DNA from: [Lactobacillus] rogosae
GTDB lineage: Bacteria; Bacillota; Clostridia; Lachnospirales; Lachnospiraceae
NCBI GenBank assembly: GCA_900112995.1
Contig: FONU01000018.1
Span: forward strand, 1 to 64,000
Direction of reading: 5' to 3'
Length of the DNA: 64,000 nt
In this document: one piece after another, positions 1 through 64,000 of the stretch
Layout of the letters: the number at the start of each line of letters is the position of its first letter
How positions within the stretch are numbered: the stretch's first letter is position 1
Notes under the pieces: generated by a model
What the model was told of the DNA's origin: nothing
The model's database searches: none
Seen by the model: only the letters and a program-made list of their open reading frames with translations
Position numbers and translations under genes: made by a program

Positions 1-241
1 CTGATTTGTTGGATTCTCCGGAAATCACTCTAGCAACAAGTTCCAATTTTTCTTCAGGGGACCATTTTTTATAAGATCCTTTTGGCTTTAGTGCATCGGG
101 CCCTTGAGCATCTTCAAGATGCATCCAATCATTTAAGTAATGGATAAAACGTTCTCTGGAAATACCTTTAGGAATGTCTGGAACAATCCCTTGGCGATAC
201 ATCTCTACACATTTCCTTTTAAATTCATAACTATATCGCAT
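1..241 (-). CDS. Transposase N-terminus, IS3/IS150-like (partial)
   Basis: On the minus strand an ATG at 241 follows an AAGGAGG ribosome site (250-256) and opens a frame that starts MRYSYEFKRKCVEMYRQG and later reads KWSPEEKLELVARVISGE. This is the helix-turn-helix start typical of the OrfA part of IS3-family transposases, which binds the element ends. The frame continues past the window edge, so completeness and activity cannot be judged. Family placement rests on pattern recognition only. Confidence 0.7.
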   Translation of the reverse strand, partial: MRYSYEFKRKCVEMYRQGIVPDIPKGISRERFIHYLNDWMHLEDAQGPDALKPKGSYKKWSPEEKLELVARVISGESNKS

Positions 242-284
242 AAAAATACCCTCCTTACTGGTTTGTCCAGTAAAGAGGGTACAT
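1..284 (-). mobile_element. End of an IS3-like insertion sequence (partial)
   Basis: The element runs off the left edge of the window. Its right end appears to be near 284, where sequence resembling an IS terminus (reading TGTACCCTCTTTACTGGAC on the minus strand) meets sequence identical to an internal part of a hairpin repeat found elsewhere in the window (7164-7206, 16154-16196). The abrupt match to the repeat from about 285 is what places the boundary. The other end and any target duplication lie outside the window. Confidence 0.55.
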
Positions 285-322
285 ATCAAAAACCTTTCAG
301 TACTTGCTCTTATTTTATTTAC
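285..322 (+). repeat. Right half of the recurrent hairpin repeat, cut by the IS
   Basis: The stretch AAAACCTTTCAGTACTTGCT followed by CTTATTTTATTT matches the 3' half of the hairpin at 7164-7215 and 16154-16200 almost base for base. The 5' arm is absent because the IS end lies directly upstream, so this copy can no longer form the terminator stem. Confidence 0.8.
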
Positions 323-334
323 AGGAGGTTTGCT

Positions 335-1186
335 ATGGATGACAAGATAGGTGCTGTTGTTAGTAAGCTACAGCAAAGACTTGGCGATGATTACGAGGTG
401 AGAATTGTTGATGTAACAAAGAACAATGATACTGTGAAGAAAGGTATTTCTGTCAGGAAGAATGGAGAGAAAATCGGAAGAATATATTACTGGAATGGAG
501 AAGCATTAGAAGCATTCCTTGGTGATGTAGAAAGCAGTCCTCTTCCTGATATAGACTTTGAAATGAGTCTTAAGAAGCAGAAGGACAACATAGTTGCTAT
601 TCTAATCAATGCTGAAGCGAATAAGGAACGGCTAAAGGATATGCCACATAGAATGGTAGAAGGTCTGGATCTGGCAGTTGTCTATAAGATAATATTCAAG
701 AAAGATTCAGAGGTAATAACATCATCAGATATCAATAATGGCATGATGGCAATGTTGAGAGTGACAGAAGGAGAATTGTATACCATTGCAATGAAGAATA
801 CAAAAGAATACTATGCTCCGGATATAAAATCTATGACAGAAACACTTAATGATATGATGAAAGAGTCTCAGGATATTGTAGAAGATATTCCTGAGACTCT
901 TTTTATATTGTCAAATGAAACAAGACAGTTTGGAGCAATATGTATGCTATATCCAGAAGTCTTAAAGAAGTTCTGTGTGGAAAAGATGATTGATGGAGTA
1001 TTTGTAATTCCTTCATCAATTCACGAAGTGTTGCTGATGATAGCAGATAAGAATAAGGTTGATGTTGGATATATAAGGCAGATGATTAAAGAGGTTAACT
1101 ATGAAAATGTGAGCGAGGTTGAAAGATTGTCTGATAGTCCGTATTACTATGATGTTGCAACAGATACATTAAGAATTGCTGAGTGA
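335..1186 (+). CDS. DUF5688 family protein
   Basis: This is a 283-residue soluble protein with no signal peptide or membrane segment. It shows features I associate with DUF5688, a family of unknown function common on Lachnospiraceae accessory DNA: an early motif with NREKL-like spacing (here NKERLKDMPHR), a central SNETRQFGAICMLYPEVL block and a C-terminal VLLMIADK...EVNYENV...SDSPYYYD block. The start at 335 follows ACAGGAGG; an in-frame extension upstream reads back into the IS and repeat and is not credible. No catalytic residues are recognised. It lies beside other small accessory genes, which fits mobile DNA. Confidence 0.75.
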   Translation: MDDKIGAVVSKLQQRLGDDYEVRIVDVTKNNDTVKKGISVRKNGEKIGRIYYWNGEALEAFLGDVESSPLPDIDFEMSLKKQKDNIVAILINAEANKERLKDMPHRMVEGLDLAVVYKIIFKKDSEVITSSDINNGMMAMLRVTEGELYTIAMKNTKEYYAPDIKSMTETLNDMMKESQDIVEDIPETLFILSNETRQFGAICMLYPEVLKKFCVEKMIDGVFVIPSSIHEVLLMIADKNKVDVGYIRQMIKEVNYENVSEVERLSDSPYYYDVATDTLRIAE

Positions 1187-1221
1187 AAATGTAAAACAAT
1201 GCTTACAGAACAGGAGGTCAT

Positions 1222-1560
1222 ATGTATACATTCAAAAGTGAAAAGGAACTGGAGAATATCATAAGGATTGATAAAAGTATACCTAATAAGGTAATAGAAA
1301 ATGCCAAGTATCATATAGGACTTGTTGAGGAAAGCTATGAGGATGGAGCCTGTGGCAACTTCTACATACTGACAGATGATAATGGCATAGATAGTGCGGT
1401 ATATAAAGATTGTCTTGCTAATTGTAACCTGGATGAAGATGAGTATGAGTTTGATGACCTGATATGTATGGACAATAATTATGAGTGGCACGTAAGGGCA
1501 TATATAGGAACAGAAGCATACTGGGTATTTTTCTATCGTGATTGCAGAAAGGAGCAGTAA
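1222..1560 (+). CDS. Hypothetical protein, acidic, 112 aa
   Basis: A small, strongly acidic protein begins 12 bases after a good AGGAGG site and ends one base before the next ATG, so it is probably co-transcribed with its neighbours. The sequence has a Cys pair (DCLANC, around residues 66-71) and a Trp/Tyr-rich C-terminus (WHVRAY...YWVFFYRDC). It has no membrane segment or known motif. I do not recognise the family; context is DUF5688 and DUF960-like accessory genes. Confidence 0.6.
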   Translation: MYTFKSEKELENIIRIDKSIPNKVIENAKYHIGLVEESYEDGACGNFYILTDDNGIDSAVYKDCLANCNLDEDEYEFDDLICMDNNYEWHVRAYIGTEAYWVFFYRDCRKEQ

Positions 1561-1785
1561 ATGGAAACTAAGAGAGAACAGATAACAACAGAGGTTGTAT
1601 TCAATGGAGACAGGACATATGAGATAAAGAGAAGAATAGAAGGGTATAAAGGAGACAAGGCAATACTGATAGGACTTTACCCTACTATTGATGGTGATAA
1701 CATTACCCAAATATAAGAGCAGATAGTTCTTGATTCAGATGATATGAAAGAGGTCGTTTTTCTGCCATATGAGAAGTATTTATAA
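1561..1785 (+). pseudogene. Small ORF interrupted by an in-frame TAA
   Basis: An ATG directly after the upstream stop, with AGGAG at about 1551, opens a frame coding for 51 residues (METKREQITTEVVFNGDR...) that stops at TAA 1714-1716. The same frame continues open for 22 more codons (EQIVLDSDDMKEVVFLPYEK) to a second TAA at 1783-1785. The downstream part looks like the natural C-terminus, so the most economical reading is one roughly 74-residue gene with a nonsense mutation. A genuine 51-residue product or a sequencing error cannot be excluded. Function unknown. Confidence 0.5.
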
Positions 1786-1820
1786 TAGTAATAAAGCGTA
1801 AACAGGAAGTGAGTGATAAG

Positions 1821-1970
1821 ATGTTTGATAATGACAGATATGTAACGAAAGGTATCAATGAGAAAATGCCTTCAGACGCACAGAAAGTGCATAAACATAA
1901 GTCAGAATATGAGTTTTTTTCTGTTGATGGCAACTATGTAGAAGGTAAAGTATATGTAATAGATGAATGA
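1821..1970 (+). CDS. DUF960-like miniature protein, 49 aa, probably internally deleted
   Basis: The frame follows AGGAAGTGAGTGATAAG and starts MFDNDRYVTKGINEKMP, the opening I associate with DUF960 proteins of Firmicute mobile elements. It then jumps to EYEFFSVDGNYVEGKVYVID, which resembles the C-terminal part of the same family. The middle of the domain is missing, so this is probably a remnant made by an internal deletion, although the frame is intact and it could still be translated. Confidence 0.45.
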   Translation: MFDNDRYVTKGINEKMPSDAQKVHKHKSEYEFFSVDGNYVEGKVYVIDE

Positions 1971-2312
1971 GTGTATGCAACAAAGCCTTGAGCAGAAGAA
2001 TACTAGAGAAAATGGTATTGAAAAGGCAGATTTGGAGATAATAATTCCTATTTACTTTTATTTGTAAGATGTATATTTTTTCATAAGATTAGGAGCACTT
2101 GCTAGTGATAGCTATATAGTAGTACAAAAAGAAATGTTATGATTCAATTAATAAAATTATTAGAATTAATACAAGAGTTTGATATAATAAGAAAAAAATT
2201 AATGCGAATTAATTTATTAAGTGGTGAAAGGTATAGATATAAGTGAGTATATAAAAGTAATATAGTATAATAAATTGGTGATAAAAATTATAAATAAATG
2301 AAAGGAATTAAT
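1971..2312 (+). promoter_or_regulatory. AT-rich intergenic region with candidate promoters for the HXS-like operon
   Basis: No gene is visible here. The best promoter candidate is an extended -10 (TGATATAAT, 2180-2188) with a poor -35 (TTAGAA, 2160-2165). A second TATAAT at 2266-2271 sits closer to the first gene. The whole stretch is A/T runs with no clear terminator for the upstream genes. Confidence 0.4.
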
Positions 2313-2663
2313 ATGTTTTTCTCAATTAAGAAAGATATTTATGATAAAAAAGTCTTATTAAAGACCTGTTATAAATTCACAGATGAATATTATATTCACT
2401 TGGATTCTAATAAGGATGAGTTTGTTATTAGTATACAAAAGAAAGATGGGAAGGCAGATACATCCATAGAAGGTGAATTTAAGAATGAACTTATTGAATT
2501 TGCTAATAGAGAGATAGTATTTGAACAAACGAAAAATATTAGAGAACTTCTTTTTGCAAGGTCAATGGCATCTTCAGTTATATATGATGATGAAATACAA
2601 ACAGATATTAATTTGAATGTCGATGATAACAGTTCAATGAGGGATTGGTTTGATAATGAATGA
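2313..2663 (+). CDS. hxsD: HXS system protein HxsD-like
   Basis: This 116-residue cytosolic protein opens the radical-SAM peptide operon. Its N-terminus (KKDIYDKKVLLKTCYKFTD, about residues 6-24) and central block (EFKNELIEFANREIVFEQT, then IRELLFARS) match the pattern I know for HxsD, the small fourth member of the His-Xaa-Ser system. HxsD has no known enzymatic role and probably helps substrate recognition. The start at 2313 is chosen because AAAGGA at 2300-2305 is well spaced, while the ATG at 2298 lacks a ribosome site. The acidic tail after residue 90 seems extra. It overlaps the next gene by 8 bases. Confidence 0.65.
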   Translation: MFFSIKKDIYDKKVLLKTCYKFTDEYYIHLDSNKDEFVISIQKKDGKADTSIEGEFKNELIEFANREIVFEQTKNIRELLFARSMASSVIYDDEIQTDINLNVDDNSSMRDWFDNE

Positions 2664-2868
2664 GTTAAAACTTAGTAAAGAAATATATAATTATGGTCTT
2701 GTTAAAATGGCAGTTAAAGAATTTGCTGGAATATCTAATATTGTTGTTAATATTGAAGAAAATTTTTTAAGATGCGTATTTACAAATTGTATTTATGATG
2801 TCGAAATTACATTGAAAGAATTTGAAAATTATGTCATTGATTTAAATAATCAAAGAGGATTGATATGA
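2656..2868 (+). CDS. Small HxsD-like paralogue, 70 aa
   Basis: This short protein overlaps hxsD and is followed by the peptidase gene, whose start overlaps its stop. Aligned by eye with the HxsD-like protein, it shares the opening K-[DE]-I-Y-[DN] and a Phe at the same distance, then a beta-like segment (NIVVNIEENFLRCVF) and a C-terminal helix (LKEFENYVIDL). I infer a diverged HxsD-type or peptide-recognition domain. The start is uncertain: TTG at 2650 is better spaced from GAGGG at 2639-2643, ATG at 2656 is further away. No known enzyme motif is present. Confidence 0.55.
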   Translation: MNELKLSKEIYNYGLVKMAVKEFAGISNIVVNIEENFLRCVFTNCIYDVEITLKEFENYVIDLNNQRGLI

Positions 2869-3896
2869 CAATGGTAATTAATGTGGTTCTTATAATATTA
2901 TTTTGTTATATTGCATTAATAAGTTATTACAGTGATAAGAAAAATGGGATAATTCCTAATAAAAATCTTTTAGTCATAGGAATAATAGCTGTTATATTGA
3001 AAATTTTAGATTACAAAAATATAGATATAATGATAATACAATTAGTTATAGCATGTATTTGTTCATTATTATTTTATTTATTACATATATGGGCTGGTGG
3101 TGATTCTAAGTTATTTATAGTTGAGGCTATATTGACACCTAATATATTATATGTTCAGGATAGAATGGCGATTTTCCAAGTAATAGTTTTTTCATACTCA
3201 TCGGTATATGTATATTTGATTATAGATAGTATATATGCATATATTCGCAAAAAAGAAACATATAATAAGCTTTCTTTGAAAAATATAAATGTAAAATTCT
3301 TTATTATGAATTGGTTATTAGTATTTTTGGCTTCAGCAGATATTCAAAAGCTGTTATATTATTTATTGAGAAAGTTTTATATTGAAAATTACATAATATT
3401 TGTTTTTGGAAATATGTTTTTTGTATTGATAATGAAAGAAGTTCTTGTAAAAGTAAGCAGACAATTAAGAAATAGTCTATTGATATTGTTATTGGTTTTA
3501 TTTATGGTTCTTTCTCTTATATCTCCAATAAATTTTAAAATTGATTTAAAAAACGTAATTATTGTTTTGGTTATAGTTATTCTTCGTGAATGGGCAGATA
3601 GGTATAGTTATACACCAATTAAGACTTTAGATATAAAAAAAGGAATGATATTATCTGCATCATCAGTAATGTTATTTTTAAACTCAAACATAAAAGGTCT
3701 GCCTATGAAAGTATCAGAAGATATGGCAGCCAGACTGACAGATGAGGAAGTAGATAGTATTAAAAGATGGGCAAGAACAAAGAATGGGAAAGATGAATTA
3801 ATTATAGTAAAGAAAATTCCATTTGCTTTTTTTATAAATATTGGTTATGCAATATTTATGATAATAGGAGGCTATAAGTTGTGGTTAGGTACATAA
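2865..3896 (+). CDS. Prepilin-peptidase-like (A24) membrane aspartyl protease in the HXS-like operon
   Basis: A polytopic membrane protein of 343 residues. The first 100 residues carry the two A24 signatures: D24 in SDKKNGIIPN and D80 in WAGGDSKLF, both next to transmembrane helices, as in type IV prepilin and TadV/FlaK peptidases, which cleave leader peptides at the cytosolic membrane face. More helices follow to about residue 275, then a soluble stretch (MAARLTDEEVDSIKRWAR) and one last helix near 320-340. It is longer than TadV-type enzymes. AAAGAGG precedes the ATG. It sits between the HxsD-like genes and the radical SAM genes, so the downstream repeat protein is its likely substrate. Confidence 0.75.
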   Translation: MTMVINVVLIILFCYIALISYYSDKKNGIIPNKNLLVIGIIAVILKILDYKNIDIMIIQLVIACICSLLFYLLHIWAGGDSKLFIVEAILTPNILYVQDRMAIFQVIVFSYSSVYVYLIIDSIYAYIRKKETYNKLSLKNINVKFFIMNWLLVFLASADIQKLLYYLLRKFYIENYIIFVFGNMFFVLIMKEVLVKVSRQLRNSLLILLLVLFMVLSLISPINFKIDLKNVIIVLVIVILREWADRYSYTPIKTLDIKKGMILSASSVMLFLNSNIKGLPMKVSEDMAARLTDEEVDSIKRWARTKNGKDELIIVKKIPFAFFINIGYAIFMIIGGYKLWLGT

Positions 3897-5002
3897 GTGA
3901 ATATAAAAGCAAGTATAGAATATTTATTTTTTCTACTAAAGAAATTTACACAAAGGAATTACTAAATAAACAAAAAAATGTAGGAGAGTTTATAAATAAT
4001 AAAATTGTATTTTATCCAGATGGAGAGACAGTAAAATTAAGTCCTAAAGAAATAAAAATAATGGATGAATTCTGTGATGGAGATGTTTTAGAAATATCAG
4101 AAACAGGTATAATTTACAGATGGTATTCGGTTATAGAAGGAGATGCAGGTATTGCGACAACTCCAAAATGTAATTCTAATTGCATAATGTGCCCTGCAAG
4201 TGATGGTGAACGAAGTCATAATACAGGATTATCATTAGAACAGCTAGAAACAGTAATCAAACATATGCCAGAAGATTTATGGTATTTTACAATAACAGGA
4301 GGAGAACCAACTTTAATTGGTGAAGATAATTTTATAGAAATATATAGAACAGTAAAAGAACATCTGCCGAATACCAATATATTGCTTTTAACAAATGGTA
4401 GGACGTTGGGAAATTATAGTTTTTTTGAAAAGTTTAAAAAGGAAAATATGAAAAATCTTAGAATAGCTATACCTATTCACGGAAGTATAGCATCAAAATA
4501 TGATTATATAACGCAGGCAAAAGGTGGATTTGAGCAAACAATTAGAGGGTTGACTAATATTATTAATGCTAATATTGAAACAGAAATAAGAATTGTAGTT
4601 AGCAAGCTAAATGAGGATGATATACTTGATATTGCCAAGCTCATTGTTGCAAAATTTAAAAGAGTAAGAGTAGTTCATTTTGTAGGACTTGAAATGCGAG
4701 GTAATTGTGCTGCTAATGCTGATAAAGTGGTTATATCGTATGAGGAGGCTTTTTCAAAGTCAAAGAAAGCAATTCAATTATTAATGATAAATGGGATTGA
4801 TGTTGCTTTATATAATTTTCCTTATTGTATGATTGAGAGAGGATATTGGTCATTAGCGAAGAAAAGTATTTCATCATATAAGGCAGAGTATTATGTTGAA
4901 TGTGATAAATGTAAAATGAAGTCTATGTGTTGTGGGATTTTTACAGCTACAAGAAATTTTTACAAGCCAAGAGTATATCCAATAAAAGGTGATAATGAAT
5001 GA
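3881..5002 (+). CDS. hxsC: Radical SAM maturase, HxsC-like
   Basis: A 373-residue radical SAM enzyme. The 4Fe-4S ligands form CNSNCIMC (C97, C101, C104), followed by the SAM-binding TGGEPT block near residue 139. A C-terminal cysteine group (ECDKCKMKSMCC, about residues 344-355) could hold an extra cluster. The roughly 90-residue N-terminal domain before the radical SAM core and the CNSNC motif fit HxsC, one of the paired enzymes of the His-Xaa-Ser system that modify a repeat peptide. It starts with GTG inside the end of the peptidase gene and overlaps the next gene by 4 bases, so translation is coupled. Confidence 0.75.
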   Translation: MVRYISEYKSKYRIFIFSTKEIYTKELLNKQKNVGEFINNKIVFYPDGETVKLSPKEIKIMDEFCDGDVLEISETGIIYRWYSVIEGDAGIATTPKCNSNCIMCPASDGERSHNTGLSLEQLETVIKHMPEDLWYFTITGGEPTLIGEDNFIEIYRTVKEHLPNTNILLLTNGRTLGNYSFFEKFKKENMKNLRIAIPIHGSIASKYDYITQAKGGFEQTIRGLTNIINANIETEIRIVVSKLNEDDILDIAKLIVAKFKRVRVVHFVGLEMRGNCAANADKVVISYEEAFSKSKKAIQLLMINGIDVALYNFPYCMIERGYWSLAKKSISSYKAEYYVECDKCKMKSMCCGIFTATRNFYKPRVYPIKGDNE

Positions 5003-6402
5003 TAGGTTATTTTAATGCTAAAAAACAGAGTGAGGATGAATATTTACTTACAAATGATATGGGATTTTATAAGTATGTAAATTCAGAAACATATGATAAA
5101 TTATGCAATAATAAAATCGACAAAGAAGATGAAGATTATGAGGATTTGATTGAAAAAGGGTTTATTATTAATATATCAATAGAAGAATATATAAAAAAAT
5201 ATTCTGGATTTATAAGAAGTATGAAATCATATTGTATGGGAGGTACTTCTTTACATATATTTGCAGTTACCAATATGTGCAATCTTGACTGTATTTATTG
5301 TCAGGCACATAGTAGAAATTCACATTTGAATGGTAAAATGACAGAGGAAATAGGAAAGCGTGCAATTGATATTGCGATGAATTCCAAGAATGATAACCTG
5401 ACATTTGAATTTCAAGGTGGCGAGCCGTTGTTAAACTTCAATGTTATAAAAAGTATGATTGAGTATTCAAAGGAAAAAAATAAAATTTTAAATAAACATA
5501 TTGAATACACAATAGTAACAAATTTGACGTGTCTGAATGATGATATATTACATTTTTTGTTAGATAATAATGTTAGTATATGTACTTCATTAGATGGAAC
5601 AAGAGAAATTCATAATTATAATAGACCATACAAATTATCAAAAATAGGTAGTTTTGATGATGTTATTGATAAAATAGCATATTTAAAAAGTAAAGGTGTA
5701 AATGTTGGGGCTATTCAAACAACTTCTAAAAAAAGTATTCAAAATCCTAAAGAGATAATAGATATGTATTTAAAGATTGGCATAAACCATATTTTTTTAA
5801 GACCATTAACTCCATTAGGTATGGCTGATGATTCGTGGAAGAAGGTTGGATATACAGTAGAAGAATATATAAATTTTTATAAAGAAGCATTTCAGTATAT
5901 AATGGAACTTAATAAAAATGGTACATTTTTTGTTGAAACGCATGCGGCATATTTTTTGTGTAAGATACTTGAAAATTATTCTCAAAATTATATGGAATTA
6001 CGTTCGCCTTGTGGCGCTACATTAGGACAAATGAGTTATTATTATGATGGCAATATATTTACCTGTGATGAAGGAAGAATGTTATATGAAATGGGAGATA
6101 GTTCTTTCTTGCTAGGAAATGTATATAATGATTCATATATGGATATGATTGGTTCCGATATATGTAAAACATTATGTAAGTCCTCTATAATAGAAAGTCT
6201 TCCAAAATGTAATAATTGTGTATATCAGCCATACTGTGGAACTTGTCCTGTTGTTAATTATGCCAGCGATAAGGATTTGTTTTCTAAAAATCCAAAGGAT
6301 TTTAGATGTAAAAGTTACTCAGCAATTATGGATTTATTATTTGAAATAATACATAGAAATGACAAACAGGAAATGGATATATTATATTCGTGGATAAGAT
6401 GA
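4999..6402 (+). CDS. hxsB: Radical SAM maturase with SPASM-like C-terminus, HxsB-like
   Basis: A 467-residue radical SAM protein. An N-terminal domain of about 80 residues precedes LHIFAVTNMCNLDCIYCQ (C94, C98, C101) and the EFQGGEPLLNF block near residue 138, both very like HxsB. The C-terminal third carries many cysteines (CGATLGQ, FTCDEGR, CNNCVYQPYCGTC, FRCKSY), the SPASM-type arrangement for auxiliary iron-sulfur clusters. Such enzymes make crosslinks or other changes on ribosomal peptides; the chemistry here is unknown. ATG overlaps the end of hxsC, and the substrate gene begins 11 bases after the stop. Confidence 0.75.
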   Translation: MIGYFNAKKQSEDEYLLTNDMGFYKYVNSETYDKLCNNKIDKEDEDYEDLIEKGFIINISIEEYIKKYSGFIRSMKSYCMGGTSLHIFAVTNMCNLDCIYCQAHSRNSHLNGKMTEEIGKRAIDIAMNSKNDNLTFEFQGGEPLLNFNVIKSMIEYSKEKNKILNKHIEYTIVTNLTCLNDDILHFLLDNNVSICTSLDGTREIHNYNRPYKLSKIGSFDDVIDKIAYLKSKGVNVGAIQTTSKKSIQNPKEIIDMYLKIGINHIFLRPLTPLGMADDSWKKVGYTVEEYINFYKEAFQYIMELNKNGTFFVETHAAYFLCKILENYSQNYMELRSPCGATLGQMSYYYDGNIFTCDEGRMLYEMGDSSFLLGNVYNDSYMDMIGSDICKTLCKSSIIESLPKCNNCVYQPYCGTCPVVNYASDKDLFSKNPKDFRCKSYSAIMDLLFEIIHRNDKQEMDILYSWIR

Positions 6403-6412
6403 GGTGATATGG

Positions 6413-7123
6413 ATGGAAGAGAAAAAGTTTCCTAAAATAAGTAAATCTATTCAAGATTTTTTTGAGGATGAAGATGGAAGTATAACAAGAAATAAAGCAT
6501 TGTTAATGGGTGGAATGATATTAGTGTTAGGGATGCTTTTTAGTGATGAGGTGTATGCTGCACATAGAACTCATTCAACGCATAGGACACATTCGACCCA
6601 TAGGACTTCTAATAATGCGCATGGAAGTCATTCAACACACGCAACTCATAGCAATACACATTCAAATCATGCAACTCATTCAACACATGATTCACATAGC
6701 TCCCATAGTACACATTCAAATCACGCAACACATTCGACAAGTACTGTAGCACCAACAACACAGTCAGCACCAACAGAATCAGCAACAGCAGCACCAACAA
6801 CTCAGTCAGCAACGATAGAACCAACAACAGCAGCACCAACAACACAGTCAGCAACGATAGAACCAACAACAGCAGCACCAACAACTCAGTCAGCAACGAT
6901 AGAATCTACAACTATAGCACCAACAACGCAAGCGGTAACAATTGAATCAACAACATCAGCAATGACGGAAGAGGCGGCAATAGATGCTGGAACTTTAAAT
7001 TCTGCATGTAATGATGTAATAAATACGTTAGTAGGCGGTGGAACATTGGCAGCAGTTGGAGGAGTTTTAGCACACAAAATAAAAAAGAATAAAGATAAAA
7101 ATAAGGATGATAATAAAAAATAG
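6413..7123 (+). CDS. hxsA: His-Xaa-Ser/Thr repeat protein, HxsA-like modification substrate
   Basis: A 236-residue protein in clear modules. Residues 1-22 form a charged leader ending FFEDEDG. Residues 29-43 are a hydrophobic helix, and VYA-A at 47-50 is a good signal peptidase I site. Residues 51-107 hold 18 histidines, nearly all as H-x-S/T triplets. Residues 113-182 are five 14-residue Thr-rich repeats, and residues 203-221 are a Gly-rich weak membrane segment before a Lys-rich tail. GAGGTG at 6401-6406 supports ATG 6413 rather than the GTG inside it. It is the likely target of the two radical SAM enzymes. DEDGS before the helix resembles Flp pilin leaders, matching the A24 peptidase in the operon. 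Confidence 0.75.
   Translation: MEEKKFPKISKSIQDFFEDEDGSITRNKALLMGGMILVLGMLFSDEVYAAHRTHSTHRTHSTHRTSNNAHGSHSTHATHSNTHSNHATHSTHDSHSSHSTHSNHATHSTSTVAPTTQSAPTESATAAPTTQSATIEPTTAAPTTQSATIEPTTAAPTTQSATIESTTIAPTTQAVTIESTTSAMTEEAAIDAGTLNSACNDVINTLVGGGTLAAVGGVLAHKIKKNKDKNKDDNKK
6563..6733 (+). repeat. Codon-level His-x-Ser/Thr triplet repeat
   Basis: A 171-base stretch of CAT/CAC codons every third codon encodes HRT, HST, HAT, HGS, HDS and similar triplets. Two phase breaks occur, at SNNAH and NTH. Synonymous differences between units show that the repeat has been kept at protein level rather than being a very recent DNA expansion. Confidence 0.9.
6749..6958 (+). repeat. Five tandem 42-bp units in the repeat-protein gene
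   Basis: Five in-frame 42-base units encode the consensus APTTQSATIEPTTA. The three central units are almost identical at DNA level, which points to recent duplication; the first and last have drifted. The low-complexity Thr/Pro segment looks like a stalk or linker between the His repeat and the C-terminal membrane segment. Confidence 0.9.
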
Positions 7124-7163
7124 CACGATTATTTAATTAAAATTTAATATAATAATTTAAAAC

Positions 7164-7215
7164 AGAGCAAGTACTAAGGTGACGAAAACCTTTCAGTACT
7201 TGCTCTTATTTTATT
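7164..7215 (+). terminator. Hairpin terminator closing the HXS-like operon (repeat copy)
   Basis: AGAGCAAGTACT (7164-7175) pairs with AGTACTTGCTCT (7195-7206); an inner AAGG/CCTT pair extends the stem, and a T-rich run follows. It is one copy of a repeat seen again at 16154-16196 and in broken form at 285 and 7791/9121. Function as a terminator is inferred from shape and position 40 bases after the last operon gene. Confidence 0.75.
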
Positions 7216-7417
7216 TAAAGAATGAAGAAGAATGATACTGAACTGAGAAAATTCATGTCAGGAGAAAGAACAACAACATTGAACAGTTATGTTTACTCCT
7301 GTGGCACTTGGTGTCAGGGGGAGAGGAATGATTGAGAATAGGAGTTTTAACTTGGTTGAGTTTTATGTTAAAATGGATAAAACGAATCGAAGTTTGTGCA
7401 TTATGGAGGATATTAGA

Positions 7418-7753
7418 ATGAAGATTAATGAATATCAGGAATTGGCAATGACTACTTTAAATCCTGAACTAAGTAAAAGAGATGTATTAATAAATAGTGT
7501 AATGGGATTATGTGGCGAATCAGGAGAAGCCATTGATATAGTAAAAAAATGGATGGCTCAAGGACATGAATTGGACAAGGAACATTTGGCAAAGGAACTT
7601 GGAGATGTAGCTTGGTATTTGGCAGAAGCTGCAACAGCATTAGATATATCGCTTGAAGATATTTTACAAGCAAATATCGATAAATTAAAGATGAGGTATC
7701 CAGACGGATTTGAAACGAAAAAATCTTTAGTGCGCCTAAAAGGAGATATATAA
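7418..7753 (+). CDS. MazG-like nucleotide pyrophosphohydrolase, 111 aa
   Basis: A small all-alpha protein with the MazG-type metal site: GLCGESGEAIDIVKKW around residues 31-46 (EExxE-like, here E35 and E38) and ELGDVAWYLAEAA around residues 62-74 (E62, D65). Such proteins hydrolyse nucleoside triphosphates to monophosphates and are common in phages and accessory DNA as well as in housekeeping roles. The start at 7418 follows GGAGGA (7405-7410); the longer in-frame extension upstream looks non-coding. It stands alone between two repeat copies. Confidence 0.8.
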   Translation: MKINEYQELAMTTLNPELSKRDVLINSVMGLCGESGEAIDIVKKWMAQGHELDKEHLAKELGDVAWYLAEAATALDISLEDILQANIDKLKMRYPDGFETKKSLVRLKGDI

Positions 7754-7790
7754 ACTCAAGTTTATAGATTACATCTCACAGAATATCCGT

Positions 7791-7842
7791 AAATCACCTG
7801 CCTACAACCATATATAATAAATTTGATATAAAAAACAGAGCA
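7791..7842 (+). repeat. Left part of the recurrent repeat, interrupted
   Basis: The sequence AAATCA...CATATATAATAAATTTGATATAAAAAACAGAGCAA aligns with the left part of the complete copy at 16107-16160, including the first bases of the hairpin arm, then departs. The matching right flank reappears at 9121-9160, so the DNA between looks like an insertion or replacement. Confidence 0.65.
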
Positions 7843-8058
7843 ACAGGTATAGTTTTTCCATTTTCATCTAGAAAGGTTTTTAGAGTTTATGATGCATCAT
7901 ATTCTGAAAAATTGGTTTATAAAGAATTATCACAGTATCGAATAAGGAACGATAGAGAATTTTTTTTATTATCATATTCAAAAGCATGTGAAATGATAGA
8001 GAAAATTTTAATAGACAATAATATGATGTATTATAAGTATGACAATAAAGAAAAGTAG
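7843..8058 (+). pseudogene. C-terminal remnant of a T5orf172/GIY-YIG-like nuclease
   Basis: An open frame without a usable start codon ends at TAG 8056-8058 and encodes RKVFRVYDASYSEKLVYKEL, then SQYRIRNDREFFLLSYSKAC. The pattern of a basic start, a short acidic turn, an ExxxYR block and an EFF motif resembles the C-terminal half of T5orf172 (GIY-YIG related) domains found in phage and mobile proteins. The N-terminal catalytic half is missing, and the frame begins exactly where the broken repeat copy ends, so this is read as a 5'-truncated gene. Confidence 0.45.
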
Positions 8059-8089
8059 TAATTTGAGTATTAGTTTATAGGAGTTTTAT

Positions 8090-8950
8090 ATGAGTGATTT
8101 AAAAGCAATAGAGTATAAAAGATTTGAAGATATAAAGCATATTAATGAGAATGGTAGTGAATATTGGAGTGCGAGAGAATTAGCCGTTGCTTTAGATTAT
8201 GTTCAGTGGCGAAATTTTGAAAAAGTAATAAAACGTGCAATGATTGCATGTGAAAATAGTGGACATAATGTTATGGACGATTTTGCTGAGGTCAGCAAAA
8301 TCGTGGAAGCTGGTGCAACACACAAATCTACAAGGGATTATGAATTATCAAGATATGCTTGCTATTTAATAGTTCAAAATGGTGATCCGAGAAAAGAGGT
8401 CATTGCTTTAGGACAAACATATTTTGCAATTCAGACATATAGACAAGAAGTAGCTGATCATTTCAATGAATTGGATGAGGATAATAGAAGGTTGGTGGTG
8501 AGAGGGGATATAAAGCAATGGAATCAGATGTTAGCAGAAACTGCTCATAATGCAGGTGTTATTACAAATGAAGAGTTTGCTATTTTTCAAAATGCGGGTT
8601 ATATGGGACTTTATGGAGGTCTTGATGTGGATGATATTCATACGAGAAAACAATTGGAAGTGGGGCAGAAAATTCTTGATTATATGGGAAGTACAGAGTT
8701 AATTGCCAATTTGTTTAGAATATCACAAACAGAAGAAAAATTAAGAAAAGATAAAGTGCAAGGTGCTGAAAAAGCAACATCGGTTCATTATAATGTTGGC
8801 AAAGAAGTAAGAAACGCAATAGAAAAAATAGGTGGAACTATGCCAGAAGATTTACCAACACCAGAAAAAAGTATTCAACAAATTGAAAAGGAACAAATGG
8901 AAAGATTGCGTAACAAAGCCCAAAATGGGAAACTTATGTTGGACGAATAG
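8090..8950 (+). CDS. dinD: DNA damage-inducible protein D (DinD) family
   Basis: A 286-residue soluble protein starting with an AGGAG-preceded ATG. The N-terminal half (YWSARELAVALDYVQWRNFEKVIKRA, then DYELSRYACYLIVQNGDPRK) is the Bro-N-like domain of DinD, followed by the C-terminal DinD part (GYMGLYGGLDVDDIHTRKQL, FRISQTEEKLRKD). E. coli DinD is SOS-induced and modulates RecA filaments; the family is frequent on islands. No LexA-type operator is obvious upstream. It sits inside what looks like a block inserted into the repeat element. Confidence 0.85.
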   Translation: MSDLKAIEYKRFEDIKHINENGSEYWSARELAVALDYVQWRNFEKVIKRAMIACENSGHNVMDDFAEVSKIVEAGATHKSTRDYELSRYACYLIVQNGDPRKEVIALGQTYFAIQTYRQEVADHFNELDEDNRRLVVRGDIKQWNQMLAETAHNAGVITNEEFAIFQNAGYMGLYGGLDVDDIHTRKQLEVGQKILDYMGSTELIANLFRISQTEEKLRKDKVQGAEKATSVHYNVGKEVRNAIEKIGGTMPEDLPTPEKSIQQIEKEQMERLRNKAQNGKLMLDE

Positions 8951-9120
8951 ATTAAAAGATATTTATATTTGAAATAAAACTATGGATTTTTCAGGTGCTA
9001 GTTTAGAGTCGAGTGTTCATTAACTCAGTTGATATATGTGTTGTGTAAGAATATTTGTTTGTATATGATGCTTGAAATCACGTAAGAATAATTAAAAAAG
9101 TTTTGGGCACTTTTCCGGCA

Positions 9121-9160
9121 CTTATTTCATCACTAATCATTACATAAAAATCATTACACA
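9121..9160 (+). repeat. Right flank of the recurrent repeat
   Basis: Forty bases (CTTATTTCATCACTAATCAT and onward to TCATTACACA) match 16195-16234 at 37 of 40 positions by hand alignment. The hairpin arms that precede this flank in the complete copy are absent; the sequence before 9121 is unrelated. Confidence 0.7.
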
Positions 9161-9205
9161 GGCTATCGGATCCTACTGGACTAGTGCCATAAAGGAGACC
9201 TAAGA

Positions 9206-9250
9206 AAGTCAGTGTTTAAGCGGTCTCACGGCTTCGAACCCCGGTGGGCT
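9206..9250 (+). other. tRNA/tmRNA-like 3'-end remnant, possible attachment site
   Basis: The stretch ending GCTTCGAACCCCGGTGGGCT looks like the T-arm and acceptor strand of a tRNA-like RNA (TTCGAAC loop). However, the expected five-base T stem is imperfect and no matching 5' acceptor strand or cloverleaf is found upstream. A strong terminator follows 8 bases later. It is best read as a degenerate 3' end left by island integration. A full tRNA is not supported. Confidence 0.3.
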
Positions 9251-9257
9251 CATTGTC

Positions 9258-9288
9258 AAGGGAATGGTTGAAGACCATTCCCTTTTTT
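9258..9288 (+). terminator. Strong rho-independent terminator
   Basis: AAGGGAATGGT pairs perfectly with ACCATTCCCTT around a five-base loop and runs into TTTTTTCTTTT. It follows the tRNA-like remnant. The rest of 8951-9487 shows no gene: it holds the repeat flank at 9121, this structure, and an AT-rich promoter region for the next operon. Confidence 0.85.
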
Positions 9289-9487
9289 CTTTTCGTGTCC
9301 GGTGACTAGGAGGGGAACGGGTGTCTTGTGAAGAAATTCATTCTTCATTATTTCCAAGTGGTGTTAATGAAAAAAGTGAAAAATATCAAAATATTTACAT
9401 TATTTACAATAAACAGGGAAAAGGGTATTATTATCAAAGAAATTTAGTGAATTGACCAGAATTTATCAGGCGGAAATGGAGAAGAAA

Positions 9488-10159
9488 ATGTATAAGGTGT
9501 TAATAGTAGAGGATGAAAAGGTAATTGCAGATACACTTGCGGCTCATCTTAACAAGTGGGGATATGAGGCGGTATGTGTTACTGATTTTCAGAATGTGTT
9601 AGAGGAGTTTGAAAGAGAAAAGCCCCATATTGTTCTTATGGATATAGGGTTGCCCTTTTTTAATGGGTATCACTGGTGTACCCAGATTAGAGCTCAGTCT
9701 AAGGTGCCTGTTATATTTCTATCTTCAATGTCGGACAATATGAATATTGTTATGGCCATTAATATGGGCGGTGACGATTTTATTACGAAGCCCTATGACC
9801 TTAATGTGGTTGTGGCAAAGGTGCAGGCACTTCTTAGAAGAACCTATGATTTTACTGACAATACAAGCACAATTGAGCATAATGGCGGGGTGTTGAATTT
9901 AAATGACCAGACATTTATGTATAATAATAATAAGGTTGAACTTACTAAGAATGAATACAGGATATTGCAGTGTCTTCTTGAAAATGTAGGTAAGGTTGTA
10001 AGCCGTGACAGTATTATGGAAAAACTCTGGGAGGATGAAGCATTTGTTGATGATAATACACTTACTGTCAATGTTACCAGACTTAGAAGAAAGCTTGAGG
10101 ATGCAGGGGTCAGCGATTATATTAGAACAAAAAAAGGAGTGGGATATATTATTTCATGA
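9488..10159 (+). CDS. OmpR-family response regulator, BceR-like
   Basis: A 223-residue response regulator. The receiver domain has acidic residues E8-D9, phospho-acceptor D52 in LMDIGLPFF and the conserved Lys in FITKPYD; the C-terminal half is a winged helix (NEYRILQCLLENVGKVVSRD, VNVTRLRRKL, GVGYI). The start at 9488 follows GGAG (9478-9481); a TTG-initiated longer frame is unlikely. It overlaps the kinase gene by ATGA. Its neighbours are an intramembrane-sensing kinase and a BceAB-type transporter, so it probably activates that transporter when antimicrobial peptides are sensed. Confidence 0.85.
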   Translation: MYKVLIVEDEKVIADTLAAHLNKWGYEAVCVTDFQNVLEEFEREKPHIVLMDIGLPFFNGYHWCTQIRAQSKVPVIFLSSMSDNMNIVMAINMGGDDFITKPYDLNVVVAKVQALLRRTYDFTDNTSTIEHNGGVLNLNDQTFMYNNNKVELTKNEYRILQCLLENVGKVVSRDSIMEKLWEDEAFVDDNTLTVNVTRLRRKLEDAGVSDYIRTKKGVGYIIS

Positions 10160-11172
10160 AAAATGTGGTGTTATATCTAAAAAGCAGAATAAAGGTTATA
10201 GTGATGCTTGTGGTAATTGCGATTGTGCAGTTTGTAGTGTTTTATCTTTATTCGGTGCCAGTGGCACCTGTTATATATTCATTGGAATTGCTGTCCTTTA
10301 TGCTGGCTGTGGCAGTTGTTTTTGATTATATGGCATTTTACAGAAGGCATAAGGCGCTTAAGCACAGCCTTTTGTGTGATGAGATTTTTCAGGTTGAATT
10401 ATATGATACTTCTGATGCAATAGAGGATGATTATCAGCAGCTTCTTACAAAGGTGCTTACGCAGAAGTATCAGGCTAATGAGCTTAGAGAGAAATCGATG
10501 GCAGACCTAAGAGATTACTATGCTATCTGGGCACATCAGATTAAGACACCTATATCGGCAATAGATGTACTGCTTCAGGCAGAGAATGAACCGGATAAAA
10601 TTGACTTAAAGGAGCTTAAAAGGCAGCTTTTTAATATTGATTTCTACGTGGATGCTGTTATGAATTACCTAAGGCTTGAGGATATGTCCTCTGATTATGT
10701 ATTTGAGGACTGTCAGGTTGAAAAAATTGTGCGAAAGGCAGTTAAAAAATTCGCGGCACAGTTCATAGGTAAGAAGATATCAATTGAGCTTAACAACCTT
10801 GATACAAATGTAAAAACAGATGAGAAGTGGCTTGGCTTTATAATAGAGCAGCTTATTTCCAATGCGGTTAAATACACCAGAAATGGCGGAAAAATCAGCA
10901 TATATATGAAGGAAACCTTCAATAGTGCTGATAGAATTCTGGTTATTGAGGATAACGGAATAGGGATTACTAAGGAAGATATTCCAAGAATCTTTGAGCG
11001 AGGATACACGGGCTACAATGGAAGAATGAGTAAAAAATCATCGGGAATCGGTCTGTACCTTTGCAGGAAAGCAGCAGATAAGCTGGGGATTTCTATTGCA
11101 ATAGAGTCAAAACTGGATAAGGGAACTAAGGTGCTTCTGGATATGACGCAGAAGTATATCTCACATGAGTAA
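10156..11172 (+). CDS. Sensor histidine kinase, BceS-like intramembrane-sensing
   Basis: A 338-residue kinase. Two transmembrane helices (about residues 12-32 and 37-60) are joined by only a few residues, so there is no real extracellular sensor. This is the design of BceS kinases, which read the state of their ABC transporter. The phospho-acceptor H127 lies in WAHQIKTPISA; the ATPase part has the N box (EQLISNAVKYT), DNGIGI and SSGIGLYLC. It is co-transcribed with the upstream regulator. A 190-base gap with a BceR-type site separates it from the transporter genes. Confidence 0.85.
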   Translation: MKNVVLYLKSRIKVIVMLVVIAIVQFVVFYLYSVPVAPVIYSLELLSFMLAVAVVFDYMAFYRRHKALKHSLLCDEIFQVELYDTSDAIEDDYQQLLTKVLTQKYQANELREKSMADLRDYYAIWAHQIKTPISAIDVLLQAENEPDKIDLKELKRQLFNIDFYVDAVMNYLRLEDMSSDYVFEDCQVEKIVRKAVKKFAAQFIGKKISIELNNLDTNVKTDEKWLGFIIEQLISNAVKYTRNGGKISIYMKETFNSADRILVIEDNGIGITKEDIPRIFERGYTGYNGRMSKKSSGIGLYLCRKAADKLGISIAIESKLDKGTKVLLDMTQKYISHE

Positions 11173-11251
11173 GTTTAATAGATTCTTGTAAGATGATTTT
11201 TAATATAATACGTTGTGCAAGCTATACAATTTACGTTATTAAATATTTATC

Positions 11252-11265
11252 TTACAAAAATGTAA
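11252..11265 (+). promoter_or_regulatory. BceR-type operator upstream of the transporter genes
   Basis: TTACAAAAATGTAA matches the BceR-family consensus TnACA-N4-TGTAA known from Firmicutes exactly, including the four-base spacer. It lies 97 bases before the transporter ATPase start, where a target promoter of the adjacent regulator is expected. A further GTAAG half-like sequence follows at about 11273. Confidence 0.65.
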
Positions 11266-11361
11266 GAAAAACGTAAGCTGCTTAAATGGCAGGGAATGCA
11301 AACTCTGCGTATACTTGGCATTGTAAGAAATGTTAGATGTTTGAAACACAAGGAGGATTGT

Positions 11362-12129
11362 ATGGCATTATTAGATGTAAGAAATTTGAAAAAGGTATAC
11401 ACAACAAGGTTAGGTTCTAATCAGGTTCAGGCGCTTTCTAACGTGAATTTCAGCGTTGAGCAGGGCGAGTATGTGGCTATTATGGGAGAGTCTGGTTCAG
11501 GAAAGACTACGCTTCTTAATATACTGGCGTCGCTCGACAGGCCTACAGGTGGTGAGGTTATTCTTAATGGCAAGAATACAGTGGATATTAAAGAAAAGGA
11601 ATTATCAGCATTTAGAAGAAAGAACCTTGGCTTTGTATTCCAGGATTTTAATTTGTTAGATACATTTTCACTGCAGGACAATATATTCCTTCCGCTGGTG
11701 TTGTCAGGGGAGAAGTATGATAGCATGCAAGAGAAGCTTAAGCCAATTGCAAAGGAGCTGGGAATTGAGTCTATATTAGGAAAGTTCCCATATGAGGTGT
11801 CAGGTGGACAGAAGCAGAGGGCAGCGGTTGCGAGAGCTCTTATTACTAACCCTCAGATTATTCTGGCAGATGAGCCCACAGGAGCGCTGGATTCAAAGTC
11901 TACAGACCAGCTTTTAGAGCTGTTTAGCAAGATTAACGGACGTGGTCAGACAATACTTATGGTAACTCATAGCACTAAGGCTGCAAGCAAGGCGGGCAGA
12001 GTGTTATTTATCAAGGATGGAGAGGTGTTCCATCAGATATACAAGGCATCAATGACAGACGAGGAAATGTACACTAAGATTTCTGATACACTGACTGTTT
12101 TGGCAACAGGAGGTGAGAGCCTTGAGTAA
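11362..12129 (+). CDS. ABC transporter ATPase, BceA-like
   Basis: A 255-residue ABC ATPase of the MacB/LolD/BceA class: Walker A GESGSGKTTL (about residues 43-52), Q-loop FVFQDFN, signature VSGGQKQR, Walker B IILADEPTGALD and the switch His in MVTHSTKAA. The ATG at 11362 follows AAGGAGG; in-frame codons upstream are non-coding. Paired with the 676-residue permease downstream, it should form a peptide-antibiotic detoxification and sensing complex. Confidence 0.88.
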   Translation: MALLDVRNLKKVYTTRLGSNQVQALSNVNFSVEQGEYVAIMGESGSGKTTLLNILASLDRPTGGEVILNGKNTVDIKEKELSAFRRKNLGFVFQDFNLLDTFSLQDNIFLPLVLSGEKYDSMQEKLKPIAKELGIESILGKFPYEVSGGQKQRAAVARALITNPQIILADEPTGALDSKSTDQLLELFSKINGRGQTILMVTHSTKAASKAGRVLFIKDGEVFHQIYKASMTDEEMYTKISDTLTVLATGGESLE

Positions 12130-14152
12130 AGCATTTTATCCTAAAATGGCGCTGTCTAATATAAATAAGAACAGACAGACTTATTTTCCATACATTATAA
12201 CCTGCATCCTTACTATTATGATGTATTTTATGATGGGCTCAATACTTCATAATGAGAATGTAAGAAATATGAATCACGGTGATATGGTTATTGTGCTCCT
12301 GAATATTGGTATGTGGGTTACGATGATTTTCGCAGTTGTATTTCTTTTTTATACCAACAGCTTCTTAATTAAGAGAAGACAAAAGGAAATTGGACTTTAT
12401 AACATTCTTGGAATGGAAAAAAGGCATATTGCAAAGATGATGTTTTATGAGACATTATTTACAGCAGTGGTAAGTATAGGCATTGGAATGCTTATGGGTA
12501 TGCTATTTGGAAAGCTGATGTTTCTTTTACTGATTAAGCTTATTGGCTCTAGCGAAATTCCGGCGTTTCAGATTCCAAGTGAAGCAGTAGTTAATACTCT
12601 TGTCACAATGGCATTAGTATTTTTTGCAATTTTACTTTATAACCTGGCAAGAATTCATCTTACGAAGCCGATTGAACTTATTCACGGTGGACAGATTGGT
12701 GAAAAGGAGCCAAAGACAAAGATACTTCTTACAATAATTGGCGTTCTTACTATGGGCGCAGGCTACACATTTGCACTGACAGCAAAAACCCCATTTCAGG
12801 CTATGAATAATTTCCTTGTTGCGGTTATTCTTGTTATTGTGGGCACCTATTGTCTGTTTACAGCAGGAAGCATTGCATTTATTAAGCTTCTTAGAAAAAA
12901 CAAAAAGTTTTATTACCAGACAAAGCATTTTACAAGTGTATCTGGAATGCTTTACAGAATGAAGCAAAATGCAGTTGGGCTGGCCAATATATGTATTCTT
13001 TCAACTATGGTTTTAATCAGCGTATCAACTACGGTGTCTATGTATCTTGGTATGGAGGATACACTGAATACGGCTTGCCCTAATGAGATTAACCTGAGTG
13101 CTTCATTCTACGGCGAGAAGGATACTGATATGGTTGAAAATGTTGTTGATGAGATGGCAAAAAAATATGGTGCAACCACATCTAATTACTCAGGTGTTTC
13201 TTCTATTACATTATTTTGCAATGCTAGTAGTGAGAGCGGTGAGTTTCAGGTGTTAAAGCAATCTAATATGTCAGGTGCGTATATGGATAATCTGTCGGGT
13301 TGTTTGTGTATGACGGTTGATGATTTTAATAAGTTGGAGAAGAGTAACTATAAGCTTAATGAAGGTCAGGTTATTGTTTATAAAAATAATGGCTATAAAG
13401 CTGCTAATGTAAGGCTGTCAATCGATGATGAAACAAGTACATTTAAGGTGGCAAAGGTTATTACAAAGTTAGAAAATGCACATCTTGGAATTGAAAATAC
13501 TGAACAGCTTGTCCCTTGTTATGTATTCATAGTAGACAGTGAGAAGACTTTGGAGAAAATCGTTGATGCAATGCAGAGTGGTAACGTGGTTGAGAAAAGA
13601 AAAGCTGCAACCTACGATTATGTAGTTCAGTTTGATACTAATCTTACAAAAGAACAGAGTATTGCAATGAGTAGAGAACTGGATGCCCTTGACCTTGAAG
13701 GGGTTAGGATAGTTTCAGACAACAGATATGAGATGGCTGAGGAATTTCATCAGATGTATGGAGGCTTCCTGTTTATAGGAATGTTTGTAGGTTCATTATT
13801 CTTAATGGCAACTGTACTCATAATCTATTACAAGCAGATATCAGAAGGCTATGAAGATAAGGCAAGATTTGAAATCATGCAGAAGGTTGGCATGAGCAGA
13901 GCAGAAGTTAAAAAGACAATAAGAAGCCAGGTGCTTATGGTATTCTTTATTCCTCTTATAATGGCAGCAATTCATATTGTTGTATCATTTAGAATTATTA
14001 AGATGATTCTTTCAATGCTTAATCTTGGAAATGTAAATCTGTTTATGTGGTGTACTCTTGGAACGGTTCTTGTGTTCTGTGTAATATATGCTATCGTATT
14101 CGCCATTACAGAAAGGGCATATTACAAGATTGTCAGCATAGGTAATAAATAA
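12122..14152 (+). CDS. ABC transporter permease, BceB-like
   Basis: A permease of about 676 residues with FtsX-type domains. The hydrophobic helices fall into an N-terminal group (helix pairs to about residue 310), then a soluble extracellular region of roughly 200 residues (about 320-545), then the last helices. This layout, with the big loop late in the protein, is characteristic of BceB, whose loop binds bacitracin-like peptides. GGAGGTG at 12109-12115 points to TTG 12122 as the start, since the GTG at 12113 lies inside that site. It overlaps the ATPase stop. Confidence 0.85.
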   Translation: MSKAFYPKMALSNINKNRQTYFPYIITCILTIMMYFMMGSILHNENVRNMNHGDMVIVLLNIGMWVTMIFAVVFLFYTNSFLIKRRQKEIGLYNILGMEKRHIAKMMFYETLFTAVVSIGIGMLMGMLFGKLMFLLLIKLIGSSEIPAFQIPSEAVVNTLVTMALVFFAILLYNLARIHLTKPIELIHGGQIGEKEPKTKILLTIIGVLTMGAGYTFALTAKTPFQAMNNFLVAVILVIVGTYCLFTAGSIAFIKLLRKNKKFYYQTKHFTSVSGMLYRMKQNAVGLANICILSTMVLISVSTTVSMYLGMEDTLNTACPNEINLSASFYGEKDTDMVENVVDEMAKKYGATTSNYSGVSSITLFCNASSESGEFQVLKQSNMSGAYMDNLSGCLCMTVDDFNKLEKSNYKLNEGQVIVYKNNGYKAANVRLSIDDETSTFKVAKVITKLENAHLGIENTEQLVPCYVFIVDSEKTLEKIVDAMQSGNVVEKRKAATYDYVVQFDTNLTKEQSIAMSRELDALDLEGVRIVSDNRYEMAEEFHQMYGGFLFIGMFVGSLFLMATVLIIYYKQISEGYEDKARFEIMQKVGMSRAEVKKTIRSQVLMVFFIPLIMAAIHIVVSFRIIKMILSMLNLGNVNLFMWCTLGTVLVFCVIYAIVFAITERAYYKIVSIGNK

Positions 14153-14214
14153 AGACTTATGTGGTGTTAGAAATATAAATTGTCAAATTGTTTGAAAAAA
14201 ATTTGAAAAACCTT

Positions 14215-14260
14215 AATTTCCAGCCCGAGATAGCCCTAAAGGCATCTCAGGCTGGAAATT
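14215..14260 (+). terminator. Hairpin after the bce-like operon
   Basis: AATTTCCAGCC-GAGAT pairs with ATCTCA-GGCTGGAAATT, giving a stem of about 16 base pairs with a short loop. The T-tract is weak on both strands, but the position between an operon end and a minus-strand ORF suggests bidirectional termination. Confidence 0.7.
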
Positions 14261-14305
14261 TACATGTTATTGGCACCTTGAATCTGTGCTTCCGTCATAC
14301 ATATA

Positions 14306-14443
14306 TCATGTTCTTTCGCAAATCAACGTCTTTTTCTTCTGGCTGTTCTTAAATAATAATTCCCGTACAGACATCATAACTTCATGATAGAGAAGAATAA
14401 TTATATCGCCATACCTGACTGCAAAATAGTATTCCGTTAACAT
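14306..14443 (-). CDS. Hypothetical 45-aa ORF, possibly a remnant
   Basis: On the minus strand GAGGTG precedes an ATG at 14443 that opens MLTEYYFAVRYGDIIILLYH. Just upstream, another frame ends with GRSYEEIMQYLHSKSEEV (stop at 14448), which looks protein-like but has no good start. Together these may be the decayed end of a small operon or mobile gene. I do not recognise either product. Confidence 0.3.
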   Translation of the reverse strand: MLTEYYFAVRYGDIIILLYHEVMMSVRELLFKNSQKKKTLICERT

Positions 14444-14591
14444 TTGGTCACACCTCTTCAGATTTACTGTGCAGGTACTGCATGATTTCTTCATAACTTC
14501 GTCCGCTCTGTGCTATATGCATAAATACTGGGATTGTTTGAAAGTGAGTTAGACACTTTTTCTGTACTCTATGCCATAAATCGCTAGAAAA

Positions 14592-14606
14592 TGTAATTCA
14601 ATTACA
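14592..14606 (+). promoter_or_regulatory. Perfect palindrome in the MATE promoter region
   Basis: TGTAATTCAATTACA is a perfect 15-base dyad 50 bases before the MATE start, just upstream of a TATTAT/TATAAA -10 candidate (14608-14617). Size and position fit an operator for a MarR- or TetR-type repressor. Which regulator binds cannot be told. Confidence 0.45.
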
Positions 14607-14655
14607 GTATTATTATAAACAACAGATACAGACAGATTCAGGAATGGAGATTACC

Positions 14656-16047
14656 ATGGCAGATTCACAAAAAGGGAAGATTGATATGACCACAGGTCAT
14701 ATAATGAAAAATATTATACTGTTTGCGATACCGATTATTATTGGAAATGTTTTGCAGCAGTTATATACTACGGTTGATGCACTTGTAATAGGCAAATATT
14801 GTGGAGATACATCTTTAGCTGCGGTAGGAACGAGTTCACAGCCGGTTGAAGTATTATTATGTGTTTTTTTAGGAATAGGAACAGGTGTGTCTATTCTTAT
14901 TTCACAATATACCGGAGCAAGGGAATCGGGAAAGGTTGTTTCAGTATGTGGAACTTCAATAACACTTATATATATTGTAGGTATTCCGATTGGAATTCTT
15001 GGATGGTTTGCAGCACCATATATTCTGGAATTCATGAAAGTGCCGCAGGATGTGTGGAATGCCGCATTAATATATACGAGGGTTGTGTTCTTAGGTACAC
15101 TTGGTAATCTGGGTTATAATATGAATGCTGGTATTTTAAGAGGACTTGGAGACAGCAAGGCTTCATTATGGTTTCTGGTTGTGTCCTGTGTTTCTAATAT
15201 AGTATTTGATTTATTGTTTGTTGCAGGGTTTGGAATGGATGTAGCCGGAGCAGCACTTTCTACAAGTATTGCTATGTTCATTTCATGGATTGTAAGTATT
15301 GTTTATATAAGAAAGAAGTTTCCGGAGATACAGTTTACATATTTGCCTAGAAGATTTTCTGGAACAATGATGAAAGCTATTCTGGCTATTGGTTTGCCCG
15401 TTGGACTTAACAATTCTCTTTATTCATTAGGACATGTTGCATTACAGACATTTAATAACTCGCAGGGTGCTATATTTATGGCTGGAGGTGCAGTAGCAGG
15501 AAGAATTACAGGATGCGCTAACATAGCAATTACAGGATTATCTTCGGCGGCCACTACATTTTCAGGACAGAATTATGGTGCTAAGAAATATTCAAGAATT
15601 AAAGAGGGACACTGGAGAATTCCATTGTGTTCAGGTCTGATTACATTAAGTTTTGGATTGCTTTTTATAATGATACATAAACCTATAATCCGTTTCTTCT
15701 CGTCAGATGAAATGGTATTGATGTATGCTAGCAGACATGTTGTTGTCATGTTACTTTCACAGTGGTTTTATGCTATCTTTAACTGTATAATATCTATTGT
15801 AAACGGAACTGGAAAGGTGCGTTATACTACAATTGTCAACATTCTTATGCTTTGGGCAGTCAGAATTCCAAGTGCCTATATTATTAGCAGATACTTTGAT
15901 GGAACATGGGTAATGTTGTGCTTCCCAATCTCTTTCAGCTTTGGAATGTTTGCAATGATAGGTTATTATCTGTTCTCACCGGCATGGAAGGAAGTTATGA
16001 GAATGGCGGAAAAGAAACAAAATGAAGGTGAGAAGAATCTGGCGTAA
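14656..16047 (+). CDS. MATE family multidrug/cation efflux transporter
   Basis: A 463-residue membrane protein with about 12 hydrophobic helices in two similar halves. The opening (GHIMKNIILFAIPIIIGNVL followed by QQLYTTVDALVIGKYCG) is typical of Firmicute MATE exporters, which use sodium or proton gradients to expel drugs. The start at 14656 is preferred because GGAG at 14646-14649 has normal spacing; ATG 14644 is in the same frame. It is monocistronic, between a palindromic operator candidate and the complete hairpin repeat. Confidence 0.9.
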   Translation: MADSQKGKIDMTTGHIMKNIILFAIPIIIGNVLQQLYTTVDALVIGKYCGDTSLAAVGTSSQPVEVLLCVFLGIGTGVSILISQYTGARESGKVVSVCGTSITLIYIVGIPIGILGWFAAPYILEFMKVPQDVWNAALIYTRVVFLGTLGNLGYNMNAGILRGLGDSKASLWFLVVSCVSNIVFDLLFVAGFGMDVAGAALSTSIAMFISWIVSIVYIRKKFPEIQFTYLPRRFSGTMMKAILAIGLPVGLNNSLYSLGHVALQTFNNSQGAIFMAGGAVAGRITGCANIAITGLSSAATTFSGQNYGAKKYSRIKEGHWRIPLCSGLITLSFGLLFIMIHKPIIRFFSSDEMVLMYASRHVVVMLLSQWFYAIFNCIISIVNGTGKVRYTTIVNILMLWAVRIPSAYIISRYFDGTWVMLCFPISFSFGMFAMIGYYLFSPAWKEVMRMAEKKQNEGEKNLA

Positions 16048-16106
16048 GTAATATTGCAGGCTTGCGAAAAGAGTGCAATAAGATTGATAAAAAATTAAAG
16101 AACAGC

Positions 16107-16234
16107 AAATCATCAACATACAACTATATATAATAACTTTGATATAAAGAAGCAGAGCAAGTGCTAAGGCAACGAAAACCTTTCAGTACTTGCTCTTATT
16201 TTATCACTAATGCTTACATAAAAATCATTACACA
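16107..16234 (+). repeat. Complete copy of the recurrent repeat with hairpin terminator
   Basis: This 128-base copy has a left flank (to about 16153), a hairpin (AGAGCAAGTGCT at 16154-16165 pairing with AGTACTTGCTCT at 16185-16196, AAGG/CCTT inside) and a right flank ending TCATTACACA. Partial copies are at 285, 7164, 7791 and 9121. A base change in the left arm relative to 7164 leaves a G-T pair, so the stem is retained. It probably also terminates the MATE transcript. Confidence 0.8.
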
Positions 16235-16275
16235 AAATAGAGTAAAGATTTTGTGAGTTGAATAAGAAAAAATGA

Positions 16276-16304
16276 TTGACATAACAGAATAATCTGTCTA
16301 TAAT
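16276..16304 (+). promoter_or_regulatory. Consensus sigma-A promoter of the MarR operon
   Basis: TTGACA (16276-16281) and TATAAT (16299-16304) are perfect consensus hexamers separated by exactly 17 bases. The gene start is 35 bases downstream of the -10. Confidence 0.9.
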
Positions 16305-16320
16305 CGTTCTAAAAAGAACG
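16305..16320 (+). promoter_or_regulatory. Palindromic operator at the transcription start
   Basis: CGTTCTAAAAAGAACG is a perfect inverted repeat (six-base arms, four-base spacer) that abuts the -10 box and covers the expected transcription start. A bound MarR dimer here would block a very strong promoter, so autorepression by the next gene is likely. Confidence 0.7.
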
Positions 16321-16338
16321 ATAGTAAAGGAGGTCAGG

Positions 16339-16779
16339 ATGTATTTCTGGGATAAGCATAAAACAATCACAAGCTATTATGAATTACTTTCAGGAGAAGT
16401 GTGCGACAGGTATGAATTAACGCAGATGGAATATGATATACTTATGTTTCTTCATAATAATCCACAGCATAATACAGCAGCAGACATAGTAAAGATTAGA
16501 AAATCAACAAAATCCCACGTTTCAACATCACTAAAGAATCTTGAAAATAAAGGTCTTGTTGAACGAATACAAAGTAAGGATAATAAAAAGCATATTGAGA
16601 TTGTTTTATTAGATAAGGCGGAGGTAATTGTAAAAGCAGGAATAAACGCACAGAAACAGTTTGCTAAGGATGTTTTAAGTGGCTTAACAGAAGAAGAAAA
16701 GCATATGTGTATAGATGTGTTTGATAAGATCTGCAATAATGCAGAAAAATATTTAAAAGAGTATAGGGAGCAGAACTAG
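16339..16779 (+). CDS. MarR family transcriptional regulator
   Basis: A 146-residue winged-helix protein. The recognition region reads TAADIVKIRKSTKSHVSTSL, with a beta wing (GLVERIQSKDNKKHIEIVLL) at about residues 74-93 and flanking dimerisation helices. AAGGAGG precedes the ATG. It is driven by the consensus promoter with overlapping palindrome and is followed after 2 bases by a membrane protein gene, which is probably the co-regulated function. Confidence 0.88.
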   Translation: MYFWDKHKTITSYYELLSGEVCDRYELTQMEYDILMFLHNNPQHNTAADIVKIRKSTKSHVSTSLKNLENKGLVERIQSKDNKKHIEIVLLDKAEVIVKAGINAQKQFAKDVLSGLTEEEKHMCIDVFDKICNNAEKYLKEYREQN

Positions 16780-16781
16780 TA

Positions 16782-17462
16782 ATGAAGCAGAACAATTATA
16801 AACCACAGCTTCCAGATGTTATGGAAGCAATATTTGATGCAGCATATCTTATATTTGATCTTGTTGCTGCAATATTATTTTTTATATATTCAAATGGGGA
16901 TATGTTATTTATTCTTTATGGAATATTAACATTAACACTTTGCGGAGGAGATGCATTTCATCTTGTGCCAAGAATTATCAGAGCAGTATGTGGAAGTAGT
17001 GATAAGATAAAGAAACAGCTAGGAATTGGATTGCAGATATCTTCTATTACAATGACAGCTTTTTATATTATTTTGATGTATATCTGGAAATTTACATTTC
17101 CAGGGTTTACAATACCAGTAATAATTGAGGTTATAATATGGATATCAGCAATTGTTAGAATTGTAATATGTATGTTCCCACAGAATAATTGGTGTACAGA
17201 TGAGGGAAATATGAAATTATCCGTTATCAGAAATTCAGTCTTTGCAGTTACAGGTATAGGAGTAATTATTCTATATTTGATTTCAGGAAATGCTTATGGA
17301 TATCATCTGACAAGGATGGTAGCAGCAATTATTATTTCATTTGGATGCTATATACCAGTAACCTTATTCAGCAAAACTAAACCAAAGGTTGGACTTTTAA
17401 TGATTCCGAAAACTTGTGCATATATGTGGATTATAGCTATGGGACTTAAGCTTTTGTTTTAG
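16782..17462 (+). CDS. Hypothetical membrane protein, co-transcribed with MarR
   Basis: A 226-residue protein with about six or seven hydrophobic helices, a charged N-terminus (KQNNYKPQLPDVMEAIFDAAY) and a conserved-looking GGDAFHLVPRI motif after the second helix. I do not recognise the family. Two bases separate it from the MarR stop, so both genes share the strong repressed promoter and it is probably induced when the MarR ligand appears, perhaps as a transporter or membrane stress protein. Confidence 0.65.
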   Translation: MKQNNYKPQLPDVMEAIFDAAYLIFDLVAAILFFIYSNGDMLFILYGILTLTLCGGDAFHLVPRIIRAVCGSSDKIKKQLGIGLQISSITMTAFYIILMYIWKFTFPGFTIPVIIEVIIWISAIVRIVICMFPQNNWCTDEGNMKLSVIRNSVFAVTGIGVIILYLISGNAYGYHLTRMVAAIIISFGCYIPVTLFSKTKPKVGLLMIPKTCAYMWIIAMGLKLLF

Positions 17463-17573
17463 AATTATGTGGAGCAGCTCTGAGGCATCACTAAGCGGTA
17501 GAATTTACGTTCATTGTTCATATTATTACAATTATAAATATAACAAAATATTATCATATGGAGGCATAACATT

Positions 17574-18122
17574 ATGATGGAAATTAAAAAGTTTGTAGAG
17601 CTTATGACTGGAGAATTTGATAACAAAGAACAGTTTATGGAAATGAAGGAGGCTGGTAAAAGCTTTCCGTATGCACAACATATAAACACAGTCTGCAATG
17701 ATAAAATAAAAAATATTCCAGAGGATTTTAACGGAATATTTGTTGTAGAGGAAAGTTATTATGAAACAGATGGAAAACGTCATGCGTCACCACATTTATT
17801 TCTGATTACAGATAGTAACGCTGGAGTTATACTTTCTTCTTATGAAATTCCTGCAGGAGAAGACAAGAATACATTTTCTTATAACTCAATGAAGAGTGTA
17901 GATTATAGTGAACTTAAAAAATCTGAGAAGTTTACGCCAGCATTATATAAGGAAAATAATGGAAGCTGGGAGGGAGGAAGCGTAAGCCAGTTTACACCAG
18001 TTATGATATTCAGATTATGGGAGCGTTTTTCAGAAGCTTGTCTTGAGGTATCAGAAAGCATGGAGGTGAATGGAAAGAGAACCTTCGGATATGATGTTCC
18101 TATTATTTATAAGAGAGTATAG
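17574..18122 (+). CDS. Hypothetical protein, weakly CpcT/CpeT-like
   Basis: A 182-residue soluble protein. Its start (FVELMTGEFDNKEQFMEM) and a following FNGIFVVEESYYETDG resemble the opening of CpcT/CpeT-fold (DUF1001) proteins, which are chromophore lyases in cyanobacteria; some non-phototrophs carry relatives of unknown role. The resemblance is short and could be coincidental. A monocistronic layout ending in a bidirectional terminator is seen. The ATG at 17577 is an alternative start. Confidence 0.5.
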   Translation: MMEIKKFVELMTGEFDNKEQFMEMKEAGKSFPYAQHINTVCNDKIKNIPEDFNGIFVVEESYYETDGKRHASPHLFLITDSNAGVILSSYEIPAGEDKNTFSYNSMKSVDYSELKKSEKFTPALYKENNGSWEGGSVSQFTPVMIFRLWERFSEACLEVSESMEVNGKRTFGYDVPIIYKRV

Positions 18123-18224
18123 AACAATTGGACTGCCAGCCGGATTATCCTGCTGGCAATTAACTGGCAGTGGTGCAAGGTAGTGTAGAGTTATATAATA
18201 AGCATATTATTTTATATTAAGTGT

Positions 18225-18271
18225 ACTACATATGAAACTAAAGCTTGGGTGCTTTCTGTTTCATATGTAGT
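18225..18271 (+). terminator. Bidirectional terminator between convergent genes
   Basis: ACTACATATGAAAC (18225-18238) pairs perfectly over 14 bases with GTTTCATATGTAGT (18258-18271). It separates two convergent genes, and its last base coincides with the stop codon of the minus-strand gene. An additional small GCCAGC/GCTGGC hairpin lies at about 18133-18153. Confidence 0.8.
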
Positions 18272-19353
18272 TATTCTGTAAGTTCCTTCATAAGTGAGTT
18301 TACAGTTGTAATTTCATTTATCCGGCCAACATTGTCACCACAGAAGATTAAGCCATTATCCACATCTCCCTTTACAGCATTTATAAGAGCTTTTGTAATA
18401 CAATATGGAACCTTTGCAGGGTTACATTTTTCAAGACAATTGTAGCATTTGGAAATAGGAATTCTTGAATTGTCAAGTCGTTTGATAAATGCATTACGAA
18501 GTGCTCTTCCAGGCATTCCGACAGGACTTTGGATAATCTGAACATCTTCTTGTCTGGCATTGATATAAGCCTGTTTATAAGCAGGTGATGCATCACATTC
18601 TTTAGTAGCAACGAATCTGCTTGCTATCTGCACTCCATCAGCTCCAAGATTAATTGCATGAATAATATCCTGTTTATCGAATATTCCACCTGCAACAATA
18701 ACAGGTATTTTTTTGGAGTATTTATCTTCATATTCTTTTTTACATTCTATAATATTAGTTATTTCATTATCGAAATCAAGTGAAGCTGTATTGTTCAGCT
18801 GTTCATTAGAAAATCCGAGGTGTCCGCCAGCCTTTGGTCCTTCTATTACGATAAAATCAGCGGTTCGGTCATACTTATGTGACCACATTTTTAATATAAG
18901 CTGTGCAGCTCTTTTTGATGATATGATAGGAGCTATCTTAGTCTGACAGGCTTTGTCTACAAGTGCTGGTAAATCTATCGGAAGACCAGCACCGCTGATA
19001 ATTATATCGGCACCTGCTGCAACAGCTGCTTTTACATGTTCTTTATAATGTTTAAGTGCAACCATAATATTTACGCCAACAAGTCCATTACCACCGGCAA
19101 TTTCTTTAGCTTTACGGATATGTTTCTTTATTGCTGCTAAATTGCAGCCGGCCTGATCATATTCAAATGCATCATCATCATAACCAATCTGGGCAGTTGA
19201 AATAATTCCGACTCCCCCCTCCTTTGCTACTGCACCTGCAAGACCGCTTAAGCTGACACCAACACCCATGCCACCTTGAATAATTGGAATTCTTGCTGTT
19301 TTATTACCAATATGTAATTCGGGAAGCTTATATTTATTTGTACTAAGATTCAT
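18271..19353 (-). CDS. NAD(P)H-dependent flavin oxidoreductase, nitronate monooxygenase/FabK-like
   Basis: A 360-residue TIM-barrel flavoenzyme. The N-terminus IPIIQGGMGVGVSLSGLA, the IISGAGLP loop, IEGPKAGGHLGF (FMN region with the catalytic-type His) and VIVAGGIF...GADGVQIASRF are hallmarks of the nitronate monooxygenase/enoyl-ACP reductase II superfamily. The C-terminus carries a Cys cluster (CYNCLEKCNPAKVPYC, about residues 307-322) typical of the longer clostridial form. A palindrome resembling a fatty-acid-regulator box lies 80 bases upstream, which tips the guess towards lipid metabolism. It is longer than classical FabK. Confidence 0.8.
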   Translation of the reverse strand: MNLSTNKYKLPELHIGNKTARIPIIQGGMGVGVSLSGLAGAVAKEGGVGIISTAQIGYDDDAFEYDQAGCNLAAIKKHIRKAKEIAGGNGLVGVNIMVALKHYKEHVKAAVAAGADIIISGAGLPIDLPALVDKACQTKIAPIISSKRAAQLILKMWSHKYDRTADFIVIEGPKAGGHLGFSNEQLNNTASLDFDNEITNIIECKKEYEDKYSKKIPVIVAGGIFDKQDIIHAINLGADGVQIASRFVATKECDASPAYKQAYINARQEDVQIIQSPVGMPGRALRNAFIKRLDNSRIPISKCYNCLEKCNPAKVPYCITKALINAVKGDVDNGLIFCGDNVGRINEITTVNSLMKELTE

Positions 19354-19941
19354 ATTAAACCAATCCTCATTTCTATGTATATATTGTTGGAGTATACAAG
19401 AATTATTAAACCATTATCACAATGTTTTGATACTCAAACTATTGTGATAATAATACATCGTGGCAGAGATGTCAAGATTTTATTATTAACAATACTTCTT
19501 GATATAGTATTTAAAACTATGAAGATTAATAAAATTCACTATAAAGTATCAAAAATACCATTCAACTCCAAAATCCAACCGAATACCGAAGGGTTATATA
19601 TATCTTTCAAATGGCTGGATTACGGTAGATAAAATACTCACATTTACGATTATTTTTGTTGCTATTTTTGTTATAATATGGTTATGTATCTATATACCAA
19701 TAAGAATTAAAATAGCCAGGATTAATAAAATATTTAGTAAGTAATGTATACACAGATATAAAATGCCTGGCACATAATAGAAGAAAGGAAGCCTGTTACA
19801 ATTACATTATTATAATATATTTAGATATGTTGGATATATTAGATATGCGGATATATTGATATGTTGTATACATTAAAAGTGTTAGATATATTTGCTCGAT
19901 TATATTAGTGATAATTAATAAGACAGGCTGTATAAAAGACT
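19354..19941. other. 588-bp intergenic region between divergent genes
   Basis: Apart from the operator at 19414-19450 no convincing gene is seen. An 85-codon plus-strand frame (19375-19632) has no ribosome site and unlikely composition. A startless frame ending at about 19743 encodes a hydrophobic stretch followed by a basic tail, and may be a decayed membrane peptide. From 19820 to 19900 the DNA is built of degenerate GATAT/ATATTAGATAT words. Confidence 0.5.
19414..19450 (-). promoter_or_regulatory. 37-bp dyad containing a FabT-like box
   Basis: The outer arms TTATCACAAT and ATTGTGATAA are perfect inverted repeats. In the centre lies TTTGATACTCAAA, which matches the TTTGA-N3-TCAAA form known for FabT-type MarR regulators of fatty acid synthesis. 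It sits about 60-100 bases upstream of the minus-strand flavoenzyme start, a good promoter position. The regulator itself is not in this window. Confidence 0.55.
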
Positions 19942-21408
19942 ATGGACAAAGTTAAGAAGCATACAATACGTGTCAGGTATGTAATATTATCTGTGATAGG
20001 TTTTGTTCTTGCTGTGATAATAGGAATAGTTACGATTGCACTTGTAAGCTACAAAAAGCAGCCGAAGCTTACAGATGGTGAGAAACAGGAATTAGATAAC
20101 ACGGATCTTTTAAAACGTCAGACTAGTCCTGAGAGAGCCAAGATAATAGAGGATAATAATGATGCGTTAAAAGAACGTATAAGAATGATTAGCCAGGCAA
20201 AGGAAGAAATAATACTTTCAACCTTTGATTTCAGGTCTGATGATAGTGGAAAGCTTATATTAGGTGCACTTATTGATGCGGCAGACAGGGGAGTATCGGT
20301 TAATGTTATAGTTGATGGAGTGTCAGGTTTTCTTAGAATGAGGGGCAATGCGTATTTTGAGGCACTTGCGGCTATGCCAGAGGCAACAGTTAAGATATAT
20401 AACAAGGTCAATCCGTTAAAGTCTTATAAGTCAATGGGAAGACTGCACGACAAATATATAGTTATAGACAGGCAGAATTACATTCTTGGTGGACGTAATA
20501 CATTTAATTATTTCCTTGGAGATAATGAGGGACATAAGAATTATGACAGAGATGTGTTAGTATATTGTGCCAAGACAGATGAGAACAGTTCGGTCAACCA
20601 GCTTATAGACTATTATGACAGCGTGTGGAACTATAAGGAGAGCAAGACTCTTTTATCAAGCAGTAAGACTTCTTATAAAGAAAAGATAGCTGCAAAGGAC
20701 AAGGTTAAGACAGCAAAAGATGAGCTTTTAGCAGGTTATGAGGCATATTGTGCTGATAATCAGGAGTTCGTAGACAATACAGATTATGCCAGTGAGACAG
20801 TGGAGGTCAACAGCATAGCACTTCTTAGCAATCCGATAGATTACAAGGTAAAGAAGCCGGTTGTGTGGTATCAGCTTGTAAGGCTTATGAAATCGGCAGA
20901 TGCTAAGGTGAAGATACATACACCTTATATAATATGTAACGATTATATGTATGAAGGACTTACTGAGGTATGTGATAAGGTAGAAAATGCATCTTTGATG
21001 ACTAATTCTATTGGTAATAATGGTAATCCATTTGGCTCGGCAGATTATTATGTTAATAAAGATAAAATACTTAATACCGGGCTTGAAGTATGGGAGTACG
21101 AGGGCGGATATTCTTATCATGGAAAGTCAATACTTATAGATGATAATATATCGGTCATTGGCTCATTTAATGTGGATATGCGAAGCGTCTATCTGGATAC
21201 GGAGCTTATGCTTGTAATTGACAGCAGGGAGATTAACAGCCAGTTAAATGAAGCTATGGAGTCATATGAGCATATAGCAAGAAAGGCTGATGCAGATGGA
21301 AGTTACGACAATCCATATGATGTAGAACCTGTGGAGCTTACGCCATACAGGGAAAAGAGAATGAAGCTTATCAAGAACTTTATATTGTGGACGAGATATC
21401 TATTTTAA
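19942..21408 (+). CDS. Phospholipase D / cardiolipin synthase-like membrane protein
   Basis: A 488-residue protein with one N-terminal transmembrane helix (about residues 12-35) and an extracytoplasmic PLD domain. The first HKD motif is RLHDKYIVIDRQNYILGGRN (near residues 167-186); the second, HGKSILIDDNISVIGSFN, is near residue 393. Two HKD motifs form one active site for phosphatidyl transfer or hydrolysis. It resembles cardiolipin synthases but has only one helix, as in the secreted or anchored PLD-like group. The ribosome site is weak. Confidence 0.8.
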   Translation: MDKVKKHTIRVRYVILSVIGFVLAVIIGIVTIALVSYKKQPKLTDGEKQELDNTDLLKRQTSPERAKIIEDNNDALKERIRMISQAKEEIILSTFDFRSDDSGKLILGALIDAADRGVSVNVIVDGVSGFLRMRGNAYFEALAAMPEATVKIYNKVNPLKSYKSMGRLHDKYIVIDRQNYILGGRNTFNYFLGDNEGHKNYDRDVLVYCAKTDENSSVNQLIDYYDSVWNYKESKTLLSSSKTSYKEKIAAKDKVKTAKDELLAGYEAYCADNQEFVDNTDYASETVEVNSIALLSNPIDYKVKKPVVWYQLVRLMKSADAKVKIHTPYIICNDYMYEGLTEVCDKVENASLMTNSIGNNGNPFGSADYYVNKDKILNTGLEVWEYEGGYSYHGKSILIDDNISVIGSFNVDMRSVYLDTELMLVIDSREINSQLNEAMESYEHIARKADADGSYDNPYDVEPVELTPYREKRMKLIKNFILWTRYLF

Positions 21409-21448
21409 AATACAGACATATTTATAATGCAAGATATGGAGATTAACT

Positions 21449-21910
21449 ATGAAGATGACAACTCTGTGTTATATTGAGAAAGATAACAACTATCTGATGT
21501 TACATAGAACCAAGAAAGAAAATGATATCAATAAGGGTAAGTGGATTGGTGTTGGAGGTCACGCAGAGGGCTGTGAGACACCAGAGGAATGTCTTTTAAG
21601 GGAAGCGAAGGAAGAGACAGGACTTACACTTACAGCATATCGTTTCAGGGGGCTTATAACATTTATAAGTGATGAATGTGAGCCTGAGCTTATGTGTCTG
21701 TTTACCGCGAATGACTATGACGGTGAGGTAAGCATATGTGATGAAGGCGACCTTTGCTGGGTTAGTAAAGATAAAATATTAGAGCTTCCAACGTGGGAGG
21801 GTGACGCTGTATTTTTAAAGCTTCTCCTTAGTGATGAACAGAGATTTTTTACAATAAAGTTAAGATATGAGGGCGATAAGCTCATTGAAAAAAATGTACA
21901 GTTTTATTAA
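21449..21910 (+). CDS. Nudix hydrolase, MutT/8-oxo-dGTPase-like
   Basis: A 153-residue Nudix protein with a full Nudix box, GGHAEGCETPEECLLREAKEETGL (residues about 37-59, written here in one motif block), matching GX5EX7REUXEEXGU. The N-terminus TTLCYIEKDNNYLMLHR and the later WVSKDKILELPTWEGD are typical of the YvcI/MutT-like 8-oxo-dGTP diphosphatases of Firmicutes, which clean oxidised nucleotides. It follows the PLD gene by 40 bases and ends before a strong terminator, so the two may share a transcript. Confidence 0.85.
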   Translation: MKMTTLCYIEKDNNYLMLHRTKKENDINKGKWIGVGGHAEGCETPEECLLREAKEETGLTLTAYRFRGLITFISDECEPELMCLFTANDYDGEVSICDEGDLCWVSKDKILELPTWEGDAVFLKLLLSDEQRFFTIKLRYEGDKLIEKNVQFY

Positions 21911-21952
21911 GAAAATGTATACATATGCCGATATACATTAAGCTACGGAGAG

Positions 21953-21999
21953 CACATTTATTCAATGGATTGATTGCTGTTGGATAAGTGTGTTTTTTT
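21953..21999 (+). terminator. Rho-independent terminator after the Nudix gene
   Basis: CACATTTATTCAA (21953-21965) pairs with TTGGATAAGTGTG (21980-21992), using two G-T pairs, and is followed by a run of T residues. Confidence 0.8.
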
Positions 22000-22084
22000 A
22001 TGTACATTTATTTTACTTACCACTTGGACCGTACAGGAAAGTGGAGCGGCTGTGACTGACTGAACAGCGGCAGGAAGGAGAAAA

Positions 22085-22831
22085 ATGGATATTAATACAC
22101 AGACATTCAGAGAAAGCTATACTGATTATTACAATCAGAAGATACTTGCTAATGAAAATGCTGATGAGAATGACTGGCGCAGTATGTCTGATAAGCAGTG
22201 GGACAAAATGCTTGACGGAATAGACGACTACGTTGATGATTTCAAGGAGAACTTAAAGAGGCTTAAGGAGATGCAGGATAAGGCGGCAGACAGAGCGGCG
22301 GCGGACGCAAGGTCAGATATGAGGGCTAATGCGGCGGCAAGTGCGGCACTTAGGACAGCGGCATATGGTTTTGTGTCACAGACAGTAGCAGGTGATGATA
22401 CATCTGATAAGGCTGATTATGAGCTTACAGATGGACTTTTTCCAAGTGACCCTGAAGAAACTAAGGCTGTGAATATGTCTAAGACACAGGAAGCACTTCT
22501 TACAGGTAATACAAGTGCGGGAATATCTGGTACAGAGAGTACAAGGGAAACTGCAAGCACAAGTGATGATGATGAAAATGTAACGTGGTATATAACAGTA
22601 TTTTCAGAGCAGGGCATTTCCTGTGCTTCATTTGATAAAGACGGCAATAAGACAGAACTTTGGGATATTCCGTATAATAACAGCAGTGATTATAAGAAGG
22701 TATTAGATTTCTTAGACAGATTTGAGAAGGATGCTAACCTAAAATTTTCCAGTGATAAGCAGTTCTGGGTAGATTTTCTTGCTGGAAATATTGATGTGGA
22801 CAAGATAGTTAAAGAATACAGCGGTGATTAA
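22085..22831 (+). CDS. Hypothetical protein, 248 aa
   Basis: The sequence shows three parts: a helical acidic N-terminus with an Ala-rich heptad-like stretch (ADRAAADARSDMRANAAASA, about residues 74-93), a low-complexity Thr/Ser/Asp middle, and a compact C-terminus (NVTWYITVFSEQGISCASFD, then FWVDFLAGNIDVDKIV). There is no signal peptide. I have seen this kind of C-terminal module in other Lachnospiraceae hypothetical proteins but know no function. AAGGAG precedes the ATG, and its stop abuts the LysR gene start. Confidence 0.65.
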   Translation: MDINTQTFRESYTDYYNQKILANENADENDWRSMSDKQWDKMLDGIDDYVDDFKENLKRLKEMQDKAADRAAADARSDMRANAAASAALRTAAYGFVSQTVAGDDTSDKADYELTDGLFPSDPEETKAVNMSKTQEALLTGNTSAGISGTESTRETASTSDDDENVTWYITVFSEQGISCASFDKDGNKTELWDIPYNNSSDYKKVLDFLDRFEKDANLKFSSDKQFWVDFLAGNIDVDKIVKEYSGD

Positions 22832-22832
22832 T

Positions 22833-23729
22833 ATGCTTGAGGTAAAGGAATTACAATATTTTGTCGTGTGTGCAGATCTTTCGTCTTTCAGCAGAGCGGC
22901 AGAAGTATTGTATACAACACAGCCCAATGTCAGTAAGGTTATAAGAAGTCTTGAGGAGAAGCTTGGCTTTGAAGTATTTGAAAGGGATAACAGGGGCATT
23001 AAACTTACAAGGCGTGGCAGACAGGCGTATGAATATGCTGGAAAGATATTAGAACAGGAACGCCAGCTTGCGCAGATTTATAAGATTGATGACAGGGAAG
23101 AATTCAGCATATCAAGCAATCCAAGTTCGTGGGTGGCGCGATGCTTTACGGATTATTACATCAAATATTCTGATGAGAATGTCAGATATAATATAATGGA
23201 GGGAAGTGTCAACAGCGTTATTAAGCGTGTTGGAACGGGGCTTGATGAATTAGGTTTTATATTCTTTATGGATAACCAGTTACAGCAGATTGAGTATAAG
23301 CTTAAAAAGCATAATCTTCAATTTGTTAAGCTTAAAGATAATGAGGCTTATTTATATTATGGCAATAATGAAGCACCTAAGGATAAAGATGTTGAGAGTT
23401 ATCTTAAAGATAAAATGCTTGTTCAGTGCTACGAAGATGAGTTTGCACTTAATCATTATTGGGATAATATAAGAAAAGATGATGAGGAATTTAACAAACA
23501 CGTTGCTGTTATTACTAATAGTGATTATGTTATGAATTATATGCTGAAATATTCCAGGCTGTGTAATATAAGCAGCAGCCATTTCAGCAAACAGCCTAAT
23601 TTTGATGGTATTCCATTATATGATGACACAAGGAAAGTGTTATTTGGATATATCAAAAAATGTGACGAAGCAGTAAGTAGGATTGGCGAGCAATTCTTAG
23701 CATTTGTAAGGGAGGAATTAAAGAAATAA
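22833..23729 (+). CDS. LysR family transcriptional regulator
   Basis: A 298-residue LysR protein. The N-terminal helix-turn-helix reads LQYFVVCADLSSFSRAAEVL, then TTQPNVSKVIRSLEEKLG and FERDNRGIKLTRRG; the rest is a substrate-binding-like effector domain, somewhat diverged. ATG 22833 is chosen over GTG 22824. The terminator after it separates it from the peptide/nickel-type ABC operon in the same orientation, which may nevertheless be its target. Confidence 0.85.
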   Translation: MLEVKELQYFVVCADLSSFSRAAEVLYTTQPNVSKVIRSLEEKLGFEVFERDNRGIKLTRRGRQAYEYAGKILEQERQLAQIYKIDDREEFSISSNPSSWVARCFTDYYIKYSDENVRYNIMEGSVNSVIKRVGTGLDELGFIFFMDNQLQQIEYKLKKHNLQFVKLKDNEAYLYYGNNEAPKDKDVESYLKDKMLVQCYEDEFALNHYWDNIRKDDEEFNKHVAVITNSDYVMNYMLKYSRLCNISSSHFSKQPNFDGIPLYDDTRKVLFGYIKKCDEAVSRIGEQFLAFVREELKK

Positions 23730-23804
23730 ATATCTGATAGTGAAGCTGTAATATATACAGCGTGATTATTTAAGTAGATTTAATTAATATAGGTATAACA
23801 GAAT

Positions 23805-23848
23805 GGAATGACACGATTAAAAAATAATTGTGCCATTCCATTTTTATT
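23805..23848 (+). terminator. Terminator between lysR and the ABC operon
   Basis: GGAATGACACGATTA pairs with TAATTGTGCCATTCC (one mismatch and one G-T pair) and is followed by ATTTTTATT. Only 43 bases remain before the first ABC gene, so it may act as an attenuator as well as ending lysR. Confidence 0.75.
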
Positions 23849-23891
23849 GTTATACTAATCAGACAATATAAGACTATTAGAAAAGGTATTT

Positions 23892-24839
23892 ATGAAGAAG
23901 TTTATAATAAAGCGTCTGGTACAGCTTATTCCTATTATTATAGGCATTACACTGCTGTCTTTTCTGCTTGTAAATGTAAGCAATACAGATGCAATAGATA
24001 TGTTAGAGGCTAACAGGGGAACGGCTATATCAGAAGAACAGAAGAATGAATTAAGAGAAGAACTGGGGCTTGACCAGCCAGTCATTGTCAGATATGTTGT
24101 GTGGCTTAAGGGCGTTATTACAGGCAATATGGGTAATTCCTATATATCAGGAAAGCCCGTGTTTGCAACATTTATATCAAAGCTTCCAGCGACTATATAT
24201 TTATGTGTGGTTTCAATATTATTGACACTTATAATATCATTGCCACTTGGAATTATTGCGGCAGTTAATAAGAACCGGTGTATCGATTATATTATCAGGT
24301 TATTAAGTTTCTTAGGCAATTCAATGCCTAATTTTTTTGCCGCCATAATGCTTATATACATATTTGCACTGAAGCTTAATTTACTGCCGGTTATGGGAAT
24401 GAATGCAGGAATTAAAAGCGTGATACTGCCAGCAGTTACCCTCGCAATAGCAATGTCGTCAAGATATATAAGACAGATAAGGACGGCTGTGATTAATGAA
24501 TTACAGAAGGATTATGTGCAGGGTGCTATAGCAAGAGGTGTTGGCAGATTAAAGATAATTACAGGAAGCGTACTTAAATCAAGCCTGCTTACAATCATAA
24601 CACTGCTCGCATTATCAATAGGTTCACTGCTTGGTGGAACAGCTATTGTTGAGAGCATATTTATGTGGGACGGAGTAGGGAAAATGGCGATAGATGCAAT
24701 TACGATGAGAGATTATCCGGTTATACAGGCATATGTGATATGGATGGCAATTATATATGTAGTTATTAATCTTATAACAGATATAGTATACCATTATCTC
24801 AATCCAAGGATACGTCTGGGAGATTGTTATGAAGATTAA
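23892..24839 (+). CDS. ABC transporter permease, DppB/NikB type
   Basis: A 315-residue permease opening FIIKRLVQLIPIIIGITLLSF, the standard start of DppB/OppB/NikB proteins, with six helices and the cytoplasmic EAA loop (TAVINELQKDYVQGAIARGV, about residues 197-216) that contacts the ATPase. It is the first gene of a five-gene importer followed by a methyltransferase, and it overlaps the next permease by 11 bases. Substrate could be peptides or a nickel/metallophore complex; the sequence does not settle this. Confidence 0.88.
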   Translation: MKKFIIKRLVQLIPIIIGITLLSFLLVNVSNTDAIDMLEANRGTAISEEQKNELREELGLDQPVIVRYVVWLKGVITGNMGNSYISGKPVFATFISKLPATIYLCVVSILLTLIISLPLGIIAAVNKNRCIDYIIRLLSFLGNSMPNFFAAIMLIYIFALKLNLLPVMGMNAGIKSVILPAVTLAIAMSSRYIRQIRTAVINELQKDYVQGAIARGVGRLKIITGSVLKSSLLTIITLLALSIGSLLGGTAIVESIFMWDGVGKMAIDAITMRDYPVIQAYVIWMAIIYVVINLITDIVYHYLNPRIRLGDCYED

Positions 24840-25698
24840 GAAAAGAACAGAAAATGTCAATAATAACAGACAGCGGTTGATATTCAGAGGGAAAATTAAT
24901 AAAAGCAATACAAGCTTAATTATATGGCTTATATTTGCATTATTAATAGTGCTTATAGCGGTATTGGCAGATGTGATTGTTCCATATGATCCTTATGAGC
25001 AGGATTTGTCAGCCGCACTTATGCCGCCAGATAGTCATCATCTGTTAGGAACTGACCAGTATGGGCGTGATATGTTATCACGCGTCATTAAAGGAGCAGG
25101 AATATCGTTGTCATCATCATTTGCACTTGTTGTGATTATAACGTTAACAGGCTGTATTGCCGGAATAATAAGTGGTTATTACGGTGGAATTATAGACAGC
25201 ATTATAATGAGGCTGTCAGATATATTTCTTGCATTTCCGGGGCTGGTATTTGCAATTGCGGTTGCAAGCGTAATGTCAGGAGGGTTAGTAAGTGCTGTTA
25301 TTGCACTTGCACTAATATCGTGGCCCAAGTATGCAAGAATAGCAAGGGCAGATGTGCTTGCCATAAAGAATGAGCCATATATACAGGTGGCAAGGATGTC
25401 AGGACTTAATACCATAAGAATATTAATAAAGCATATTATACCTAATATTGCAGATATGATTATAGTAACAGCGGTTCTTGATATTGGAAATATGATGATG
25501 GAGATTGCTGGGTTGTCATTCTTAGGGCTTGGAGCAGAACCTCCGCTTGCAGAGTGGGGACTTATGGTAAGTCAAGGCAGAAGCTTTATGCAGACAGCAC
25601 CGTGGGTTGTTATAGCACCGGGGCTGGCAATATTTATTACTGTACTTGTGTTTAATATGTTAGGAGATACTTTAAGTGATATTACAGGCAGACAATAA
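24829..25698 (+). CDS. ABC transporter permease, DppC/NikC type
   Basis: A 289-residue permease. A charged N-terminus is followed by TM1 at about residues 32-50, then the characteristic YDPYEQDLSAALMPPDSHHL and LLGTDQYGRDMLSRVIKGA segments of the DppC/NikC family. The EAA loop is ADVLAIKNEPYIQVARMSGL. It pairs with the preceding permease to make the membrane channel, and its end overlaps the start of the first ATPase gene. Confidence 0.88.
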   Translation: MKIKKRTENVNNNRQRLIFRGKINKSNTSLIIWLIFALLIVLIAVLADVIVPYDPYEQDLSAALMPPDSHHLLGTDQYGRDMLSRVIKGAGISLSSSFALVVIITLTGCIAGIISGYYGGIIDSIIMRLSDIFLAFPGLVFAIAVASVMSGGLVSAVIALALISWPKYARIARADVLAIKNEPYIQVARMSGLNTIRILIKHIIPNIADMIIVTAVLDIGNMMMEIAGLSFLGLGAEPPLAEWGLMVSQGRSFMQTAPWVVIAPGLAIFITVLVFNMLGDTLSDITGRQ

Positions 25699-26554
25699 GG
25701 AAAAATTGAATAAAAAGGACATAGATAGTGTTAACAGCACTCAGTTAAATATCAGTGGTTTATCTGTAAGCTATTCTGACAGCACAGTATTGGAAAATGT
25801 AACGTTACAGCTTAAAAAAGGTGAGATATTAGGGATTGCAGGTGAATCAGGAAGCGGAAAAAGCACACTTATTAAAGCCATAATAGGACTTCTTCCTAAG
25901 GAGGGGTATATAGACGGTGGTGTAATAGAATATAACGGAGTGGATATAACTGGTAATGAAAAGTGTCTGAAAAGTTTAAGAGGCAGTAACATAGGTATGA
26001 TATTTCAGAATACCGAGAGAGCAATGTGTCCGGTAAGAACAATAAAGAGCCAGCTTTATGAGAGCATTTTCAGTAATGAAGCCGTAAAAGATAAAAGAAA
26101 GGCAAAGCGTATAATTGATGAGAAAGCAGTTCATATGCTTGAACAGATGAATATTAAAAATGCTATCAAGGTTCTTAACAGTTATCCGTTTGAGTTATCA
26201 GGTGGAATGAACCAGAGAGTTGGAATTATGATGGCTATGCTTATGAAGCCTGATTTGCTGCTTGCAGATGAGCCGACAAGTGCATTGGATGTTATAGCAC
26301 AGAGGCAGGTTGTGGATATCTTTAAAGACATAAAATGCAGTGGAGATACTTCAATGATTATCGTGTCGCACAATATAAATGTTGTTAGGGAGCTTGCTGA
26401 TAAAATAATTGTTATGAAATCTGGCAGGATTGTAGAATACGAAGATACAGAGATAATTATGAATTATCCAAAGCAAGAATATACGAAACAGCTTATATCG
26501 GCTGTTCCAGTGTTAAGACGGGAGTGTGCTGATGAGTACAATATTAGAGCTTAA
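25676..26554 (+). CDS. ABC transporter ATPase, DppD/NikD type
   Basis: A 292-residue ATPase: Walker [11 protein letters not shown] (about 58-67), signature ELSGGMNQR, Walker [13 protein letters not shown], switch His in IIVSHNINVV. GGMNQR with the short C-terminus fits the NikD/DppD group. The start is uncertain: GTG 25676 with AGGAG at 25662-25666, or TTG 25706 with AAGG at 25697-25700; the true N-terminus may be ten residues shorter. It overlaps both neighbours. Confidence 0.85.
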   Translation: MILQADNKEKLNKKDIDSVNSTQLNISGLSVSYSDSTVLENVTLQLKKGEILGIAGESGSGKSTLIKAIIGLLPKEGYIDGGVIEYNGVDITGNEKCLKSLRGSNIGMIFQNTERAMCPVRTIKSQLYESIFSNEAVKDKRKAKRIIDEKAVHMLEQMNIKNAIKVLNSYPFELSGGMNQRVGIMMAMLMKPDLLLADEPTSALDVIAQRQVVDIFKDIKCSGDTSMIIVSHNINVVRELADKIIVMKSGRIVEYEDTEIIMNYPKQEYTKQLISAVPVLRRECADEYNIRA

Positions 26555-27260
26555 TAATATTAAAAAGGCGTATGATGTGAAAATGGCTGTAGATATAGAC
26601 AAGCTGGTTATAGAAGAGGGCGACTGTGTAGGACTTGTTGGGGAAAGCGGTTGCGGAAAAAGCACGCTTGCTGGAATTATAACGAATACAGTTAAGTTAT
26701 ACAGTGGTTCAGTAATCTTTAAAGGTGAAGATATAAGTAGATTCAATGCCCGTAAAATGAGGGATATTTATAAGAATATGCAGATGATTTATCAGTCACC
26801 TGTGGCTTCATTTGATCCTGAATATACATTAGGAAAAAGTGTTGCCGAAGCATTAAGAAATAATAAGAGTGATAATCTTGTGTCGGAATTGTTTATAAGT
26901 GTTGGACTTTCAGCGGAATATGTTAATAAATATCCAGGACAGGTGAGCGGTGGCGAGTGCCAGAGAGCGGCAATAGCGAGGGCATTGGCTGTGAAGCCGG
27001 AGTTTCTTATATGTGATGAAGCTACAAGTGCACTTGATGTTACAGTGCAGAGTCAGATAATTGCACTTATTAAGCAGTTGCAGCAAAGCAGGAAAATGAC
27101 AGTATTATTCATAAGCCACGATATTGCACTGGTAAGCCAGATATGCAATAAGACAGCTGTTATGAAGGACGGGAAAATAATAGAGTATTCAGACACAGAT
27201 AATATTATCAACAGGCCGGAAAAGGAATATACAAGGCTTCTTATAAAGTCGGTACTTTAA
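26532..27260 (+). CDS. ABC transporter ATPase, DppF/NikE type
   Basis: A 242-residue ATPase, the partner of the preceding one: Walker A GESGCGKSTLAG, a DppF-like MIYQSPVASFDPEYT Q-loop region, signature VSGGECQR, Walker B ICDEATSALD and ISHDIALV. ATG 26532 follows GGGAG at normal distance. The length is shorter than OppF, as in NikE. Two different ATPases are normal for this importer class. Confidence 0.86.
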   Translation: MSTILELNNIKKAYDVKMAVDIDKLVIEEGDCVGLVGESGCGKSTLAGIITNTVKLYSGSVIFKGEDISRFNARKMRDIYKNMQMIYQSPVASFDPEYTLGKSVAEALRNNKSDNLVSELFISVGLSAEYVNKYPGQVSGGECQRAAIARALAVKPEFLICDEATSALDVTVQSQIIALIKQLQQSRKMTVLFISHDIALVSQICNKTAVMKDGKIIEYSDTDNIINRPEKEYTRLLIKSVL

Positions 27261-27294
27261 ATATAAGAAATATATAAGATGAGGTATATAAATT

Positions 27295-28968
27295 ATGAAC
27301 AGATTAAAGATAAATAAAATGAAGAACAACAGGGTATGCATATATAAATTAAAAGAAATTATAATGAAGAATAACAGAACCAGAATAGATAAATTAGGTG
27401 AAAGCAGAATGAATATAGATAGATTAAAGCAGAATATAATAAAATTAGCAGGAATTATACTTGTAATAGCAGCTGTATCAGGTATTGCAGGCTGTGGGAA
27501 AAGTACAGCTTCCACAGAGAAAGTATTCTACTATGGAGATACAACCTTTAACGCAGAAAATGATGAGACAGATGTCAACCCACATAACGGATATTCAGGC
27601 TGGGCGTGCATAAGATATGGCGTTGGAGAGACTCTTTTTAAATATTCGGATACAATGGAATTAGAGCCATGGCTTGCTGAAAGCTATGAGAATGTAGATG
27701 AGCTTACTTGGAAGATTAATTTAAAAGATGGAATTACATTTACAAGTGGAAGAAAGCTTGATGGTGAGGCTGTTAAAGAATGTATAGAACATCTTGTTGC
27801 GGTGCATAAAAGAGCAGCAGGGGATTTGAATATAGAGAGGGTTGAGGCAGAAGCTGATACAGTCATAATAACAACAGCCAAGCCGGTGCCAGCACTTATT
27901 AATTATCTTTCTGACCCTTATGGCTGTATTATTGATATGCAGGCAGGAATTACTGATGAGGGTAATGTATCAGCGACAGGACCTTATATAGCCGAGGAGA
28001 TTGTGACAGACTCAGGACTTACACTTGTTAAGAATCAGAATTACTGGAATGGAGAGCCTAGGCTTGATAAAATAATTGTTAAGACGATAAGTGATGGTGA
28101 TACTCTTACAATGGCATTGCAGTCAGGTGAACTTAATGCGGCTTATGGTCTGCCATATTCAAGTCTTTCGCTGTTTAATAACAGCAATTATACAATATCA
28201 TCAAGCGAAACTTCACGTTCATTTTTTGCACAGATGAATTATGCTAATGTCAATTTACAGGACAGCAATGTAAGAGCTGCAATTGCTATGGCAATTAATA
28301 AGAAAGATTTTACTAATGTATTATTAAAAGGCAATGGAACGTTGGCAGAAGGACCATTTCCGAAAGATTATACATTTGGTGACAGCTATGTTAAAGCTGC
28401 GGAGTATAATATTGATAATGCCAGAAATTTATTAGCACAGTCGGGCTGGAAGGATACAGATGGTGATGGATATGTTGATAAAAATGGAGAAAAGCTTACA
28501 TTAAGGTGGCTTACATATCCAAGCAGACAGGAGCTTCCTTTGCTTGCAGAAAATGTTCAGGCATCATTAAAGCAGATAGGAATAGAGGTTAAGATTAACT
28601 GTACGGCTAATCATCTTGATTATGTTAAAAAAGGTGAGTGGGATATATATGCAAGTGCCTTTGTGTGTGCACCAACAGGTGATCCTGAATATTTCTTTAC
28701 AACACACTGTCTTAAGAATTCGTCAAAGAACCGTGGTGGTTATTATAATGAACAGCTTGAACAGCTTGAAGAACAGCTCAGTACTACATTTGATACAGAA
28801 GGCAGGGAACAGCTTGGAATAAAGATGACACAGACAATACTGGACGACAATGCTTTTATATTTGCATCGCATCTTAAAATGTCAATTGTTTCAGGGAAAG
28901 GTGTGAGCGGTTTAACTGCACACCCATCAGATTATTATGAGATAACGGCAGAGCTGGATATGCAGTAA
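27295..28968 (+). CDS. Substrate-binding lipoprotein, DppA/NikA family
   Basis: A family 5 extracellular solute-binding protein. A lipobox (SGIAGC) follows the hydrophobic signal, so it is membrane-anchored. The body shows the family blocks (GETLFKYSDTMELEPWLAES, LTWKINLKDGITFTSGRKLD, RAAIAMAINKKDFTN) of about 500 residues. Odd feature: about 38 codons of basic sequence containing two repeated MKNNR motifs precede the natural-looking signal peptide, so translation may really begin at ATG 27409 (MNIDRLKQN). Ligand unknown; nickel, a metallophore or a peptide are all possible. Confidence 0.82.
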   Translation: MNRLKINKMKNNRVCIYKLKEIIMKNNRTRIDKLGESRMNIDRLKQNIIKLAGIILVIAAVSGIAGCGKSTASTEKVFYYGDTTFNAENDETDVNPHNGYSGWACIRYGVGETLFKYSDTMELEPWLAESYENVDELTWKINLKDGITFTSGRKLDGEAVKECIEHLVAVHKRAAGDLNIERVEAEADTVIITTAKPVPALINYLSDPYGCIIDMQAGITDEGNVSATGPYIAEEIVTDSGLTLVKNQNYWNGEPRLDKIIVKTISDGDTLTMALQSGELNAAYGLPYSSLSLFNNSNYTISSSETSRSFFAQMNYANVNLQDSNVRAAIAMAINKKDFTNVLLKGNGTLAEGPFPKDYTFGDSYVKAAEYNIDNARNLLAQSGWKDTDGDGYVDKNGEKLTLRWLTYPSRQELPLLAENVQASLKQIGIEVKINCTANHLDYVKKGEWDIYASAFVCAPTGDPEYFFTTHCLKNSSKNRGGYYNEQLEQLEEQLSTTFDTEGREQLGIKMTQTILDDNAFIFASHLKMSIVSGKGVSGLTAHPSDYYEITAELDMQ

Positions 28969-29013
28969 TATGCCTATAAGAAATATGTAACGGATTATGA
29001 AAGAAAATAGATT

Positions 29014-29769
29014 ATGATACAGGATAAAAATAATATAGAAGAAAAAGTTGTAGACTACTGGACTAAGCGTGTGGCAGATTTTTCAGATGTCAGGGAGAAT
29101 GAGCTTGACAGTGAGTTAAGCCGTGAATGGGTTGATAACATTATGCAATATATAAGTCCGCTTATAGATAATGGACAGAATGTAAGGGTGCTTGATGTTG
29201 GAACAGGTGTTGGATATTTTGCGATACTTCTTTATGGCAAAGGACTTCAGGTTACGGGAATAGATTTAACACCGGATATGATAGAAAGGGCTGAAGTTCT
29301 GGCTGACAGATATGGGGCAGATGTTAATTTCAAGGTTATGGATGCTATGAATCTGGAATATGAAGACGAAAGCTTCGATGTTGTTATAACAAGGAATCTT
29401 ACATGGACACTCCCTGATGTGGATAAAGCCTATAAGGAATGGCACAGAGTGTTAAAAAAAGGCGGCGTGCTGTTAAATTATGATGCGAATTATGCCAATA
29501 TGAAGAATCTGGATGCAACGCTTATTGATGATGATAAGAAAGAAGAACCATACGGACACCAGGGAATGACCTATGCACTTGAAGCAGAAAATGCGTATAT
29601 CACGAAAGCAATGGATATAGGAAGACACCAAAGACCTGAGTATGATATAGCTTTATTAGAAAAATATGGATTTAGTAATTGCAGTGCAGACAAAGCCATA
29701 GGTAAGAAATTATTGAAAGAAAAGGACATCAAAGAAGCACCAATGTTTCTTATAACTGCATATAGATAA
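29014..29769 (+). CDS. Class I SAM-dependent methyltransferase in the ABC operon
   Basis: A 251-residue Rossmann-type methyltransferase. The SAM-binding motif I is RVLDVGTGVGYFAILL (about residues 61-76), motif II GIDLTPDMIERAEVLA, and the post-II segment FDVVITRNLTWTLPDVDKAY. It resembles UbiE/COQ5-type enzymes. It follows the binding-protein gene by 45 bases with no terminator between, so it is part of the import operon. It may methylate the imported compound or make a small ligand; the substrate is unknown. Confidence 0.82.
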   Translation: MIQDKNNIEEKVVDYWTKRVADFSDVRENELDSELSREWVDNIMQYISPLIDNGQNVRVLDVGTGVGYFAILLYGKGLQVTGIDLTPDMIERAEVLADRYGADVNFKVMDAMNLEYEDESFDVVITRNLTWTLPDVDKAYKEWHRVLKKGGVLLNYDANYANMKNLDATLIDDDKKEEPYGHQGMTYALEAENAYITKAMDIGRHQRPEYDIALLEKYGFSNCSADKAIGKKLLKEKDIKEAPMFLITAYR

Positions 29770-29885
29770 ATTATCTATTGCAATCTGCATAAGAACGTGG
29801 TATATAATTCATAAGTGAAATTTTTACAATTATTATATTAATATATCTGCTATGTTAATAGCGTCAACAGAATACAAGATTGACA

Positions 29886-29919
29886 AAGGCGTCTAATTCC
29901 AATGAATTAGGCGCCTTTT
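29886..29919 (+). terminator. Terminator after the ABC/methyltransferase operon
   Basis: AAGGCG-CTAATTC (29886-29899) pairs with GAATTAG-CGCCTT (29904-29917), a 13-pair stem with a four-base loop and trailing T residues. It lies 47 bases before the next gene. Confidence 0.8.
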
Positions 29920-29965
29920 CTGTATGTATTTTTTACTATGGCAATGGTGAAAGGAGAGAAAAGTT

Positions 29966-30823
29966 ATGAAGAAGAAGTTATTATCGTTAATGGTTGTAAT
30001 GTCACTTGTGGTTTCAATGACATTAGGAGTTACAGGTTGTGGAAGTAAGAGTTCCGATTCAGACAAGAAAGTATTGAAGGTAGCATTTGAATGTGCATAT
30101 GCACCTTACAATTGGACACAGGAATCACCAGAGGTTGGTAATGGCAAGCAGGCAGTAAAGATTAAAAATGCAGATGGATATGCATATGGATATGAAGTTG
30201 AGCTTGCACAGAGAATAGCAGATGAAATGGGCTATGAATTAGAGGTATACAAGATTGAATGGAGTTCAATACTTATGGGACTTCAGGATGGATCATATGA
30301 TGCAGTAATGACTGGTGTATGCTACAGTCCTGAAAGAGATGAGACATATGATTTTTCAACACCTTATTATAAAAGACAGATTGTTGGTGTTGTAAGAGCA
30401 GATAGTGAATATGCTAATTATACTAAGCTTTCACAGTTTGAGGGTAAGAATACTAAGTTAACAACACAGATTGCAACTAACTATGTACCTTACAAGGACG
30501 AAGTACCTGGCGGTGTAATTGCAACAGACTATGAAACATCATCAGAATGTTTTCTTGCAGTACAGAATAAGACAGCCGATATGGTTATCCTTGATTACAC
30601 AACATCAATATCAGCACTTTCAACTATGAATAATTTAAAGATGCTCAATCTTGATTTCACAGAGCCAGAGGGTGCATCGAATGACTGCTGTATAGTATTC
30701 AGGGAAGGTGATCCAATGAGAGATACAGTTCAGGAAGCACTTGATAAGCTTAACTGGAATGACAAGGCTGAATTTGATAAGTTAATGGATGAAATGGTTA
30801 AGTTACAGCCATCATCTAACTAA
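29966..30823 (+). CDS. Polar amino acid ABC transporter substrate-binding lipoprotein
   Basis: A 285-residue type II binding protein of the HisJ/GlnH group. The signal peptide ends in a lipobox (GVTGCG, Cys at about residue 26). The binding domain has the usual ILMGLQDGSYDAVMTGV and SPERDETYDFSTPYYKRQI segments that contact an amino acid. Specificity is not readable; aromatic and acidic pocket residues suggest a polar substrate. A terminator-like hairpin lies between it and the permease gene. Confidence 0.88.
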   Translation: MKKKLLSLMVVMSLVVSMTLGVTGCGSKSSDSDKKVLKVAFECAYAPYNWTQESPEVGNGKQAVKIKNADGYAYGYEVELAQRIADEMGYELEVYKIEWSSILMGLQDGSYDAVMTGVCYSPERDETYDFSTPYYKRQIVGVVRADSEYANYTKLSQFEGKNTKLTTQIATNYVPYKDEVPGGVIATDYETSSECFLAVQNKTADMVILDYTTSISALSTMNNLKMLNLDFTEPEGASNDCCIVFREGDPMRDTVQEALDKLNWNDKAEFDKLMDEMVKLQPSSN

Positions 30824-30901
30824 ATAAGACTAAAGTAATAGTTGATAATTAATCTGACAAAGTACTACATAATAGTTTAACCTTATAAAAATAATAAAAG
30901 T

Positions 30902-30960
30902 CCACAGACTTTCCTGTCAAAGGCGGCAGGACCTTACAGGGGAAGTCTGTGGCTTTTTTA
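30902..30960 (+). terminator. Terminator/attenuator between binding-protein and permease genes
   Basis: CCACAGACTT (30902-30911) pairs perfectly with AAGTCTGTGG (30943-30952) and is followed by CTTTTTTTA. An inner CCTGTC/GGCAGG-type pairing is possible. Partial readthrough would give much more binding protein than membrane components. Confidence 0.8.
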
Positions 30961-31060
30961 TGTAACAGGAAATTCCGATAGAATCCCCTATTACATAAAA
31001 GGCACTATGTGTCTATAATGCACATTCCTTTTTATAATTAAATGTATGGGAGGTAAAGGT

Positions 31061-31846
31061 ATGTATAGTTCAATAGTGGCATTAGCGGCCAATACGCCAG
31101 GTGCTGATGGAACACTGTTCCAATGGAGCTGGTTTATATTTAATAAATACTCAACACTATTTTTAAAAGCTACCTGGGTAACACTTTATGTGTCACTTAT
31201 AGGTACAATATTAGGATTTATTCTTGGTTTTGCAGTAGGAATAATCAATACAGTACAGATACATAAAGAAGACAATATAGTAAAGAAGATCCTGATAAGA
31301 ATATTAAAGATAATTGTAGTTGTATATGTTGAAATATTCAGGGATACCCCAATGATTGTTCAGGGAATGGTTATTTACTATGGCTTAAGACAGAATGACA
31401 TAATGATAACTTCAATTATTGCAGGTATTCTTGTTACAACACTTAATACCGGAGCTTATATGGGTGAAACAGTAAGAGCAGGTATTAAGTCAGTAGATGC
31501 AGGACAGGAAGAAGGAGCACTCGCTATGGGAATGTCACATTTCAAGGCAATGCTTTACATAATTGTTCCACAGGCATTAAAGAATGTAATACCTGAAATG
31601 TGTAATACATTTGTTAATAATTTGAAGATGACATCAGTATTAAACGTTATCGGTGTATCAGAGCTGTTCCTTATGGCAAAGACAGCAGGTGGTGCATATT
31701 ACAAATATTTTGAATCATATATTGTAATTTCAATCATTTATTTTGTTTTATGTTTTGTGTTTAACAGAATATTTGCAGTTGTTGAAAAGAAGTTACAGGG
31801 ACGAAGCGATTATGAGCTTGCAACTGAATTCCTTGATAATGAGTGA
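31061..31846 (+). CDS. Polar amino acid ABC transporter permease
   Basis: A 261-residue permease of the HisM/GlnP class. After an unusual N-terminus ([20 protein letters not shown]) come about five helices, with the family signature [16 protein letters not shown] and the EAA loop [18 protein letters not shown] 31061 follows GGGAGG; the ATG at 31046 is part of that site. It ends 25 bases before the ATPase start, with the ATPase ribosome site between them. Confidence 0.87.
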
Positions 31847-31871
31847 TAAGCAGGCAGGAATGGAGGTTATT

Positions 31872-32630
31872 ATGGCAGAGTCAATTATTAAAGTAGAAAA
31901 TCTCGTAAAGTCATTTGGTGACCACGAAGTATTAAAAAAGATAGATTTTGAAATATCAAAGGGTGAAGTCGTATGTATTATAGGTTCTTCAGGTTCAGGC
32001 AAATCAACATTGCTACGTTGTATTAACCACCTTGAAACACCTACAGGCGGCAAAATATTATTTCATGGGGAAGAGGTTAAGAATACACAAAGCTCACTTT
32101 CCAAATACCGGTCACAGGTTGGAATGGTGTTCCAGTCATTTAACCTGTTTAATAATATGACGGTATTAAAGAATTGTATGTTTGGTGTACAGAAGATACT
32201 TCATCTTAGCAAGGAAGAAGCTAAACTTAGGGCTATAAAGCATTTAAGAGAGGTTGGAATGGCAGCATATATCAATGCCAAGCCGGCACAGTTATCAGGT
32301 GGACAGAAACAGAGAGTTGCCATTGCAAGAGGTCTTTGTATGAATCCAGAGGTACTTTTATTTGACGAACCTACCTCAGCACTTGACCCAGAGATGGTAG
32401 GAGAAGTCCTTAATGTTATGAAAGAGTTAGCAGATGAGGGACTTACAATGATAATTGTAACCCACGAGATGGAATTTGCGAAAAATGTATCAACAAGAAC
32501 AATATTTATGGATAACGGATATGTTGTTGAGGACGAAAGTCCGGATATATTATTTACTAATCCTAAGAATGAACGAACAAGAACATTCTTAACAAGATAT
32601 ATGGAAAGCGGCGTAAAGAAGGGTGCTTAA
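31872..32630 (+). CDS. Polar amino acid ABC transporter ATPase, GlnQ-like
   Basis: A 252-residue ATPase: Walker [17 protein letters not shown]-loop [10 protein letters not shown], signature LSGGQKQR, Walker [17 protein letters not shown] and VTHEMEFAK, all diagnostic for GlnQ/HisP-type ATPases. ATG 31872 follows GGAGG; the longer in-frame reading overlaps the permease gene and is rejected. It completes the binding protein-permease-ATPase set. Confidence 0.9.
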
Positions 32631-32635
32631 TAATT

Positions 32636-32686
32636 GGAATATAAGTAACAGCGAAATATAAGTAACAGTGGAATATATGTAACAAA
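32636..32686 (+). repeat. Three tandem 17-bp repeats
   Basis: Three consecutive units, GGAATATAAGTAACAGC, GAAATATAAGTAACAGT and GGAATATATGTAACAAA, lie between the ABC operon and the kinase-like gene. Purpose unknown; iterated regulator sites or slippage are both possible. Confidence 0.8.
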
Positions 32687-32742
32687 GTGAGCAGGCACTA
32701 ACTTGACGTGCACAGGAAACGCGTGCAGAAAAGAGGATTATT

Positions 32743-33414
32743 ATGGATAATTTGGTTATTACAGTAGCAAGAGGCTTTGGCAGCTGTGGAAAAAGAATTG
32801 CCAAGCAGATAGCAGATGATTTGGGAATACATTGTTATGAGAACAGAATACTTATGCTTGCCTCTCAGATGAGCGGACTTGATGAGGAAGTATTTGCAGA
32901 GGTTAATGAGAAATTGAGAAGCCAGAATGTATTTTCGGCATTTCTTAAAGGACTTCCAATGCAGCGTTCTCCTAAAGTAGAGGACAGGAAGTTTGTATCA
33001 GATGAGAAGTTATTTGAGTACCAGAAACAGATTATAGAACAGCTTGCCGATACAGAAAGTTGTGTGATTGTCGGAAAATGTGCTGACTGGATATTAAAGG
33101 ACAGACCTAATGTTATAAGCCTTTATATTGAAGCACCACGAAGATTTACACTTAAAGAGATTATGAACAGAATGGGTGTTAATGAAGCCACAGCGGCAAG
33201 GTCAATTACACAGACAGATAAATACCGTGCAGAATATTATGAACATTATACAGGAGGCAACTACTGGACTAACCCAGTGAACTATGATCTTACTATAAAT
33301 ACGGAAAGAGTGGGATTTGAGGGTGCTGTAAAGCTTGTTGAAGATTATATAAAGATAAAATATCCAGATTTTAATATAAAATGCACTAATACAGGAAGCA
33401 CACAGGAAGCTTAA
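32743..33414 (+). CDS. Cytidylate kinase-like family protein
   Basis: A 223-residue P-loop protein. The opening ITVARGFGSCGKRIAKQIAD is the modified Walker A of the cytidylate-kinase-like family, followed by NRILMLASQMSGLDEE and IVGKCADWILKDRPNVISLY. These proteins are distinct from the housekeeping CMP kinase (Cmk) and their true substrate is not known. GAGG precedes the ATG. It stands between the tandem repeats and the AraC gene; all run in the same direction. Confidence 0.8.
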   Translation: MDNLVITVARGFGSCGKRIAKQIADDLGIHCYENRILMLASQMSGLDEEVFAEVNEKLRSQNVFSAFLKGLPMQRSPKVEDRKFVSDEKLFEYQKQIIEQLADTESCVIVGKCADWILKDRPNVISLYIEAPRRFTLKEIMNRMGVNEATAARSITQTDKYRAEYYEHYTGGNYWTNPVNYDLTINTERVGFEGAVKLVEDYIKIKYPDFNIKCTNTGSTQEA

Positions 33415-33458
33415 TAAAAAGCCTGAAGTTAAGTGCACATAAGAAAGAAGGTGTTACT

Positions 33459-34217
33459 ATGCAGGTTAAGACTTATCTTATATCAGAAGGTGTTAAATAT
33501 ACAGAGACCATAATAGAAGATGGTTATATTAATAAGATATATAAAGTTGATAATTGCAGGAAAGATATATATGCAATTCCTGATGCCTGCATAGACATAC
33601 AGTTTATATATGAAAAGGGCAGATATGTTCCATATGCGTGCGGAACACATACTAAGGTCAGCCCTGCATATATAAGTGGAAGCAAGAAAACTTTTGCAGT
33701 TAAATTTGAACCAGGTGTAATTCCAGATTTTATGAAAGAGTATATTTCGGACATAGTATGTGACAGAAAATGCCTTGCTTATATAGATGATATACAGAAT
33801 ATATCATCTATGCTTCAAAATGAAGATGATTTTGAAAAAATGGTGGATATTTTTATGGATAATTTCCGGTATGACAGGCATTTTGCAGATAAGAAAAATA
33901 TTATTGCAAGCATAGCAGGCATTATTCATAAGGGTAAGGGCAATATAAATATTGCAAAGATAGCCGAAGAGGTAGGCTACAACCAGAGATATCTTGACCG
34001 TGTGTTTAAGGAAGCTGTTGGCGTTTCTATGAAAAAATATGCGGAAATAATAAGAATACAGAAGGCAATATATTATTTGCAGAACAGTCTTACTTATGAG
34101 ATATACGAAAGGCTTGGATATTATGACCAGGCACATTTTATAAAGGATTTCAAGAAAAATACTTCACTTACGCCGAGCAGGTTTGAGAGGGCCAACAGCC
34201 AGTATAAGATAGTATAG
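33459..34217 (+). CDS. AraC family regulator with DUF6597-like sensor domain
   Basis: A 252-residue regulator. The N-terminal half (AIPDACIDIQFIYEKGRYVP, then GSKKTFAVKFEPGVIPDFM) resembles the DUF6597 sensor domain; the C-terminal half is a double helix-turn-helix (INIAKIAEEVGYNQRYLDRV and LGYYDQAHFIKDFKKNTSLT). It is immediately followed by a PLP enzyme, kinase and transporter, so it is the probable activator of that cluster, perhaps sensing its substrate. Confidence 0.82.
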   Translation: MQVKTYLISEGVKYTETIIEDGYINKIYKVDNCRKDIYAIPDACIDIQFIYEKGRYVPYACGTHTKVSPAYISGSKKTFAVKFEPGVIPDFMKEYISDIVCDRKCLAYIDDIQNISSMLQNEDDFEKMVDIFMDNFRYDRHFADKKNIIASIAGIIHKGKGNINIAKIAEEVGYNQRYLDRVFKEAVGVSMKKYAEIIRIQKAIYYLQNSLTYEIYERLGYYDQAHFIKDFKKNTSLTPSRFERANSQYKIV

Positions 34218-34261
34218 TTAATGGCAGCAGTAACATAAGTGTTATAGAAAAGAGGTAGTCT

Positions 34262-35521
34262 ATGAGTTATATTAATAATCCAGATATTACTAAGGAAGAT
34301 ATATTAAAGAAAAGTTTGGCACATTGGAATGTTGGAAAGACACAGGAATGGATTGACAGGGATATGGCTATCGTTATGGGCAAAAGAGAGGGCTATTATT
34401 TCTGGGATCTGGATGGCAGAAAGTTCTTAGATATACATATTAATGGTGGTACATACAACTTAGGACATAGAAATAAAGAGATTATAGGTGCTTTAACAGA
34501 TGCTATGACAGAGCTGGATATAGGTAATCACCATTTTACAGGAATAACCAAGGCACTGCTTGCGGAGCAGTTGACAAGCCTTTGTCCTGACGGACTTGAT
34601 TATGCATGCTTTTCAACCTGTGGTGGTGAAGCAGTTGACCTTGCAATAAAGAGTGCAAGATATGCTACACAAAGAAAGAGAGTTGTATCAATTCAGGGCT
34701 GTTATCATGGACATACAGGTCTTTCAGTATCGACAGGAGATGCAAGATTTAAAGATCCATTTCTTTGTCAGGGAGCACCTGGAGAATTCGTACAAGTTCC
34801 CCTTAATGATCTTGATGCAATGGAGGCAGAGCTTAAGAAAGAAGATGTAGCGTGTGTAATTATAGAATCACTTCTTGCAACTTATGGCTTCCCAATTCCA
34901 GATAAGGGCTATCTTGCAGGTGTTAAGAAGCTTTGCGAGAAATATGGAACATTGTATATAGCAGATGAAACACAGACAGGTCTTATGAGAACCGGAAAAA
35001 TGTGGTGCTTTGAACACGAGGGCTTCGTTCCGGATATGATTACAACAGCTAAAGGCTTTGGAGGTGGAATATATCCAATATCAGCAACGGTTATGAACAA
35101 AAAAGCGGCAAGCTGGATGTTTGATATAGGAAGAATGCACGGTTCTACCTGTGGTAATTCAGAATTAGGCTGTGTTGTTGCGATGAAGGTTCTTGAAATA
35201 TCAACAAGAAAAGAAACAGTTGATAATATTAATAAGAATACCAAGATTCTTACAGAAAGAGTTAATGCACTTATTGATAAATATGATGGATTTATTACAG
35301 GTTATACACAGCGTGGTGTAATTATGGGTATTAATTTTGACTGTGAAGATGCAAGCAAGACAGTATGCAAGCCATTATTTGATAACGGCGTATGGTCACA
35401 CAATTCAAGACTCCACCCTAATACATTGCAGTTAAAGTTAGGACTTTTGTGTGATGATGCATTTATGGACGAATTATTTGAAAAAATAGATAAGGGTCTT
35501 GCACAGGCACTTTCAAAGTAG
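34262..35521 (+). CDS. Class III aminotransferase-fold PLP enzyme
   Basis: A 419-residue fold-type I PLP enzyme. The cofactor Lys is K264 in TTAKGFGGGIYP, D235 lies in ADETQTGLMR, and the GCYHGHTG and GGEAVDLAIKSAR motifs bind PLP and phosphate. It belongs to the ornithine aminotransferase/GabT class, which also contains the phospho-lyases acting on phosphoethanolamine and phosphohydroxylysine. The adjacent APH-type kinase favours a phospho-lyase role, but transamination is equally allowed by the motifs. Confidence 0.82.
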   Translation: MSYINNPDITKEDILKKSLAHWNVGKTQEWIDRDMAIVMGKREGYYFWDLDGRKFLDIHINGGTYNLGHRNKEIIGALTDAMTELDIGNHHFTGITKALLAEQLTSLCPDGLDYACFSTCGGEAVDLAIKSARYATQRKRVVSIQGCYHGHTGLSVSTGDARFKDPFLCQGAPGEFVQVPLNDLDAMEAELKKEDVACVIIESLLATYGFPIPDKGYLAGVKKLCEKYGTLYIADETQTGLMRTGKMWCFEHEGFVPDMITTAKGFGGGIYPISATVMNKKAASWMFDIGRMHGSTCGNSELGCVVAMKVLEISTRKETVDNINKNTKILTERVNALIDKYDGFITGYTQRGVIMGINFDCEDASKTVCKPLFDNGVWSHNSRLHPNTLQLKLGLLCDDAFMDELFEKIDKGLAQALSK

Positions 35522-35623
35522 GTTAGAAGTAAAGATTAGTTAAAGCAGGATATTTTAAGATACTCATTGTGATTTTTCAGGAAAGTTCTAAGTGAATTAT
35601 GTATGTGCGGAAAAGAGGGCTAT

Positions 35624-36688
35624 ATGAATGATACACGACAGGCATTAGAAAAAGATGTAAGAGATAATTTATTATTGCTGTATGATTTTGATAAAGATTA
35701 TGATGTAAAGTTATTGAAATATTCAGAAAATGTTATATTCAAAATTACATTTAAAGAAGCTTTTCCTGTAGTATTGCGTATACACAGACCGGGGTATCAC
35801 AATATAGAAGAACTGGAAGGCGAAATATTATGGATGGACGAAATCCACCGTGATACAGATGTGGAACTTCCAGTCGTATATCGTGGCAGGGATGGCAGAT
35901 TTCTTCAAAAAATGACTACATTTTCTGGTGAAGAAGTATATGTTTCAGTTATATCATTTCTTGAAGGAAGCCCACTTGGTGAGCTTAAAGATGACGAACT
36001 TATAAAAGGACTTGAAAGCCTTGGAGAAATAACAGCGAAGCTTCATATGCAGTCAATTAATAGAGATAAGAGTGTTGTTATTAAGAGATTTTACTGGGAT
36101 ATCAACAATCTTTTTGGCGACAATAACGATGGAATATGGGGCTCGTGGCGTGATTATAAGGCTTTAACTAAAGAGCAGTACAGGATACTTGAAAAATGTA
36201 CATCTGTAATGAAGGACAAACTTAATTATTATGGCAGAAGCAATGAAAAATTCGGACTTATCCACGCAGATTTACATTTTTATAATGTGATTAATAATAA
36301 TGGTGTCAACCAGATAATAGATTTTGATGACAGCGGTTATGGATTTTATATGTATGATATGGGCTGTGCACTTGTTACTTATTCGGGAAATCTGACAAAG
36401 CTTGAAGGAGCGTGGGTAAGAGGCTATGAGAAAGTAAGAAAATTATCAGACGAAGACAAGAAGTTTATACCGATGTTCGTATTATTAAGGCGTATTACAA
36501 GACTTGCGTGGCTTGCGACTCATAGTGACAGTGACACAGCCAAGACTGTAGATGATGAATATCTGGATGTCACTATTGATATGGCTAAGGAGTGGTTAAA
36601 AGCCAATACCAAGGTAGCTGTTATTACGGGTGCGGCTGGCGGAATAGGCTATGGAATTGCAAAAAAATTCTTAGAGTCTTGCAAGTGA
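35624..36688 (+). CDS. APH-family small-molecule kinase with SDR fragment at its C-terminus
   Basis: A 354-residue protein. Residues about 1-330 are an aminoglycoside-phosphotransferase-fold kinase: GLIHADLHFYNVI carries the catalytic Asp, and IIDFDDSGYGFYMYD the metal-binding Asp. The group includes homoserine, choline and hydroxylysine kinases. The last 24 residues (KVAVITGAAGGIGYGIAKKF) are the NAD-binding start of a short-chain dehydrogenase, after which the frame breaks. ATG 35624 follows AAGAGG. Together with the PLP enzyme this suggests phosphorylation then elimination of an amino alcohol. Confidence 0.75.
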   Translation: MNDTRQALEKDVRDNLLLLYDFDKDYDVKLLKYSENVIFKITFKEAFPVVLRIHRPGYHNIEELEGEILWMDEIHRDTDVELPVVYRGRDGRFLQKMTTFSGEEVYVSVISFLEGSPLGELKDDELIKGLESLGEITAKLHMQSINRDKSVVIKRFYWDINNLFGDNNDGIWGSWRDYKALTKEQYRILEKCTSVMKDKLNYYGRSNEKFGLIHADLHFYNVINNNGVNQIIDFDDSGYGFYMYDMGCALVTYSGNLTKLEGAWVRGYEKVRKLSDEDKKFIPMFVLLRRITRLAWLATHSDSDTAKTVDDEYLDVTIDMAKEWLKANTKVAVITGAAGGIGYGIAKKFLESCK

Positions 36689-36773
36689 TGATGCAGAGTA
36701 TGTTACAGGCACAGCCAATATAATAGATGGTGGTAACATAATTCCTGAGACTGGGGTTATGGGTACAGAGTAA
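36620..36773 (+). pseudogene. Collapsed short-chain dehydrogenase (SDR) gene
   Basis: The SDR N-terminus (VAVITGAAGGIGYGIAKKF, in the kinase frame) is followed at about 36674 by a shift into another frame that encodes SLASDDAEYVTGTANIIDGG and ends GVMGTE at 36771-36773, the standard SDR C-terminus. About 200 middle residues, including the catalytic Ser-Tyr-Lys, are gone. This is an internal deletion with frameshift of what was probably a kinase-SDR fusion gene. Confidence 0.75.
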
Positions 36774-36803
36774 ATAATATATTTGTGTAGGAGCTGGTGA
36801 AGT

Positions 36804-37730
36804 ATGGTAAATGTTGTTATGACTGCACTTGTGTATCTGCTGACTATGGTGATGTCGTATATTTTAAAAAGAGCAGGGCTGTTTCATAAAGAAGACAAAA
36901 AGGTGTTGTCAAACCTGATATTTTATATTACTCTGCCAGCTTCTTTAATAAGCAGCTTCGCTGGGGCAGAAGTAAATGTATACTATGTAATAGCGATACT
37001 GCTGGGATTTCTGGTTAATACGGTTATGGTGATATCAGGACAGATAGTTTCGGCTGATAAAAGTCCTGAATTAAAGGCAATATATTCGGTTAATGCTTCG
37101 GGATTTAATATGGCCTGTATTGCAATTCCATTCTTATCAACCTTTTATCCAGCAGGTGTGCCTTATCTATGTATGTTTGATGTCGGAGATTCTTTTTATA
37201 CATTGGGAACAACCTATGCAATAGGCAAAATGAGACTTAATGGAGGCAGTAAAGATAAAAATGAGAATTATGTATTAACAATTTTAAAAGGATTGTTAAC
37301 ATCAGTTTCATTTGATACATATATGATTATGACAATACTGTCATTTCTTAATTGCAGGCTTCCGGATTTTGTAACGATGGCAGCAGATTTCTGTGGAAAA
37401 GGAAACGGATTTCTTACAATGATAATGATAGGTGTGTCATTAGAACTTCATATGAGCAGAGAGTCTGCAAAAGAAGTGATAACACTGCTTTCAATGCGTT
37501 ATGTTATTGGTATTATTGCAGCTGTGCTTATATATTGCGTACTTCCGGCACCGCTAGTTATGAGACAGATATTAGCGGCGGCAATGTTCGCATCATCAGC
37601 GGCTGTGTCAATAATATATAGCGAGAGGCTGGGTGTATCTACCGATATAGCGGCGGCGTTAAATCCGATATCTACGATACTTATGATTCCTATTATGTCA
37701 CTGGTGGTGATGGGGACTATGGGGAGGTAG
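36804..37730 (+). CDS. AEC (auxin efflux carrier) family transporter
   Basis: A 308-residue membrane protein with about ten helices in two halves. The opening VYLLTMVMSYILKRAGLFHK and the NASGFNMACIAIPFL segment fit AEC/permease-type carriers, which in bacteria move organic acids and similar compounds. GAGCTGGTGAAGT supplies a modest ribosome site. As the last gene of the AraC-controlled cluster, it probably transports the substrate or product of the PLP enzyme/kinase pair. Confidence 0.8.
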   Translation: MVNVVMTALVYLLTMVMSYILKRAGLFHKEDKKVLSNLIFYITLPASLISSFAGAEVNVYYVIAILLGFLVNTVMVISGQIVSADKSPELKAIYSVNASGFNMACIAIPFLSTFYPAGVPYLCMFDVGDSFYTLGTTYAIGKMRLNGGSKDKNENYVLTILKGLLTSVSFDTYMIMTILSFLNCRLPDFVTMAADFCGKGNGFLTMIMIGVSLELHMSRESAKEVITLLSMRYVIGIIAAVLIYCVLPAPLVMRQILAAAMFASSAAVSIIYSERLGVSTDIAAALNPISTILMIPIMSLVVMGTMGR

Positions 37731-37732
37731 GT

Positions 37733-37921
37733 AAATATAAGACAAGACGGACGTTGTGCGAGGGTGTTATATTACCGCTGGGCACGCTCTCGCTGCTTGT
37801 AGCCGTAGCGGACACGTAAGCGGCTAAAGGACAGCCGCTAAGTGCCGACGGCTGCAAAAGCACCCAGCTTGCAATATGACAGCCTCGCACAACTGTGCGT
37901 TGGCGATATTTACGTGTTGCG
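37733..37921. other. GC-rich foldable intergenic element
   Basis: A 190-base GC-rich island in AT-rich DNA that can fold on itself. GTTGTGCGAGG (37753-37763) pairs with CCTCGCACAAC (37883-37893); outside them AAATAT pairs with ATATTT; inside, TGT-ATATT pairs with AATAT-ACA, GTAGCCG with CGGCTGC, and AGCGGCT with AGCCGCT. No ORF is plausible. It could be a structured RNA or a MITE/REP-like repeat; I have the impression of similar elements in other Lachnospiraceae but cannot verify it. Confidence 0.6.
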
Positions 37922-37997
37922 TAGGAGGCACGGTGATATTTTCTTAAGAAATATAAGGAAATGTAGCCGTGGCTTTTTTTATGTTCAATTTTGGGGA

Positions 37998-38092
37998 TAG
38001 TGTAATAATTGTGTAGATGTATTTTGGGGATAGTGTAATTACAGGGGATAATAGTGTAATTTTAGTGAAAAATAGTGTAATAATAGTGTAAT
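37998..38092 (+). repeat. Five TAGTGTAAT iterons before the fic gene
   Basis: TAGTGTAAT occurs at 37998, 38031, 38052, 38073 and 38084, with the first three preceded by GGGGATA or GGATAA. All are on the same strand, directly upstream of the Fic start. Such arrays often bind an autoregulator; no known motif is matched. Confidence 0.8.
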
Positions 38093-38107
38093 TTTAGTGG
38101 AAAAAAT

Positions 38108-39265
38108 ATGAGGGGGATTGTATTATATATTTATGAGGATATATGTAAGGAGATGATGTTATTAGTGATAAAGGCTGTTTTAAATAACGATATTGTACGA
38201 ATGATAACTAATATTGTACAGAATAAATTTACGCTTAATAATATAAAATTACCAGCTATTACGAGAAATAAACTTCGTAAGAATTCTAAGAAAAAGAGTT
38301 CGTATGCTTCTAATAAAATAGAGGGAAATCCGTTGACGGAAAAGCAGGTAAGCGATGTTATAGATAAAGATGAGCATAAGCATTTTTTAAAGCCAGAGCA
38401 GGAAGTTCGTAATTATTATATGGCACTGAATTATCTTGAGGAGCAGATAGCTAAGAAAGCACCATTTACAAAGGAACTTATATTAAAGGTCCAGTCAATT
38501 GTAGAAAAAGGGGCATCTAAAGAAAAAATAGGTTTAAGGGGTGCAATGCCGCCGGGATATTTATTTGCTGTGTATGATTCTGAGACACAGGAAGCAGAAT
38601 ATATACCACCAGAGTATAATGAGATACCTGAATTATTAGATGAACTTGTTGAGTATGTTAATACAACTGATGACCATCCACTTATTATAGCGGCAATTGT
38701 TCATTATCAGATAATTACAATACACGCATTTGAAGATGGTAATGGAAGAACAGCGAGACTGCTTTCAGGATATATATTAGATTATTATGGTTATGGATTT
38801 CAGGGTATAGGCTCATTAGAGGAATATTTTGCATATGACTCAGATGAATACTATAGTTCATTACAAATGGGTCTGCCAGCATTGTACTATATGGGGCGCG
38901 AAAATCCACCTCATCCAGAGATATGGATAACGTATTTTTTGAGAATGATGGAATTATATTCTAATAAGGTCTGCGAGTTATCAATGGAAACCAATAAGCA
39001 GAGTGAACAAGTTAATTTATCTTATCTTAATAAGAAGGATAAAGAATTATTAGCATATTTAATAGAGAATAAAATGTATGAATTTAAGCCTGTTGATGTG
39101 GCAGGAGCATTGAAAGTTACTAATAAGACCGTTATTAACAGATGTGCGAAATTATATTCTAATGGATTTGTAGTTCCTGTTATTACAGGGGTAAGAATTA
39201 TGGCATATAGATTGACAGATTACACAATAAGTAATGCAGATACAATATTAAAGAACATTTTGTAA
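38108..39265 (+). CDS. Fic family AMPylase-like protein, class II
   Basis: A 385-residue protein. The Fic active site HAFEDGNGRTAR starts at H206. An N-terminal inhibitory helix motif SNKIEGN (S68, E72, G73, matching [S/T]xxxE[G/N]) precedes the domain, so this is a self-inhibited class II Fic that transfers AMP to a protein target. Residues 320-380 form a winged-helix-like region (KPVDVAGALKVTNKTVINRC) that could bind DNA. ATGs at 38153 and 38156 near AAGGAG are alternative starts. Confidence 0.85.
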   Translation: MRGIVLYIYEDICKEMMLLVIKAVLNNDIVRMITNIVQNKFTLNNIKLPAITRNKLRKNSKKKSSYASNKIEGNPLTEKQVSDVIDKDEHKHFLKPEQEVRNYYMALNYLEEQIAKKAPFTKELILKVQSIVEKGASKEKIGLRGAMPPGYLFAVYDSETQEAEYIPPEYNEIPELLDELVEYVNTTDDHPLIIAAIVHYQIITIHAFEDGNGRTARLLSGYILDYYGYGFQGIGSLEEYFAYDSDEYYSSLQMGLPALYYMGRENPPHPEIWITYFLRMMELYSNKVCELSMETNKQSEQVNLSYLNKKDKELLAYLIENKMYEFKPVDVAGALKVTNKTVINRCAKLYSNGFVVPVITGVRIMAYRLTDYTISNADTILKNIL

Positions 39266-39354
39266 GCTGATTGCAAGCTATATATGTTAATATTAATCAT
39301 ATTACAATTATTACAATGTTAAGAGAATTAGTGAGAGTAAAAGAGGTGGTGTTA

Positions 39355-40026
39355 GTGTACAGGATAATGATTGTGGAAGATGACAGGGAATTAAGGGAGA
39401 CATTAAAGGAACTGCTTATCTTAAAGAATTATGACGTTATAACGTCGGGAAGTGTTAAAGAATTTGATGAGCATACGGATATATATGATATGTATCTGCT
39501 TGATGTGAAGCTTCCTGATGGTGATGGGTTTGACATTTGTGAAAGAATAAGACATAACAGCGATGCACCGATTATATTTATTACCTCGTGCGATGATGAG
39601 GAATCTATTATAAAAGGGCTTGATATGGGCGGAGATGACTATGTGACGAAACCATTTCATAATGCGGTGCTGTTATCAAGAATAAGTGCCAATCTGCGAA
39701 GAAGAGATATGAATTCAGGTGATGTCTATAATAAAGGAAGCCTGTCAGTGCATTTTGACCAGTATAAGCTTTATCGTGACGGCAAAGAGCTTAAGCTATC
39801 ATCAAATGAATGGGATATTATAAAGATATTGATTGAGAATAAAGGCAGGGTTGTAAGGCGTGATGTGTTCTTTGACAGACTGTGGGATATGCACGGCAAT
39901 TATGTGGAATATAACACACTGACAGTTACAATGAGCAGATTAAAAGCAAAGCTTGGAACATTCTCAGATGAGCATATTCCATATATTGAAACAATAAGAA
40001 ATGTAGGATACCGCTGGATAGTATAA
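39355..40026 (+). CDS. OmpR-family response regulator (second module)
   Basis: A 223-residue response regulator: phospho-acceptor D50 in YLLDVKLPDG, acid pair E8-D9-D10, Lys in YVTKPFHN, then a winged-helix DNA-binding half (SSNEWDIIKILIENKGRVVR, NTLTVTMSRLKAKL, NVGYRWIV). GTG 39355 after GAGGTG is the best start, giving MYRIMIVEDD; the in-frame sequence upstream is not receiver-like. It is followed 16 bases later by its kinase and then by an ABC transporter. Confidence 0.84.
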   Translation: MYRIMIVEDDRELRETLKELLILKNYDVITSGSVKEFDEHTDIYDMYLLDVKLPDGDGFDICERIRHNSDAPIIFITSCDDEESIIKGLDMGGDDYVTKPFHNAVLLSRISANLRRRDMNSGDVYNKGSLSVHFDQYKLYRDGKELKLSSNEWDIIKILIENKGRVVRRDVFFDRLWDMHGNYVEYNTLTVTMSRLKAKLGTFSDEHIPYIETIRNVGYRWIV

Positions 40027-40042
40027 AAAGAGGGGGAAAGCT

Positions 40043-41227
40043 ATGGGAATAGTTAGAATTACAGAAGAAGATGTTAAGAAAAACGTAAGAAATTATAGAA
40101 TAAAACAGACATTTTTCGTGTTAGGAGTAATGGCTGTAAGTGTGATTATAATAGTGTCGTTAATTGTATATTATAATATTAAACAAAGGGCTCTTGTTGG
40201 AGCTCTTTATTTGTCAGATGAGAATTCGGCAGTACAGCTTGTTAATAACCTGATGTATCTTAATATTAATAAGTATACGTTACAGGCAGGCTCTGATGCA
40301 ATGCTTGAGGCAGGATATTCAGCTAAAGGCTACACATATTTATTAAGGATAAATGGAGAGCTTGTAAGTTATATTGTAATAGCTTTAATACTTGCTGTAA
40401 TTCTTATATACGGTCTTATCAGCTGTTATAAGATTGGCAAGAAAGATTATATGGGACAGATTAAGCTGATTGCAGGAAAGAATGTTGCTTTGAAGGACGA
40501 GCTTAATAAAGAACACGAATATAATAAAATACAATATAAGAAAATGCAGGAGTTTGTTGAGAATATAGCACACCAGATTAAGACACCGCTGTCTGTAATT
40601 ACAATGAAGCTTGAGATGATACAGGAATTATGCGGCATTAATGAAGATATATGCAGACTGATAACAGATTGTACGAAGAATACATTTAAAATTAAGATGT
40701 TTATTAAGAAATTACTAGACATAAGCCGTATAGAGTCAGGAAAAATCACACTTTCATCAGATGAGATAGTTATTGATTATATAGTTGAGGAGAGTGTGGA
40801 GTGCGCGGTTGATGATAAGCAGAAAGTGTCGGTTAATTATGGCAATGAAGACAGACATAGAAAGATGTATGCAGATGAGGGCTGGCTTTTAGAGGCGTTG
40901 ATTAATGTTATAAGTAACTGTTATGAACATATTAACCAGAAGAAGGATGGTATGGTCTATATAGATATAAGCAGTAATTCAGAGGTATGTATGATAACTA
41001 TATCTGATAATGGAGATGGAATACAGGATTGTGATATAGCAGGAATATTTGACAGATTTATGAGCAGGAAAAGTCAGGACGAATTCCACGCAGGAATAGG
41101 ACTTAACCTGTCGAAACTTATAATAGAAGCACACCACGGAAATATAAGGGCAGGCAATAGTGACAAGTATGGAGGGGCACAATTTAAAATAATACTGCCA
41201 TTATATAAATTTAAGGGCAAATTGTAA
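40043..41227 (+). CDS. Sensor histidine kinase (second module)
   Basis: A 394-residue kinase. TM1 is at about residues 24-44 and TM2 at about 108-130, enclosing an extracellular loop of roughly 60 residues, unlike the loop-less BceS-like kinase upstream. H177 lies in ENIAHQIKTPLSVI; the ATPase has NVISNCYEHINQ, ISDNGDGI and HAGIGLNLSKLI. It is followed by an ATPase-permease pair, so it probably controls or listens to that transporter. Confidence 0.85.
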   Translation: MGIVRITEEDVKKNVRNYRIKQTFFVLGVMAVSVIIIVSLIVYYNIKQRALVGALYLSDENSAVQLVNNLMYLNINKYTLQAGSDAMLEAGYSAKGYTYLLRINGELVSYIVIALILAVILIYGLISCYKIGKKDYMGQIKLIAGKNVALKDELNKEHEYNKIQYKKMQEFVENIAHQIKTPLSVITMKLEMIQELCGINEDICRLITDCTKNTFKIKMFIKKLLDISRIESGKITLSSDEIVIDYIVEESVECAVDDKQKVSVNYGNEDRHRKMYADEGWLLEALINVISNCYEHINQKKDGMVYIDISSNSEVCMITISDNGDGIQDCDIAGIFDRFMSRKSQDEFHAGIGLNLSKLIIEAHHGNIRAGNSDKYGGAQFKIILPLYKFKGKL

Positions 41228-41374
41228 GTTGTATGTAAGTCGTGCAATATATAATACAGTCATAGCAATAAATAATAAATGTACAACAGTTAGTAATCAG
41301 ACAGGCAGCAGTACATTAAGCAGTGATGAAGTACAGCGGACAAGCCTGATAACAAAAGATAAGGAGGTGTGAAG

Positions 41375-42055
41375 ATGGAATACATATTGAAAGCAGAGGG
41401 TATATGCAGAACCTATCATACTGGAACAGTTGAGGTACACGCATTGAAAAAATGCAACATTAATATTAAGAAAGGTGAATTTACCGCAATAGTAGGAAAG
41501 AGCGGTTCGGGTAAATCGACACTCTTGAGAATATTAGGAACGCTTGATAAGCCAGATGAGGGAAATGTATGTATAGATGGCATTAATATAGCTGAACTTA
41601 AGGATAAGCAGTTATCAAAGTTCAGACGTGAGAATATCGGATATATATATCAGGATTACAGCCTTATACCAGAATATACTGCGTATGAGAATATAGTCCT
41701 GCCATTAATTCTTGACAATAAAGACATTGACGGGGACGAAGTAAGGGAATTGATGAGTTCGTTGCAGATAGAATATTGTTATGAGAAATATCCGTATGAG
41801 ATGTCAGGGGGTGAGCAGCAGAGGGTGGCAATAGCAAGGGCATTGATTAATCATCCGGCTGTTGTATATGCTGATGAACCAACTGGTAATCTTGATGCAG
41901 GAAGTTCAGAAAATGTAGCTGCAATGCTTGCATTAGCGGCAAGTAAATACCGCCAGACGATTATTATGGTAACACACGATAAGCAGATGGCTGGATATGC
42001 AGACAGGGTATTGAGTATTGTAGATGGAAATGTATCATCGGAGGTGAACGTATGA
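41375..42055 (+). CDS. ABC transporter ATPase, MacB/LolD class
   Basis: A 226-residue ATPase: Walker [14 protein letters not shown]-loop YIYQDYSLIPEY, signature MSGGEQQR, Walker B VVYADEPTGNLD and MVTHDKQMAG. GEQQR and GNLD are typical of the MacB/LolD/FtsE class that powers mechanotransmission permeases. ATG 41375 follows AAGGAGGTG; the GTG at 41369 lies within that site. Its stop overlaps the permease start. Confidence 0.87.
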   Translation: MEYILKAEGICRTYHTGTVEVHALKKCNINIKKGEFTAIVGKSGSGKSTLLRILGTLDKPDEGNVCIDGINIAELKDKQLSKFRRENIGYIYQDYSLIPEYTAYENIVLPLILDNKDIDGDEVRELMSSLQIEYCYEKYPYEMSGGEQQRVAIARALINHPAVVYADEPTGNLDAGSSENVAAMLALAASKYRQTIIMVTHDKQMAGYADRVLSIVDGNVSSEVNV

Positions 42056-44901
42056 ACATAGAATTGCTGGAATACTGCCTCAAAGGACTGCGTAAAAGGT
42101 GGAAAGAAGTATTAAGAACTTCGATTGTGATATTTATAGCCTTTACATTTGTAGCTGGAACACTTATATTCCAGAGCAATATGTATAAATGGCAGATACA
42201 GTCAGCTAAGAGCCGTTTTGGAAGCTGGTATGTAATGTATGAGGGCTCAGTCAAGGCTGAAAATAATGATTTGAAAAATCATCCGTATCTTGGAACTGCC
42301 GGTCTGGCACAGGTTAATAATTATGTATATAATTCGGTGGGAAAGACTGATATAAGTATTGGCACGTTGTCAGACAGATTTATTGAGATAGGTAATATAA
42401 AGCTTAATAAAGGAAGAATGCCAGCAAAGGATAATGAGATTGCAGTTGAGTGGAGTACACTTATAAAGCTTGAACAGGGCAGTGATATTGGACAGGATAT
42501 AGTTATTGATACATATCTGAATGGAACTTCTGATAAATTAACTAAGACATATAAGCTTGTTGGAATACTTAACAGTTACACAGATGTGTGGCAGGGCGGT
42601 GATAAGCTTCCAGGTATCATTGTAACTGAGAGTGAGGGAAAAGCCATTAACAGATATGGCGGCGGTATATTTATTTATCCTATTAATGATTACATCAAAG
42701 AGGATTATAGGGATATATACAATGGAATTGAGCAGAAGGTAAGTCCTATATATATTACATATAACAGCAGTGTATATGATTATAAGCCGTGGAAGGATAA
42801 TTATGTATATAAATATATGTACATAGTTGTTATGATACTTGCCATAGCAGCAATAATATATCAGCTTATATCGTATAATAAAGCAAGAAGCAGGACACGC
42901 AGTATTGTTAAGAACATAGGTGCAGGCAATGTACAGATGGCATTTATAATTATAATTGAAAATGCTGTTATATTGATAAGTTCATTGCTGTTATGTCTGA
43001 TTTTTTCAATAGTTGTAGGGAAAGCGGTATGTATCTTTATTGAACACAAATGTGGTTTTGAGTTCTACTCAATAGATAATAGTGTGTATGTTAATACATT
43101 TCTGACATTTATAATAGCTGTAATTATGTGCTGTGTCATCAATATAATTCAATGGAGTAAAAGAAGCAGGGGACAGTCTTACAGGGTTAGAAAGTATAAG
43201 AAACCAAGGATACGCAGTAAGTCAATCAATAAGGATAATTATATATGTTACACGCATAAAAGGCTTATGCAGTCGCACGGAGCAGTCCAGAATATACTTA
43301 CAAGGGTATTTGGCATATTAATGCTAGTAATAATAGTTGTATGTGCTATGAACATATCCGTAACATATAAAAACTATAATAATATCACAAAGAGTTCAGA
43401 TATAATAGCTTTTAAAAAGGTTGATAAAAAAGGCTATTATAATATTAATTATATATATAACCCTGTTGCAATATGGACCAATGAGATGAAGGAGAAATTC
43501 AGTAAAGACAGCAGTTATTTATTAATAGCTAAGCAGAATGGCAAAGTTGATAATGTAACAAAAGAAGAATATTTTCAGAGGTCAAAAAATATACCACAGA
43601 ACAATGACAGTGGAATAATTTATACATATGGCAATGTGGTTATTGAAAAGTATGCAGATGCCTATATGTATCAGGGAATAGATGAGCACATAATAGATTA
43701 TATAAAGGGAATATCCGGAATAAAAGATGTGCAGTATTCCTGTTTTGAAACGTCAAGGATGTGGACCTGGGAAGGCTGGAATATACAGGAGGCTAAGTCA
43801 GTAAATAATAATTATCTGTATGCGGCTGAGTATGTTGAGCCATCTTATGAAATCTATAATATACTGATAGATTATGCTAAGGATTGCGATTTTAGTTATG
43901 AAGATTTCTGTAATGGCGATGCGGTAATTGTATTTGAAGAACCCAATATACATGGAGGGTATGATAGTACAATTGGCAAAGATACGAAGATAAATCTTAT
44001 GAATTATTGCAGCTTTCCAAAAGGTTCTACATCTTATGACAGTTCTTATGGTGGTGAATATTACGAAAATTTATATGAATATATGTATAATAATGGAATG
44101 ATAACGGTTAATGATAATTACAAGTCATTTAATGAGGATTATCTTACTTCTGATATAACCACAGAAGAGCTTGATAAAAGGTGCAGGGAAATAATGAATA
44201 TAGATGAAAATATTCAGGTCAGCAGGTCAGTTGCTGAAGGTATCGTTGGAAATACTATTTTAAATGAATATGAATATGATACTCTTTTTGCACCGGCGGC
44301 AGTGACAAGGGCTGCTAATGTAGTCTATGTTAATGATGAAATAAAGGAAAGATTAAAAGAGTATATACCTGAGTATGCCAAATATACGATGGTAGCTTCT
44401 AATAAGCTTGGACAACGGGCCGTAGACCGCCAGAATGAATTGCTTAGAAATCTGCTTGGTATGGAAGAATTACCAGAAACAATTACACTTGCAATGAAAT
44501 ACAACCAGATTAATGTAAAGTACAGCTTAGATTCGGTAAATCTTTCTACAGGCAATAATCTGCAATCATATCTTGGACCAGCAGGATTTTCATATTATGT
44601 GTATTCAGATGATAAAGATGATGCCAGAAGGGAAGCAATAGTCAATTACATATTATATGGAGTATCTCTGGCGGCAGCAGTATTCGTGTATATAGCAGTA
44701 TCTCTGGTTATTCTTGTAACGAGAATGAAACAGTATAAAGATATAATACGTGTTATGAGGAATACAGGTGCAGACAGGGAAGTAATAGAGAAAATCTGTA
44801 TGAAGGAATGTATCGTGTTATCGCTGTGGTGTATAATACTTGCACCAGTAACGCTTGTGGCAGAGTATCTTGTAATACATAAGATAATCAAAGGATACTA
44901 A
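42052..44901 (+). CDS. Large FtsX-type ABC permease, 949 aa
   Basis: A large permease in two FtsX-like halves. One helix at about residues 22-40 is followed by a 200-residue extracellular domain, helices at about 250-370, a linker, a helix near 420, a second extracellular domain of about 400 residues (rich in Tyr, Asn and Asp), and two final helices (about 865-890 and 920-945). This topology fits permeases that act on peptides or envelope lipids from outside rather than transporting across the membrane. With the adjacent kinase-regulator pair it is probably a defence or envelope-stress module. Confidence 0.8.
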   Translation: MNIELLEYCLKGLRKRWKEVLRTSIVIFIAFTFVAGTLIFQSNMYKWQIQSAKSRFGSWYVMYEGSVKAENNDLKNHPYLGTAGLAQVNNYVYNSVGKTDISIGTLSDRFIEIGNIKLNKGRMPAKDNEIAVEWSTLIKLEQGSDIGQDIVIDTYLNGTSDKLTKTYKLVGILNSYTDVWQGGDKLPGIIVTESEGKAINRYGGGIFIYPINDYIKEDYRDIYNGIEQKVSPIYITYNSSVYDYKPWKDNYVYKYMYIVVMILAIAAIIYQLISYNKARSRTRSIVKNIGAGNVQMAFIIIIENAVILISSLLLCLIFSIVVGKAVCIFIEHKCGFEFYSIDNSVYVNTFLTFIIAVIMCCVINIIQWSKRSRGQSYRVRKYKKPRIRSKSINKDNYICYTHKRLMQSHGAVQNILTRVFGILMLVIIVVCAMNISVTYKNYNNITKSSDIIAFKKVDKKGYYNINYIYNPVAIWTNEMKEKFSKDSSYLLIAKQNGKVDNVTKEEYFQRSKNIPQNNDSGIIYTYGNVVIEKYADAYMYQGIDEHIIDYIKGISGIKDVQYSCFETSRMWTWEGWNIQEAKSVNNNYLYAAEYVEPSYEIYNILIDYAKDCDFSYEDFCNGDAVIVFEEPNIHGGYDSTIGKDTKINLMNYCSFPKGSTSYDSSYGGEYYENLYEYMYNNGMITVNDNYKSFNEDYLTSDITTEELDKRCREIMNIDENIQVSRSVAEGIVGNTILNEYEYDTLFAPAAVTRAANVVYVNDEIKERLKEYIPEYAKYTMVASNKLGQRAVDRQNELLRNLLGMEELPETITLAMKYNQINVKYSLDSVNLSTGNNLQSYLGPAGFSYYVYSDDKDDARREAIVNYILYGVSLAAAVFVYIAVSLVILVTRMKQYKDIIRVMRNTGADREVIEKICMKECIVLSLWCIILAPVTLVAEYLVIHKIIKGY

Positions 44902-44955
44902 AATATAATTAGAATTAAAGATATAATCAAAATATAAATATTTTAAAATAAAAAA

Positions 44956-45037
44956 TGCGGATGACAGGAATCGAACCTGCACATCGTACGATACTAGAAC
45001 CTAAATCTAGCGCGTCTGCCAGTTCCGCCACATCCGC
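44956..45037 (-). tRNA. tRNA-Leu (anticodon TAG)
   Basis: On the minus strand an 82-base cloverleaf begins GCGGATGTGGCGGAAC and ends CATCCGC plus discriminator A. The anticodon stem CTAGA/TCTAG encloses loop TTTAGGT, giving anticodon TAG. A long variable arm (TATCGTACGATG) and a normal T arm (CAGGTTCGATTCCTG) mark it as a class II leucine tRNA. CCA is not encoded. It lies between convergent genes. Confidence 0.95.
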
Positions 45038-45078
45038 AAGCGAATACTACTTTAACATATAATAAAAAAATAGTCAAC

Positions 45079-46314
45079 TTATCTTAACAGGACCTCTATA
45101 ATGGAGGCTCTGTTTTTCCAGTCGTGTCTGTTATGGCACAGGCTGTAAGCGTTATCAGCAATAGCCTGAAGCTTATTGTCGTCTGCTAATAATTCTTTAA
45201 TATAGTCTGTAAGAGGCTTGGTGATATTAAGGTCATACCCGGAAAGCTCATAATCCCTTAACATATTAAGGTCATACAATATTATATTCTGTCTGTCAGT
45301 GAATAATTCATCAATATATATAGATGAGTCAGAGAGGCTGACAGCACCATTAAGACAGCTGTTAAATATACGGTCGTGAATGCCATTTTTAAACCAGGGC
45401 ATTACATTAAGTGATATTTTGGACTGGCTTATCATATCAAGGCATTTCTGGGAATTAACACCGCCGTGCATAATGATATTCTCAGGGTGGTTACATTCTA
45501 TATAATTATAGCCGGCACCATATGTATTAAGCTTTATTCCAGAGTCTGCAAGCATACGAATAACAAGCTGTCTGTAGTGAAATCTTACAGAAAGGTCAAC
45601 ATACATCATTGGCGGCATACAGTTGGCGAGCTGTTCATCAGTTATTTCTGGAAATTCTTCTTTAAGACACATTTCTGAGAGCTCATCAATAGTAAGATCT
45701 GGTGACATAATAAGGCGTTCTAAGGCACTTTCATAGAAATCAATATAATCCTGTTCCATATTATTAAGCTGCTTTCTTAGAATATGCTTAGGAGTGTAAT
45801 TGCCTGTAAATATTACATCGATTGGACGTTGGCACATTGGCAGGTAATCATAATCTTTAATAAGCTTTCTGTGTTTATTGAGCTCGGTTCCGGCAGATGG
45901 GATAAAATATACATCAACATCGGGAAAGAAGCGTTTCATATAATCAATATGCATATGGTCAATATTGACCTGACGATAATGTTCAGGCAGAGCTTTAAGA
46001 AACTGATTGTAATATAAAGGGTGGTCAACAACGATATTAATAACTGTAACACCAGAATAGTCCCAGAAGTTCCAGCCATCATTGTTATATAACCCTTCTT
46101 CGCCCTCAAGTCCCTCAAAGTTAAAGGTAATTGCATAGAGCTGTTCATTGCAGTGATTATTATAATAGTGCATAAGCTTATTAAAGCTGTTCTTTGATAA
46201 AAGCAGGTTGTACCAGAATATTTCGTATCCCTTGCTTTCTAAATATTCAGCTATTTCAACAGAGAAGAACTCAAGTGTTTCAACTCCACCTTTAAACATT
46301 ATTATCCTTTTCAT
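45079..46314 (-). CDS. CgeB-like glycosyltransferase (DUF3880 type)
   Basis: A 411-residue soluble protein. The N-terminal half (IIMFKGGVETLEFFSVEIAE, ...VVDHPLYYNQFLKALPEHYR) resembles DUF3880, and the C-terminal half (IMHGGVNSQKCLDMISQSKI, SLNVMPWFKNGIHDRIFNSC, ...GAVSLSDSS) is the glycosyl-transferase group 1-like domain of CgeB spore-maturation proteins. It probably adds sugars to a surface or cytosolic acceptor that I cannot identify. ATG 46314 follows AAGGA; the 29-codon extension upstream would overlap the next gene's end. It is 10 bases after the Mrp gene. Confidence 0.75.
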   Translation of the reverse strand: MKRIIMFKGGVETLEFFSVEIAEYLESKGYEIFWYNLLLSKNSFNKLMHYYNNHCNEQLYAITFNFEGLEGEEGLYNNDGWNFWDYSGVTVINIVVDHPLYYNQFLKALPEHYRQVNIDHMHIDYMKRFFPDVDVYFIPSAGTELNKHRKLIKDYDYLPMCQRPIDVIFTGNYTPKHILRKQLNNMEQDYIDFYESALERLIMSPDLTIDELSEMCLKEEFPEITDEQLANCMPPMMYVDLSVRFHYRQLVIRMLADSGIKLNTYGAGYNYIECNHPENIIMHGGVNSQKCLDMISQSKISLNVMPWFKNGIHDRIFNSCLNGAVSLSDSSIYIDELFTDRQNIILYDLNMLRDYELSGYDLNITKPLTDYIKELLADDNKLQAIADNAYSLCHNRHDWKNRASIIEVLLR

Positions 46315-46324
46315 AATATAATCC

Positions 46325-47143
46325 TTAAATATCTTTGAATATAGTATCAAGTGCAGAGGCATCAAGCTCCTCAGCACGTCCTGCATCGATATATTCAGCA
46401 ACGTGTGGGTCTATAGGCATTTTAGCAACATTTTTAATGCCCATATCTTCGGCAACCTTATCAATATTGCTTTTTCCGTAAATGTAGTGGATATTGCCAC
46501 AGTCAGGACATTTGAAATATGACATATTCTCTACAATTCCGATAACAGGAATATCCATCATCTTAGCCATATTAACAGCCTTTTCAACAATCATAGATAC
46601 GAGATCCTGAGGTGATGTTACAACAACAATTCCGTCAACCGGGAGTGTCTGGAATACAGTAAGTGGAACATCGCCAGTTCCCGGTGGGCAGTCGATGAAC
46701 ATACAGTCTGTATCTTCCCAGGCTACTTCTTCCCAGAACTGCTTAACAGCACTGGCGATAACAGGACCTCTCCATATAACAGGGTCGGTTTCGTTATCAA
46801 GAAGATAGTTAAGTGACATAGTCTTGATACCTGTGCGGGTTTCTGGTGGGTATATTATTGTACCTTCTTCATTGCAGGTTGCCTTGCCTGAAAGACCAAA
46901 AGATTTAGGGATAGATGGTCCTGTTATATCAGCATCAAGAATGGCAGTTTTAAGACCAGACTGGCGTGCTTTAACCGCAAGAAGTGAAGTTACAAGTGAC
47001 TTTCCGACACCGCCCTTACCACTGACAACAGCTATAACTTTCTTTACATTTTTATTATTATCATTTCTTGAGTTCTGTGGTGCTGTTCTTTCGCTGCAGT
47101 CAGAACCGCAGCTTGAACAGTTATGTGAACATGCTTCGCTCAT
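46325..47143 (-). CDS. Mrp/NBP35 family iron-sulfur carrier ATPase
   Basis: A 272-residue P-loop NTPase. SGKGGVGKSLVTSLLA (about residues 41-56) is the deviant Walker A; DADITGPSIPKSFG and FIDCPPGTGDVPLT are the Mrp hallmarks; CPDC near residue 213 is the conserved cluster-binding pair. The N-terminus adds a Cys-rich tail (CSHNCSSCGSDC), as in NBP35. Such proteins carry Fe-S clusters to apo-enzymes. The AGGAGG ribosome site is strong. It is probably co-transcribed with the downstream glycosyltransferase. Confidence 0.9.
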   Translation of the reverse strand: MSEACSHNCSSCGSDCSERTAPQNSRNDNNKNVKKVIAVVSGKGGVGKSLVTSLLAVKARQSGLKTAILDADITGPSIPKSFGLSGKATCNEEGTIIYPPETRTGIKTMSLNYLLDNETDPVIWRGPVIASAVKQFWEEVAWEDTDCMFIDCPPGTGDVPLTVFQTLPVDGIVVVTSPQDLVSMIVEKAVNMAKMMDIPVIGIVENMSYFKCPDCGNIHYIYGKSNIDKVAEDMGIKNVAKMPIDPHVAEYIDAGRAEELDASALDTIFKDI

Positions 47144-47322
47144 TAGATAATCCTCCTGTATTAATAATTGTTAATAATGTGAGTGTCAGGGGCATAAACA
47201 GCGGTTTCTTAGTGTAGAAAAGTGTATTTACCTGTGACACGTCATAATTAAAACTATTGTAGCATAATTTAAGTGTTAATCAAAGAGGAAGATGTTATGC
47301 AAATATACTAATTAATTTCATA

Positions 47323-47351
47323 TTGACAAAATTCAAGGTATATAATATATT
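47323..47351 (+). promoter_or_regulatory. Promoter of the YtrA-ABC operon
   Basis: TTGACA (47323-47328) and TATATT (47346-47351) are separated by 17 bases. The operator just downstream supports this as the real promoter. The remaining sequence from 47144 to 47521 is a leader of about 165 bases without visible genes. Confidence 0.75.
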
Positions 47352-47360
47352 AATCATAAC

Positions 47361-47387
47361 AACTGTACTAATTAATATAGTACAGTT
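47361..47387 (+). promoter_or_regulatory. Inverted-repeat operator for the GntR/YtrA regulator
   Basis: AACTGTACTA (47361-47370) and TAGTACAGTT (47378-47387) form a perfect ten-base dyad with a seven-base spacer. It lies right after the -10 box, over the transcription start. A partial copy of its core (ATACTAATTAAT) is found at about 47304-47315 upstream of the -35. Confidence 0.75.
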
Positions 47388-47521
47388 AATACATTGCAAT
47401 GGATAACTGGTATAGAATACTGGTAGTAATTATAAGATCTATAAGACTTATGATAGTTAATAACAATTATAGATAAATTATAATCAATACGAATTAAACA
47501 TTAGAAAGGATTGGTAATACG

Positions 47522-47893
47522 ATGTTCGTTATAGATGTCATGTCGCGAGTGCCTGTATATGAACAGATTATAAATCAGGTTGAGGAGCAGATAATGACTG
47601 GAATTCTTAAAGAGGGAGATAAAATGCCATCTGTAAGAAGTCTGTCAGTTAAACTGTCAACTAATCCTAATACAATTCAGAAAGCGTATTCAGAGCTGGA
47701 CAGAAGACAGATGATAGTCACAGTTCCGGGTAAAGGGTCATTTATATCGCCTGACGCACTTGAAGCTTTGGGAGTTAATGTAAGGGAGAAGCTTCCTAAG
47801 TTAAACCAGATTGTAAGGGAGCTTGCATTAGCAGGTATTTCTAAAGATGAGATTATTGAAAATGTTAATAAGGTATATGAAGAAATAGAATAA
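47522..47893 (+). CDS. GntR family regulator, YtrA subfamily
   Basis: A 123-residue protein with an N-terminal GntR winged helix (VPVYEQIINQVEEQIMTGIL, KMPSVRSLSVKLSTNPNTIQ, ...TVPGKGSFI) and only a short helical C-terminus, the form of the YtrA subfamily, which represses adjacent ABC transporter genes. The transporter genes follow directly, and a strong dyad overlaps the promoter, so autoregulation is expected. Confidence 0.9.
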   Translation: MFVIDVMSRVPVYEQIINQVEEQIMTGILKEGDKMPSVRSLSVKLSTNPNTIQKAYSELDRRQMIVTVPGKGSFISPDALEALGVNVREKLPKLNQIVRELALAGISKDEIIENVNKVYEEIE

Positions 47894-47910
47894 ATAAGGG
47901 AGGGCTTGTG

Positions 47911-48831
47911 ATGATTAAGGTTAAGGAAGTCAGCAAGAATTTTGAAGACTTTGTTGCACTTGATAATATTACTTGTAACATCAGTGACGGCTGTATATAC
48001 GGAATGGTCGGCTCTAATGGTGCAGGAAAGTCAACATTTTTAAGAGTTCTTGCAGGTATATATAAGCCGGAAAAGGGTGAGGCATATATAGATGATGCCC
48101 CAATATATGAAAATCCTAAGATTAAGGAAAATGTAGTTCTTGTGGCAGATGAATTATTCTTTCTGCCAGGTACGAATATGAATAAAATGGCAAAGCTGTA
48201 TGCATCAATATATGAAAAGTTCGATTGGGAAAGATTTAATAAGCTTACAGAGCTTTTCGAGTTAAATCCAGCAAAGCCAATAGGTAATTTTTCTAAAGGA
48301 ATGAAAAGACAGGCGGCTATTATACTGGCATTGTCTACAAGGGCAAAGTATATGTTCTTTGATGAGACATTTGACGGGCTTGACCCTGTTATGAGAAATC
48401 TTGTTAAAAAGCTTATATGCAATGATGTTATTGAATATAATGCAACTGTTATTGTGACTTCACATTCATTAAGGGAGCTTGAGGATATATGTGACCATCT
48501 TGCATTACTGCACAGAGGAGGTCTTGTACTTGACAGTGACGTGCTTGAATTAAAGACATCACAGTTTAAAATTCAGGTTGCATTCAGGAATGAATTCTCA
48601 AGAAGTACATTTGATGAATTTAACATAATAAGATACAGACAGGAAGGTTCTGTTGCCAATATGATTATTAATGGCGACAGGGATACAACTGTTGAGAAGC
48701 TTAGTAAGTTAAATCCGCTTGTTCTTGATGTGCTTCCGCTTACATTAGAAGAAGTATTTACTTATGAGATGGAAGCGTTAGGTTATGAATTTGATACAGC
48801 ATTGGAGGTGGAACTTGATGGACAATACTAA
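47911..48831 (+). CDS. ABC transporter ATPase of a YtrA-type operon
   Basis: A 306-residue ATPase: Walker A GSNGAGKSTFLR, signature FSKGMKRQ, Walker B YMFFDETFDGLDPVMR (Glu partly shifted), and VTSHSLREL. The divergent NFSKGMKRQ signature and the long C-terminus are usual for YtrB/EcsA-like export ATPases. GGGAGG precedes ATG 47911. It overlaps the permease gene by 14 bases. Confidence 0.87.
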   Translation: MIKVKEVSKNFEDFVALDNITCNISDGCIYGMVGSNGAGKSTFLRVLAGIYKPEKGEAYIDDAPIYENPKIKENVVLVADELFFLPGTNMNKMAKLYASIYEKFDWERFNKLTELFELNPAKPIGNFSKGMKRQAAIILALSTRAKYMFFDETFDGLDPVMRNLVKKLICNDVIEYNATVIVTSHSLRELEDICDHLALLHRGGLVLDSDVLELKTSQFKIQVAFRNEFSRSTFDEFNIIRYRQEGSVANMIINGDRDTTVEKLSKLNPLVLDVLPLTLEEVFTYEMEALGYEFDTALEVELDGQY

Positions 48832-50980
48832 TAATAAAAATGTATTTAGTTTAAAGCTGTTCTGGCAGACAGTAATACAGTTAAAGGTGATTGGATTTAT
48901 ATCTTTAGCAGTTGTGGCATTTGTATCAGGATTTCCAATTATCATAGAAGGACTTAATATTAAAAAAATGATAAATGCCGCTAATGCTGCGGCAGAGAGT
49001 GGCACAGAAGTTATTAATATGTCATCGCCTTATACATCATTGGTGTCACCGATATCATCACAAGGAGTGCTGCTGATTGTTGTATTGGTTATTACACCGA
49101 TACTTGCTCTTTATGCGTGGTCATTTCTTAATAAAAGAAGTACAAGTGATTTCTACCATTCACTTCCGTACAAAAGAAAGGCATTATTTATAAGTAAGTT
49201 CGCTGCAGTTACATTCTGGCAGGCAGTATCAATGTTGACAGCTTTTGTGGCAAGCTTTATAGGCTACCACATTTTTAGGAACTATTTTATAGTTGATTAC
49301 GGTGTAACAATTCATATATATGTTGCAGAATTTATATGTGCACTTCTTTGCAGTGCGGCAATTGCACTAGCTTGTTCAATAACAGGTAATATATTCAGCA
49401 ATATATGTGTGTCAGGACTTATAGTATTTCTACCAAGATTTATTATACTGCTTATCGCAAGTACAGTTACAGATTCAGTTGCTACAGCGACTATGGAATG
49501 TCCTGTGTGGATACTTGATAATTCTTATAATATGCTTACAGCACAGGTATTTGGTGCATTTGAACCTTTATATATTACATCGTCAAGTGTTCCACAGATG
49601 CTTTTGTCGATCGCCTCTAATATATACACACTGGTTCTTGCAGTTATTTATATTGTTCTTGGCTGTGTACTGTTTACTAAGAGAAAGAGTGAGACAGCAG
49701 GTAAGCCGGCACCCGGCTGGAAGTTACAGTTTGCAATAAGAACTGCAATCGGTTTTGTTATAAGTGTTCTTGGAGTTATGCTTTATATAAGGGAAAAGCG
49801 TGGTGGTTACAGAGGATATTTTCTTGAATATATAGTGGTTTCATTTGTGGTGGCTGCATTTGTTGTAATAATATATGAAGTCATATCAAGCAGGAAACTT
49901 CACAGAATAATAAAAGCAATGCCTTCAATTATTCTGGCTTACGTCCTTGCGGCAGTATTTGGAGTGATTGTTAATGCAGGAATTGGGCAGATGCTTTCGT
50001 ACGTTCCAGATACTTCAAAGGTAAAGTATGTAAAGATGTCAATTGTAAACGACAATATGTTGTCATACAGTTATTCAGAAGAAAAAGATTATTTTGAGGA
50101 TATATTAGGCAGACTCAAGATAACAGATGAAGAAGTTATAAAGCTTGTAGCAGACAGTATTGAGGATAATTTACAGAATATACAGGATATCAGTGCAGGT
50201 TATTATAATAATGGAAGAAAAAATGAAGAATATATAAAATATAATGTATATATTAAAGACGGCATATTTGGAAGATACAGAAAAGTATTCATTAAGCAGT
50301 CAGAGGTTGTTAAGCTTGCTTCCAAGTTCGAGAATATGCAGGATATAAGTAAGGAATATAAGAATCTTCCTGCATTTGAAGATGCCAAGCTTACATTTAT
50401 GGATAACATAATTACACAGGAAGCTGCCAAGGAAGTGTATGAAACTTTCATTAATGAAATTAACAGTATTCCATTTACACAGTATTATAGCAGTATTAAT
50501 GATGTTTCATCAAGATACAGAGGTGGTATGCCATATATATACATTTCGTTTACAAGAAATGGAATACCATACTCAGCACAGATATTATTAGGTGATAAGC
50601 TTCCTAAGACTTTAAATGCTTATTATAATGCAGTTAATAGGATTGCATCACAGAATATATCACAGACAAGTAATATGCTTAAAAAGTATCTTGATAACTT
50701 TGAAAGTAAACGATTGAATAAATCGGACAATGATGATGATTTTACATTGTATATATATTCAATAAAAGACGGCGATTATTATTATATGGACAGCAGTAAT
50801 ATATCAGATATGACTCTTATCAGTGAAATAAGAAAAGCACTTGACAATCCATTTGATAAGACCTTTGATACTGATAAGGTTATATTATCAGTAAGCTATT
50901 ATGATGAGGATACTTATAATAATGTTAAGTATTATATGCAGCTTAGTGATTATAGTACTTTAAAGTCGTTGGGATATTAA
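48818..50980 (+). CDS. ABC-2-like membrane subunit of the YtrA-type operon
   Basis: A 720-residue protein. Helices cluster in the first 410 residues (about residues 20-45, 80-103, 130-155, 170-230, 268-290, 310-330, 345-370, 380-400), and the C-terminal 300 residues are soluble and probably extracellular. The segment RRSTSDFYHSLPYKRKALF is characteristic of permeases in YtrA/GntR ABC operons. Function is probably export or envelope stress response; the large outer domain could bind a peptide. ATG 48818 follows GGAGGTG. Confidence 0.82.
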   Translation: MDNTNNKNVFSLKLFWQTVIQLKVIGFISLAVVAFVSGFPIIIEGLNIKKMINAANAAAESGTEVINMSSPYTSLVSPISSQGVLLIVVLVITPILALYAWSFLNKRSTSDFYHSLPYKRKALFISKFAAVTFWQAVSMLTAFVASFIGYHIFRNYFIVDYGVTIHIYVAEFICALLCSAAIALACSITGNIFSNICVSGLIVFLPRFIILLIASTVTDSVATATMECPVWILDNSYNMLTAQVFGAFEPLYITSSSVPQMLLSIASNIYTLVLAVIYIVLGCVLFTKRKSETAGKPAPGWKLQFAIRTAIGFVISVLGVMLYIREKRGGYRGYFLEYIVVSFVVAAFVVIIYEVISSRKLHRIIKAMPSIILAYVLAAVFGVIVNAGIGQMLSYVPDTSKVKYVKMSIVNDNMLSYSYSEEKDYFEDILGRLKITDEEVIKLVADSIEDNLQNIQDISAGYYNNGRKNEEYIKYNVYIKDGIFGRYRKVFIKQSEVVKLASKFENMQDISKEYKNLPAFEDAKLTFMDNIITQEAAKEVYETFINEINSIPFTQYYSSINDVSSRYRGGMPYIYISFTRNGIPYSAQILLGDKLPKTLNAYYNAVNRIASQNISQTSNMLKKYLDNFESKRLNKSDNDDDFTLYIYSIKDGDYYYMDSSNISDMTLISEIRKALDNPFDKTFDTDKVILSVSYYDEDTYNNVKYYMQLSDYSTLKSLGY

Positions 50981-51044
50981 TGTTTAACAATTATAATTAA
51001 AGAATGATACAATTATAAGAAAGCTATAATTAAATGGTAATTGG

Positions 51045-51145
51045 GCTGTTACACTAAATGGTGATTTGTATAATATGCAGGCAGAAGGCAGTATGCTTAC
51101 AGCTGCATAATGTATAGATTAAGTTTAGTGTGACAGCTTTATTTT
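51045..51145 (+). terminator. Terminator with branched stem after the YtrA operon
   Basis: GCTGTTACACTAAA (51045-51058) pairs with TTTAGTGTGACAGC (51124-51137) with one G-T pair, enclosing a smaller TGCAG...CTGCA hairpin, and is followed by TTTATTTTTATG. No gene is seen in 50981-51305. Confidence 0.75.
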
Positions 51146-51229
51146 TATGTTATTGCAGGGAATGGTTATGTAGATAATGAATAAAAAATCGGAGTGGGAT
51201 AAGACAGGAACGCGGCTGATTAGTAAAAA

Positions 51230-51286
51230 GTACTGGACATATTAGTACAAAAGTAGTATATATAAAAGTATCAAAAAGCTACTTTT
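51230..51286 (+). promoter_or_regulatory. Promoter with two dyads upstream of the nrtR-pncB operon
   Basis: TGGACA (51234-51239) and TATATA (51257-51262) are 17 bases apart. GTACT/AGTAC (51230-51248) covers the -35, and AAAAGTAG/CTACTTTT (51249-51286) spans the -10 and transcription start. Either could be the NrtR operator. Confidence 0.55.
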
Positions 51287-51305
51287 AATAAGAGGTATAG
51301 GTTTT

Positions 51306-52175
51306 ATGAGTGAAATTAGCAATAATAATGAGTATATACCAAGAGCTGAAAGAAGAAATAAAGATGGGCTTACAGAAAAGGAGTTTCTTGAACAATATAA
51401 TCCGGGACACTATGAAAGACCTAGTGTTACGGTTGATATGCTTCTTTTTGGCATGAGCAGGGATTTAAAATGTCTTAAAGTACTTCTTATAAAGCGTAAT
51501 AATCATCCATATATAGATTGTTATGCACTTCCGGGAGGTTTTGTAAATATAACAGAATCAGCGTATACGGCAGCGTGCAGAGAGCTTGAAGAAGAAACAG
51601 GACTTAAAGATATATATATGGAACAGCTCTATACAATGAGCCAGCCGGACAGAGATCCAAGAATGAGGGTTATAGATATAGCGTATATGACACTTATTCC
51701 AATTGATGGAATTAAGCCGCAGGCTGGAGATGATGCGAGTGAAGCATTATGGTTTGATATAACATTTAATGATGAGATATTGACATTTGCTAATAAAGAA
51801 AAAAATATTACGATTAAATATTCGCTTAAGGAAAAGACATTTAAAAATGGCTGTATCAGCGTGAAGAGTTACATTCCGGAACTTATAAGTTATGAGGCGT
51901 TAGCATTTGACCACGCCCAGATTATCCTGGAGGGACTTATGAGATTAAGGAATAAGACACAATATAGTGATGTTGCATTTAATCTTATGCATAAGGAATT
52001 CACACTTCCAGATTTGCAGAGAGTGTACGAGATTATACTTGGAAAGCAGTTGTATAAGACAAGTTTTAAAAGAAGTATAAATGATAAAATAAAGTCCGTT
52101 AATAAAAAAGGTGTATCAATAACAGGCAATAAATTATCAGAGTTATATGTATACAGTAATGACAGTCAGGAGTAA
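51306..52175 (+). CDS. nrtR: NrtR-like Nudix transcriptional regulator of NAD metabolism
   Basis: A 289-residue protein. A Nudix domain (about residues 38-180: VDMLLFGM..., LPGGFVNITESAYTAACREL, EEETGL) is followed by a winged-helix region (FNLMHKEFTLPDLQRVYEII, then SFKRSINDKI), the architecture of NrtR, which senses ADP-ribose and represses NAD synthesis genes. The next gene is nicotinate phosphoribosyltransferase, 30 bases away, which supports this strongly. Residues in the Nudix box remain intact, so ADP-ribose hydrolysis is possible. Confidence 0.85.
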   Translation: MSEISNNNEYIPRAERRNKDGLTEKEFLEQYNPGHYERPSVTVDMLLFGMSRDLKCLKVLLIKRNNHPYIDCYALPGGFVNITESAYTAACRELEEETGLKDIYMEQLYTMSQPDRDPRMRVIDIAYMTLIPIDGIKPQAGDDASEALWFDITFNDEILTFANKEKNITIKYSLKEKTFKNGCISVKSYIPELISYEALAFDHAQIILEGLMRLRNKTQYSDVAFNLMHKEFTLPDLQRVYEIILGKQLYKTSFKRSINDKIKSVNKKGVSITGNKLSELYVYSNDSQE

Positions 52176-52205
52176 GTGTAGCAGCACAGGAACGGAGGAT
52201 TATTT

Positions 52206-53444
52206 ATGAAATTAAATCCAATTATAGTAAGTCTTTTGGAAACAGATATGTACAAGTTCAGTATGGGACAGGCAATTTACCACCAGTTCTCTGATTATAA
52301 GACAACCTGGACATTTAAGTGCAGGAATAAAGATGTACATTTTACAGAAGAGATGGTAGAAGAAATCAGAGAGCAGATAAAGCATTTCTGTACTTTAAGA
52401 TTTACAGAGGACGAGCTTGATTATCTTGAAAATGTTAAGTGGATGAAAGGAAGTTATGTTGATTTCTTAAGATTATGGCAGGCAAGATATGCTGATTTTA
52501 AGATTACAACTGATGCAGAATGTGGACTTAGCATAGAAACTTTTGGAACGTGGCTTAATACTTCATTATATGAGATACCAACACTTGCGATTGTCAATGA
52601 AGTGTATTTCAGAATGGCATATAATTATGATGAACTTCTTAAGAGCTTTAAGGAAAGATTAAGTGCCAAGGTTGCGGCACTTGAGGCCGATGAGGCTGAT
52701 GAAGCACAAGGAAAGAATGTATACAGGCTTGGAAGCTTTAGTGAATTCGGACTTAGAAGAAGATTATCATCAGAGGCACAGGAACTTGCGGTTAAGACAC
52801 TTGCAGAGGCTGACTATAATGGTAATTCTTTGTTCGTAGGAACAAGTAATGTATATCTTGCCAAGAAATATAATCTTACACCTGTTGGAACAATGGCACA
52901 CGAGTGGATAATGTGTACAGGACAGGGCAACCATAAGCACAATCCGGCATATTCTAACTGGTATGCACTTGATGCCTGGGTAAGGGAATATGGAATTCTT
53001 AATGGTATTGCACTTACAGATGCGATAACAACAGACTGCTTCTTAAAGGATTTCCAGCTTACTTATGCAACACTTTTTGGAGGTGTAAGACATGACAGCG
53101 GCGACCCATACGAATGGGGAGATAAGATGATTAAGCATTATGAGAGTCTTGGGATAGATGCTGCTAATAAGACATTATTATTCAGTGACAGCCTTGACTT
53201 TGACAGGGCTGACAAGCTTTACAGATACTTTAATGCAAAAGCTAAGGTTGCATTTGGAATAGGAACATATATAAGTAATGATACAGATGTTCCGGCACTT
53301 AATATAGTAATGAAGACTACTAAATGTAATGGAATGGACGTTGCTAAGATTTCAGATAATCCGGGAAAGGGTATGTGCAAAAATCCAGAATATGTTGAAT
53401 ATCTCCAAAGATGCATAGACTGGAGGATGAATAACGACAGATAA
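52206..53444 (+). CDS. pncB: Nicotinate phosphoribosyltransferase
   Basis: A 412-residue enzyme that joins nicotinate and PRPP to nicotinate mononucleotide, the first step of NAD salvage. The opening LLETDMYKFSMGQAIYHQF, the central EFGLRRRLSSEAQELAV and the PRPP-site VRHDSGDPYEWGDKMI are signature blocks. Its length suits the PncB (type with about 400 residues) group. GGAGG precedes the ATG. It is co-transcribed with the NrtR-like regulator. Confidence 0.93.
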   Translation: MKLNPIIVSLLETDMYKFSMGQAIYHQFSDYKTTWTFKCRNKDVHFTEEMVEEIREQIKHFCTLRFTEDELDYLENVKWMKGSYVDFLRLWQARYADFKITTDAECGLSIETFGTWLNTSLYEIPTLAIVNEVYFRMAYNYDELLKSFKERLSAKVAALEADEADEAQGKNVYRLGSFSEFGLRRRLSSEAQELAVKTLAEADYNGNSLFVGTSNVYLAKKYNLTPVGTMAHEWIMCTGQGNHKHNPAYSNWYALDAWVREYGILNGIALTDAITTDCFLKDFQLTYATLFGGVRHDSGDPYEWGDKMIKHYESLGIDAANKTLLFSDSLDFDRADKLYRYFNAKAKVAFGIGTYISNDTDVPALNIVMKTTKCNGMDVAKISDNPGKGMCKNPEYVEYLQRCIDWRMNNDR

Positions 53445-53486
53445 TAAGGCAGGTAACTGCAAATAAACATAAGAGAGAGGAAATAT

Positions 53487-54350
53487 ATGCAGTATACACT
53501 TAGTAATGATAATTTTGAGGTGATTGTAGATAGTAAGGGCTGTGAGATAGTATCAGTTATTAGAAAGAGCGATAATAAGCAGTATATATGGTCAGGACAG
53601 CCAGACATATGGAAAAGACATACACCAGTATTATTCCCGCTGGTTGGAAGGTATAAGAACGATACTTCAATATACGAGGGAAAAGAATATCATATGACAC
53701 AGCATGGTTTTGCAAGAGATATGGAGTTTAGTCTTGTTATGAAGGATAATAGTGCCGTGGTAATGAAACTGGAGTCTGATGAGAACACTAAAGCTGTATA
53801 TCCTTTTGACTTTGAGTTAAAGATAACACACAGACTGGCAGATAATAATGTCATAACTATATGGGAAGTTGTGAATAAGGATAATAAAGAGATGTATTTC
53901 AGCATTGGTGGACATCCGGCTTTTGTGTGTGGTGAAAATGCCATTGGAGCACAGGTAAGATTCGAAACCAAAGAGAATGGAATACAATACCATTTGTTAT
54001 CAAAGGATGGACTTGTACAGCCAGATATCCATTATATGCCAATCACTAATAAAAATGTGACATTGACAGAGAATTTCTTTGATAAGGATGCTTATATTAT
54101 TGAGAACAGCGACATAAAATGTGTAAGCCTTTGTAAAGATTGCAAACCGGTTGTTGAGGTTATATTTGATACACCGGTATTTGGATTGTGGTCATCAGCA
54201 GGAAAAGGAGTACCTTTTGTGTGCATAGAGCCTTGGTATGGACGTGCTGATGCAGTAGATTTTAACTGCAGGCTTACAGACAGGGAGTGGGGCAATAAGC
54301 TTGCAGTTGGGAAAGTGTTCAGCGGTGGTTATAAGATGAGGTTTATGTAA
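53487..54350 (+). CDS. Aldose 1-epimerase family protein
   Basis: A 287-residue protein of the galactose-mutarotase fold, YeaD/LacX-like subgroup: YIWSGQPDIWKRHTPVLFPL, the catalytic-type His in TQHGFARDMEF and the later SIGGHPAFVCG motif. It interconverts alpha and beta anomers of a hexose or hexose phosphate; the precise sugar is not known. It begins 42 bases after pncB and might share its transcript. Confidence 0.85.
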   Translation: MQYTLSNDNFEVIVDSKGCEIVSVIRKSDNKQYIWSGQPDIWKRHTPVLFPLVGRYKNDTSIYEGKEYHMTQHGFARDMEFSLVMKDNSAVVMKLESDENTKAVYPFDFELKITHRLADNNVITIWEVVNKDNKEMYFSIGGHPAFVCGENAIGAQVRFETKENGIQYHLLSKDGLVQPDIHYMPITNKNVTLTENFFDKDAYIIENSDIKCVSLCKDCKPVVEVIFDTPVFGLWSSAGKGVPFVCIEPWYGRADAVDFNCRLTDREWGNKLAVGKVFSGGYKMRFM

Positions 54351-54353
54351 CTT

Positions 54354-55175
54354 TTAATCATTTAATTGTCGTCCGGTACTATCCATATGGAAGTTATCTT
54401 TTAAGATAAGCTGTGATATAGGAACAATCTCATACCCTTGCTGTTCAAGATTAGTAAGGACGGTATCGAGTGCATCAGCCGTGAATTTAGCACCGTTGTG
54501 CATAAGAATTATAGAGCCGTTGCCAAGTGCTTTGTGCGTGGTGATGGTTTTTATAATGTTTTCAACGCCGTAGTCCTTCCAGTCAAGAGAGTCAACGTCC
54601 CATTGTACAGGATAGTGGTTACAGCCATATATAGTATTAATTAGTTCAGAATTATAATCACCATAAGGAGGGCGGAACAGGAAACAGTTGTATCCTGTGA
54701 GTTCTTCTATTTTCTGGTGTACAGACATAATTTCCTCTTTCTGTGAGGCAGTATCAAGCTTACTCATCTGTTTGTGGTTCTCGCTGTGATTTCCAAGGTC
54801 GTGGCCGCGGCTGTATATCTCTTTAACCATATCAGGATAAGTTGATACCCAGCCTCCCGTCATAAAAAATGTAGTCTTTACATTATGTTTATCTAAAACG
54901 TCCAGTATCTGGATAGTATCGTCAGCACCCCACGCAGCATCAAAAGATATCGAAATCTGTTTCTTGTCAGTCTGCACGCAGTATATTGGCAGTGCTTTTT
55001 TTCCTGCCTGACAATCACCAGTTATATTACCTCCGCCAATTCCATTAATAACAGCCGAACTATTGGCATATGCACCGTGTTGTGTGAATATTGTCGTGTA
55101 TATGTAAAAAAAAGTAGCAAGACTAAGAAGTATTATGGAAAGTAATACTGATAATTTGTAATGGCTGATCTTCAT
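54354..55175 (-). CDS. Polysaccharide deacetylase family protein, PdaB-like
   Basis: A 273-residue protein with an N-terminal membrane anchor (about residues 9-32) and a NodB deacetylase domain: SFDAAWGADDT (metal Asp pair), HDLGNHSENHKQM (H-x-3-H metal ligands), RPPYGDYN and ILMHNGAKFTAD. The WG in place of the usual D-G fits the PdaB/sporulation subgroup, which acts on peptidoglycan. The start at 55175 is chosen because GAGG lies 8 bases upstream, within the earlier ATG context. Convergent with the epimerase gene. Confidence 0.87.
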   Translation of the reverse strand: MKISHYKLSVLLSIILLSLATFFYIYTTIFTQHGAYANSSAVINGIGGGNITGDCQAGKKALPIYCVQTDKKQISISFDAAWGADDTIQILDVLDKHNVKTTFFMTGGWVSTYPDMVKEIYSRGHDLGNHSENHKQMSKLDTASQKEEIMSVHQKIEELTGYNCFLFRPPYGDYNSELINTIYGCNHYPVQWDVDSLDWKDYGVENIIKTITTHKALGNGSIILMHNGAKFTADALDTVLTNLEQQGYEIVPISQLILKDNFHMDSTGRQLND

Positions 55176-55412
55176 TGTAATCCTCATTTCTGTATGATAC
55201 AGGCACTTATTGTTGGAATATTATATGTTAAAGTCAAAGTTAATATGACGGTTTACATTATTAGTTTTTGACAAAACAATGTATACAAGATAAAGGTAAA
55301 TGTAGTATATTATCTGTATTGGCGTATTAGTTGAGGGTGCGTAAAATGTGCACTGGTGAATATTATAATAACGCTTATGCTTATCATTTAATCAGGAAAG
55401 GAACAGAGTGAT

Positions 55413-56744
55413 ATGGGAAAGTATACCAAGCAGGACATATTCAGAATGGTTGAGGAAGAAGATGTTGAATTTATCAGACTTCAGTTTACTGATATGTTCG
55501 GAGTTTTGAAAAATGTAGCTATTACATCAAGCCAGTTAGGAAAAGCACTTGATAACAAATGTATGTTTGATGGTTCTTCAGTAGAAGGATTTGTAAGAAT
55601 TGAAGAGTCGGATATGTATCTTTATCCAGACTATGATACATTTGAGATATTCCCATGGAGACCACAGCAGGGCAAAGTTGCAAGGCTTATATGCGATGTG
55701 TATACACCTGATGGTAAGCCATTTGAAGGTGATCCACGCTGGATTCTTAAGAAAGTAATTAAAGAAGCTGAGGATATGGGATATGTATTCGAGGTAGGAC
55801 CTGAATGTGAATTCTTCCTGTTCCACACAGATGATAACGGACTGCCAACAACACTTTCACACGAGAAAGCTGGATATTTTGATTTAGGTCCAACAGATTT
55901 AGGTGAAAATGTAAGACGAGATATGGTGCTTACACTTGAAGATATGGGCTTTGAAATAGAAGCTTCACATCATGAGGTTGCACCAGCACAGCACGAGATT
56001 GATTTTAAATATGATGAGGCGTTAAAGACAGCCGATAATATAATGACATTTAAGCTTACAGTAAAGACTATAGCTAAAAGACACGGACTTTATGCAACAT
56101 TTATGCCAAAGCCAAAGTATGGAATTAATGGCTCAGGTATGCACGTTAATATGTCACTTGCGAAGGATGGAAAGAATATATTTGCTGATGAGAATGACAC
56201 ACTTGGTTTGTCAGAGGATGCATATCATTTTATAGCAGGACTTATGAAGCACGCAAAGGGTATGGCGGCACTTACTAATCCATTAGTCAATTCTTATAAG
56301 AGATTAGTTCCGGGTTATGAAGCTCCTGTATATATTGCGTGGTCAGTAACTAACAGAAGTCCGCTTATAAGAATTCCGGCTTCAAGAGGACAGTGTACAA
56401 GAGTTGAATTAAGAAATCCAGACCCATCAGCTAATCCATATCTTGTACTTGCAACCTGCCTTGCGGCTGGTCTTGATGGAATTAAGAATAAACTTGAGGT
56501 TCCAGCAAGTGTTGACTGTAATATATTTGAGATGACAGATGAAGAAAGAAAGCATGCGGCTATAGAGGTGCTTCCTGAAAGTCTTTATGATGCTGTCAGA
56601 TATCTTAACGAGGATAAGTTCATATGTGATGTATTAGGAGAACATATTACATCTAAGTACACAGAGGCCAAGTTAAGAGAATGGAACGATTACAAGACAC
56701 AGGTTACCCAGTGGGAACTTGATGAATACCTTTACAAATTTTAA
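55413..56744 (+). CDS. glnA: Glutamine synthetase type I
   Basis: A 443-residue GlnA of the Gram-positive (GSI-alpha) form. Signature blocks include [20 protein letters not shown] near the N-terminus, [11 protein letters not shown] (metal Glu), [22 protein letters not shown] and [15 protein letters not shown]. It makes glutamine from glutamate, ammonia and ATP, and Arg in the GFVRIEES loop suggests feedback inhibition by glutamine. The 140-base leader holds a small GGTGC/GCACT hairpin. The ANTAR gene follows. Confidence 0.96.
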
Positions 56745-56771
56745 AAACTGACTGTGATAAGAGGTTAGAAT

Positions 56772-57326
56772 ATGTCTACATTAATAGTTGCGTTTCCGAA
56801 AATAGAGGAGGCCAAGGCGGTTCGCAGTCTTTTAGTAAGAAGAGGTTATGATGTGGCAGTTCCCTGTACAAGCGGTGCTCAGGCTATCAATCAGGCAGAT
56901 AATCTGTCAGACGGAATTATAATATGTGGTTATAAGCTGTCTGATAATATGTTGTATTCAGAACTATACGAATACAAGCCAAAGAGTTTTGAAATACTGC
57001 TTGTCGCGTCGCAGAATTTGTGGGAGGAATGTCACGACAGCAATGTTGTATGCGTTGCCATGCCGATTAAAGTTAATGATTTATTATCTACAATTGAGAT
57101 TATGCAGCAATCGCAGATTCGCCGCAGAAGAAAAGCTAGAACCACGCCAAGGCAGAGAAGCCCTGAGGAACAAAAGATAATAGATACTGCAAAGCATATG
57201 CTTATGGAAAAGAATAATATGACTGAGCAGGAAGCATTCCGTTATATACAAAAATGCAGTATGGACAGCGGTAATACTATGGTAGAATCGGCGACTATGG
57301 TTATGAGTATATTTACGGATGCGTAA
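56772..57326 (+). CDS. ANTAR-domain RNA-binding response regulator
   Basis: A 184-residue protein. The N-terminal part (STLIVAFPKIEEAKAVRSLL, GIIICGYKLSDNM) is a pseudo-receiver without the clear phospho-acceptor Asp; the C-terminal helices (RSPEEQKIIDTAKHMLMEKN, NMTEQEAFRYIQKCSMDSGN) are the ANTAR domain, which binds tandem-hairpin leaders to prevent termination. Genes of this sort next to glnA are known in Clostridia and link nitrogen status to RNA-level control. It lies 27 bases after glnA. Confidence 0.88.
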   Translation: MSTLIVAFPKIEEAKAVRSLLVRRGYDVAVPCTSGAQAINQADNLSDGIIICGYKLSDNMLYSELYEYKPKSFEILLVASQNLWEECHDSNVVCVAMPIKVNDLLSTIEIMQQSQIRRRRKARTTPRQRSPEEQKIIDTAKHMLMEKNNMTEQEAFRYIQKCSMDSGNTMVESATMVMSIFTDA

Positions 57327-57427
57327 CACTAAAGATGGGTATTAAAGAAAGATATAGATGTAACAGATTGGTATTATTAATGAAAGATACTGATATATAA
57401 TTTTATAGTAAGGTGATTGGAGGATAT

Positions 57428-58369
57428 ATGGTATTTACAAAAATGCACGGAGCAGGCAATGATTATGTATATGTTGACTGCACTAAAGAAGAATTAGATA
57501 ATCCAAGTGAGGTTGCAATTAAGGTAAGTGACAGACATACAGGAATAGGCTCGGACGGACTTATCCTTATAAAGTCATCAGATAAGGCTGATTTCTTTAT
57601 GGAAATGTACAATGCTGACGGCTCACAGGGAAAGATGTGCGGCAATGGCATACGTTGTGTCGGAAAGTATGTATATGATAATGGTCTTACAGATAAGACA
57701 ACAGTAAATATTGATACACTTGCTGGTATAAAGATACTCGAATTAAATATAGGTACAGACGGAAAGGTCGCAACAGCAAAGGTTAATATGGGATGTCCGG
57801 TTCTTGAAGCCGCAGATATTCCGATGGATATAAGTGCATTAAAGGATTATAAAGCTGTATACAAGGATATACTTTCTAACGCCAAGGATACAGGACTTAG
57901 CAAAGTTGCAGTAAAGGCACTTAGTGAAGTAACCAACGCCGTTGTAGCAGAAAAGATAGAAGTTAATGGCGGTATATATGAGATAACAGGCGTATCAATG
58001 GGTAATCCACACGGAATAGTGTATCTTGATAAAGATATTGATATAAAGAAGTTTGCAATTGAACAAATCGGACCTCATTTTGAAAGCCATATGGCATTTC
58101 CAGAAAGAGTTAATACTGAATTCATTCAGGTAGTTGATAGAAAAAATCTTAATATGAGAGTATGGGAGAGAGGCTCAGGGGAAACTCTTGCATGTGGTAC
58201 TGGTGCTTGTGCAAGCCTTGTGGCGACAGTGCTTAATGGAATGTGTGATATTGATGCAACACTTCATCTTCTTGGCGGAGACCTTAATATAAGCTGGGAT
58301 ACAGAGTCAGGAAATGTGTATATGGAAGGTCCTGCAACAACAGTATTTACAGGTACAATAGAAATTTAG
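57428..58369 (+). CDS. dapF: Diaminopimelate epimerase
   Basis: A 313-residue enzyme that converts LL- to meso-diaminopimelate for lysine and peptidoglycan synthesis. The first catalytic Cys is in NADGSQGKMCGNGIRC, the second in ERGSGETLACGTGACA, both complete. The N-terminus FTKMHGAGNDYVYVD is standard. GGAGG and ATG 57428 support this start over TTG 57413. There is an extra 40-residue stretch (about 130-180) compared with the E. coli enzyme, as in other Lachnospiraceae-type DapF proteins. Confidence 0.93.
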   Translation: MVFTKMHGAGNDYVYVDCTKEELDNPSEVAIKVSDRHTGIGSDGLILIKSSDKADFFMEMYNADGSQGKMCGNGIRCVGKYVYDNGLTDKTTVNIDTLAGIKILELNIGTDGKVATAKVNMGCPVLEAADIPMDISALKDYKAVYKDILSNAKDTGLSKVAVKALSEVTNAVVAEKIEVNGGIYEITGVSMGNPHGIVYLDKDIDIKKFAIEQIGPHFESHMAFPERVNTEFIQVVDRKNLNMRVWERGSGETLACGTGACASLVATVLNGMCDIDATLHLLGGDLNISWDTESGNVYMEGPATTVFTGTIEI

Positions 58370-58398
58370 CAGATATTTAAGGAAGTGAGGAAAAGTAT

Positions 58399-59016
58399 AT
58401 GGATATGAAGGATTTTTTAAATGTTCTAGCTTCTAAAGAGCCGGTTCCTGGAGGAGGGGGAGCCTGCGGATATGTGGCAGCAGTAGGAATGGCATTGGGC
58501 AATATGGTGCTTTCTTTGACAACAGGAAAGAAAAAATATGCAGAATATCAGGAAGAAATAGAAGAACTTATTGTTAAAGCTGGGGACATTACTAACAGAT
58601 TGTATGAGTGTATGGATAAGGATGCCAAGGCATTTAAGCCGTTATCAGAAGCTTACGGACTTCCTAAGGATACAGAAGAACAGTTAGAGCACCGTAATAA
58701 GGTTATGGAAAATGCTTTGCTTATTGCAAGTGAAGCTCCTCTTTCTATGATGGAGCTTATAGTTGAGGCAATAAAGCTTATTGACAGAATATCGGTTATT
58801 GGAAGCAGGATTGCAATCAGTGATGCAGGTGTTGGTGTACAGATGTGCAAGGCGGCTCTTAACGGAGCTTCATTAAATGTGTATATCAATACAAAGCTTA
58901 TGAAAAATATTGATGTTGCAGAAGATATGAATACTAAAGCTGACGAGCTTGTAATTACAGGCAATGAACTTGCTGATAAAGTATATGACAGGGTTATGGA
59001 TTGTGTACATCCATAA
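58399..59016 (+). CDS. Cyclodeaminase/cyclohydrolase family protein (FTCD_C/FchA-like)
   Basis: A 205-residue all-helical protein. The opening (FLNVLASKEPVPGGGGACGY, then VAAVGMALGNMVLSLTTGKK) is the signature of the formiminotransferase-cyclodeaminase family; the clostridial FchA member is a methenyl-THF cyclohydrolase. FolD, which acts on the same folate intermediates, follows after 84 bases, so a folate one-carbon role is likely. Confidence 0.85.
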   Translation: MDMKDFLNVLASKEPVPGGGGACGYVAAVGMALGNMVLSLTTGKKKYAEYQEEIEELIVKAGDITNRLYECMDKDAKAFKPLSEAYGLPKDTEEQLEHRNKVMENALLIASEAPLSMMELIVEAIKLIDRISVIGSRIAISDAGVGVQMCKAALNGASLNVYINTKLMKNIDVAEDMNTKADELVITGNELADKVYDRVMDCVHP

Positions 59017-59100
59017 TAATCACAAAGATATTGGCATTGTAGTTATATAAAAATACCAGGATAACAATATATACAGTCAGAATAATGGAGGTATTATCTA

Positions 59101-59937
59101 ATGGAAATATTAAAAGGACTGCCAGTTGCTAATTCTATTAATGAGCAGCTTATAGAAGATATTAAGAATATAGATGGGGAACTTCCACATCTTGCAATAA
59201 TAAGAGTTGGTGAAAGACCGGATGACTGTTCATATGAACGTGGAGCAGTAAAGAAAATGGATAAAGTAGGTGTAAGATGTACAACATATACATTTGCGGC
59301 AGATATATCTAATGATGAATTTCAGAAGGAATTCGACCAGATTAACAATAATCCCGACATAGATGGAATCCTTCTCTTAAGACCATTGCCAAAGCATATT
59401 GATGAGAAGGCTGTCGAGAACAGAATAGACCCAAGAAAAGACCTTGATGGAATATCACCGGTTAATCTTGCTAAGGTATATGCAGGAGATGAAACAGGAT
59501 ATGCACCTTGTACAGCGGAGGCTGTTATAGAGATGTTAGATTATGCAGGTGTAGATATTAAAGGCAAGAGAGTTACAGTAGTTGGAAGAAGCCTTGTTAT
59601 TGGTAAGCCTGTGGCTATGCTTCTTATGAAAAGAAATGCAACAGTTACAGTTGTACATACAAAGACAGTCGATATGGCGGCGACCTGTAAGCATGCGGAG
59701 ATACTTGTTGCAGCGGCAGGCTCAGCAAAGATGATAAAGCCTGAATATGTTGCAGATGGTGCTGTTGTTATTGATGTTGGAATAAATGTTGATGAGGAAG
59801 GAAAGCTCTGCGGAGATGTGGATTTTGAAGCAATAGGGAATATTGCCTCAATCGCAACTCCAGTACCGGGTGGTGTTGGCTCAGTTACAACATCTGTACT
59901 TGCCAAGCATTTAGTGAAAGCTGCACATATGAGATAA
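59101..59937 (+). CDS. folD: Bifunctional methylene-THF dehydrogenase/methenyl-THF cyclohydrolase
   Basis: A 278-residue FolD. The folate-binding segment ILLLRPLPKHIDEKAVENRI and the Rossmann part VTVVGRSLVIGKPVAMLLMK are diagnostic; PVPGGVGSVTTSVLAKH closes the protein. One difference is that the substrate-binding Y-x3-K motif reads YERGAVKKMDKVG (residues about 43-55) instead of SxxYVxxKxK, a feature of a divergent Firmicute subgroup. It interconverts one-carbon folates using NAD(P). Confidence 0.9.
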   Translation: MEILKGLPVANSINEQLIEDIKNIDGELPHLAIIRVGERPDDCSYERGAVKKMDKVGVRCTTYTFAADISNDEFQKEFDQINNNPDIDGILLLRPLPKHIDEKAVENRIDPRKDLDGISPVNLAKVYAGDETGYAPCTAEAVIEMLDYAGVDIKGKRVTVVGRSLVIGKPVAMLLMKRNATVTVVHTKTVDMAATCKHAEILVAAAGSAKMIKPEYVADGAVVIDVGINVDEEGKLCGDVDFEAIGNIASIATPVPGGVGSVTTSVLAKHLVKAAHMR

Positions 59938-60049
59938 TGCTTATTAAGCTTTAGTTATACATTAACATACACTAGCAGATAGTTAATATTTATTAAGGTA
60001 TTAATGAACTTATAGGATAAAAGACTTATAGGACAAAATGTGTTGATAG

Positions 60050-60091
60050 AAACCGCCGCCAGCCTTTAATTTCAATGGCTGACAGCGGTTT
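60050..60091 (+). terminator. Bidirectional terminator between folD and azlD
   Basis: AAACCGC-CCAGCC pairs with GGCTG-GCGGTTT around a TTTAATTTCAAT loop, with T residues on the right and A residues on the left, so it can serve both convergent transcripts. Confidence 0.8.
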
Positions 60092-60101
60092 AATCTTTAT
60101 A

Positions 60102-60428
60102 TTAATGTGTCTGTAAAAATGTTATAACAAGTTCTACAATAAATACTGATGCACAGCTTAACATTGCAACCTGAAAAAGGCTTTTTCCAATCCACGCAAG
60201 CACGATGGCTATTACAAAAGCGATAGCCGCTGATATTATACTGGAGGTTGCAGATAATATCGCTGGAAAAGTCATAATAGCAAGTGTTACATAAGGCACA
60301 TAGTAAAGAAATGATTTAACTGTGATATTTTTAATCTCTTTTCGTATCAGTGTAAGAGGGAGAACTCTTACAAGATATGTTACAAGAGCCATAATTAATA
60401 TGTATATGTATGTATTATGTGTAGGCAT
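60102..60428 (-). CDS. azlD: AzlD-type branched-chain amino acid transport subunit
   Basis: A 108-residue protein with four hydrophobic helices. YLVRVLPLTLIRKEIKNITV and LYYVPYVTLAIMTFPAIL are typical AzlD segments. It forms the small subunit of an AzlCD exporter of branched-chain amino acids and their analogues. GGGAGA precedes the ATG, 37 bases after azlC. Confidence 0.88.
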   Translation of the reverse strand: MPTHNTYIYILIMALVTYLVRVLPLTLIRKEIKNITVKSFLYYVPYVTLAIMTFPAILSATSSIISAAIAFVIAIVLAWIGKSLFQVAMLSCASVFIVELVITFLQTH

Positions 60429-60464
60429 AAATAATCTCCCAATTCTATATAGGTAATATGTTTC

Positions 60465-61214
60465 TTAAGTATTATTAGTAGCATTAGTGTTATCAGCACT
60501 TCTGGCATTCTCTTCCTTCACAGGAAAAAGAATTGCTGCCGCAAGTGAGATGATAACTGTTAATATAATAATTCGAGTTCCAGAGGAAATGCTGCTTATA
60601 ACAGGGGCATAGCTGAATATACAGCTTATAATCATTGATATTGCTACAACGCCTGCAATTATGTGATTTTTCCTTGCCGGAGGAATTATTATTGCAATGA
60701 ACATTCCGTATAATCCGACACTTAATGCACTTACAATATTAGCTGGAAGTATATTTCCAAACAGCACGCCGAAGTATGTTCCAAGAACCCACGCGGGTGA
60801 GGCTACAAGAACCATTCCGTACATATATGCGGGGTTGAGTTTTTCAGGAACAGATACTGTCAGTCCGAATATCTCATCAGTAACGAACAATCCCATAATA
60901 AGTCTGTGAAAAAATGGCATTTTATTATCTAATTTCTGGCTTAAGGCACACGACATAAGAAAATATCGTGCATTAATTATAAGTTCCATAACAGCAATCT
61001 CTGTATATGCAGCAAGTGCCGCAATAAGTGTAAATCCGGCAAACTCACCAGCAGAAGCGTGGCATGTTATGCTTGCAAGGGCAGCCTGTAAGGCGGTTAG
61101 TCCCGCATTCTTAGCGGCAATTCCCAACGTAAAAGAAACAGCAAGGTAGCCAAGTGCTATAGGCATACCGTTGTGAATTCCTTTTTTTAACCAATAAGAG
61201 GTTGAATTATTCAT
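60465..61214 (-). CDS. azlC: AzlC-type branched-chain amino acid exporter subunit
   Basis: A 249-residue membrane protein. GIHNGMPIALGYLAVSFTLG, CHASAGEFAGFTLI and NARYFLMSCALSQKLD, with FVTDEIFGLTV later, are classic AzlC blocks. ATG 61214 follows GGAGAATAT; a longer frame upstream lacks a ribosome site. The azlCD operon diverges from the cyclase operon. Confidence 0.9.
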   Translation of the reverse strand: MNNSTSYWLKKGIHNGMPIALGYLAVSFTLGIAAKNAGLTALQAALASITCHASAGEFAGFTLIAALAAYTEIAVMELIINARYFLMSCALSQKLDNKMPFFHRLIMGLFVTDEIFGLTVSVPEKLNPAYMYGMVLVASPAWVLGTYFGVLFGNILPANIVSALSVGLYGMFIAIIIPPARKNHIIAGVVAISMIISCIFSYAPVISSISSGTRIIILTVIISLAAAILFPVKEENARSADNTNATNNT

Positions 61215-61441
61215 ATATTCTCCAATCTTGCAAAATAATATAAAAATTGCAATAGACATTAAAGCTTATGCAAACCACTATGATACAACAAATGCTATAT
61301 TTTTACAATGTTTTCATCTGGTGCAATGTCAAAAGTTTAACAAATATACAAAAATGGATATGCTATTTTAGCAAAAGTATTTGAAAATCAACTTACATTT
61401 GTGCATATATTACAAAAATATTATCAGAAATTTATAAAGTT

Positions 61442-61477
61442 TTGATAATTGATTATAAACCGGTATACTGGTATACT
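61442..61477 (+). promoter_or_regulatory. Promoter and repeated GGTATACT operator of the cyclase operon
   Basis: TTGATA (61442-61447) and TATACT (61464-61469) are 16 bases apart. GGTATACT occurs twice in tandem (61462-61477) around the -10, each with a GTATAC palindrome, so a regulator (for example GntR-type) may bind here. Apart from this, the 369 bases between the divergent genes are AT-rich and show no gene. Confidence 0.55.
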
Positions 61478-61583
61478 GCAAGTGCCAAAGGAAATGACAA
61501 ATAAGTAACAAACAGGAAAATTTAACAAGTATCTAAAAAGCTAACAAGTAAACAAAATATTTAATTCACAGGAGGATTTAATT

Positions 61584-62279
61584 ATGAACACAACATTTGC
61601 TTTAGGAAACGGATTAAAGGTAATCGATCTTACAAAGCCATTAGACCCAAAGACAGAGTCAAGAAGATGCCACCTTATCAGATATAACACAGGCGGACCA
61701 ATTCCTGATTTCCACACAGCAATGGATCTTACAAGCCACTTAGGAACACATTGCGAGTGTCCTTATCATCACGATGACAACTGGCCATCAGTTGCTGAAC
61801 TTCCACTTACAACATTTATGGGAAGAGCAATATATGTTGACTTCAAGGATACACTTCCTCACAGAAAGCACATCAGTGCGGCAGACCTTGACAAGGCAAC
61901 AGAAGGCTGGGTAAAGGAAGGTGATATTCTTATCATCGACTCATCTTACAAGCTTGACCCATTCACACCTGATACTAATACAGACAAGGATCAGAGATTA
62001 TTAGTAAATGGTGAGACAGCACAGTGGTGTGTAGACCACAAGATTAAGTGTGTAGGCTTCGGTGATGGTGTTTCAATTGAGAACTGCAACGAAGATGTTA
62101 AGCCTTTCCACGACATCTGTATGGCAGAGAACATCGTATTCCTTGAAGTATTAAAGAACCTTGATAAGCTTTCACAGGATACATTCTTTATGTCATACTC
62201 ACCACTTCCAATATATGGCTTGGATTCTTGCCCAATCAGAGCTTATGCTATTGAAGGTCTTGCAGAATTCACCCGCTAA
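61584..62279 (+). CDS. Cyclase family protein (kynurenine formamidase-like)
   Basis: A 231-residue metal hydrolase. The family motif HxGTHxDxPxH is present as HLGTHCECPYH (H52, H56, E58, H62), with Glu in place of the usual Asp and Cys at the neighbouring positions. IDLTKPLDPKTESRR opens the fold. Members open or close small rings or hydrolyse formyl groups; the substrate is not known. The strong GGAGG site and many preferred codons suggest high expression. It begins an operon with a PanE-like reductase and YhcH. Confidence 0.8.
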   Translation: MNTTFALGNGLKVIDLTKPLDPKTESRRCHLIRYNTGGPIPDFHTAMDLTSHLGTHCECPYHHDDNWPSVAELPLTTFMGRAIYVDFKDTLPHRKHISAADLDKATEGWVKEGDILIIDSSYKLDPFTPDTNTDKDQRLLVNGETAQWCVDHKIKCVGFGDGVSIENCNEDVKPFHDICMAENIVFLEVLKNLDKLSQDTFFMSYSPLPIYGLDSCPIRAYAIEGLAEFTR

Positions 62280-62495
62280 TCAGTGAAAAATGTATTTAAC
62301 ATAATATAATATGCTGGCGGTCTTAAGGGCTGCCGGCAGCAATAGAAATAATAAAAAAATATTTATTACCGCAATAGCAAAAATAATAAATAAAGAAAAA
62401 TATTTATTACGGTAATAATAAACAGATAAAAGAAGAATATTTTAAGAAGAAATAATATTTAAGATAACAAAAATGTGAAGAAATGGAGGCATACT

Positions 62496-63422
62496 ATGAA
62501 GATAGCGGTACTTGGAGCTGGTGCCATGGGTTCTATATATGGTGGACATCTTTCTACTAACAATGATGTATATATGATTGATAAGAAGGCAGAACTTGTA
62601 GATAAGATTAATGCAGACGGATTAAAGTTATTTGAGAATGATACAGATGTAATATATCACCCAGCAGCATTACTTAGTAGTGAAGGAATAGGTGAAGTAG
62701 ATTTAGTAATTATATTTGTAAAGGCTTTATATTCAAGAGCAGCACTTATGGAGAATAAGGGAATAATAGGAGATAACACATATGTAATGACTCTTCAGAA
62801 TGGTGCAGGCCACGAAGACATTATCTTGGAATTTGTTCCTAAGGAAAGAATTATCATAGGTACAACAGAAGATAATGGAGCAATCCTTGGTGACGGATAT
62901 GTAAGAAGAGGCGGCAAGGGCAAGACCAATATCGGTATGCTTGTTGAAGATTCACAGCATATGCTTGACAAAGTTAAGGTCTGTCTTGACTCTTGTGGAT
63001 TTGATACACACATTTATGATAATATCCAGCAGCTTATATGGGACAAGCTGTTTACTAATGTTTCACTTAGTGTTCTTACAGGAGTTCTTCAGGTTCCAAT
63101 CGGATTTATCGCAACAGATGAATATGCATGGAATATGACAGTTATTCTTATAAAAGAGGCAATGCAGGTAGCTAAAGCTATGGGGCTTGAGTTTAATGAA
63201 GAAGAGATGATTGAACGGGTAAGAAATACATCTCTTAATTCTCCAGAAGGAAGAACATCTATATATGCAGACCTTAAGGCAGGAAGGCTTACGGAGGTTA
63301 ATACAATCAGCGGTGCGGTAGTTAAGGCTGGTGACAGATTGGGAGTTCCAGTTCCATCACATAAGATGATTGTTAATATGGTTCATGCAATGGAGAACAA
63401 AAGCAAGAATAATGTAGAATAG
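62496..63422 (+). CDS. 2-dehydropantoate 2-reductase family protein (PanE/ApbA)
   Basis: A 308-residue NADP-dependent reductase. The nucleotide-binding start is IAVLGAGAMGSIYGGHLS; the later NVSLSVLTGVLQVPIGFI and TSIYADLKAGRLTEVNTISG segments are the ketopantoate-reductase C-terminal domain. True PanE makes pantoate for coenzyme A, but the family includes reductases of other 2-keto acids. Because it is in a catabolic-looking operon with a cyclase and YhcH, a sugar-acid role is as likely as pantothenate synthesis. ATG 62496 follows GGAGG. Confidence 0.82.
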   Translation: MKIAVLGAGAMGSIYGGHLSTNNDVYMIDKKAELVDKINADGLKLFENDTDVIYHPAALLSSEGIGEVDLVIIFVKALYSRAALMENKGIIGDNTYVMTLQNGAGHEDIILEFVPKERIIIGTTEDNGAILGDGYVRRGGKGKTNIGMLVEDSQHMLDKVKVCLDSCGFDTHIYDNIQQLIWDKLFTNVSLSVLTGVLQVPIGFIATDEYAWNMTVILIKEAMQVAKAMGLEFNEEEMIERVRNTSLNSPEGRTSIYADLKAGRLTEVNTISGAVVKAGDRLGVPVPSHKMIVNMVHAMENKSKNNVE

Positions 63423-63477
63423 AATATAAATGTATATATTATAGAATTTCATATTTATAATAGAAGGGAGTTTTGTT

Positions 63478-63945
63478 ATGATATTTTCATCAATTCATAC
63501 AAAGGATGATTTTAAGAATTATCCAGCAGCAGTACAAAGAGCAATAGAATATTTAAAGAACAATGATTTTACTAAAATGGAAACAGGCGTATATGAGATA
63601 GAAGGAAAGCTTATGTATGCACAGGTATTCGACGCTGAGACAGAACCATTAGAGGCAAGAAAGCCGGAATACCACGAGAAATATCTTGATGTACAGTTCC
63701 TTGTAACAGGAAGGGAAAAGTTAGGCTTCACACCAGATACAGGTAACTACGAAGTGGCAGAAAGATATGATGAGAGAGATCTTATATTTGTTAAAGATGT
63801 AGAAAATGAAGGCTTTATCACATCAACACCTGGCTGCTTCTGTGTATTCTTCCCTACAGATATTCACAGACCACAGGTTGCAGATGGAGAGCCTATGAAG
63901 GTAAGAAAAGTTGTAGTTAAAGTAAGTGTAGAACTTTTAAAGTAA
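63478..63945 (+). CDS. YhcH/YjgK/YiaL family protein
   Basis: A 155-residue beta-barrel (DUF386/cupin-like) protein. EKYLDVQFLVTGREKLGF and GCFCVFFPTDIHRPQVADG carry the conserved metal-binding residues (Glu and His), and VRKVVVKV closes the fold. Relatives are in sialic-acid and other sugar-acid catabolic operons and bind sugars, possibly as epimerases or anomerases. AAGGGAG precedes the ATG. This supports a sugar-acid role for the whole operon. Confidence 0.88.
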   Translation: MIFSSIHTKDDFKNYPAAVQRAIEYLKNNDFTKMETGVYEIEGKLMYAQVFDAETEPLEARKPEYHEKYLDVQFLVTGREKLGFTPDTGNYEVAERYDERDLIFVKDVENEGFITSTPGCFCVFFPTDIHRPQVADGEPMKVRKVVVKVSVELLK

Positions 63946-63982
63946 TTCACTTGTATGCAAAAGCATAAGAATGGAGGATTTT

Positions 63983-64000
63983 ATGGGTAAAAAATTGATG
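63983..64000 (+). CDS. Start of a further operon gene (partial)
   Basis: ATG 63983 after GGAGG opens MGKKLM and runs off the window edge. Only six codons are visible, so no product can be named. Position and ribosome site show that the cyclase-PanE-YhcH operon continues. Confidence 0.6.

Follow-up and report, generated by a model that had tools for sequence, protein, structure and literature searches.

The HXS operon of the window

The window analysed here, a stretch of 64,000 nucleotides from [Lactobacillus] rogosae (contig FONU01000018.1), carries between positions 2313 and 7123 six plus-strand genes that overlap or abut one another. Six tightly spaced or overlapping genes had been reported at this place by a first-pass annotation, and their coordinates were borne out. 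The genes and the features associated with them are the following.

2313-2663, plus strand: hxsD, 116 aa from ATG 2313, in an ORF open from 2298; TIGR03976 at 85 bits (cut-off 50)
2656-2868, plus strand: hxsD-like gene, 70 aa; NF038315 at 57.9 bits (cut-off 41), with a weak cross-match to TIGR03976
2865-3896, plus strand: A24 (type IV leader peptidase) membrane aspartyl protease, 343 aa, FlaK/EppA-like, with D24 and the GGD-motif D80
3881-5002, plus strand: hxsC, radical SAM maturase; TIGR03977 at 284.1 bits (cut-off 267.9)
4999-6402, plus strand: hxsB, radical SAM/SPASM maturase; TIGR03978 at 510.6 bits (cut-off 370)
6413-7123, plus strand: hxsA3, His-Xaa-Ser/Thr repeat protein, 236 aa from ATG 6413, in an ORF from GTG 6404; NF038309 at 109 bits (cut-off 65)
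6413-6478, plus strand: class III-like leader MEEKKFPKISKSIQDFFEDEDG, with a predicted A24 cut between 6478 and 6479 (between Gly and Ser)
6479-6562, plus strand: 28-residue stretch SITRNK...SDEVYAA, a hydrophobic segment ending in a possible signal peptidase I site (VYA/A)
6563-6739, plus strand: His-x-Thr/Ser triplet region with 18 His, 15 of them in H-x-S/T; expected substrate of HxsB and HxsC
6744-7120, plus strand: Thr/Pro/Ala-rich repeat linker (APTTQSATIEPTTA...) and C-terminal hydrophobic segment with a Lys-rich tail, recognized from the sequence and its direct repeats
7164-7206, plus strand: stem-loop 3' of hxsA3, likely transcription terminator; RNA fold of -23.7 kcal/mol, z -6.0 (7140-7222)

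Ribosome-binding-site-like sequences favour ATG 2313 for hxsD, where this gene had already been started, and ATG 6413 for hxsA3 over the starts of the longest ORFs. The identity of the genes was established with NCBIfam profiles and their curated cut-offs, Pfam being used for the A24 gene, whose window protein has no match in NCBIfam. Since the five other genes all score above their cut-offs, the operon can be firmly assigned, on profile evidence, to the HXS system and to its HxsA3 subtype, which is already named in NCBIfam. HXS systems have been known for years through comparative genomics. The HXS (His-Xaa-Ser) system, with its HxsA, HxsB, HxsC and HxsD components, was reportedly described by Haft and Basu in 2011. 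It is cited under their names in another article (PMC9062424).

The prediction of two different radical SAM enzymes with a CxxxCxxC motif holds for HxsB and HxsC, each of which contains further invariant cysteines as well. In HxsB, C94-C98-C101 is accompanied by cysteines 338, 356, 404, 407, 413, 416 and 437 in a SPASM pattern, all seven being invariant in 71 sequences, and in HxsC the C97-C101-C104 motif is accompanied by C316, C341, C344 and C350, four cysteines invariant in 68 sequences. As anticipated, both proteins score best with HXS families rather than with unrelated ones: HxsC reaches 284 bits and HxsB 511 bits, against secondary matches of HxsB to the anaerobic sulfatase maturase (131 bits) and DynA (113 bits) models. 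Ordinary sulfatase maturation was rejected as a function because the scores with the HxsB and HxsC models are far higher. From its residue 40 onwards, HxsB can be aligned with 5wgg, the structure of CteB, a thioether maturase that has an N-terminal RRE. Precursor recognition may reside in the N-terminal region of HxsB.

One of the two small proteins had been called HxsD-like. An HxsD-like protein is indeed present, but both proteins belong to the HxsD group and the first is HxsD proper (TIGR03976). The AlphaFold model of HxsD (pLDDT 86.5) displays a beta-alpha-beta-beta-alpha topology whose nearest PDB matches are ferredoxin-like designs and Pcc1, with a TM of about 0.5 of the target and none of them significant. 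On this model, HxsD is predicted to be a ferredoxin-like half. A winged-helix, PqqD-like RRE was considered and is not supported by the predicted topology, for which no winged-helix match was found in the PDB. HxsD and HxsD-like cross-match each other's models, so that they are probably paralogues and may pair with one another.

An A24 peptidase tied to the HxsA3-type operon

The distribution of the operon was surveyed with an HxsB alignment in a set made up of one genome for each GTDB species, which yielded 504 relatives. Among the best 80 of these, which were fetched, about 60 Clostridia loci display the same core, composed of HxsD, usually HxsD-like, A24, HxsC, HxsB and HxsA3. The operon is, as proposed, a Firmicute version to which an A24 protease and a second HxsD-like gene have been added, and this arrangement is the usual one in Clostridia, not a one-off. 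In most Clostridia loci, a MORN-repeat membrane protein is encoded between HxsB and HxsA3, and a second layout places MORN and HxsA3 first in the operon. In total the operon was met in more than 60 loci, mostly from Clostridia. It and its gene order recur in Lachnospiraceae, Oscillospiraceae, Clostridium, Desulfosporosinus and one spirochaete; the HxsA3-type core is found in the spirochaete locus L092 and in the viral-collection contig L096 as well. The distant loci L080, L081 and L093, Omnitrophota among them, encode an A24 that has diverged within the same subfamily (73-106 bits with a 64-sequence profile). At finer scale the occurrence is patchy, with HxsA3 in one of the 22 sampled genomes of the genus of the window and an HxsB match in 5 of 397 genomes of the family, one of these being a broken gene. 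Many hosts of the HxsA3 type are gut and rumen bacteria.

A phage origin was also considered and rejected, as the sole match from a phage collection (MT837156) looks like a bacterial scaffold. No relatives were detected when viral contigs were scanned with single proteins, and a scan with the alignment detected seven HXS loci, of which one (L096) includes A24. The HxsA proteins of the viral-collection contigs L097-L100 have neither a class III leader nor a nearby A24.

Repeats such as those of HxsA3 can be produced by replication slippage, and the gene could therefore encode a His-rich low-complexity protein lying beside unrelated radical SAM genes, without any functional system. The recurrence of operon and gene order across several clades, together with the retention of all the cluster-binding cysteines, reduces the probability of this explanation to almost nothing.

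The assignment of an A24-type protease is weak for the window protein alone, which reaches 20.1 bits with PF01478 (cut-off 26.5) when searched by itself and 29.6 bits in the genome search, but it is better supported at the level of the subfamily. PF01478 matches 62 of the 64 aligned members (best E 3.4e-12), Arc_PepC_II, the archaeal A24 C-terminal domain, matches 12 of them, and D24, G79 and D80 are invariant in the 64-member alignment, which provides the two catalytic Asp of a GxGD-type enzyme. The recurrent NCBIfam matches of the subfamily are FlaK and EppA, weak and limited to a few of the 64, and its sole PDB sequence match is FlaK 3s0x (E 0.015). AlphaFold models the window protein as a confident helical membrane protein (pLDDT 91.5), but a Foldseek search of the PDB with this model returned no significant match, not even to FlaK, which speaks against the leader-peptidase role proposed below.

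In 69 of 69 loci, a few of them near-duplicates, a gene of this subfamily immediately precedes hxsC. A profile search of 397 genomes of the family detected three full-length matches (317-353 bits), all with HxsB at the same locus; the next-best A24 match, at 44 bits, is confined to roughly the first 125 positions. The matches at this level are short ordinary A24 peptidases. Such ordinary peptidases are common in the surveyed genomes, unlike the long form linked to HXS. In 391 genomes of the class, the three full-length matches are all found in HXS genomes, and the fourth HxsB-positive genome (L120) lacks this peptidase, its likely precursors having Nif11-like leaders and no class III leader. 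The host genome possesses three other, shorter A24 genes, so that the HXS-linked peptidase is not needed for ordinary pilins. The long FlaK/EppA-like A24 is a fixed part of the HxsA3-type operon. An apparent A24-HxsC fusion in L049 was rejected, as it corresponds to a run of masked N bases.

The HxsA3 leader and its predicted processing

The N-termini of the HxsA3 proteins begin with a hydrophilic stretch, reading FPKIxKSIxDFLYEEEG in many of them, which is followed by [NS]I[TSP]RxK and then by a hydrophobic segment. In the window protein, this hydrophilic leader comprises about 22 residues and ends with Glu-Asp-Gly. The leader motif [DE]E[ED]G/[NS]I[TSP]R (the slash marking the proposed cut) immediately precedes a transmembrane segment in 64 of the 67 motif-bearing repeat proteins, the hydrophobic segment beginning 1-7 residues past the motif in this same proportion (64/67). 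At the proposed cut, 69 of 71 leaders have Gly and the two others Ala, and the distance from this Gly to the first His is exactly 28 residues in 54 cases out of 69. The motif was also sought in 289 other neighbouring genes whose products have a hydrophobic segment near the N-terminus; it turned up in two, both of them HxsA3 genes with few repeats, and thus in no unrelated gene.

In a class III signal peptide, a hydrophilic leader of 6-26 residues, the last of them Gly, is followed by about 21 hydrophobic residues, and cleavage takes place after the Gly on the cytosolic side; processing does not require Glu5, which archaeal examples often lack (PMC4471445). The HxsA3 leader agrees with this definition in its length and hydrophilic character, its nearly constant Gly at position -1 and the hydrophobic segment that comes after. 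The +5 position is mostly occupied by Asn, Ser or Gly, and the class III Glu5 is thus missing.

We consider it probable that the HxsA3-type operon is an HXS system in which the dedicated archaeal-type (FlaK/EppA-like) A24 serves as leader peptidase. This proposal draws on what was observed: the operon is identified and conserved, HxsA3 has its leader in a conserved position, this A24 subfamily is linked exclusively to HXS, and the catalytic residues are invariant. An unusual trimming or export of the product had been suggested beforehand, and the idea gains support from the class III leader and from the same exclusive link. HxsA3 would be made with its leader, and the triplets would be modified in the cytosol by the iron-sulfur enzymes HxsB and HxsC, helped by HxsD and HxsD-like, in a reaction that may join the His ring to the Ser or Thr located two residues further on. 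The 28-residue hydrophobic stretch would then insert HxsA3 into the membrane with the repeats outside, and A24 would cut after the Gly on the cytosolic side. From these data we infer where the cut falls, in which order the steps occur and that HxsA3 is located at the surface, and the cross-link chemistry is the speculative part of the scheme. A second cut by signal peptidase I may occur, in the window protein at VYA/A, and more generally at the A-x-A or V-x-A sequence (VYA or AFA) which is conserved just ahead of the first His in most repeat proteins.

This last feature can also be turned against a cleavage by A24, because the conserved VYA or AFA fits plain signal peptidase I processing, for which no A24 is needed. 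The leader could then be solely a recognition handle for HxsB, HxsC and HxsD, with A24 cutting elsewhere or acting on another protein, and signal peptidase I alone maturing HxsA3. The leader is indeed present without an adjacent A24 in three loci. For L089, a long A24 of the HXS subfamily (91 bits) is encoded on another contig, which also carries an HxsC-like gene, and this case speaks for the role of A24. The contig of L082 is short, and only a partial A24 was found for this locus. The genome of L091 showed a single A24, of ordinary PilD length, and its leader could thus serve for maturase binding. A role in recognition only would nevertheless leave aside the near-invariance of Gly-1 and its fixed position at the membrane edge, which are what an A24 site needs, and the survey of neighbours revealed no other type of protein with such a site. 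We judge it unlikely.

According to another possibility, the HxsA3 released by the peptidase would assemble into a pilin-like filament or coat, as the class III leader, the hydrophobic N-terminus and the strict length between leader and repeats might suggest. Pilus assembly genes, for instance for an ATPase or a platform protein, were not conspicuous in the neighbour families that recur, which makes a filament unlikely; the leader has no Glu5, and a second, C-terminal hydrophobic segment is present in the window HxsA3 and in a few others. We hold such an assembly to be very improbable. An identification of HxsA3 as a Flp pilin was rejected, the only Flp_Fap match of the host being below cut-off and on another contig. 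The C-terminal hydrophobic segment and its Lys-rich tail suggest that the window HxsA3 may stay anchored, this segment being a possible anchor. The C-terminus gives weak matches to anchor-type profiles, below their cut-offs, and its sequence contains no LPXTG.

Triplet chemistry and relation to known systems

The window HxsA3 had been credited with 18 His in H-x-S/T triplets. The repeat does contain 18 His, out of 19 in the protein, between residues 54 and 110 (numbered from GTG 6404), but only 15 of them belong to such triplets (12 H-x-T and 3 H-x-S), the three others being H-S-N. When the region was shuffled 2000 times, the triplet count averaged 8.3 and never went above 14, compared with these 15, and the step from one His to the next is exactly 3 in 15 of 17 cases. 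Thr occupies 42-76% of the third positions in the loci L016-L019, compared with 0-12% in the remaining loci, and L016-L019 form one clade with the window in the HxsB tree (support 0.92). As the shared maturase cysteines are all kept in this H-x-Thr clade, the third position of the triplet seems, judging from these sequences, to need a hydroxyl rather than Ser specifically. Two substitutions are particular to the clade: Ala is replaced by Ser at position 346 of HxsB and by Cys at position 276 of HxsC. They are leads only, because five related sequences share them by descent.

By analogy with characterized enzymes, our leading guess for the reaction, a tentative one that falls somewhat short of an even chance, is an i,i+2 cross-link between His and Ser or Thr. 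The radical SAM enzymes HaaB and YhhB produce i,i+2 links from His C2 to Cbeta, and MscB a Phe-Cbeta(Ser) link (PMC11002830). The strict His-x-Ser/Thr triplets suit an i,i+2 link, and the single hydrogen that it requires at Cbeta is present in Thr. A reaction confined to a single residue, either an oxidation of Ser/Thr resembling formylglycine formation or an epimerisation, is possible but rather doubtful. It would agree with the secondary match of HxsB to the anaerobic sulfatase maturases, enzymes which oxidise Ser or Cys and which also figure among its PDB matches (4k36, 4k37), and two separate radical SAM enzymes could well perform two separate jobs; the strict His spacing of 3, however, would be left unexplained if only Ser/Thr mattered. 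The free exchange of Ser for Thr in the clade of the window fits any reaction at Cbeta or at the hydroxyl, and does not decide between a cross-link and a single-residue modification.

Taken as a whole, the operon might form a surface system widespread in Clostridia. A peptide modified by radical SAM enzymes would be borne by a prepilin-type leader and freed from it by its own archaeal-type A24, and tandem three-residue His-Ser/Thr cross-links would build a rigid His-rich surface rod. In this complete form the picture is speculative and rather unlikely. If true, it would represent the first radical-SAM peptide pathway served by an A24 leader peptidase. Prepilin and aspartyl peptidases go unmentioned in a 2023 review of RiPP leader peptidases (PMC10885120), so that an A24 in this role would be new. 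The literature searched, which leaves most subscription journals outside, contained no report of A24 as a core part of HXS, of a class III-type leader or of the H-x-T clade, nothing joining prepilin peptidase, radical SAM and RiPP, and no paper reporting HXS chemistry, the Hxs names being used only in passing. The HXS system type and, by name, the HxsA3 subtype are already known, and the fixed pairing with an archaeal-type pilin protease appears undescribed. For a system of this kind, the HxsA3 subtype offers practical handles, namely a defined leader with a predicted cut site and a dedicated peptidase, while the natural Ser-to-Thr exchange narrows where the triplet reaction can occur.

The window operon resembles the classical HXS system in that its HxsB, HxsC and HxsD pass the TIGR03978, TIGR03977 and TIGR03976 cut-offs and in its His-Xaa-Ser/Thr repeat substrate, but differs from it by the additional HxsD-like paralogue, the A24 peptidase, the class III-like leader and the large replacement of Ser by Thr. 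With the HxsA3 subtype of NCBIfam it shares NF038309 and NF038315 matches above cut-off and the gene set of the Clostridia loci, whereas NCBIfam showed no model for the peptidase of the operon. The latter has in common with FlaK and EppA the GxGD-type Asp pair and, in some members of its subfamily, the archaeal A24 C-terminal domain; in contrast to them it is bacterial, longer (about 340 aa) and tied to a radical SAM operon instead of pili or archaella. HxsB, finally, is a radical SAM/SPASM enzyme like the maturases of triceptides (three-residue cyclophanes) HaaB, YhhB and the dynobactin maturase. These join a His ring to the Cbeta two residues on (PMC11002830), a chemistry to which that of HxsB is likened by analogy, whereas HxsB constitutes a separate family with HxsC as partner, and its expected substrate is a long membrane protein with many triplets.

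Substitutions in the H-x-Thr clade

The His-Xaa-Ser (HXS) repeat takes a variant form in one clade, which comprises the window and four loci from other genomes (L016-L019) that group with it in the HxsB tree. In these sequences, H-x-Thr replaces H-x-Ser, and in the window this triplet region of hxsA3 occupies positions 6563-6739. Each of the two radical SAM maturases carries a substitution specific to the same clade, from Ala to Ser at position 346 in HxsB and from Ala to Cys at position 276 in HxsC.

A repeated stem-loop around the operon

The HXS operon of the window is flanked by direct repeats. A 32-base core is found at only three sites in the whole genome, which are, in window coordinates:

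289-324, direct repeat of the right half of the stem-loop found downstream of hxsA3
7164-7217, terminator-like stem-loop 3' of hxsA3
near 16150-16206, second copy of the stem-loop

This three-site repeat is possibly the trace of an insertion or recombination event.

Genes adjoining HXS operons at other loci

An XpaC-like gene (Halogen_Hydrol) lies 3' of HxsA3 in four loci (L011, L012, L046 and L048). Two TelA genes come next in L011 (11448-15272), together with a rhomboid protease. A trypsin-like peptidase adjoins the operon in five loci (L073-L076 and L087; for example 13252-14148 in L075), and a conserved membrane protein occupies this place in 13 other loci (for example L039, 7027-8187).

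A complete HXS-A3 operon, adjoined by a fabZ-like gene, is also present in a GenBank record labelled 'Bacteriophage sp.' (MT837156, L010). This operon is nearly identical to that of a Faecalibacterium prausnitzii genome (L029), and the record looks like a bacterial scaffold wrongly labelled as phage.

Relatives of the system in other bacteria

In distant bacteria (L080, L089, L091, L093 and L094), HxsC-like radical SAM genes, as many as six of them, surround a single HxsB, and HxsA consists of plain Gly-Ser-His repeats with a W at the end. A Clostridia genome other than the window's encodes an HxsB relative (389 bits) in a locus (L120, 6289-14255) that also contains additional radical SAM genes and a pair of M16-type peptidases. 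Two Nif11-like precursors belong to the same locus, and each ends in a His/Ser-rich tail with a terminal DW. This gene set may constitute a different peptide system.

Follow-up and report, generated by a model that had tools for sequence, protein, structure and literature searches.

The question raised by this locus is why a prepilin-type (A24) peptidase gene lies among the maturase genes of an HXS operon. Leader removal and export are poorly understood for many radical-SAM peptides. The operon stands in the window (the whole 64,000-nucleotide stretch of DNA analysed), which is the start of its contig in a near-complete 2.8-Mb genome of Lachnospiraceae. Judging from its covariation with a pilin-like site in that protein, the peptidase probably cuts off the leader of the HxsA precursor; in full, with a probability of about 0.72, it would be the dedicated A24 endopeptidase of HXS, cutting after the conserved Gly of HxsA3 at the cytosolic face of the membrane, so that the leader is removed and a Sec-like remainder is left. 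The first-pass annotation had suggested leader removal at the cytosolic face by a dedicated peptidase, after modification; the comparative evidence given below bears on the removal, not on its timing, and supports it as the best explanation.

Six genes are arranged head to tail with overlaps in the order hxsD, hxsD-like, A24, hxsC, hxsB and hxsA3, and five of them exceed curated NCBIfam cut-offs, the exception being the A24 gene. HxsB, HxsC, HxsD and a His-Xaa-Ser repeat protein were found in one locus (TIGR03978, TIGR03977, TIGR03976 and NF038309, above cut-offs), which makes this an HXS operon. The features are as follows.

2298..2663, + strand: hxsD (TIGR03976, E 3.5e-24, 85 bits, above cut-off)
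2313, + strand: in-frame ATG, a possible alternative start of hxsD, from the sequence
2656..2868, + strand: hxsD-like gene (NF038315, E 7.9e-16, 58 bits, above cut-off)
2865..3896, + strand: predicted A24, FlaK-like membrane aspartyl peptidase, 343 aa (Pfam A24, alignment of relatives, model, same slot in 58/58)
2934..2936, + strand: codon of D24, first conserved aspartate (invariant in 57 homologues; aligned with FlaK chain position 25)
3102..3104, + strand: codon of D80, second conserved aspartate, GGD motif (invariant in 57 homologues; aligned with FlaK chain position 86)
3881..5002, + strand: hxsC, radical SAM maturase, GTG start (TIGR03977, E 8.8e-85, above cut-off)
4999..6402, + strand: hxsB, radical SAM/SPASM maturase (TIGR03978, E 3.9e-153, above cut-off)
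6413..7123, + strand: hxsA3, repeat-bearing precursor, the ORF opening with GTG at 6404, with an ATG at 6413 (NF038309, E 6.4e-32, above cut-off)
6476..6478, + strand: codon of HxsA3 Gly22, with the predicted A24 cut directly after it, between EDEDG and SITRNK (Gly conservation; covariation with the peptidase)
6497..6541, + strand: hydrophobic segment of HxsA3, ALLMGGMILVLGMLF (sequence; homologous segment in all A24-linked precursors)
6557..6559, + strand: last codon of the AxA-like VYA, directly before AHRTHS and the repeats, where signal peptidase I might cut (-3/-1 pattern)

The A24 ORF is intact; its ATG overlaps the stop codon of the HxsD-like gene (ATGA), as had been read at first pass, with the neighbour now matching NF038315, and its 3' end overlaps the hxsC ORF. 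Inspection by eye of the ORFs in window positions 1-20000 revealed no gene for a pilin or for pilus assembly, in agreement with the earlier statement that no pilin genes are nearby. For HxsD, a structural model (window 2313-2663) had a ferredoxin-like beta-alpha-beta-beta-alpha arrangement (pLDDT 85.3; best matches Z 7.2 or less). A PqqD-like leader-binding domain, also considered for HxsD, is not obvious, the best matches of the model being ferredoxin-like; no PqqD-like chain was among the structural matches listed, which excludes nothing. Besides the THx repeats, HxsA3 (6413-7123) has a Thr/Pro-rich repeat region, and its C-terminus carries a second hydrophobic stretch and a Lys-rich end, with weak Gram-positive-anchor-like matches below cut-off.

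Pfam Peptidase_A24 matched residues 11-92 of the window protein with E 9e-4 and 20.1 bits against a cut-off of 26.5, and the same stretch reached 29.6 bits, above the cut-off, in the whole-genome scan. PF01478 was matched by 55 of 57 homologues (E<=0.1; best 1.5e-10), and NCBIfam matches among them were FlaK in two and EppA in one. Only D24 (in SDKKNGIIPN), N32, G79, D80 (in GGDSKL) and K82 are invariant in the alignment of the 57 homologues (A2). The best solved relative by profile was FlaK (3S0X, E 0.021), whose chain positions 25 and 86 align with D24 and D80; with a seven-residue offset, we take these positions to be FlaK D18 and D79. The AlphaFold2 model of the A24 protein had a mean pLDDT of 90.7 and a pTM of 0.86. 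A Foldseek search of the PDB with this model gave no match at E<=0.001, and FlaK appeared only in the VIA re-alignment, in which VIA-align of model and 3S0X gave Z 10.9 (next chain 5.0), a value below the level advised for helical bundles, with an rmsd of 4.1 over 196 aligned residues. Because the Foldseek search was not significant and Z was below that level, the fold assignment draws on sequence and structure jointly. When its relatives are taken into account, the window gene can be assigned firmly, by sequence and predicted model, to the FlaK-like A24 (GxGD) membrane aspartyl peptidases. The earlier proposal of an A24 peptidase with two aspartates at 2865-3896 is thus borne out by PF01478, the invariant D24/D80 and the FlaK match; a predicted fold other than A24 had been named as evidence against it, and the predicted fold is A24-like with FlaK as best match.

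The two Asp of FlaK face the cytosol, and its cut falls behind a conserved Gly (PMC4985597); the product of A24 cleavage retains its hydrophobic domain (PMC4858521). Like FlaK (A24B; 3S0X) and archaeal A24 enzymes such as EppA, the window protein has two conserved Asp in matching positions, and the archaeal-type C-terminal domain (PF06847) is detectable in 11/57 of its relatives; its likely substrate has a conserved Gly before a hydrophobic segment, and the mechanism would be the same. Unlike FlaK, it is bacterial, encoded in an HXS operon and about 115 residues longer, apparently with extra helices around residues 128-246; identity is 15%, and the putative substrate is neither archaellin nor pilin. 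With PilD and CpaA/TadV it shares the A24 catalytic core and, presumably, cleavage behind a Gly on the cytosolic side of the membrane, whereas no methyltransferase domain was detected in Pfam scans of the window protein and its relatives, and the HXS A24 gene lies outside any pilus operon. Three other A24 genes were found on two other contigs of the window genome, with neighbours that are Tad-like by eye only, and the HXS A24 gene is therefore a separate paralogue.

The spread of the gene was determined by scanning an HxsB alignment (A1) against about 85,000 species genomes, which yielded 80 HxsB-anchored loci, and the slot gene was looked for in these with a profile built from five A24 proteins. 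An A24 homologue lies directly upstream of hxsC in 58/58 Bacillota/Eggerthellaceae HXS operons covering the slot, three of them truncated at contig ends and one broken by an assembly gap; one genome is present twice among the main loci (L034 = L096). L099/G332 was left out, its contig stopping before the slot (~0.5 kb upstream of hxsB), and the Bacillota loci L089 and L094, which have no A24 gene, were not counted as HXS operons because neither HxsC nor HxsA was seen. In an A2 search of 397 Lachnospiraceae genomes, full-length matches came from just three genomes (that of the window, G102 and G159), all of them among the four with HxsB above the cut-off, the fourth being G332; one further match was a 190-aa generic A24. 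Only over-cut-off HxsB matches were used for this comparison because the profile gives sub-cut-off matches in almost all genomes. The gene is a dedicated, fixed A24 gene of one HXS branch and near-exclusive to HXS genomes. The first-pass annotation had held the peptidase to be devoted to the operon and had counted absence from relatives' operons as evidence against this; the same slot is filled in all 58, and the full-length Lachnospiraceae matches occur only with HXS.

Outside these operons, the subtype adjoins HxsC-like radical SAM genes in Omnitrophota (L097, L107), Elusimicrobiota (L144), a MAG (L146), Schekmanbacteria (L126), Planctomycetota (L143) and Myxococcota (L141, L142); it lies inside an HXS cluster in a second Elusimicrobiota genome (L117), and on a separate contig beside an HxsC-like gene in Bdellovibrionota (L147) and in G777 (L145). 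An apparent A24-HxsC fusion in Oscillibacter ruminantium (1273-aa ORF) was rejected as an artefact of an assembly gap of N's.

The window operon shares hxsD, hxsC, hxsB and a His-Xaa-Ser repeat precursor with classical HXS (HxsA-B-C-D; TIGR03976-03978), and differs from it in the added A24 and HxsD-like genes and in an HxsA3 precursor of EEG type. Pseudomonas aeruginosa HXS, as listed, consists of HxsA-D only (PMC8446631). No A24 gene was found near six plasmid-borne classical HXS operons, and the readable HxsA of the plasmid-borne classical operons has a short signal-like N-terminus at its start. The earlier view that the A24 gene is not part of classical HXS thus agrees with its absence beside the classical operons examined. 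A literature search, which did not cover the founding HXS paper, found no paper joining a prepilin peptidase with RiPPs or HXS; the A24 neighbour may be familiar to the NCBI curators behind HxsA3 and HxsD_rel.

The precursor leaders were compared in a set of 77 distinct A24-linked sequences, with positions counted from Gly = 0. The site residue is Gly in 76/77 leaders and Ala in one, and the two preceding residues are, in sequence order, E in 75/77 (otherwise Q) and E or D in 77/77. I or V is present at +2 in 77/77 and R or K at +4 in 74/77; +5 is mostly N, G or S, with no Glu tallied among the residues listed for the 77 leaders, and +6 is mostly K. The combination that marks type IV and Flp pilins, a hydrophobic stretch right after Gly with Glu at +5, was not found in HxsA3. 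The layout of the window HxsA3 is MEEKKFPKISKSIQDFFEDEDG, then SITRNKALLMGGMILVLGMLFSDEVYA, then AHRTHS. An LP...FL..E-type stretch lies upstream of the site and occurs also in A24-less Myxococcota HxsA; since it is common to A24-less HxsA, this stretch likely serves the maturases, and the Gly boundary the peptidase.

If the peptidase cuts HxsA, a prepilin-like site is expected only where the peptidase exists. HxsD was found in 112/329 Myxococcota genomes, regions of 80 were taken, and those 80 genomes were searched with A2; 14 of the 80 contained a full-length or split HXS-type A24, and the remaining matches were generic ones, short and weak. The HxsA precursors were taken from the loci themselves and from pattern searches. 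After correction of four rows by eye, (E/D)(E/D)G-x-(I/V) followed by a hydrophobic segment was present in 83/83 A24-positive loci or genomes with readable HxsA, versus 0/53 A24-negative ones. The corrections (L116 and L117, leader far from the repeats; G1060, false EEG match with no Gly; G1011, false Tat match upstream of the start) changed the table from 81/2/1/52 to 83/0/0/53. The uncorrected automatic table, whose rows are related, gave a Fisher p of 5e-34, and for Myxococcota alone the uncorrected counts were 13/0 versus 1/46 (p 3e-12). A24-negative precursors carry a twin-arginine signal at the same place or have no comparable hydrophobic leader; a twin-arginine (Tat-like) signal stands exactly at the EEG position in four A24-less genomes (G776, G778, G782 and G800; L148, L151, L162 and L239), and in one example of this type KEA-RVTRRDFLSSSS replaces EEG-KITRSQAAKIG.

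In several A24-positive Myxococcota, HxsA and the peptidase lie on different contigs, and close linkage alone therefore fails to explain the covariation. On the HxsB tree of 114 rows, four changes are needed to account for the A24 state and likewise four for the leader state, so that independent evolutionary events are few, about four. The independent pairs on this tree all agree (one on well-supported branches, four on the best tree), and these are too few for a sign test to reach significance. Absence of the peptidase is less certain than its presence because many of the genomes are MAGs. As comparative sequence evidence, this covariation is the strongest new argument that the A24 protein acts on the HxsA leader.

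In the proposed pathway, HxsA3 would start with a cytosolic leader, which the conserved (E/D)(E/D)G-x-(I/V)-x-(R/K) boundary separates from a hydrophobic segment, and an AxA-like end would then lead into the repeats. HxsB and HxsC, together with HxsD and the HxsD-like protein, would modify the repeats in the cytosol via the leader, and the peptidase would take off the leader by cutting behind the conserved Gly on the cytosolic side of the membrane. The predicted remainder resembles a short Sec signal peptide (positive, hydrophobic, AxA), and signal peptidase I could therefore release the repeat domain outside the cell. It counts against this explanation that in principle signal peptidase I might not need the A24 cut, and that the site departs from pilins in having no Glu5 and in placing R/K ahead of the hydrophobic stretch, after the Gly.

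The order of the two cuts might instead be reversed, as in eukaryotic signal peptide peptidase action, with signal peptidase I cutting first and the A24 protein then clearing the leader-plus-membrane remnant through cleavage within the membrane or at its edge. GxGD proteases do include presenilin/SPP-type enzymes (PMC4985597), and residues -3/-1 at the AxA-like end of the hydrophobic segment before the repeats fit a signal peptidase I site in 63/65 matches, several of which fall inside or near the repeats and not at their start. With such a scavenger, however, one would expect neither a near-invariant Gly boundary in the substrate outside the membrane (76/77) nor so strict a covariation with the site, and the closest structure is that of a preflagellin peptidase, FlaK, so that we regard action after export as improbable.

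The chance is slighter still that HxsA is a true pilin-like subunit, which the peptidase would make ready for assembly into a filament, the assembly being done by a Tad or type IV machine encoded at another locus. The HxsA3 leader, FFEDEDG followed by SI, presumably resembles Flp/Tad pilin leaders, and the other A24 genes of the genome with their Tad-like neighbours (by eye) would fit. Against this stand the residues after the Gly (no Glu seen at +5, R/K at +4, mostly K at +6), the AxA-like end, an operon without assembly genes, and Oscillibacter ruminantium, in which the HXS A24 is the only A24 found.

It is very unlikely that the peptidase serves another operon protein, such as a membrane-anchored MORN-repeat protein, and is linked to HxsA indirectly: a MORN-like protein was matched in 48 Clostridial loci (phmmer, repeat-rich query), but the window and several close relatives give no MORN match yet keep the peptidase, which tracks the HxsA site instead. 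Just as poor is the case for the EEG motif as a recognition element for the maturases only, with the A24 protein a conserved passenger or regulator that does not act on HxsA as a protease, since the leader part upstream of the site, common to A24-less Myxococcota HxsA, does show that the leader serves more than the peptidase, but the catalytic residues are invariant and the Gly boundary and hydrophobic segment are the very parts lost when the peptidase is absent.

Removal of the HxsA3 leader by the A24 peptidase, if true, would put the GxGD family to a new use beyond surface filaments. The proposal gives the HXS family a precise predicted cut site, shows which partner to include and which N-terminus to expect, and offers an annotation rule: the HxsA3-type branch of HXS can be recognised by this A24 subtype. 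The wider scenario, to which we give even odds, is that a pilin-family GxGD protease was taken over as a leader peptidase for a radical-SAM peptide, its cut producing a Sec-exportable precursor, with Tat as the alternative in some A24-less lineages.

Several further features of the loci were recorded. In the clusters L144, L146 and L126 the A24 gene is surrounded by runs of several HxsC-like radical SAM genes in tandem, and a NifH-like ATPase was recognised by eye in L144 and L146. A MORN-repeat protein with an N-terminal hydrophobic segment adjoins hxsA in many Clostridial loci (L033:9465-10838, L034:9082-10464 and L040:2165-2971 (-)). Downstream of hxsA in G102 (L033:11448-15272), XpaC-like, two TelA-like and rhomboid-like proteins were seen by eye, with few other loci matching. 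In Clostridium beijerinckii HUN142, two hxsA genes (L083:5433-5882 and 6767-7132) lie upstream of a single maturation gene set.

Follow-up and report, generated by a model that had tools for sequence, protein, structure and literature searches.

How is a His-Xaa-Ser repeat protein matured when its leader resembles the substrates of two different peptidases? The question arises from HxsA3, the product of the last gene in an operon of [Lactobacillus] rogosae (Lachnospiraceae). The operon lies in the first 64,000 nt of contig FONU01000018.1; "the window" refers here to that whole stretch of DNA. The genes overlap or abut, with HxsD followed by the genes for an HxsD-like protein, an A24 peptidase, HxsC, HxsB, and finally HxsA3:

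2298..2663, + strand: HxsD (TIGR03976, 85 bits; cut-off, 50)
2650..2868, + strand: HxsD-like protein (NF038315, 57.7 bits; cut-off, 41)
2865..3896, + strand: A24 (prepilin-type, GxGD) peptidase with a C-terminal extension and catalytic D24 and D80 (from PF01478, alignment, and fold)
3881..5002, + strand: HxsC radical SAM maturase (TIGR03977, 284 bits; cut-off, 267.9)
4999..6402, + strand: HxsB radical SAM maturase (TIGR03978, 511 bits; cut-off, 370)
6413..7123, + strand: HxsA3, His-Xaa-Ser repeat protein, 236 aa from the ATG at 6413 (NCBIfam NF038309, 109 bits; cut-off, 65)

HxsB, HxsC, and HxsD are adjacent and each scores above its cut-off, which places the operon in the His-Xaa-Ser system.

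Two candidate cleavage sites flanking one helix

The ATG of HxsA3 has a Shine-Dalgarno-like AGGTGA just 5' of it, and the NF038309 match, spanning residues 8-86 of the GTG-start frame, covers the leader and the first part of the repeat. Translated from the ATG at 6413, the protein begins MEEKKFPKISKSIQDFFEDEDG-SITRNK-ALLMGGMILVLGMLF-SDEVYA-AHRTHST, and the residues after SDEVYA read on as AHRTHSTHRTHS. Its parts are as follows:

6413..6478, + strand: hydrophilic, net acidic leader, residues 1-22, ending DFFEDEDG; the G22 codon (6476-6478) marks the proposed A24 cut
6479..6541, + strand: basic collar SITRNK (with K28) and the 15-residue hydrophobic helix ALLMGGMILVLGMLF; K28 and G33 are invariant in 18 homologues
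6542..6559, + strand: c-region SDEVYA, containing the (-3,-1) site; signal peptidase I is proposed to cut after A49 (6557-6559)
6563..6739, + strand: His-rich repeat, the presumed HxsB/HxsC substrate, read from sequence; the family model covers its first part
7016..7120, + strand: C-terminal hydrophobic stretch VINTLVGGGTLAAVGGVLA and Lys-rich tail, residues 202-236, a possible second anchor

The likeness of the leader to those of Flp pilins was judged against published rules. Residues 1-22 carry a net charge of -3, and the helix has a mean Kyte-Doolittle value of 2.45. A hydrophilic leader of 22 residues that ends in Gly and is followed directly by a hydrophobic stretch is what the rule for class III signal peptides describes. 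Flp pilins carry Glu+5 and Tyr+6 (PMC3244431); in HxsA3 the +1 to +6 residues after G22 are S-I-T-R-N-K, with N27 and K28 at those two positions, so the initial annotation of this DNA was right that the pilin Glu at position 5 is missing. At the other end of the helix, small residues at -3 and -1 past the h-region fit the sequence rule for Sec signal peptides in all 18 homologues. The signal peptidase I site that had been suggested at VYA (V47-Y48-A49, 6551-6559) is thus present and conserved, but the expected cut lies after A49 rather than between A50 and H51 (H51, 6563-6565), because the (-3,-1) rule reads V47-x-A49, giving A50-H51 as the new start.

Beyond the repeat, the linker (6740-7000) is a Thr/Pro-rich tandem repeat (APTTQSATIEPTTA) that differs from the linkers of homologues. 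The C-terminal stretch, with a 19-residue hydropathy of 1.64, is present in the window protein alone among the 18. The tail has no LPXTG motif, and Gram_pos_anchor scores 16.8 bits, below its cut-off of 20.

The A24 peptidase of the operon

The A24 gene encodes a membrane protein of 343 residues. PF01478 scores 29.6 bits in a search of the organism's own genome (cut-off, 26.5) but 20.1 bits, under the cut-off, in hmmscan; relatives in other loci score 30.8 (L016), 32.8 (L024), and 33.5 bits (L028). An alignment of 21 cassette A24 proteins retains only seven invariant columns, D24, G79, and D80 among them. D24 and D80 are the catalytic Asp pair and G79 is the Gly of GxGD, and both Asp residues are also found in the proteins from Elusimicrobium and from the archaeon bin779. 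An AlphaFold model of the window enzyme (pLDDT, 87.6) aligns in VIA-align with FlaK (3S0X) at Z 10.6 over 193 residues and 4.4 A, with the next row at Z 5.4, and the sequence profile also matches the same FlaK chain (E 0.0058). Foldseek comparison of the model with the PDB gave matches at chance level, none at E <= 0.001.

The cassette A24 proteins have a common C-terminal extension, KKGMILS...SRLT..E..SIKRW...IVRKIPFA, which the model folds into a small mixed domain ahead of the final helix. Its likeness to PF06847, the C-terminal domain of archaeal A24 enzymes, is slight (11.4 bits, one relative).

No match to the filament ATPase family PF00437 was found on the window's contig, and no product of the window cassette apart from HxsA3 has a prepilin-like N-terminus. 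The organism's other A24 genes lie on two further contigs (C4 and C15), both of which also carry filament-type ATPase genes. A protein adjoining the A24 gene on contig C15 (L130, 5162-6514) starts SEENG-VVTVEATISL, with Glu+5 present; the same genome thus keeps canonical-looking A24 substrates elsewhere.

Conservation of the leader from bacteria to archaea

A scan of genome contigs for HxsB, together with family searches, yielded at least 17 further bacterial HxsA3 proteins, all of which were aligned with the window protein. They come from Lachnospiraceae, other Clostridia, Eggerthellaceae, and one more class of the phylum. All 18 sequences share P7, E20, G22, K28, G33, and the first histidines without exception. 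The outer site is equally constant: every sequence has V or A at -3 and A or G at -1, with Gly at -1 in four (VFG-A). Counted from the Gly, the (-3,-1) site comes 27 residues later in 18 of 18, despite leader lengths of 20 to 27. Net charge from residue 1 to the Gly ranges from 0 to -7, whereas the next six residues carry +1 or +2. A (-3,-1) site is expected at one given position with a chance of about 0.15 per sequence from local composition, a value that cannot simply be multiplied across related sequences; on this alignment, the two-site leader is not a chance pattern. An A24 gene is present in all 18 bacterial HxsA3 loci. In two relatives (L010, 7965-11054; L011, 8082-11182), genes for two membrane proteins flank HxsA3 in the cassette, a MORN-repeat-like one before it and one of ~370 aa, perhaps XpaC-like, after it; neither was seen in the window.

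Are these features confined to the close relatives? An acidic stretch ending in Gly is retained in an archaeal protein (L027), in Elusimicrobium, in Omnitrophota, and in bin779, each with an A24-type gene at or near the system. The archaeal L027 leader reads LTKEDG-KI, with a spacing of 27 and an A24 gene close by. Elusimicrobium HxsA has LNSEEG-KI and the same spacing, and its A24 gene adjoins HxsB in the extended locus (E 3e-27, both Asp residues). The two Omnitrophota proteins differ: one (DETG-FV) has a spacing of 27, and the other (DDAG-FV) shows no clear (-3,-1) site where one would be expected; an A24 gene is close to the system in the Omnitrophota genome L031. HxsA of bin779 begins IEEKG-SI, with a spacing of 28. 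Neither HxsA nor A24 lies beside HxsB in bin779; a distant A24 gene, with AxAD in place of GxGD, directly precedes the HxsA gene. Thus, in two genomes (Elusimicrobium and bin779), a missing partner turned up on a directed look.

These deep leaders mostly score under the cut-offs of the HxsA3 and HxsA4 models, with Elusimicrobium exceeding that of HxsA4. Absences in the A24 profile search of genomes carry little weight, because the Elusimicrobium gene escaped that search and was revealed by translating the extended locus. Three loci were left uncounted: L026 and L030, which are HxsB-like with neither HxsA nor A24 nearby, and L028, which has an A24 gene and no HxsA on a short contig. In genome G1183 (L144), no recognizable HxsA was found beside an A24-like match, and HxsB relatives were sought on viral contigs and none was found there.

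Two of the deep loci have further features of their own. In HxsA of bin779 (L149, 7842-8528), the His repeat is followed by a domain of the Hint/intein type (PT-HINT, 61.8 bits; the N- and C-terminal splicing regions of inteins also match), an arrangement suggestive of self-processing beyond the repeat. In Elusimicrobium, the HxsA gene is part of a row of at least six radical-SAM-like genes (L025/L147), and HxsB-like copies recur on its contig.

Ten plasmid-borne HxsB cassettes from Pseudomonadota, Cyanobacteriota, and Bacteroidota provide a contrast. None has an A24 gene, and the nine HxsA/HxsA2 proteins seen in them begin with an ordinary Sec signal peptide, lack the acidic-Gly motif, and place tens of spacer residues ahead of the repeat. 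However, A24 presence maps to a single change on the HxsB tree, so the contrast is not independent evidence and could be explained by common descent; it is consistency rather than repeated co-evolution.

Proposed maturation and relation to known systems

We consider it fairly probable that HxsA3 serves as substrate to a His-Xaa-Ser radical SAM system and undergoes two proteolytic maturation steps, one at each end of a single membrane helix. Cleavage by the A24 peptidase after G22 is very likely, cleavage by signal peptidase I after A49 is likely, and use of both cuts on the same protein is somewhat favored. HxsB and HxsC, with the HxsD proteins, would modify the His repeat in the cytoplasm, as their families imply. 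The helix would then enter the membrane so that the acidic leader faces the cytoplasm, where the operon's A24 peptidase would remove residues 1-22 after G22, as with a prepilin leader; conservation, co-occurrence, catalytic residues, and fold all point to this step. What would remain, SITRNK followed by the hydrophobic core and SDEVYA, is arranged n-h-c like an ordinary Sec signal peptide. A cut by signal peptidase I after A49 on the outer face could follow, as the invariant (-3,-1) site at fixed spacing suggests, leaving a repeat domain that starts at A50-H51. In the window protein, the released domain may stay attached via its C-terminal hydrophobic tail. The inner cut may license export by making an ordinary signal peptide out of a precursor with an acidic head. 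It is conceivable that the acidic head before the Gly slows export for as long as it is present, in which case modification would come first and export second.

The fixed spacing of 27 residues fits one membrane crossing between two cuts, although an uncleaved helix would keep that spacing too. The A24 peptidase alone might instead cut HxsA3, which its helix would then anchor in the membrane as happens in a mature pilin; the repeat would lie outside, and VYA would stay unprocessed. The A24 gene and the Gly are conserved from bacteria to archaea, and the one Omnitrophota protein that lacks a clear outer site would fit such a product; the conserved VFA could then mark the end of a helix that serves as an anchor and is never cut. 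This reading is nonetheless unlikely, given the (-3,-1) pattern at fixed spacing in all 18 homologues, the ordinary secretory signal peptides of HxsA proteins from cassettes that lack A24, and the missing pilin assembly features (no Glu+5 and no ATPase nearby). Less likely still is that signal peptidase I acts alone, with the acidic-Gly segment guiding recognition by the radical SAM enzymes or HxsD while the A24 enzyme acts on something else. Leader recognition is common in radical SAM peptide systems, and the motif lies outside the core repeat; it could be a maturase docking site instead of a scissile site. Yet HxsB/C/D systems that lack A24 manage without the motif, HxsA3 is the one prepilin-like product of the window cassette on which the peptidase could act, and in bin779 the A24 gene sits directly before HxsA, away from HxsB.

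The DEDG followed by a helix, along with the A24 gene, could also be taken to mean that HxsA3 is a true Flp or type IV pilin-like subunit that polymerizes. We regard this as very improbable, and membership in the Flp pilins, whose leaders the initial annotation had likened to this one, was rejected: Glu+5 and Tyr+6 are absent (K28 is invariant in 18), there is no Pfam Flp match, and the filament ATPases are on other contigs. A review of pilins describes the Gly as critical and Glu5 as always dispensable for processing, with leaders of 6-26 residues (PMC4471445); hence, the missing Glu+5 speaks against pilus assembly and not against cutting.

Returning to two-step maturation, the idea of two signals has held up, since homologues conserve both G22 and the (-3,-1) site (18 of 18 each) and the operon includes an A24 gene. 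That gene is the strongest evidence for the idea and was absent from the initial annotation. What probably needs to be abandoned is the choice between the cuts, as the sites flank the helix, one at either end and a fixed distance apart, and both could be used in turn. Nor would the choice alone settle whether the product is membrane-held or free, because the C-terminal hydrophobic stretch and Lys-rich tail might anchor it anyway.

What are the implications? A broader proposal, which we hold tentatively and at slightly less than even confidence, is that bacteria and archaea alike have put a prepilin-type peptidase to use as the dedicated leader peptidase for a His-repeat protein modified by radical SAM enzymes, with no filament machinery involved, and that together with signal peptidase I this peptidase excises one helix from both membrane faces. 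If the A24 enzyme is the leader peptidase, the product of the His-Xaa-Ser system, which appears uncharacterized, would gain a defined export and maturation route with a testable order of events. An aspartic intramembrane-boundary protease would join peptide maturation, an unusual use of a pilus enzyme. For genome annotation, an A24 gene and a Gly-ended leader need not imply a pilus.

The cassette and HxsA3 are already named families; a dedicated A24 leader peptidase and a two-site leader were not found described. In the literature searched, mostly open access and so a weak negative, no paper was found that deals with how HxsA is matured or that links A24 peptidases to radical SAM maturases or peptide systems, and prepilin-type enzymes go unmentioned in a 2023 review of leader-removing proteases. 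The closest known system is the HxsA3 branch of the His-Xaa-Ser radical SAM system (NF038309, TIGR03976, TIGR03977, and TIGR03978), with which the window shares all components, above curated cut-offs. The classical HxsA/HxsA2 systems that were sampled, unlike the window, have neither an A24 peptidase nor a two-site leader. With the Flp pilins (Tad, type IVc), HxsA3 shares a leader of ~20-26 residues with a DEDG-like end followed by a helix, but it lacks Glu+5 and Tyr+6 and has a His repeat and an external (-3,-1) site. The window enzyme shares with A24 prepilin peptidases of the FlaK/TadV type (PF01478) the Asp pair, GxGD, a FlaK-like fold, and a substrate with an acidic, Gly-ended leader before a helix; it differs in its C-terminal extension around GMIL..PFA, in having no filament genes with it, and in a substrate without Glu+5.
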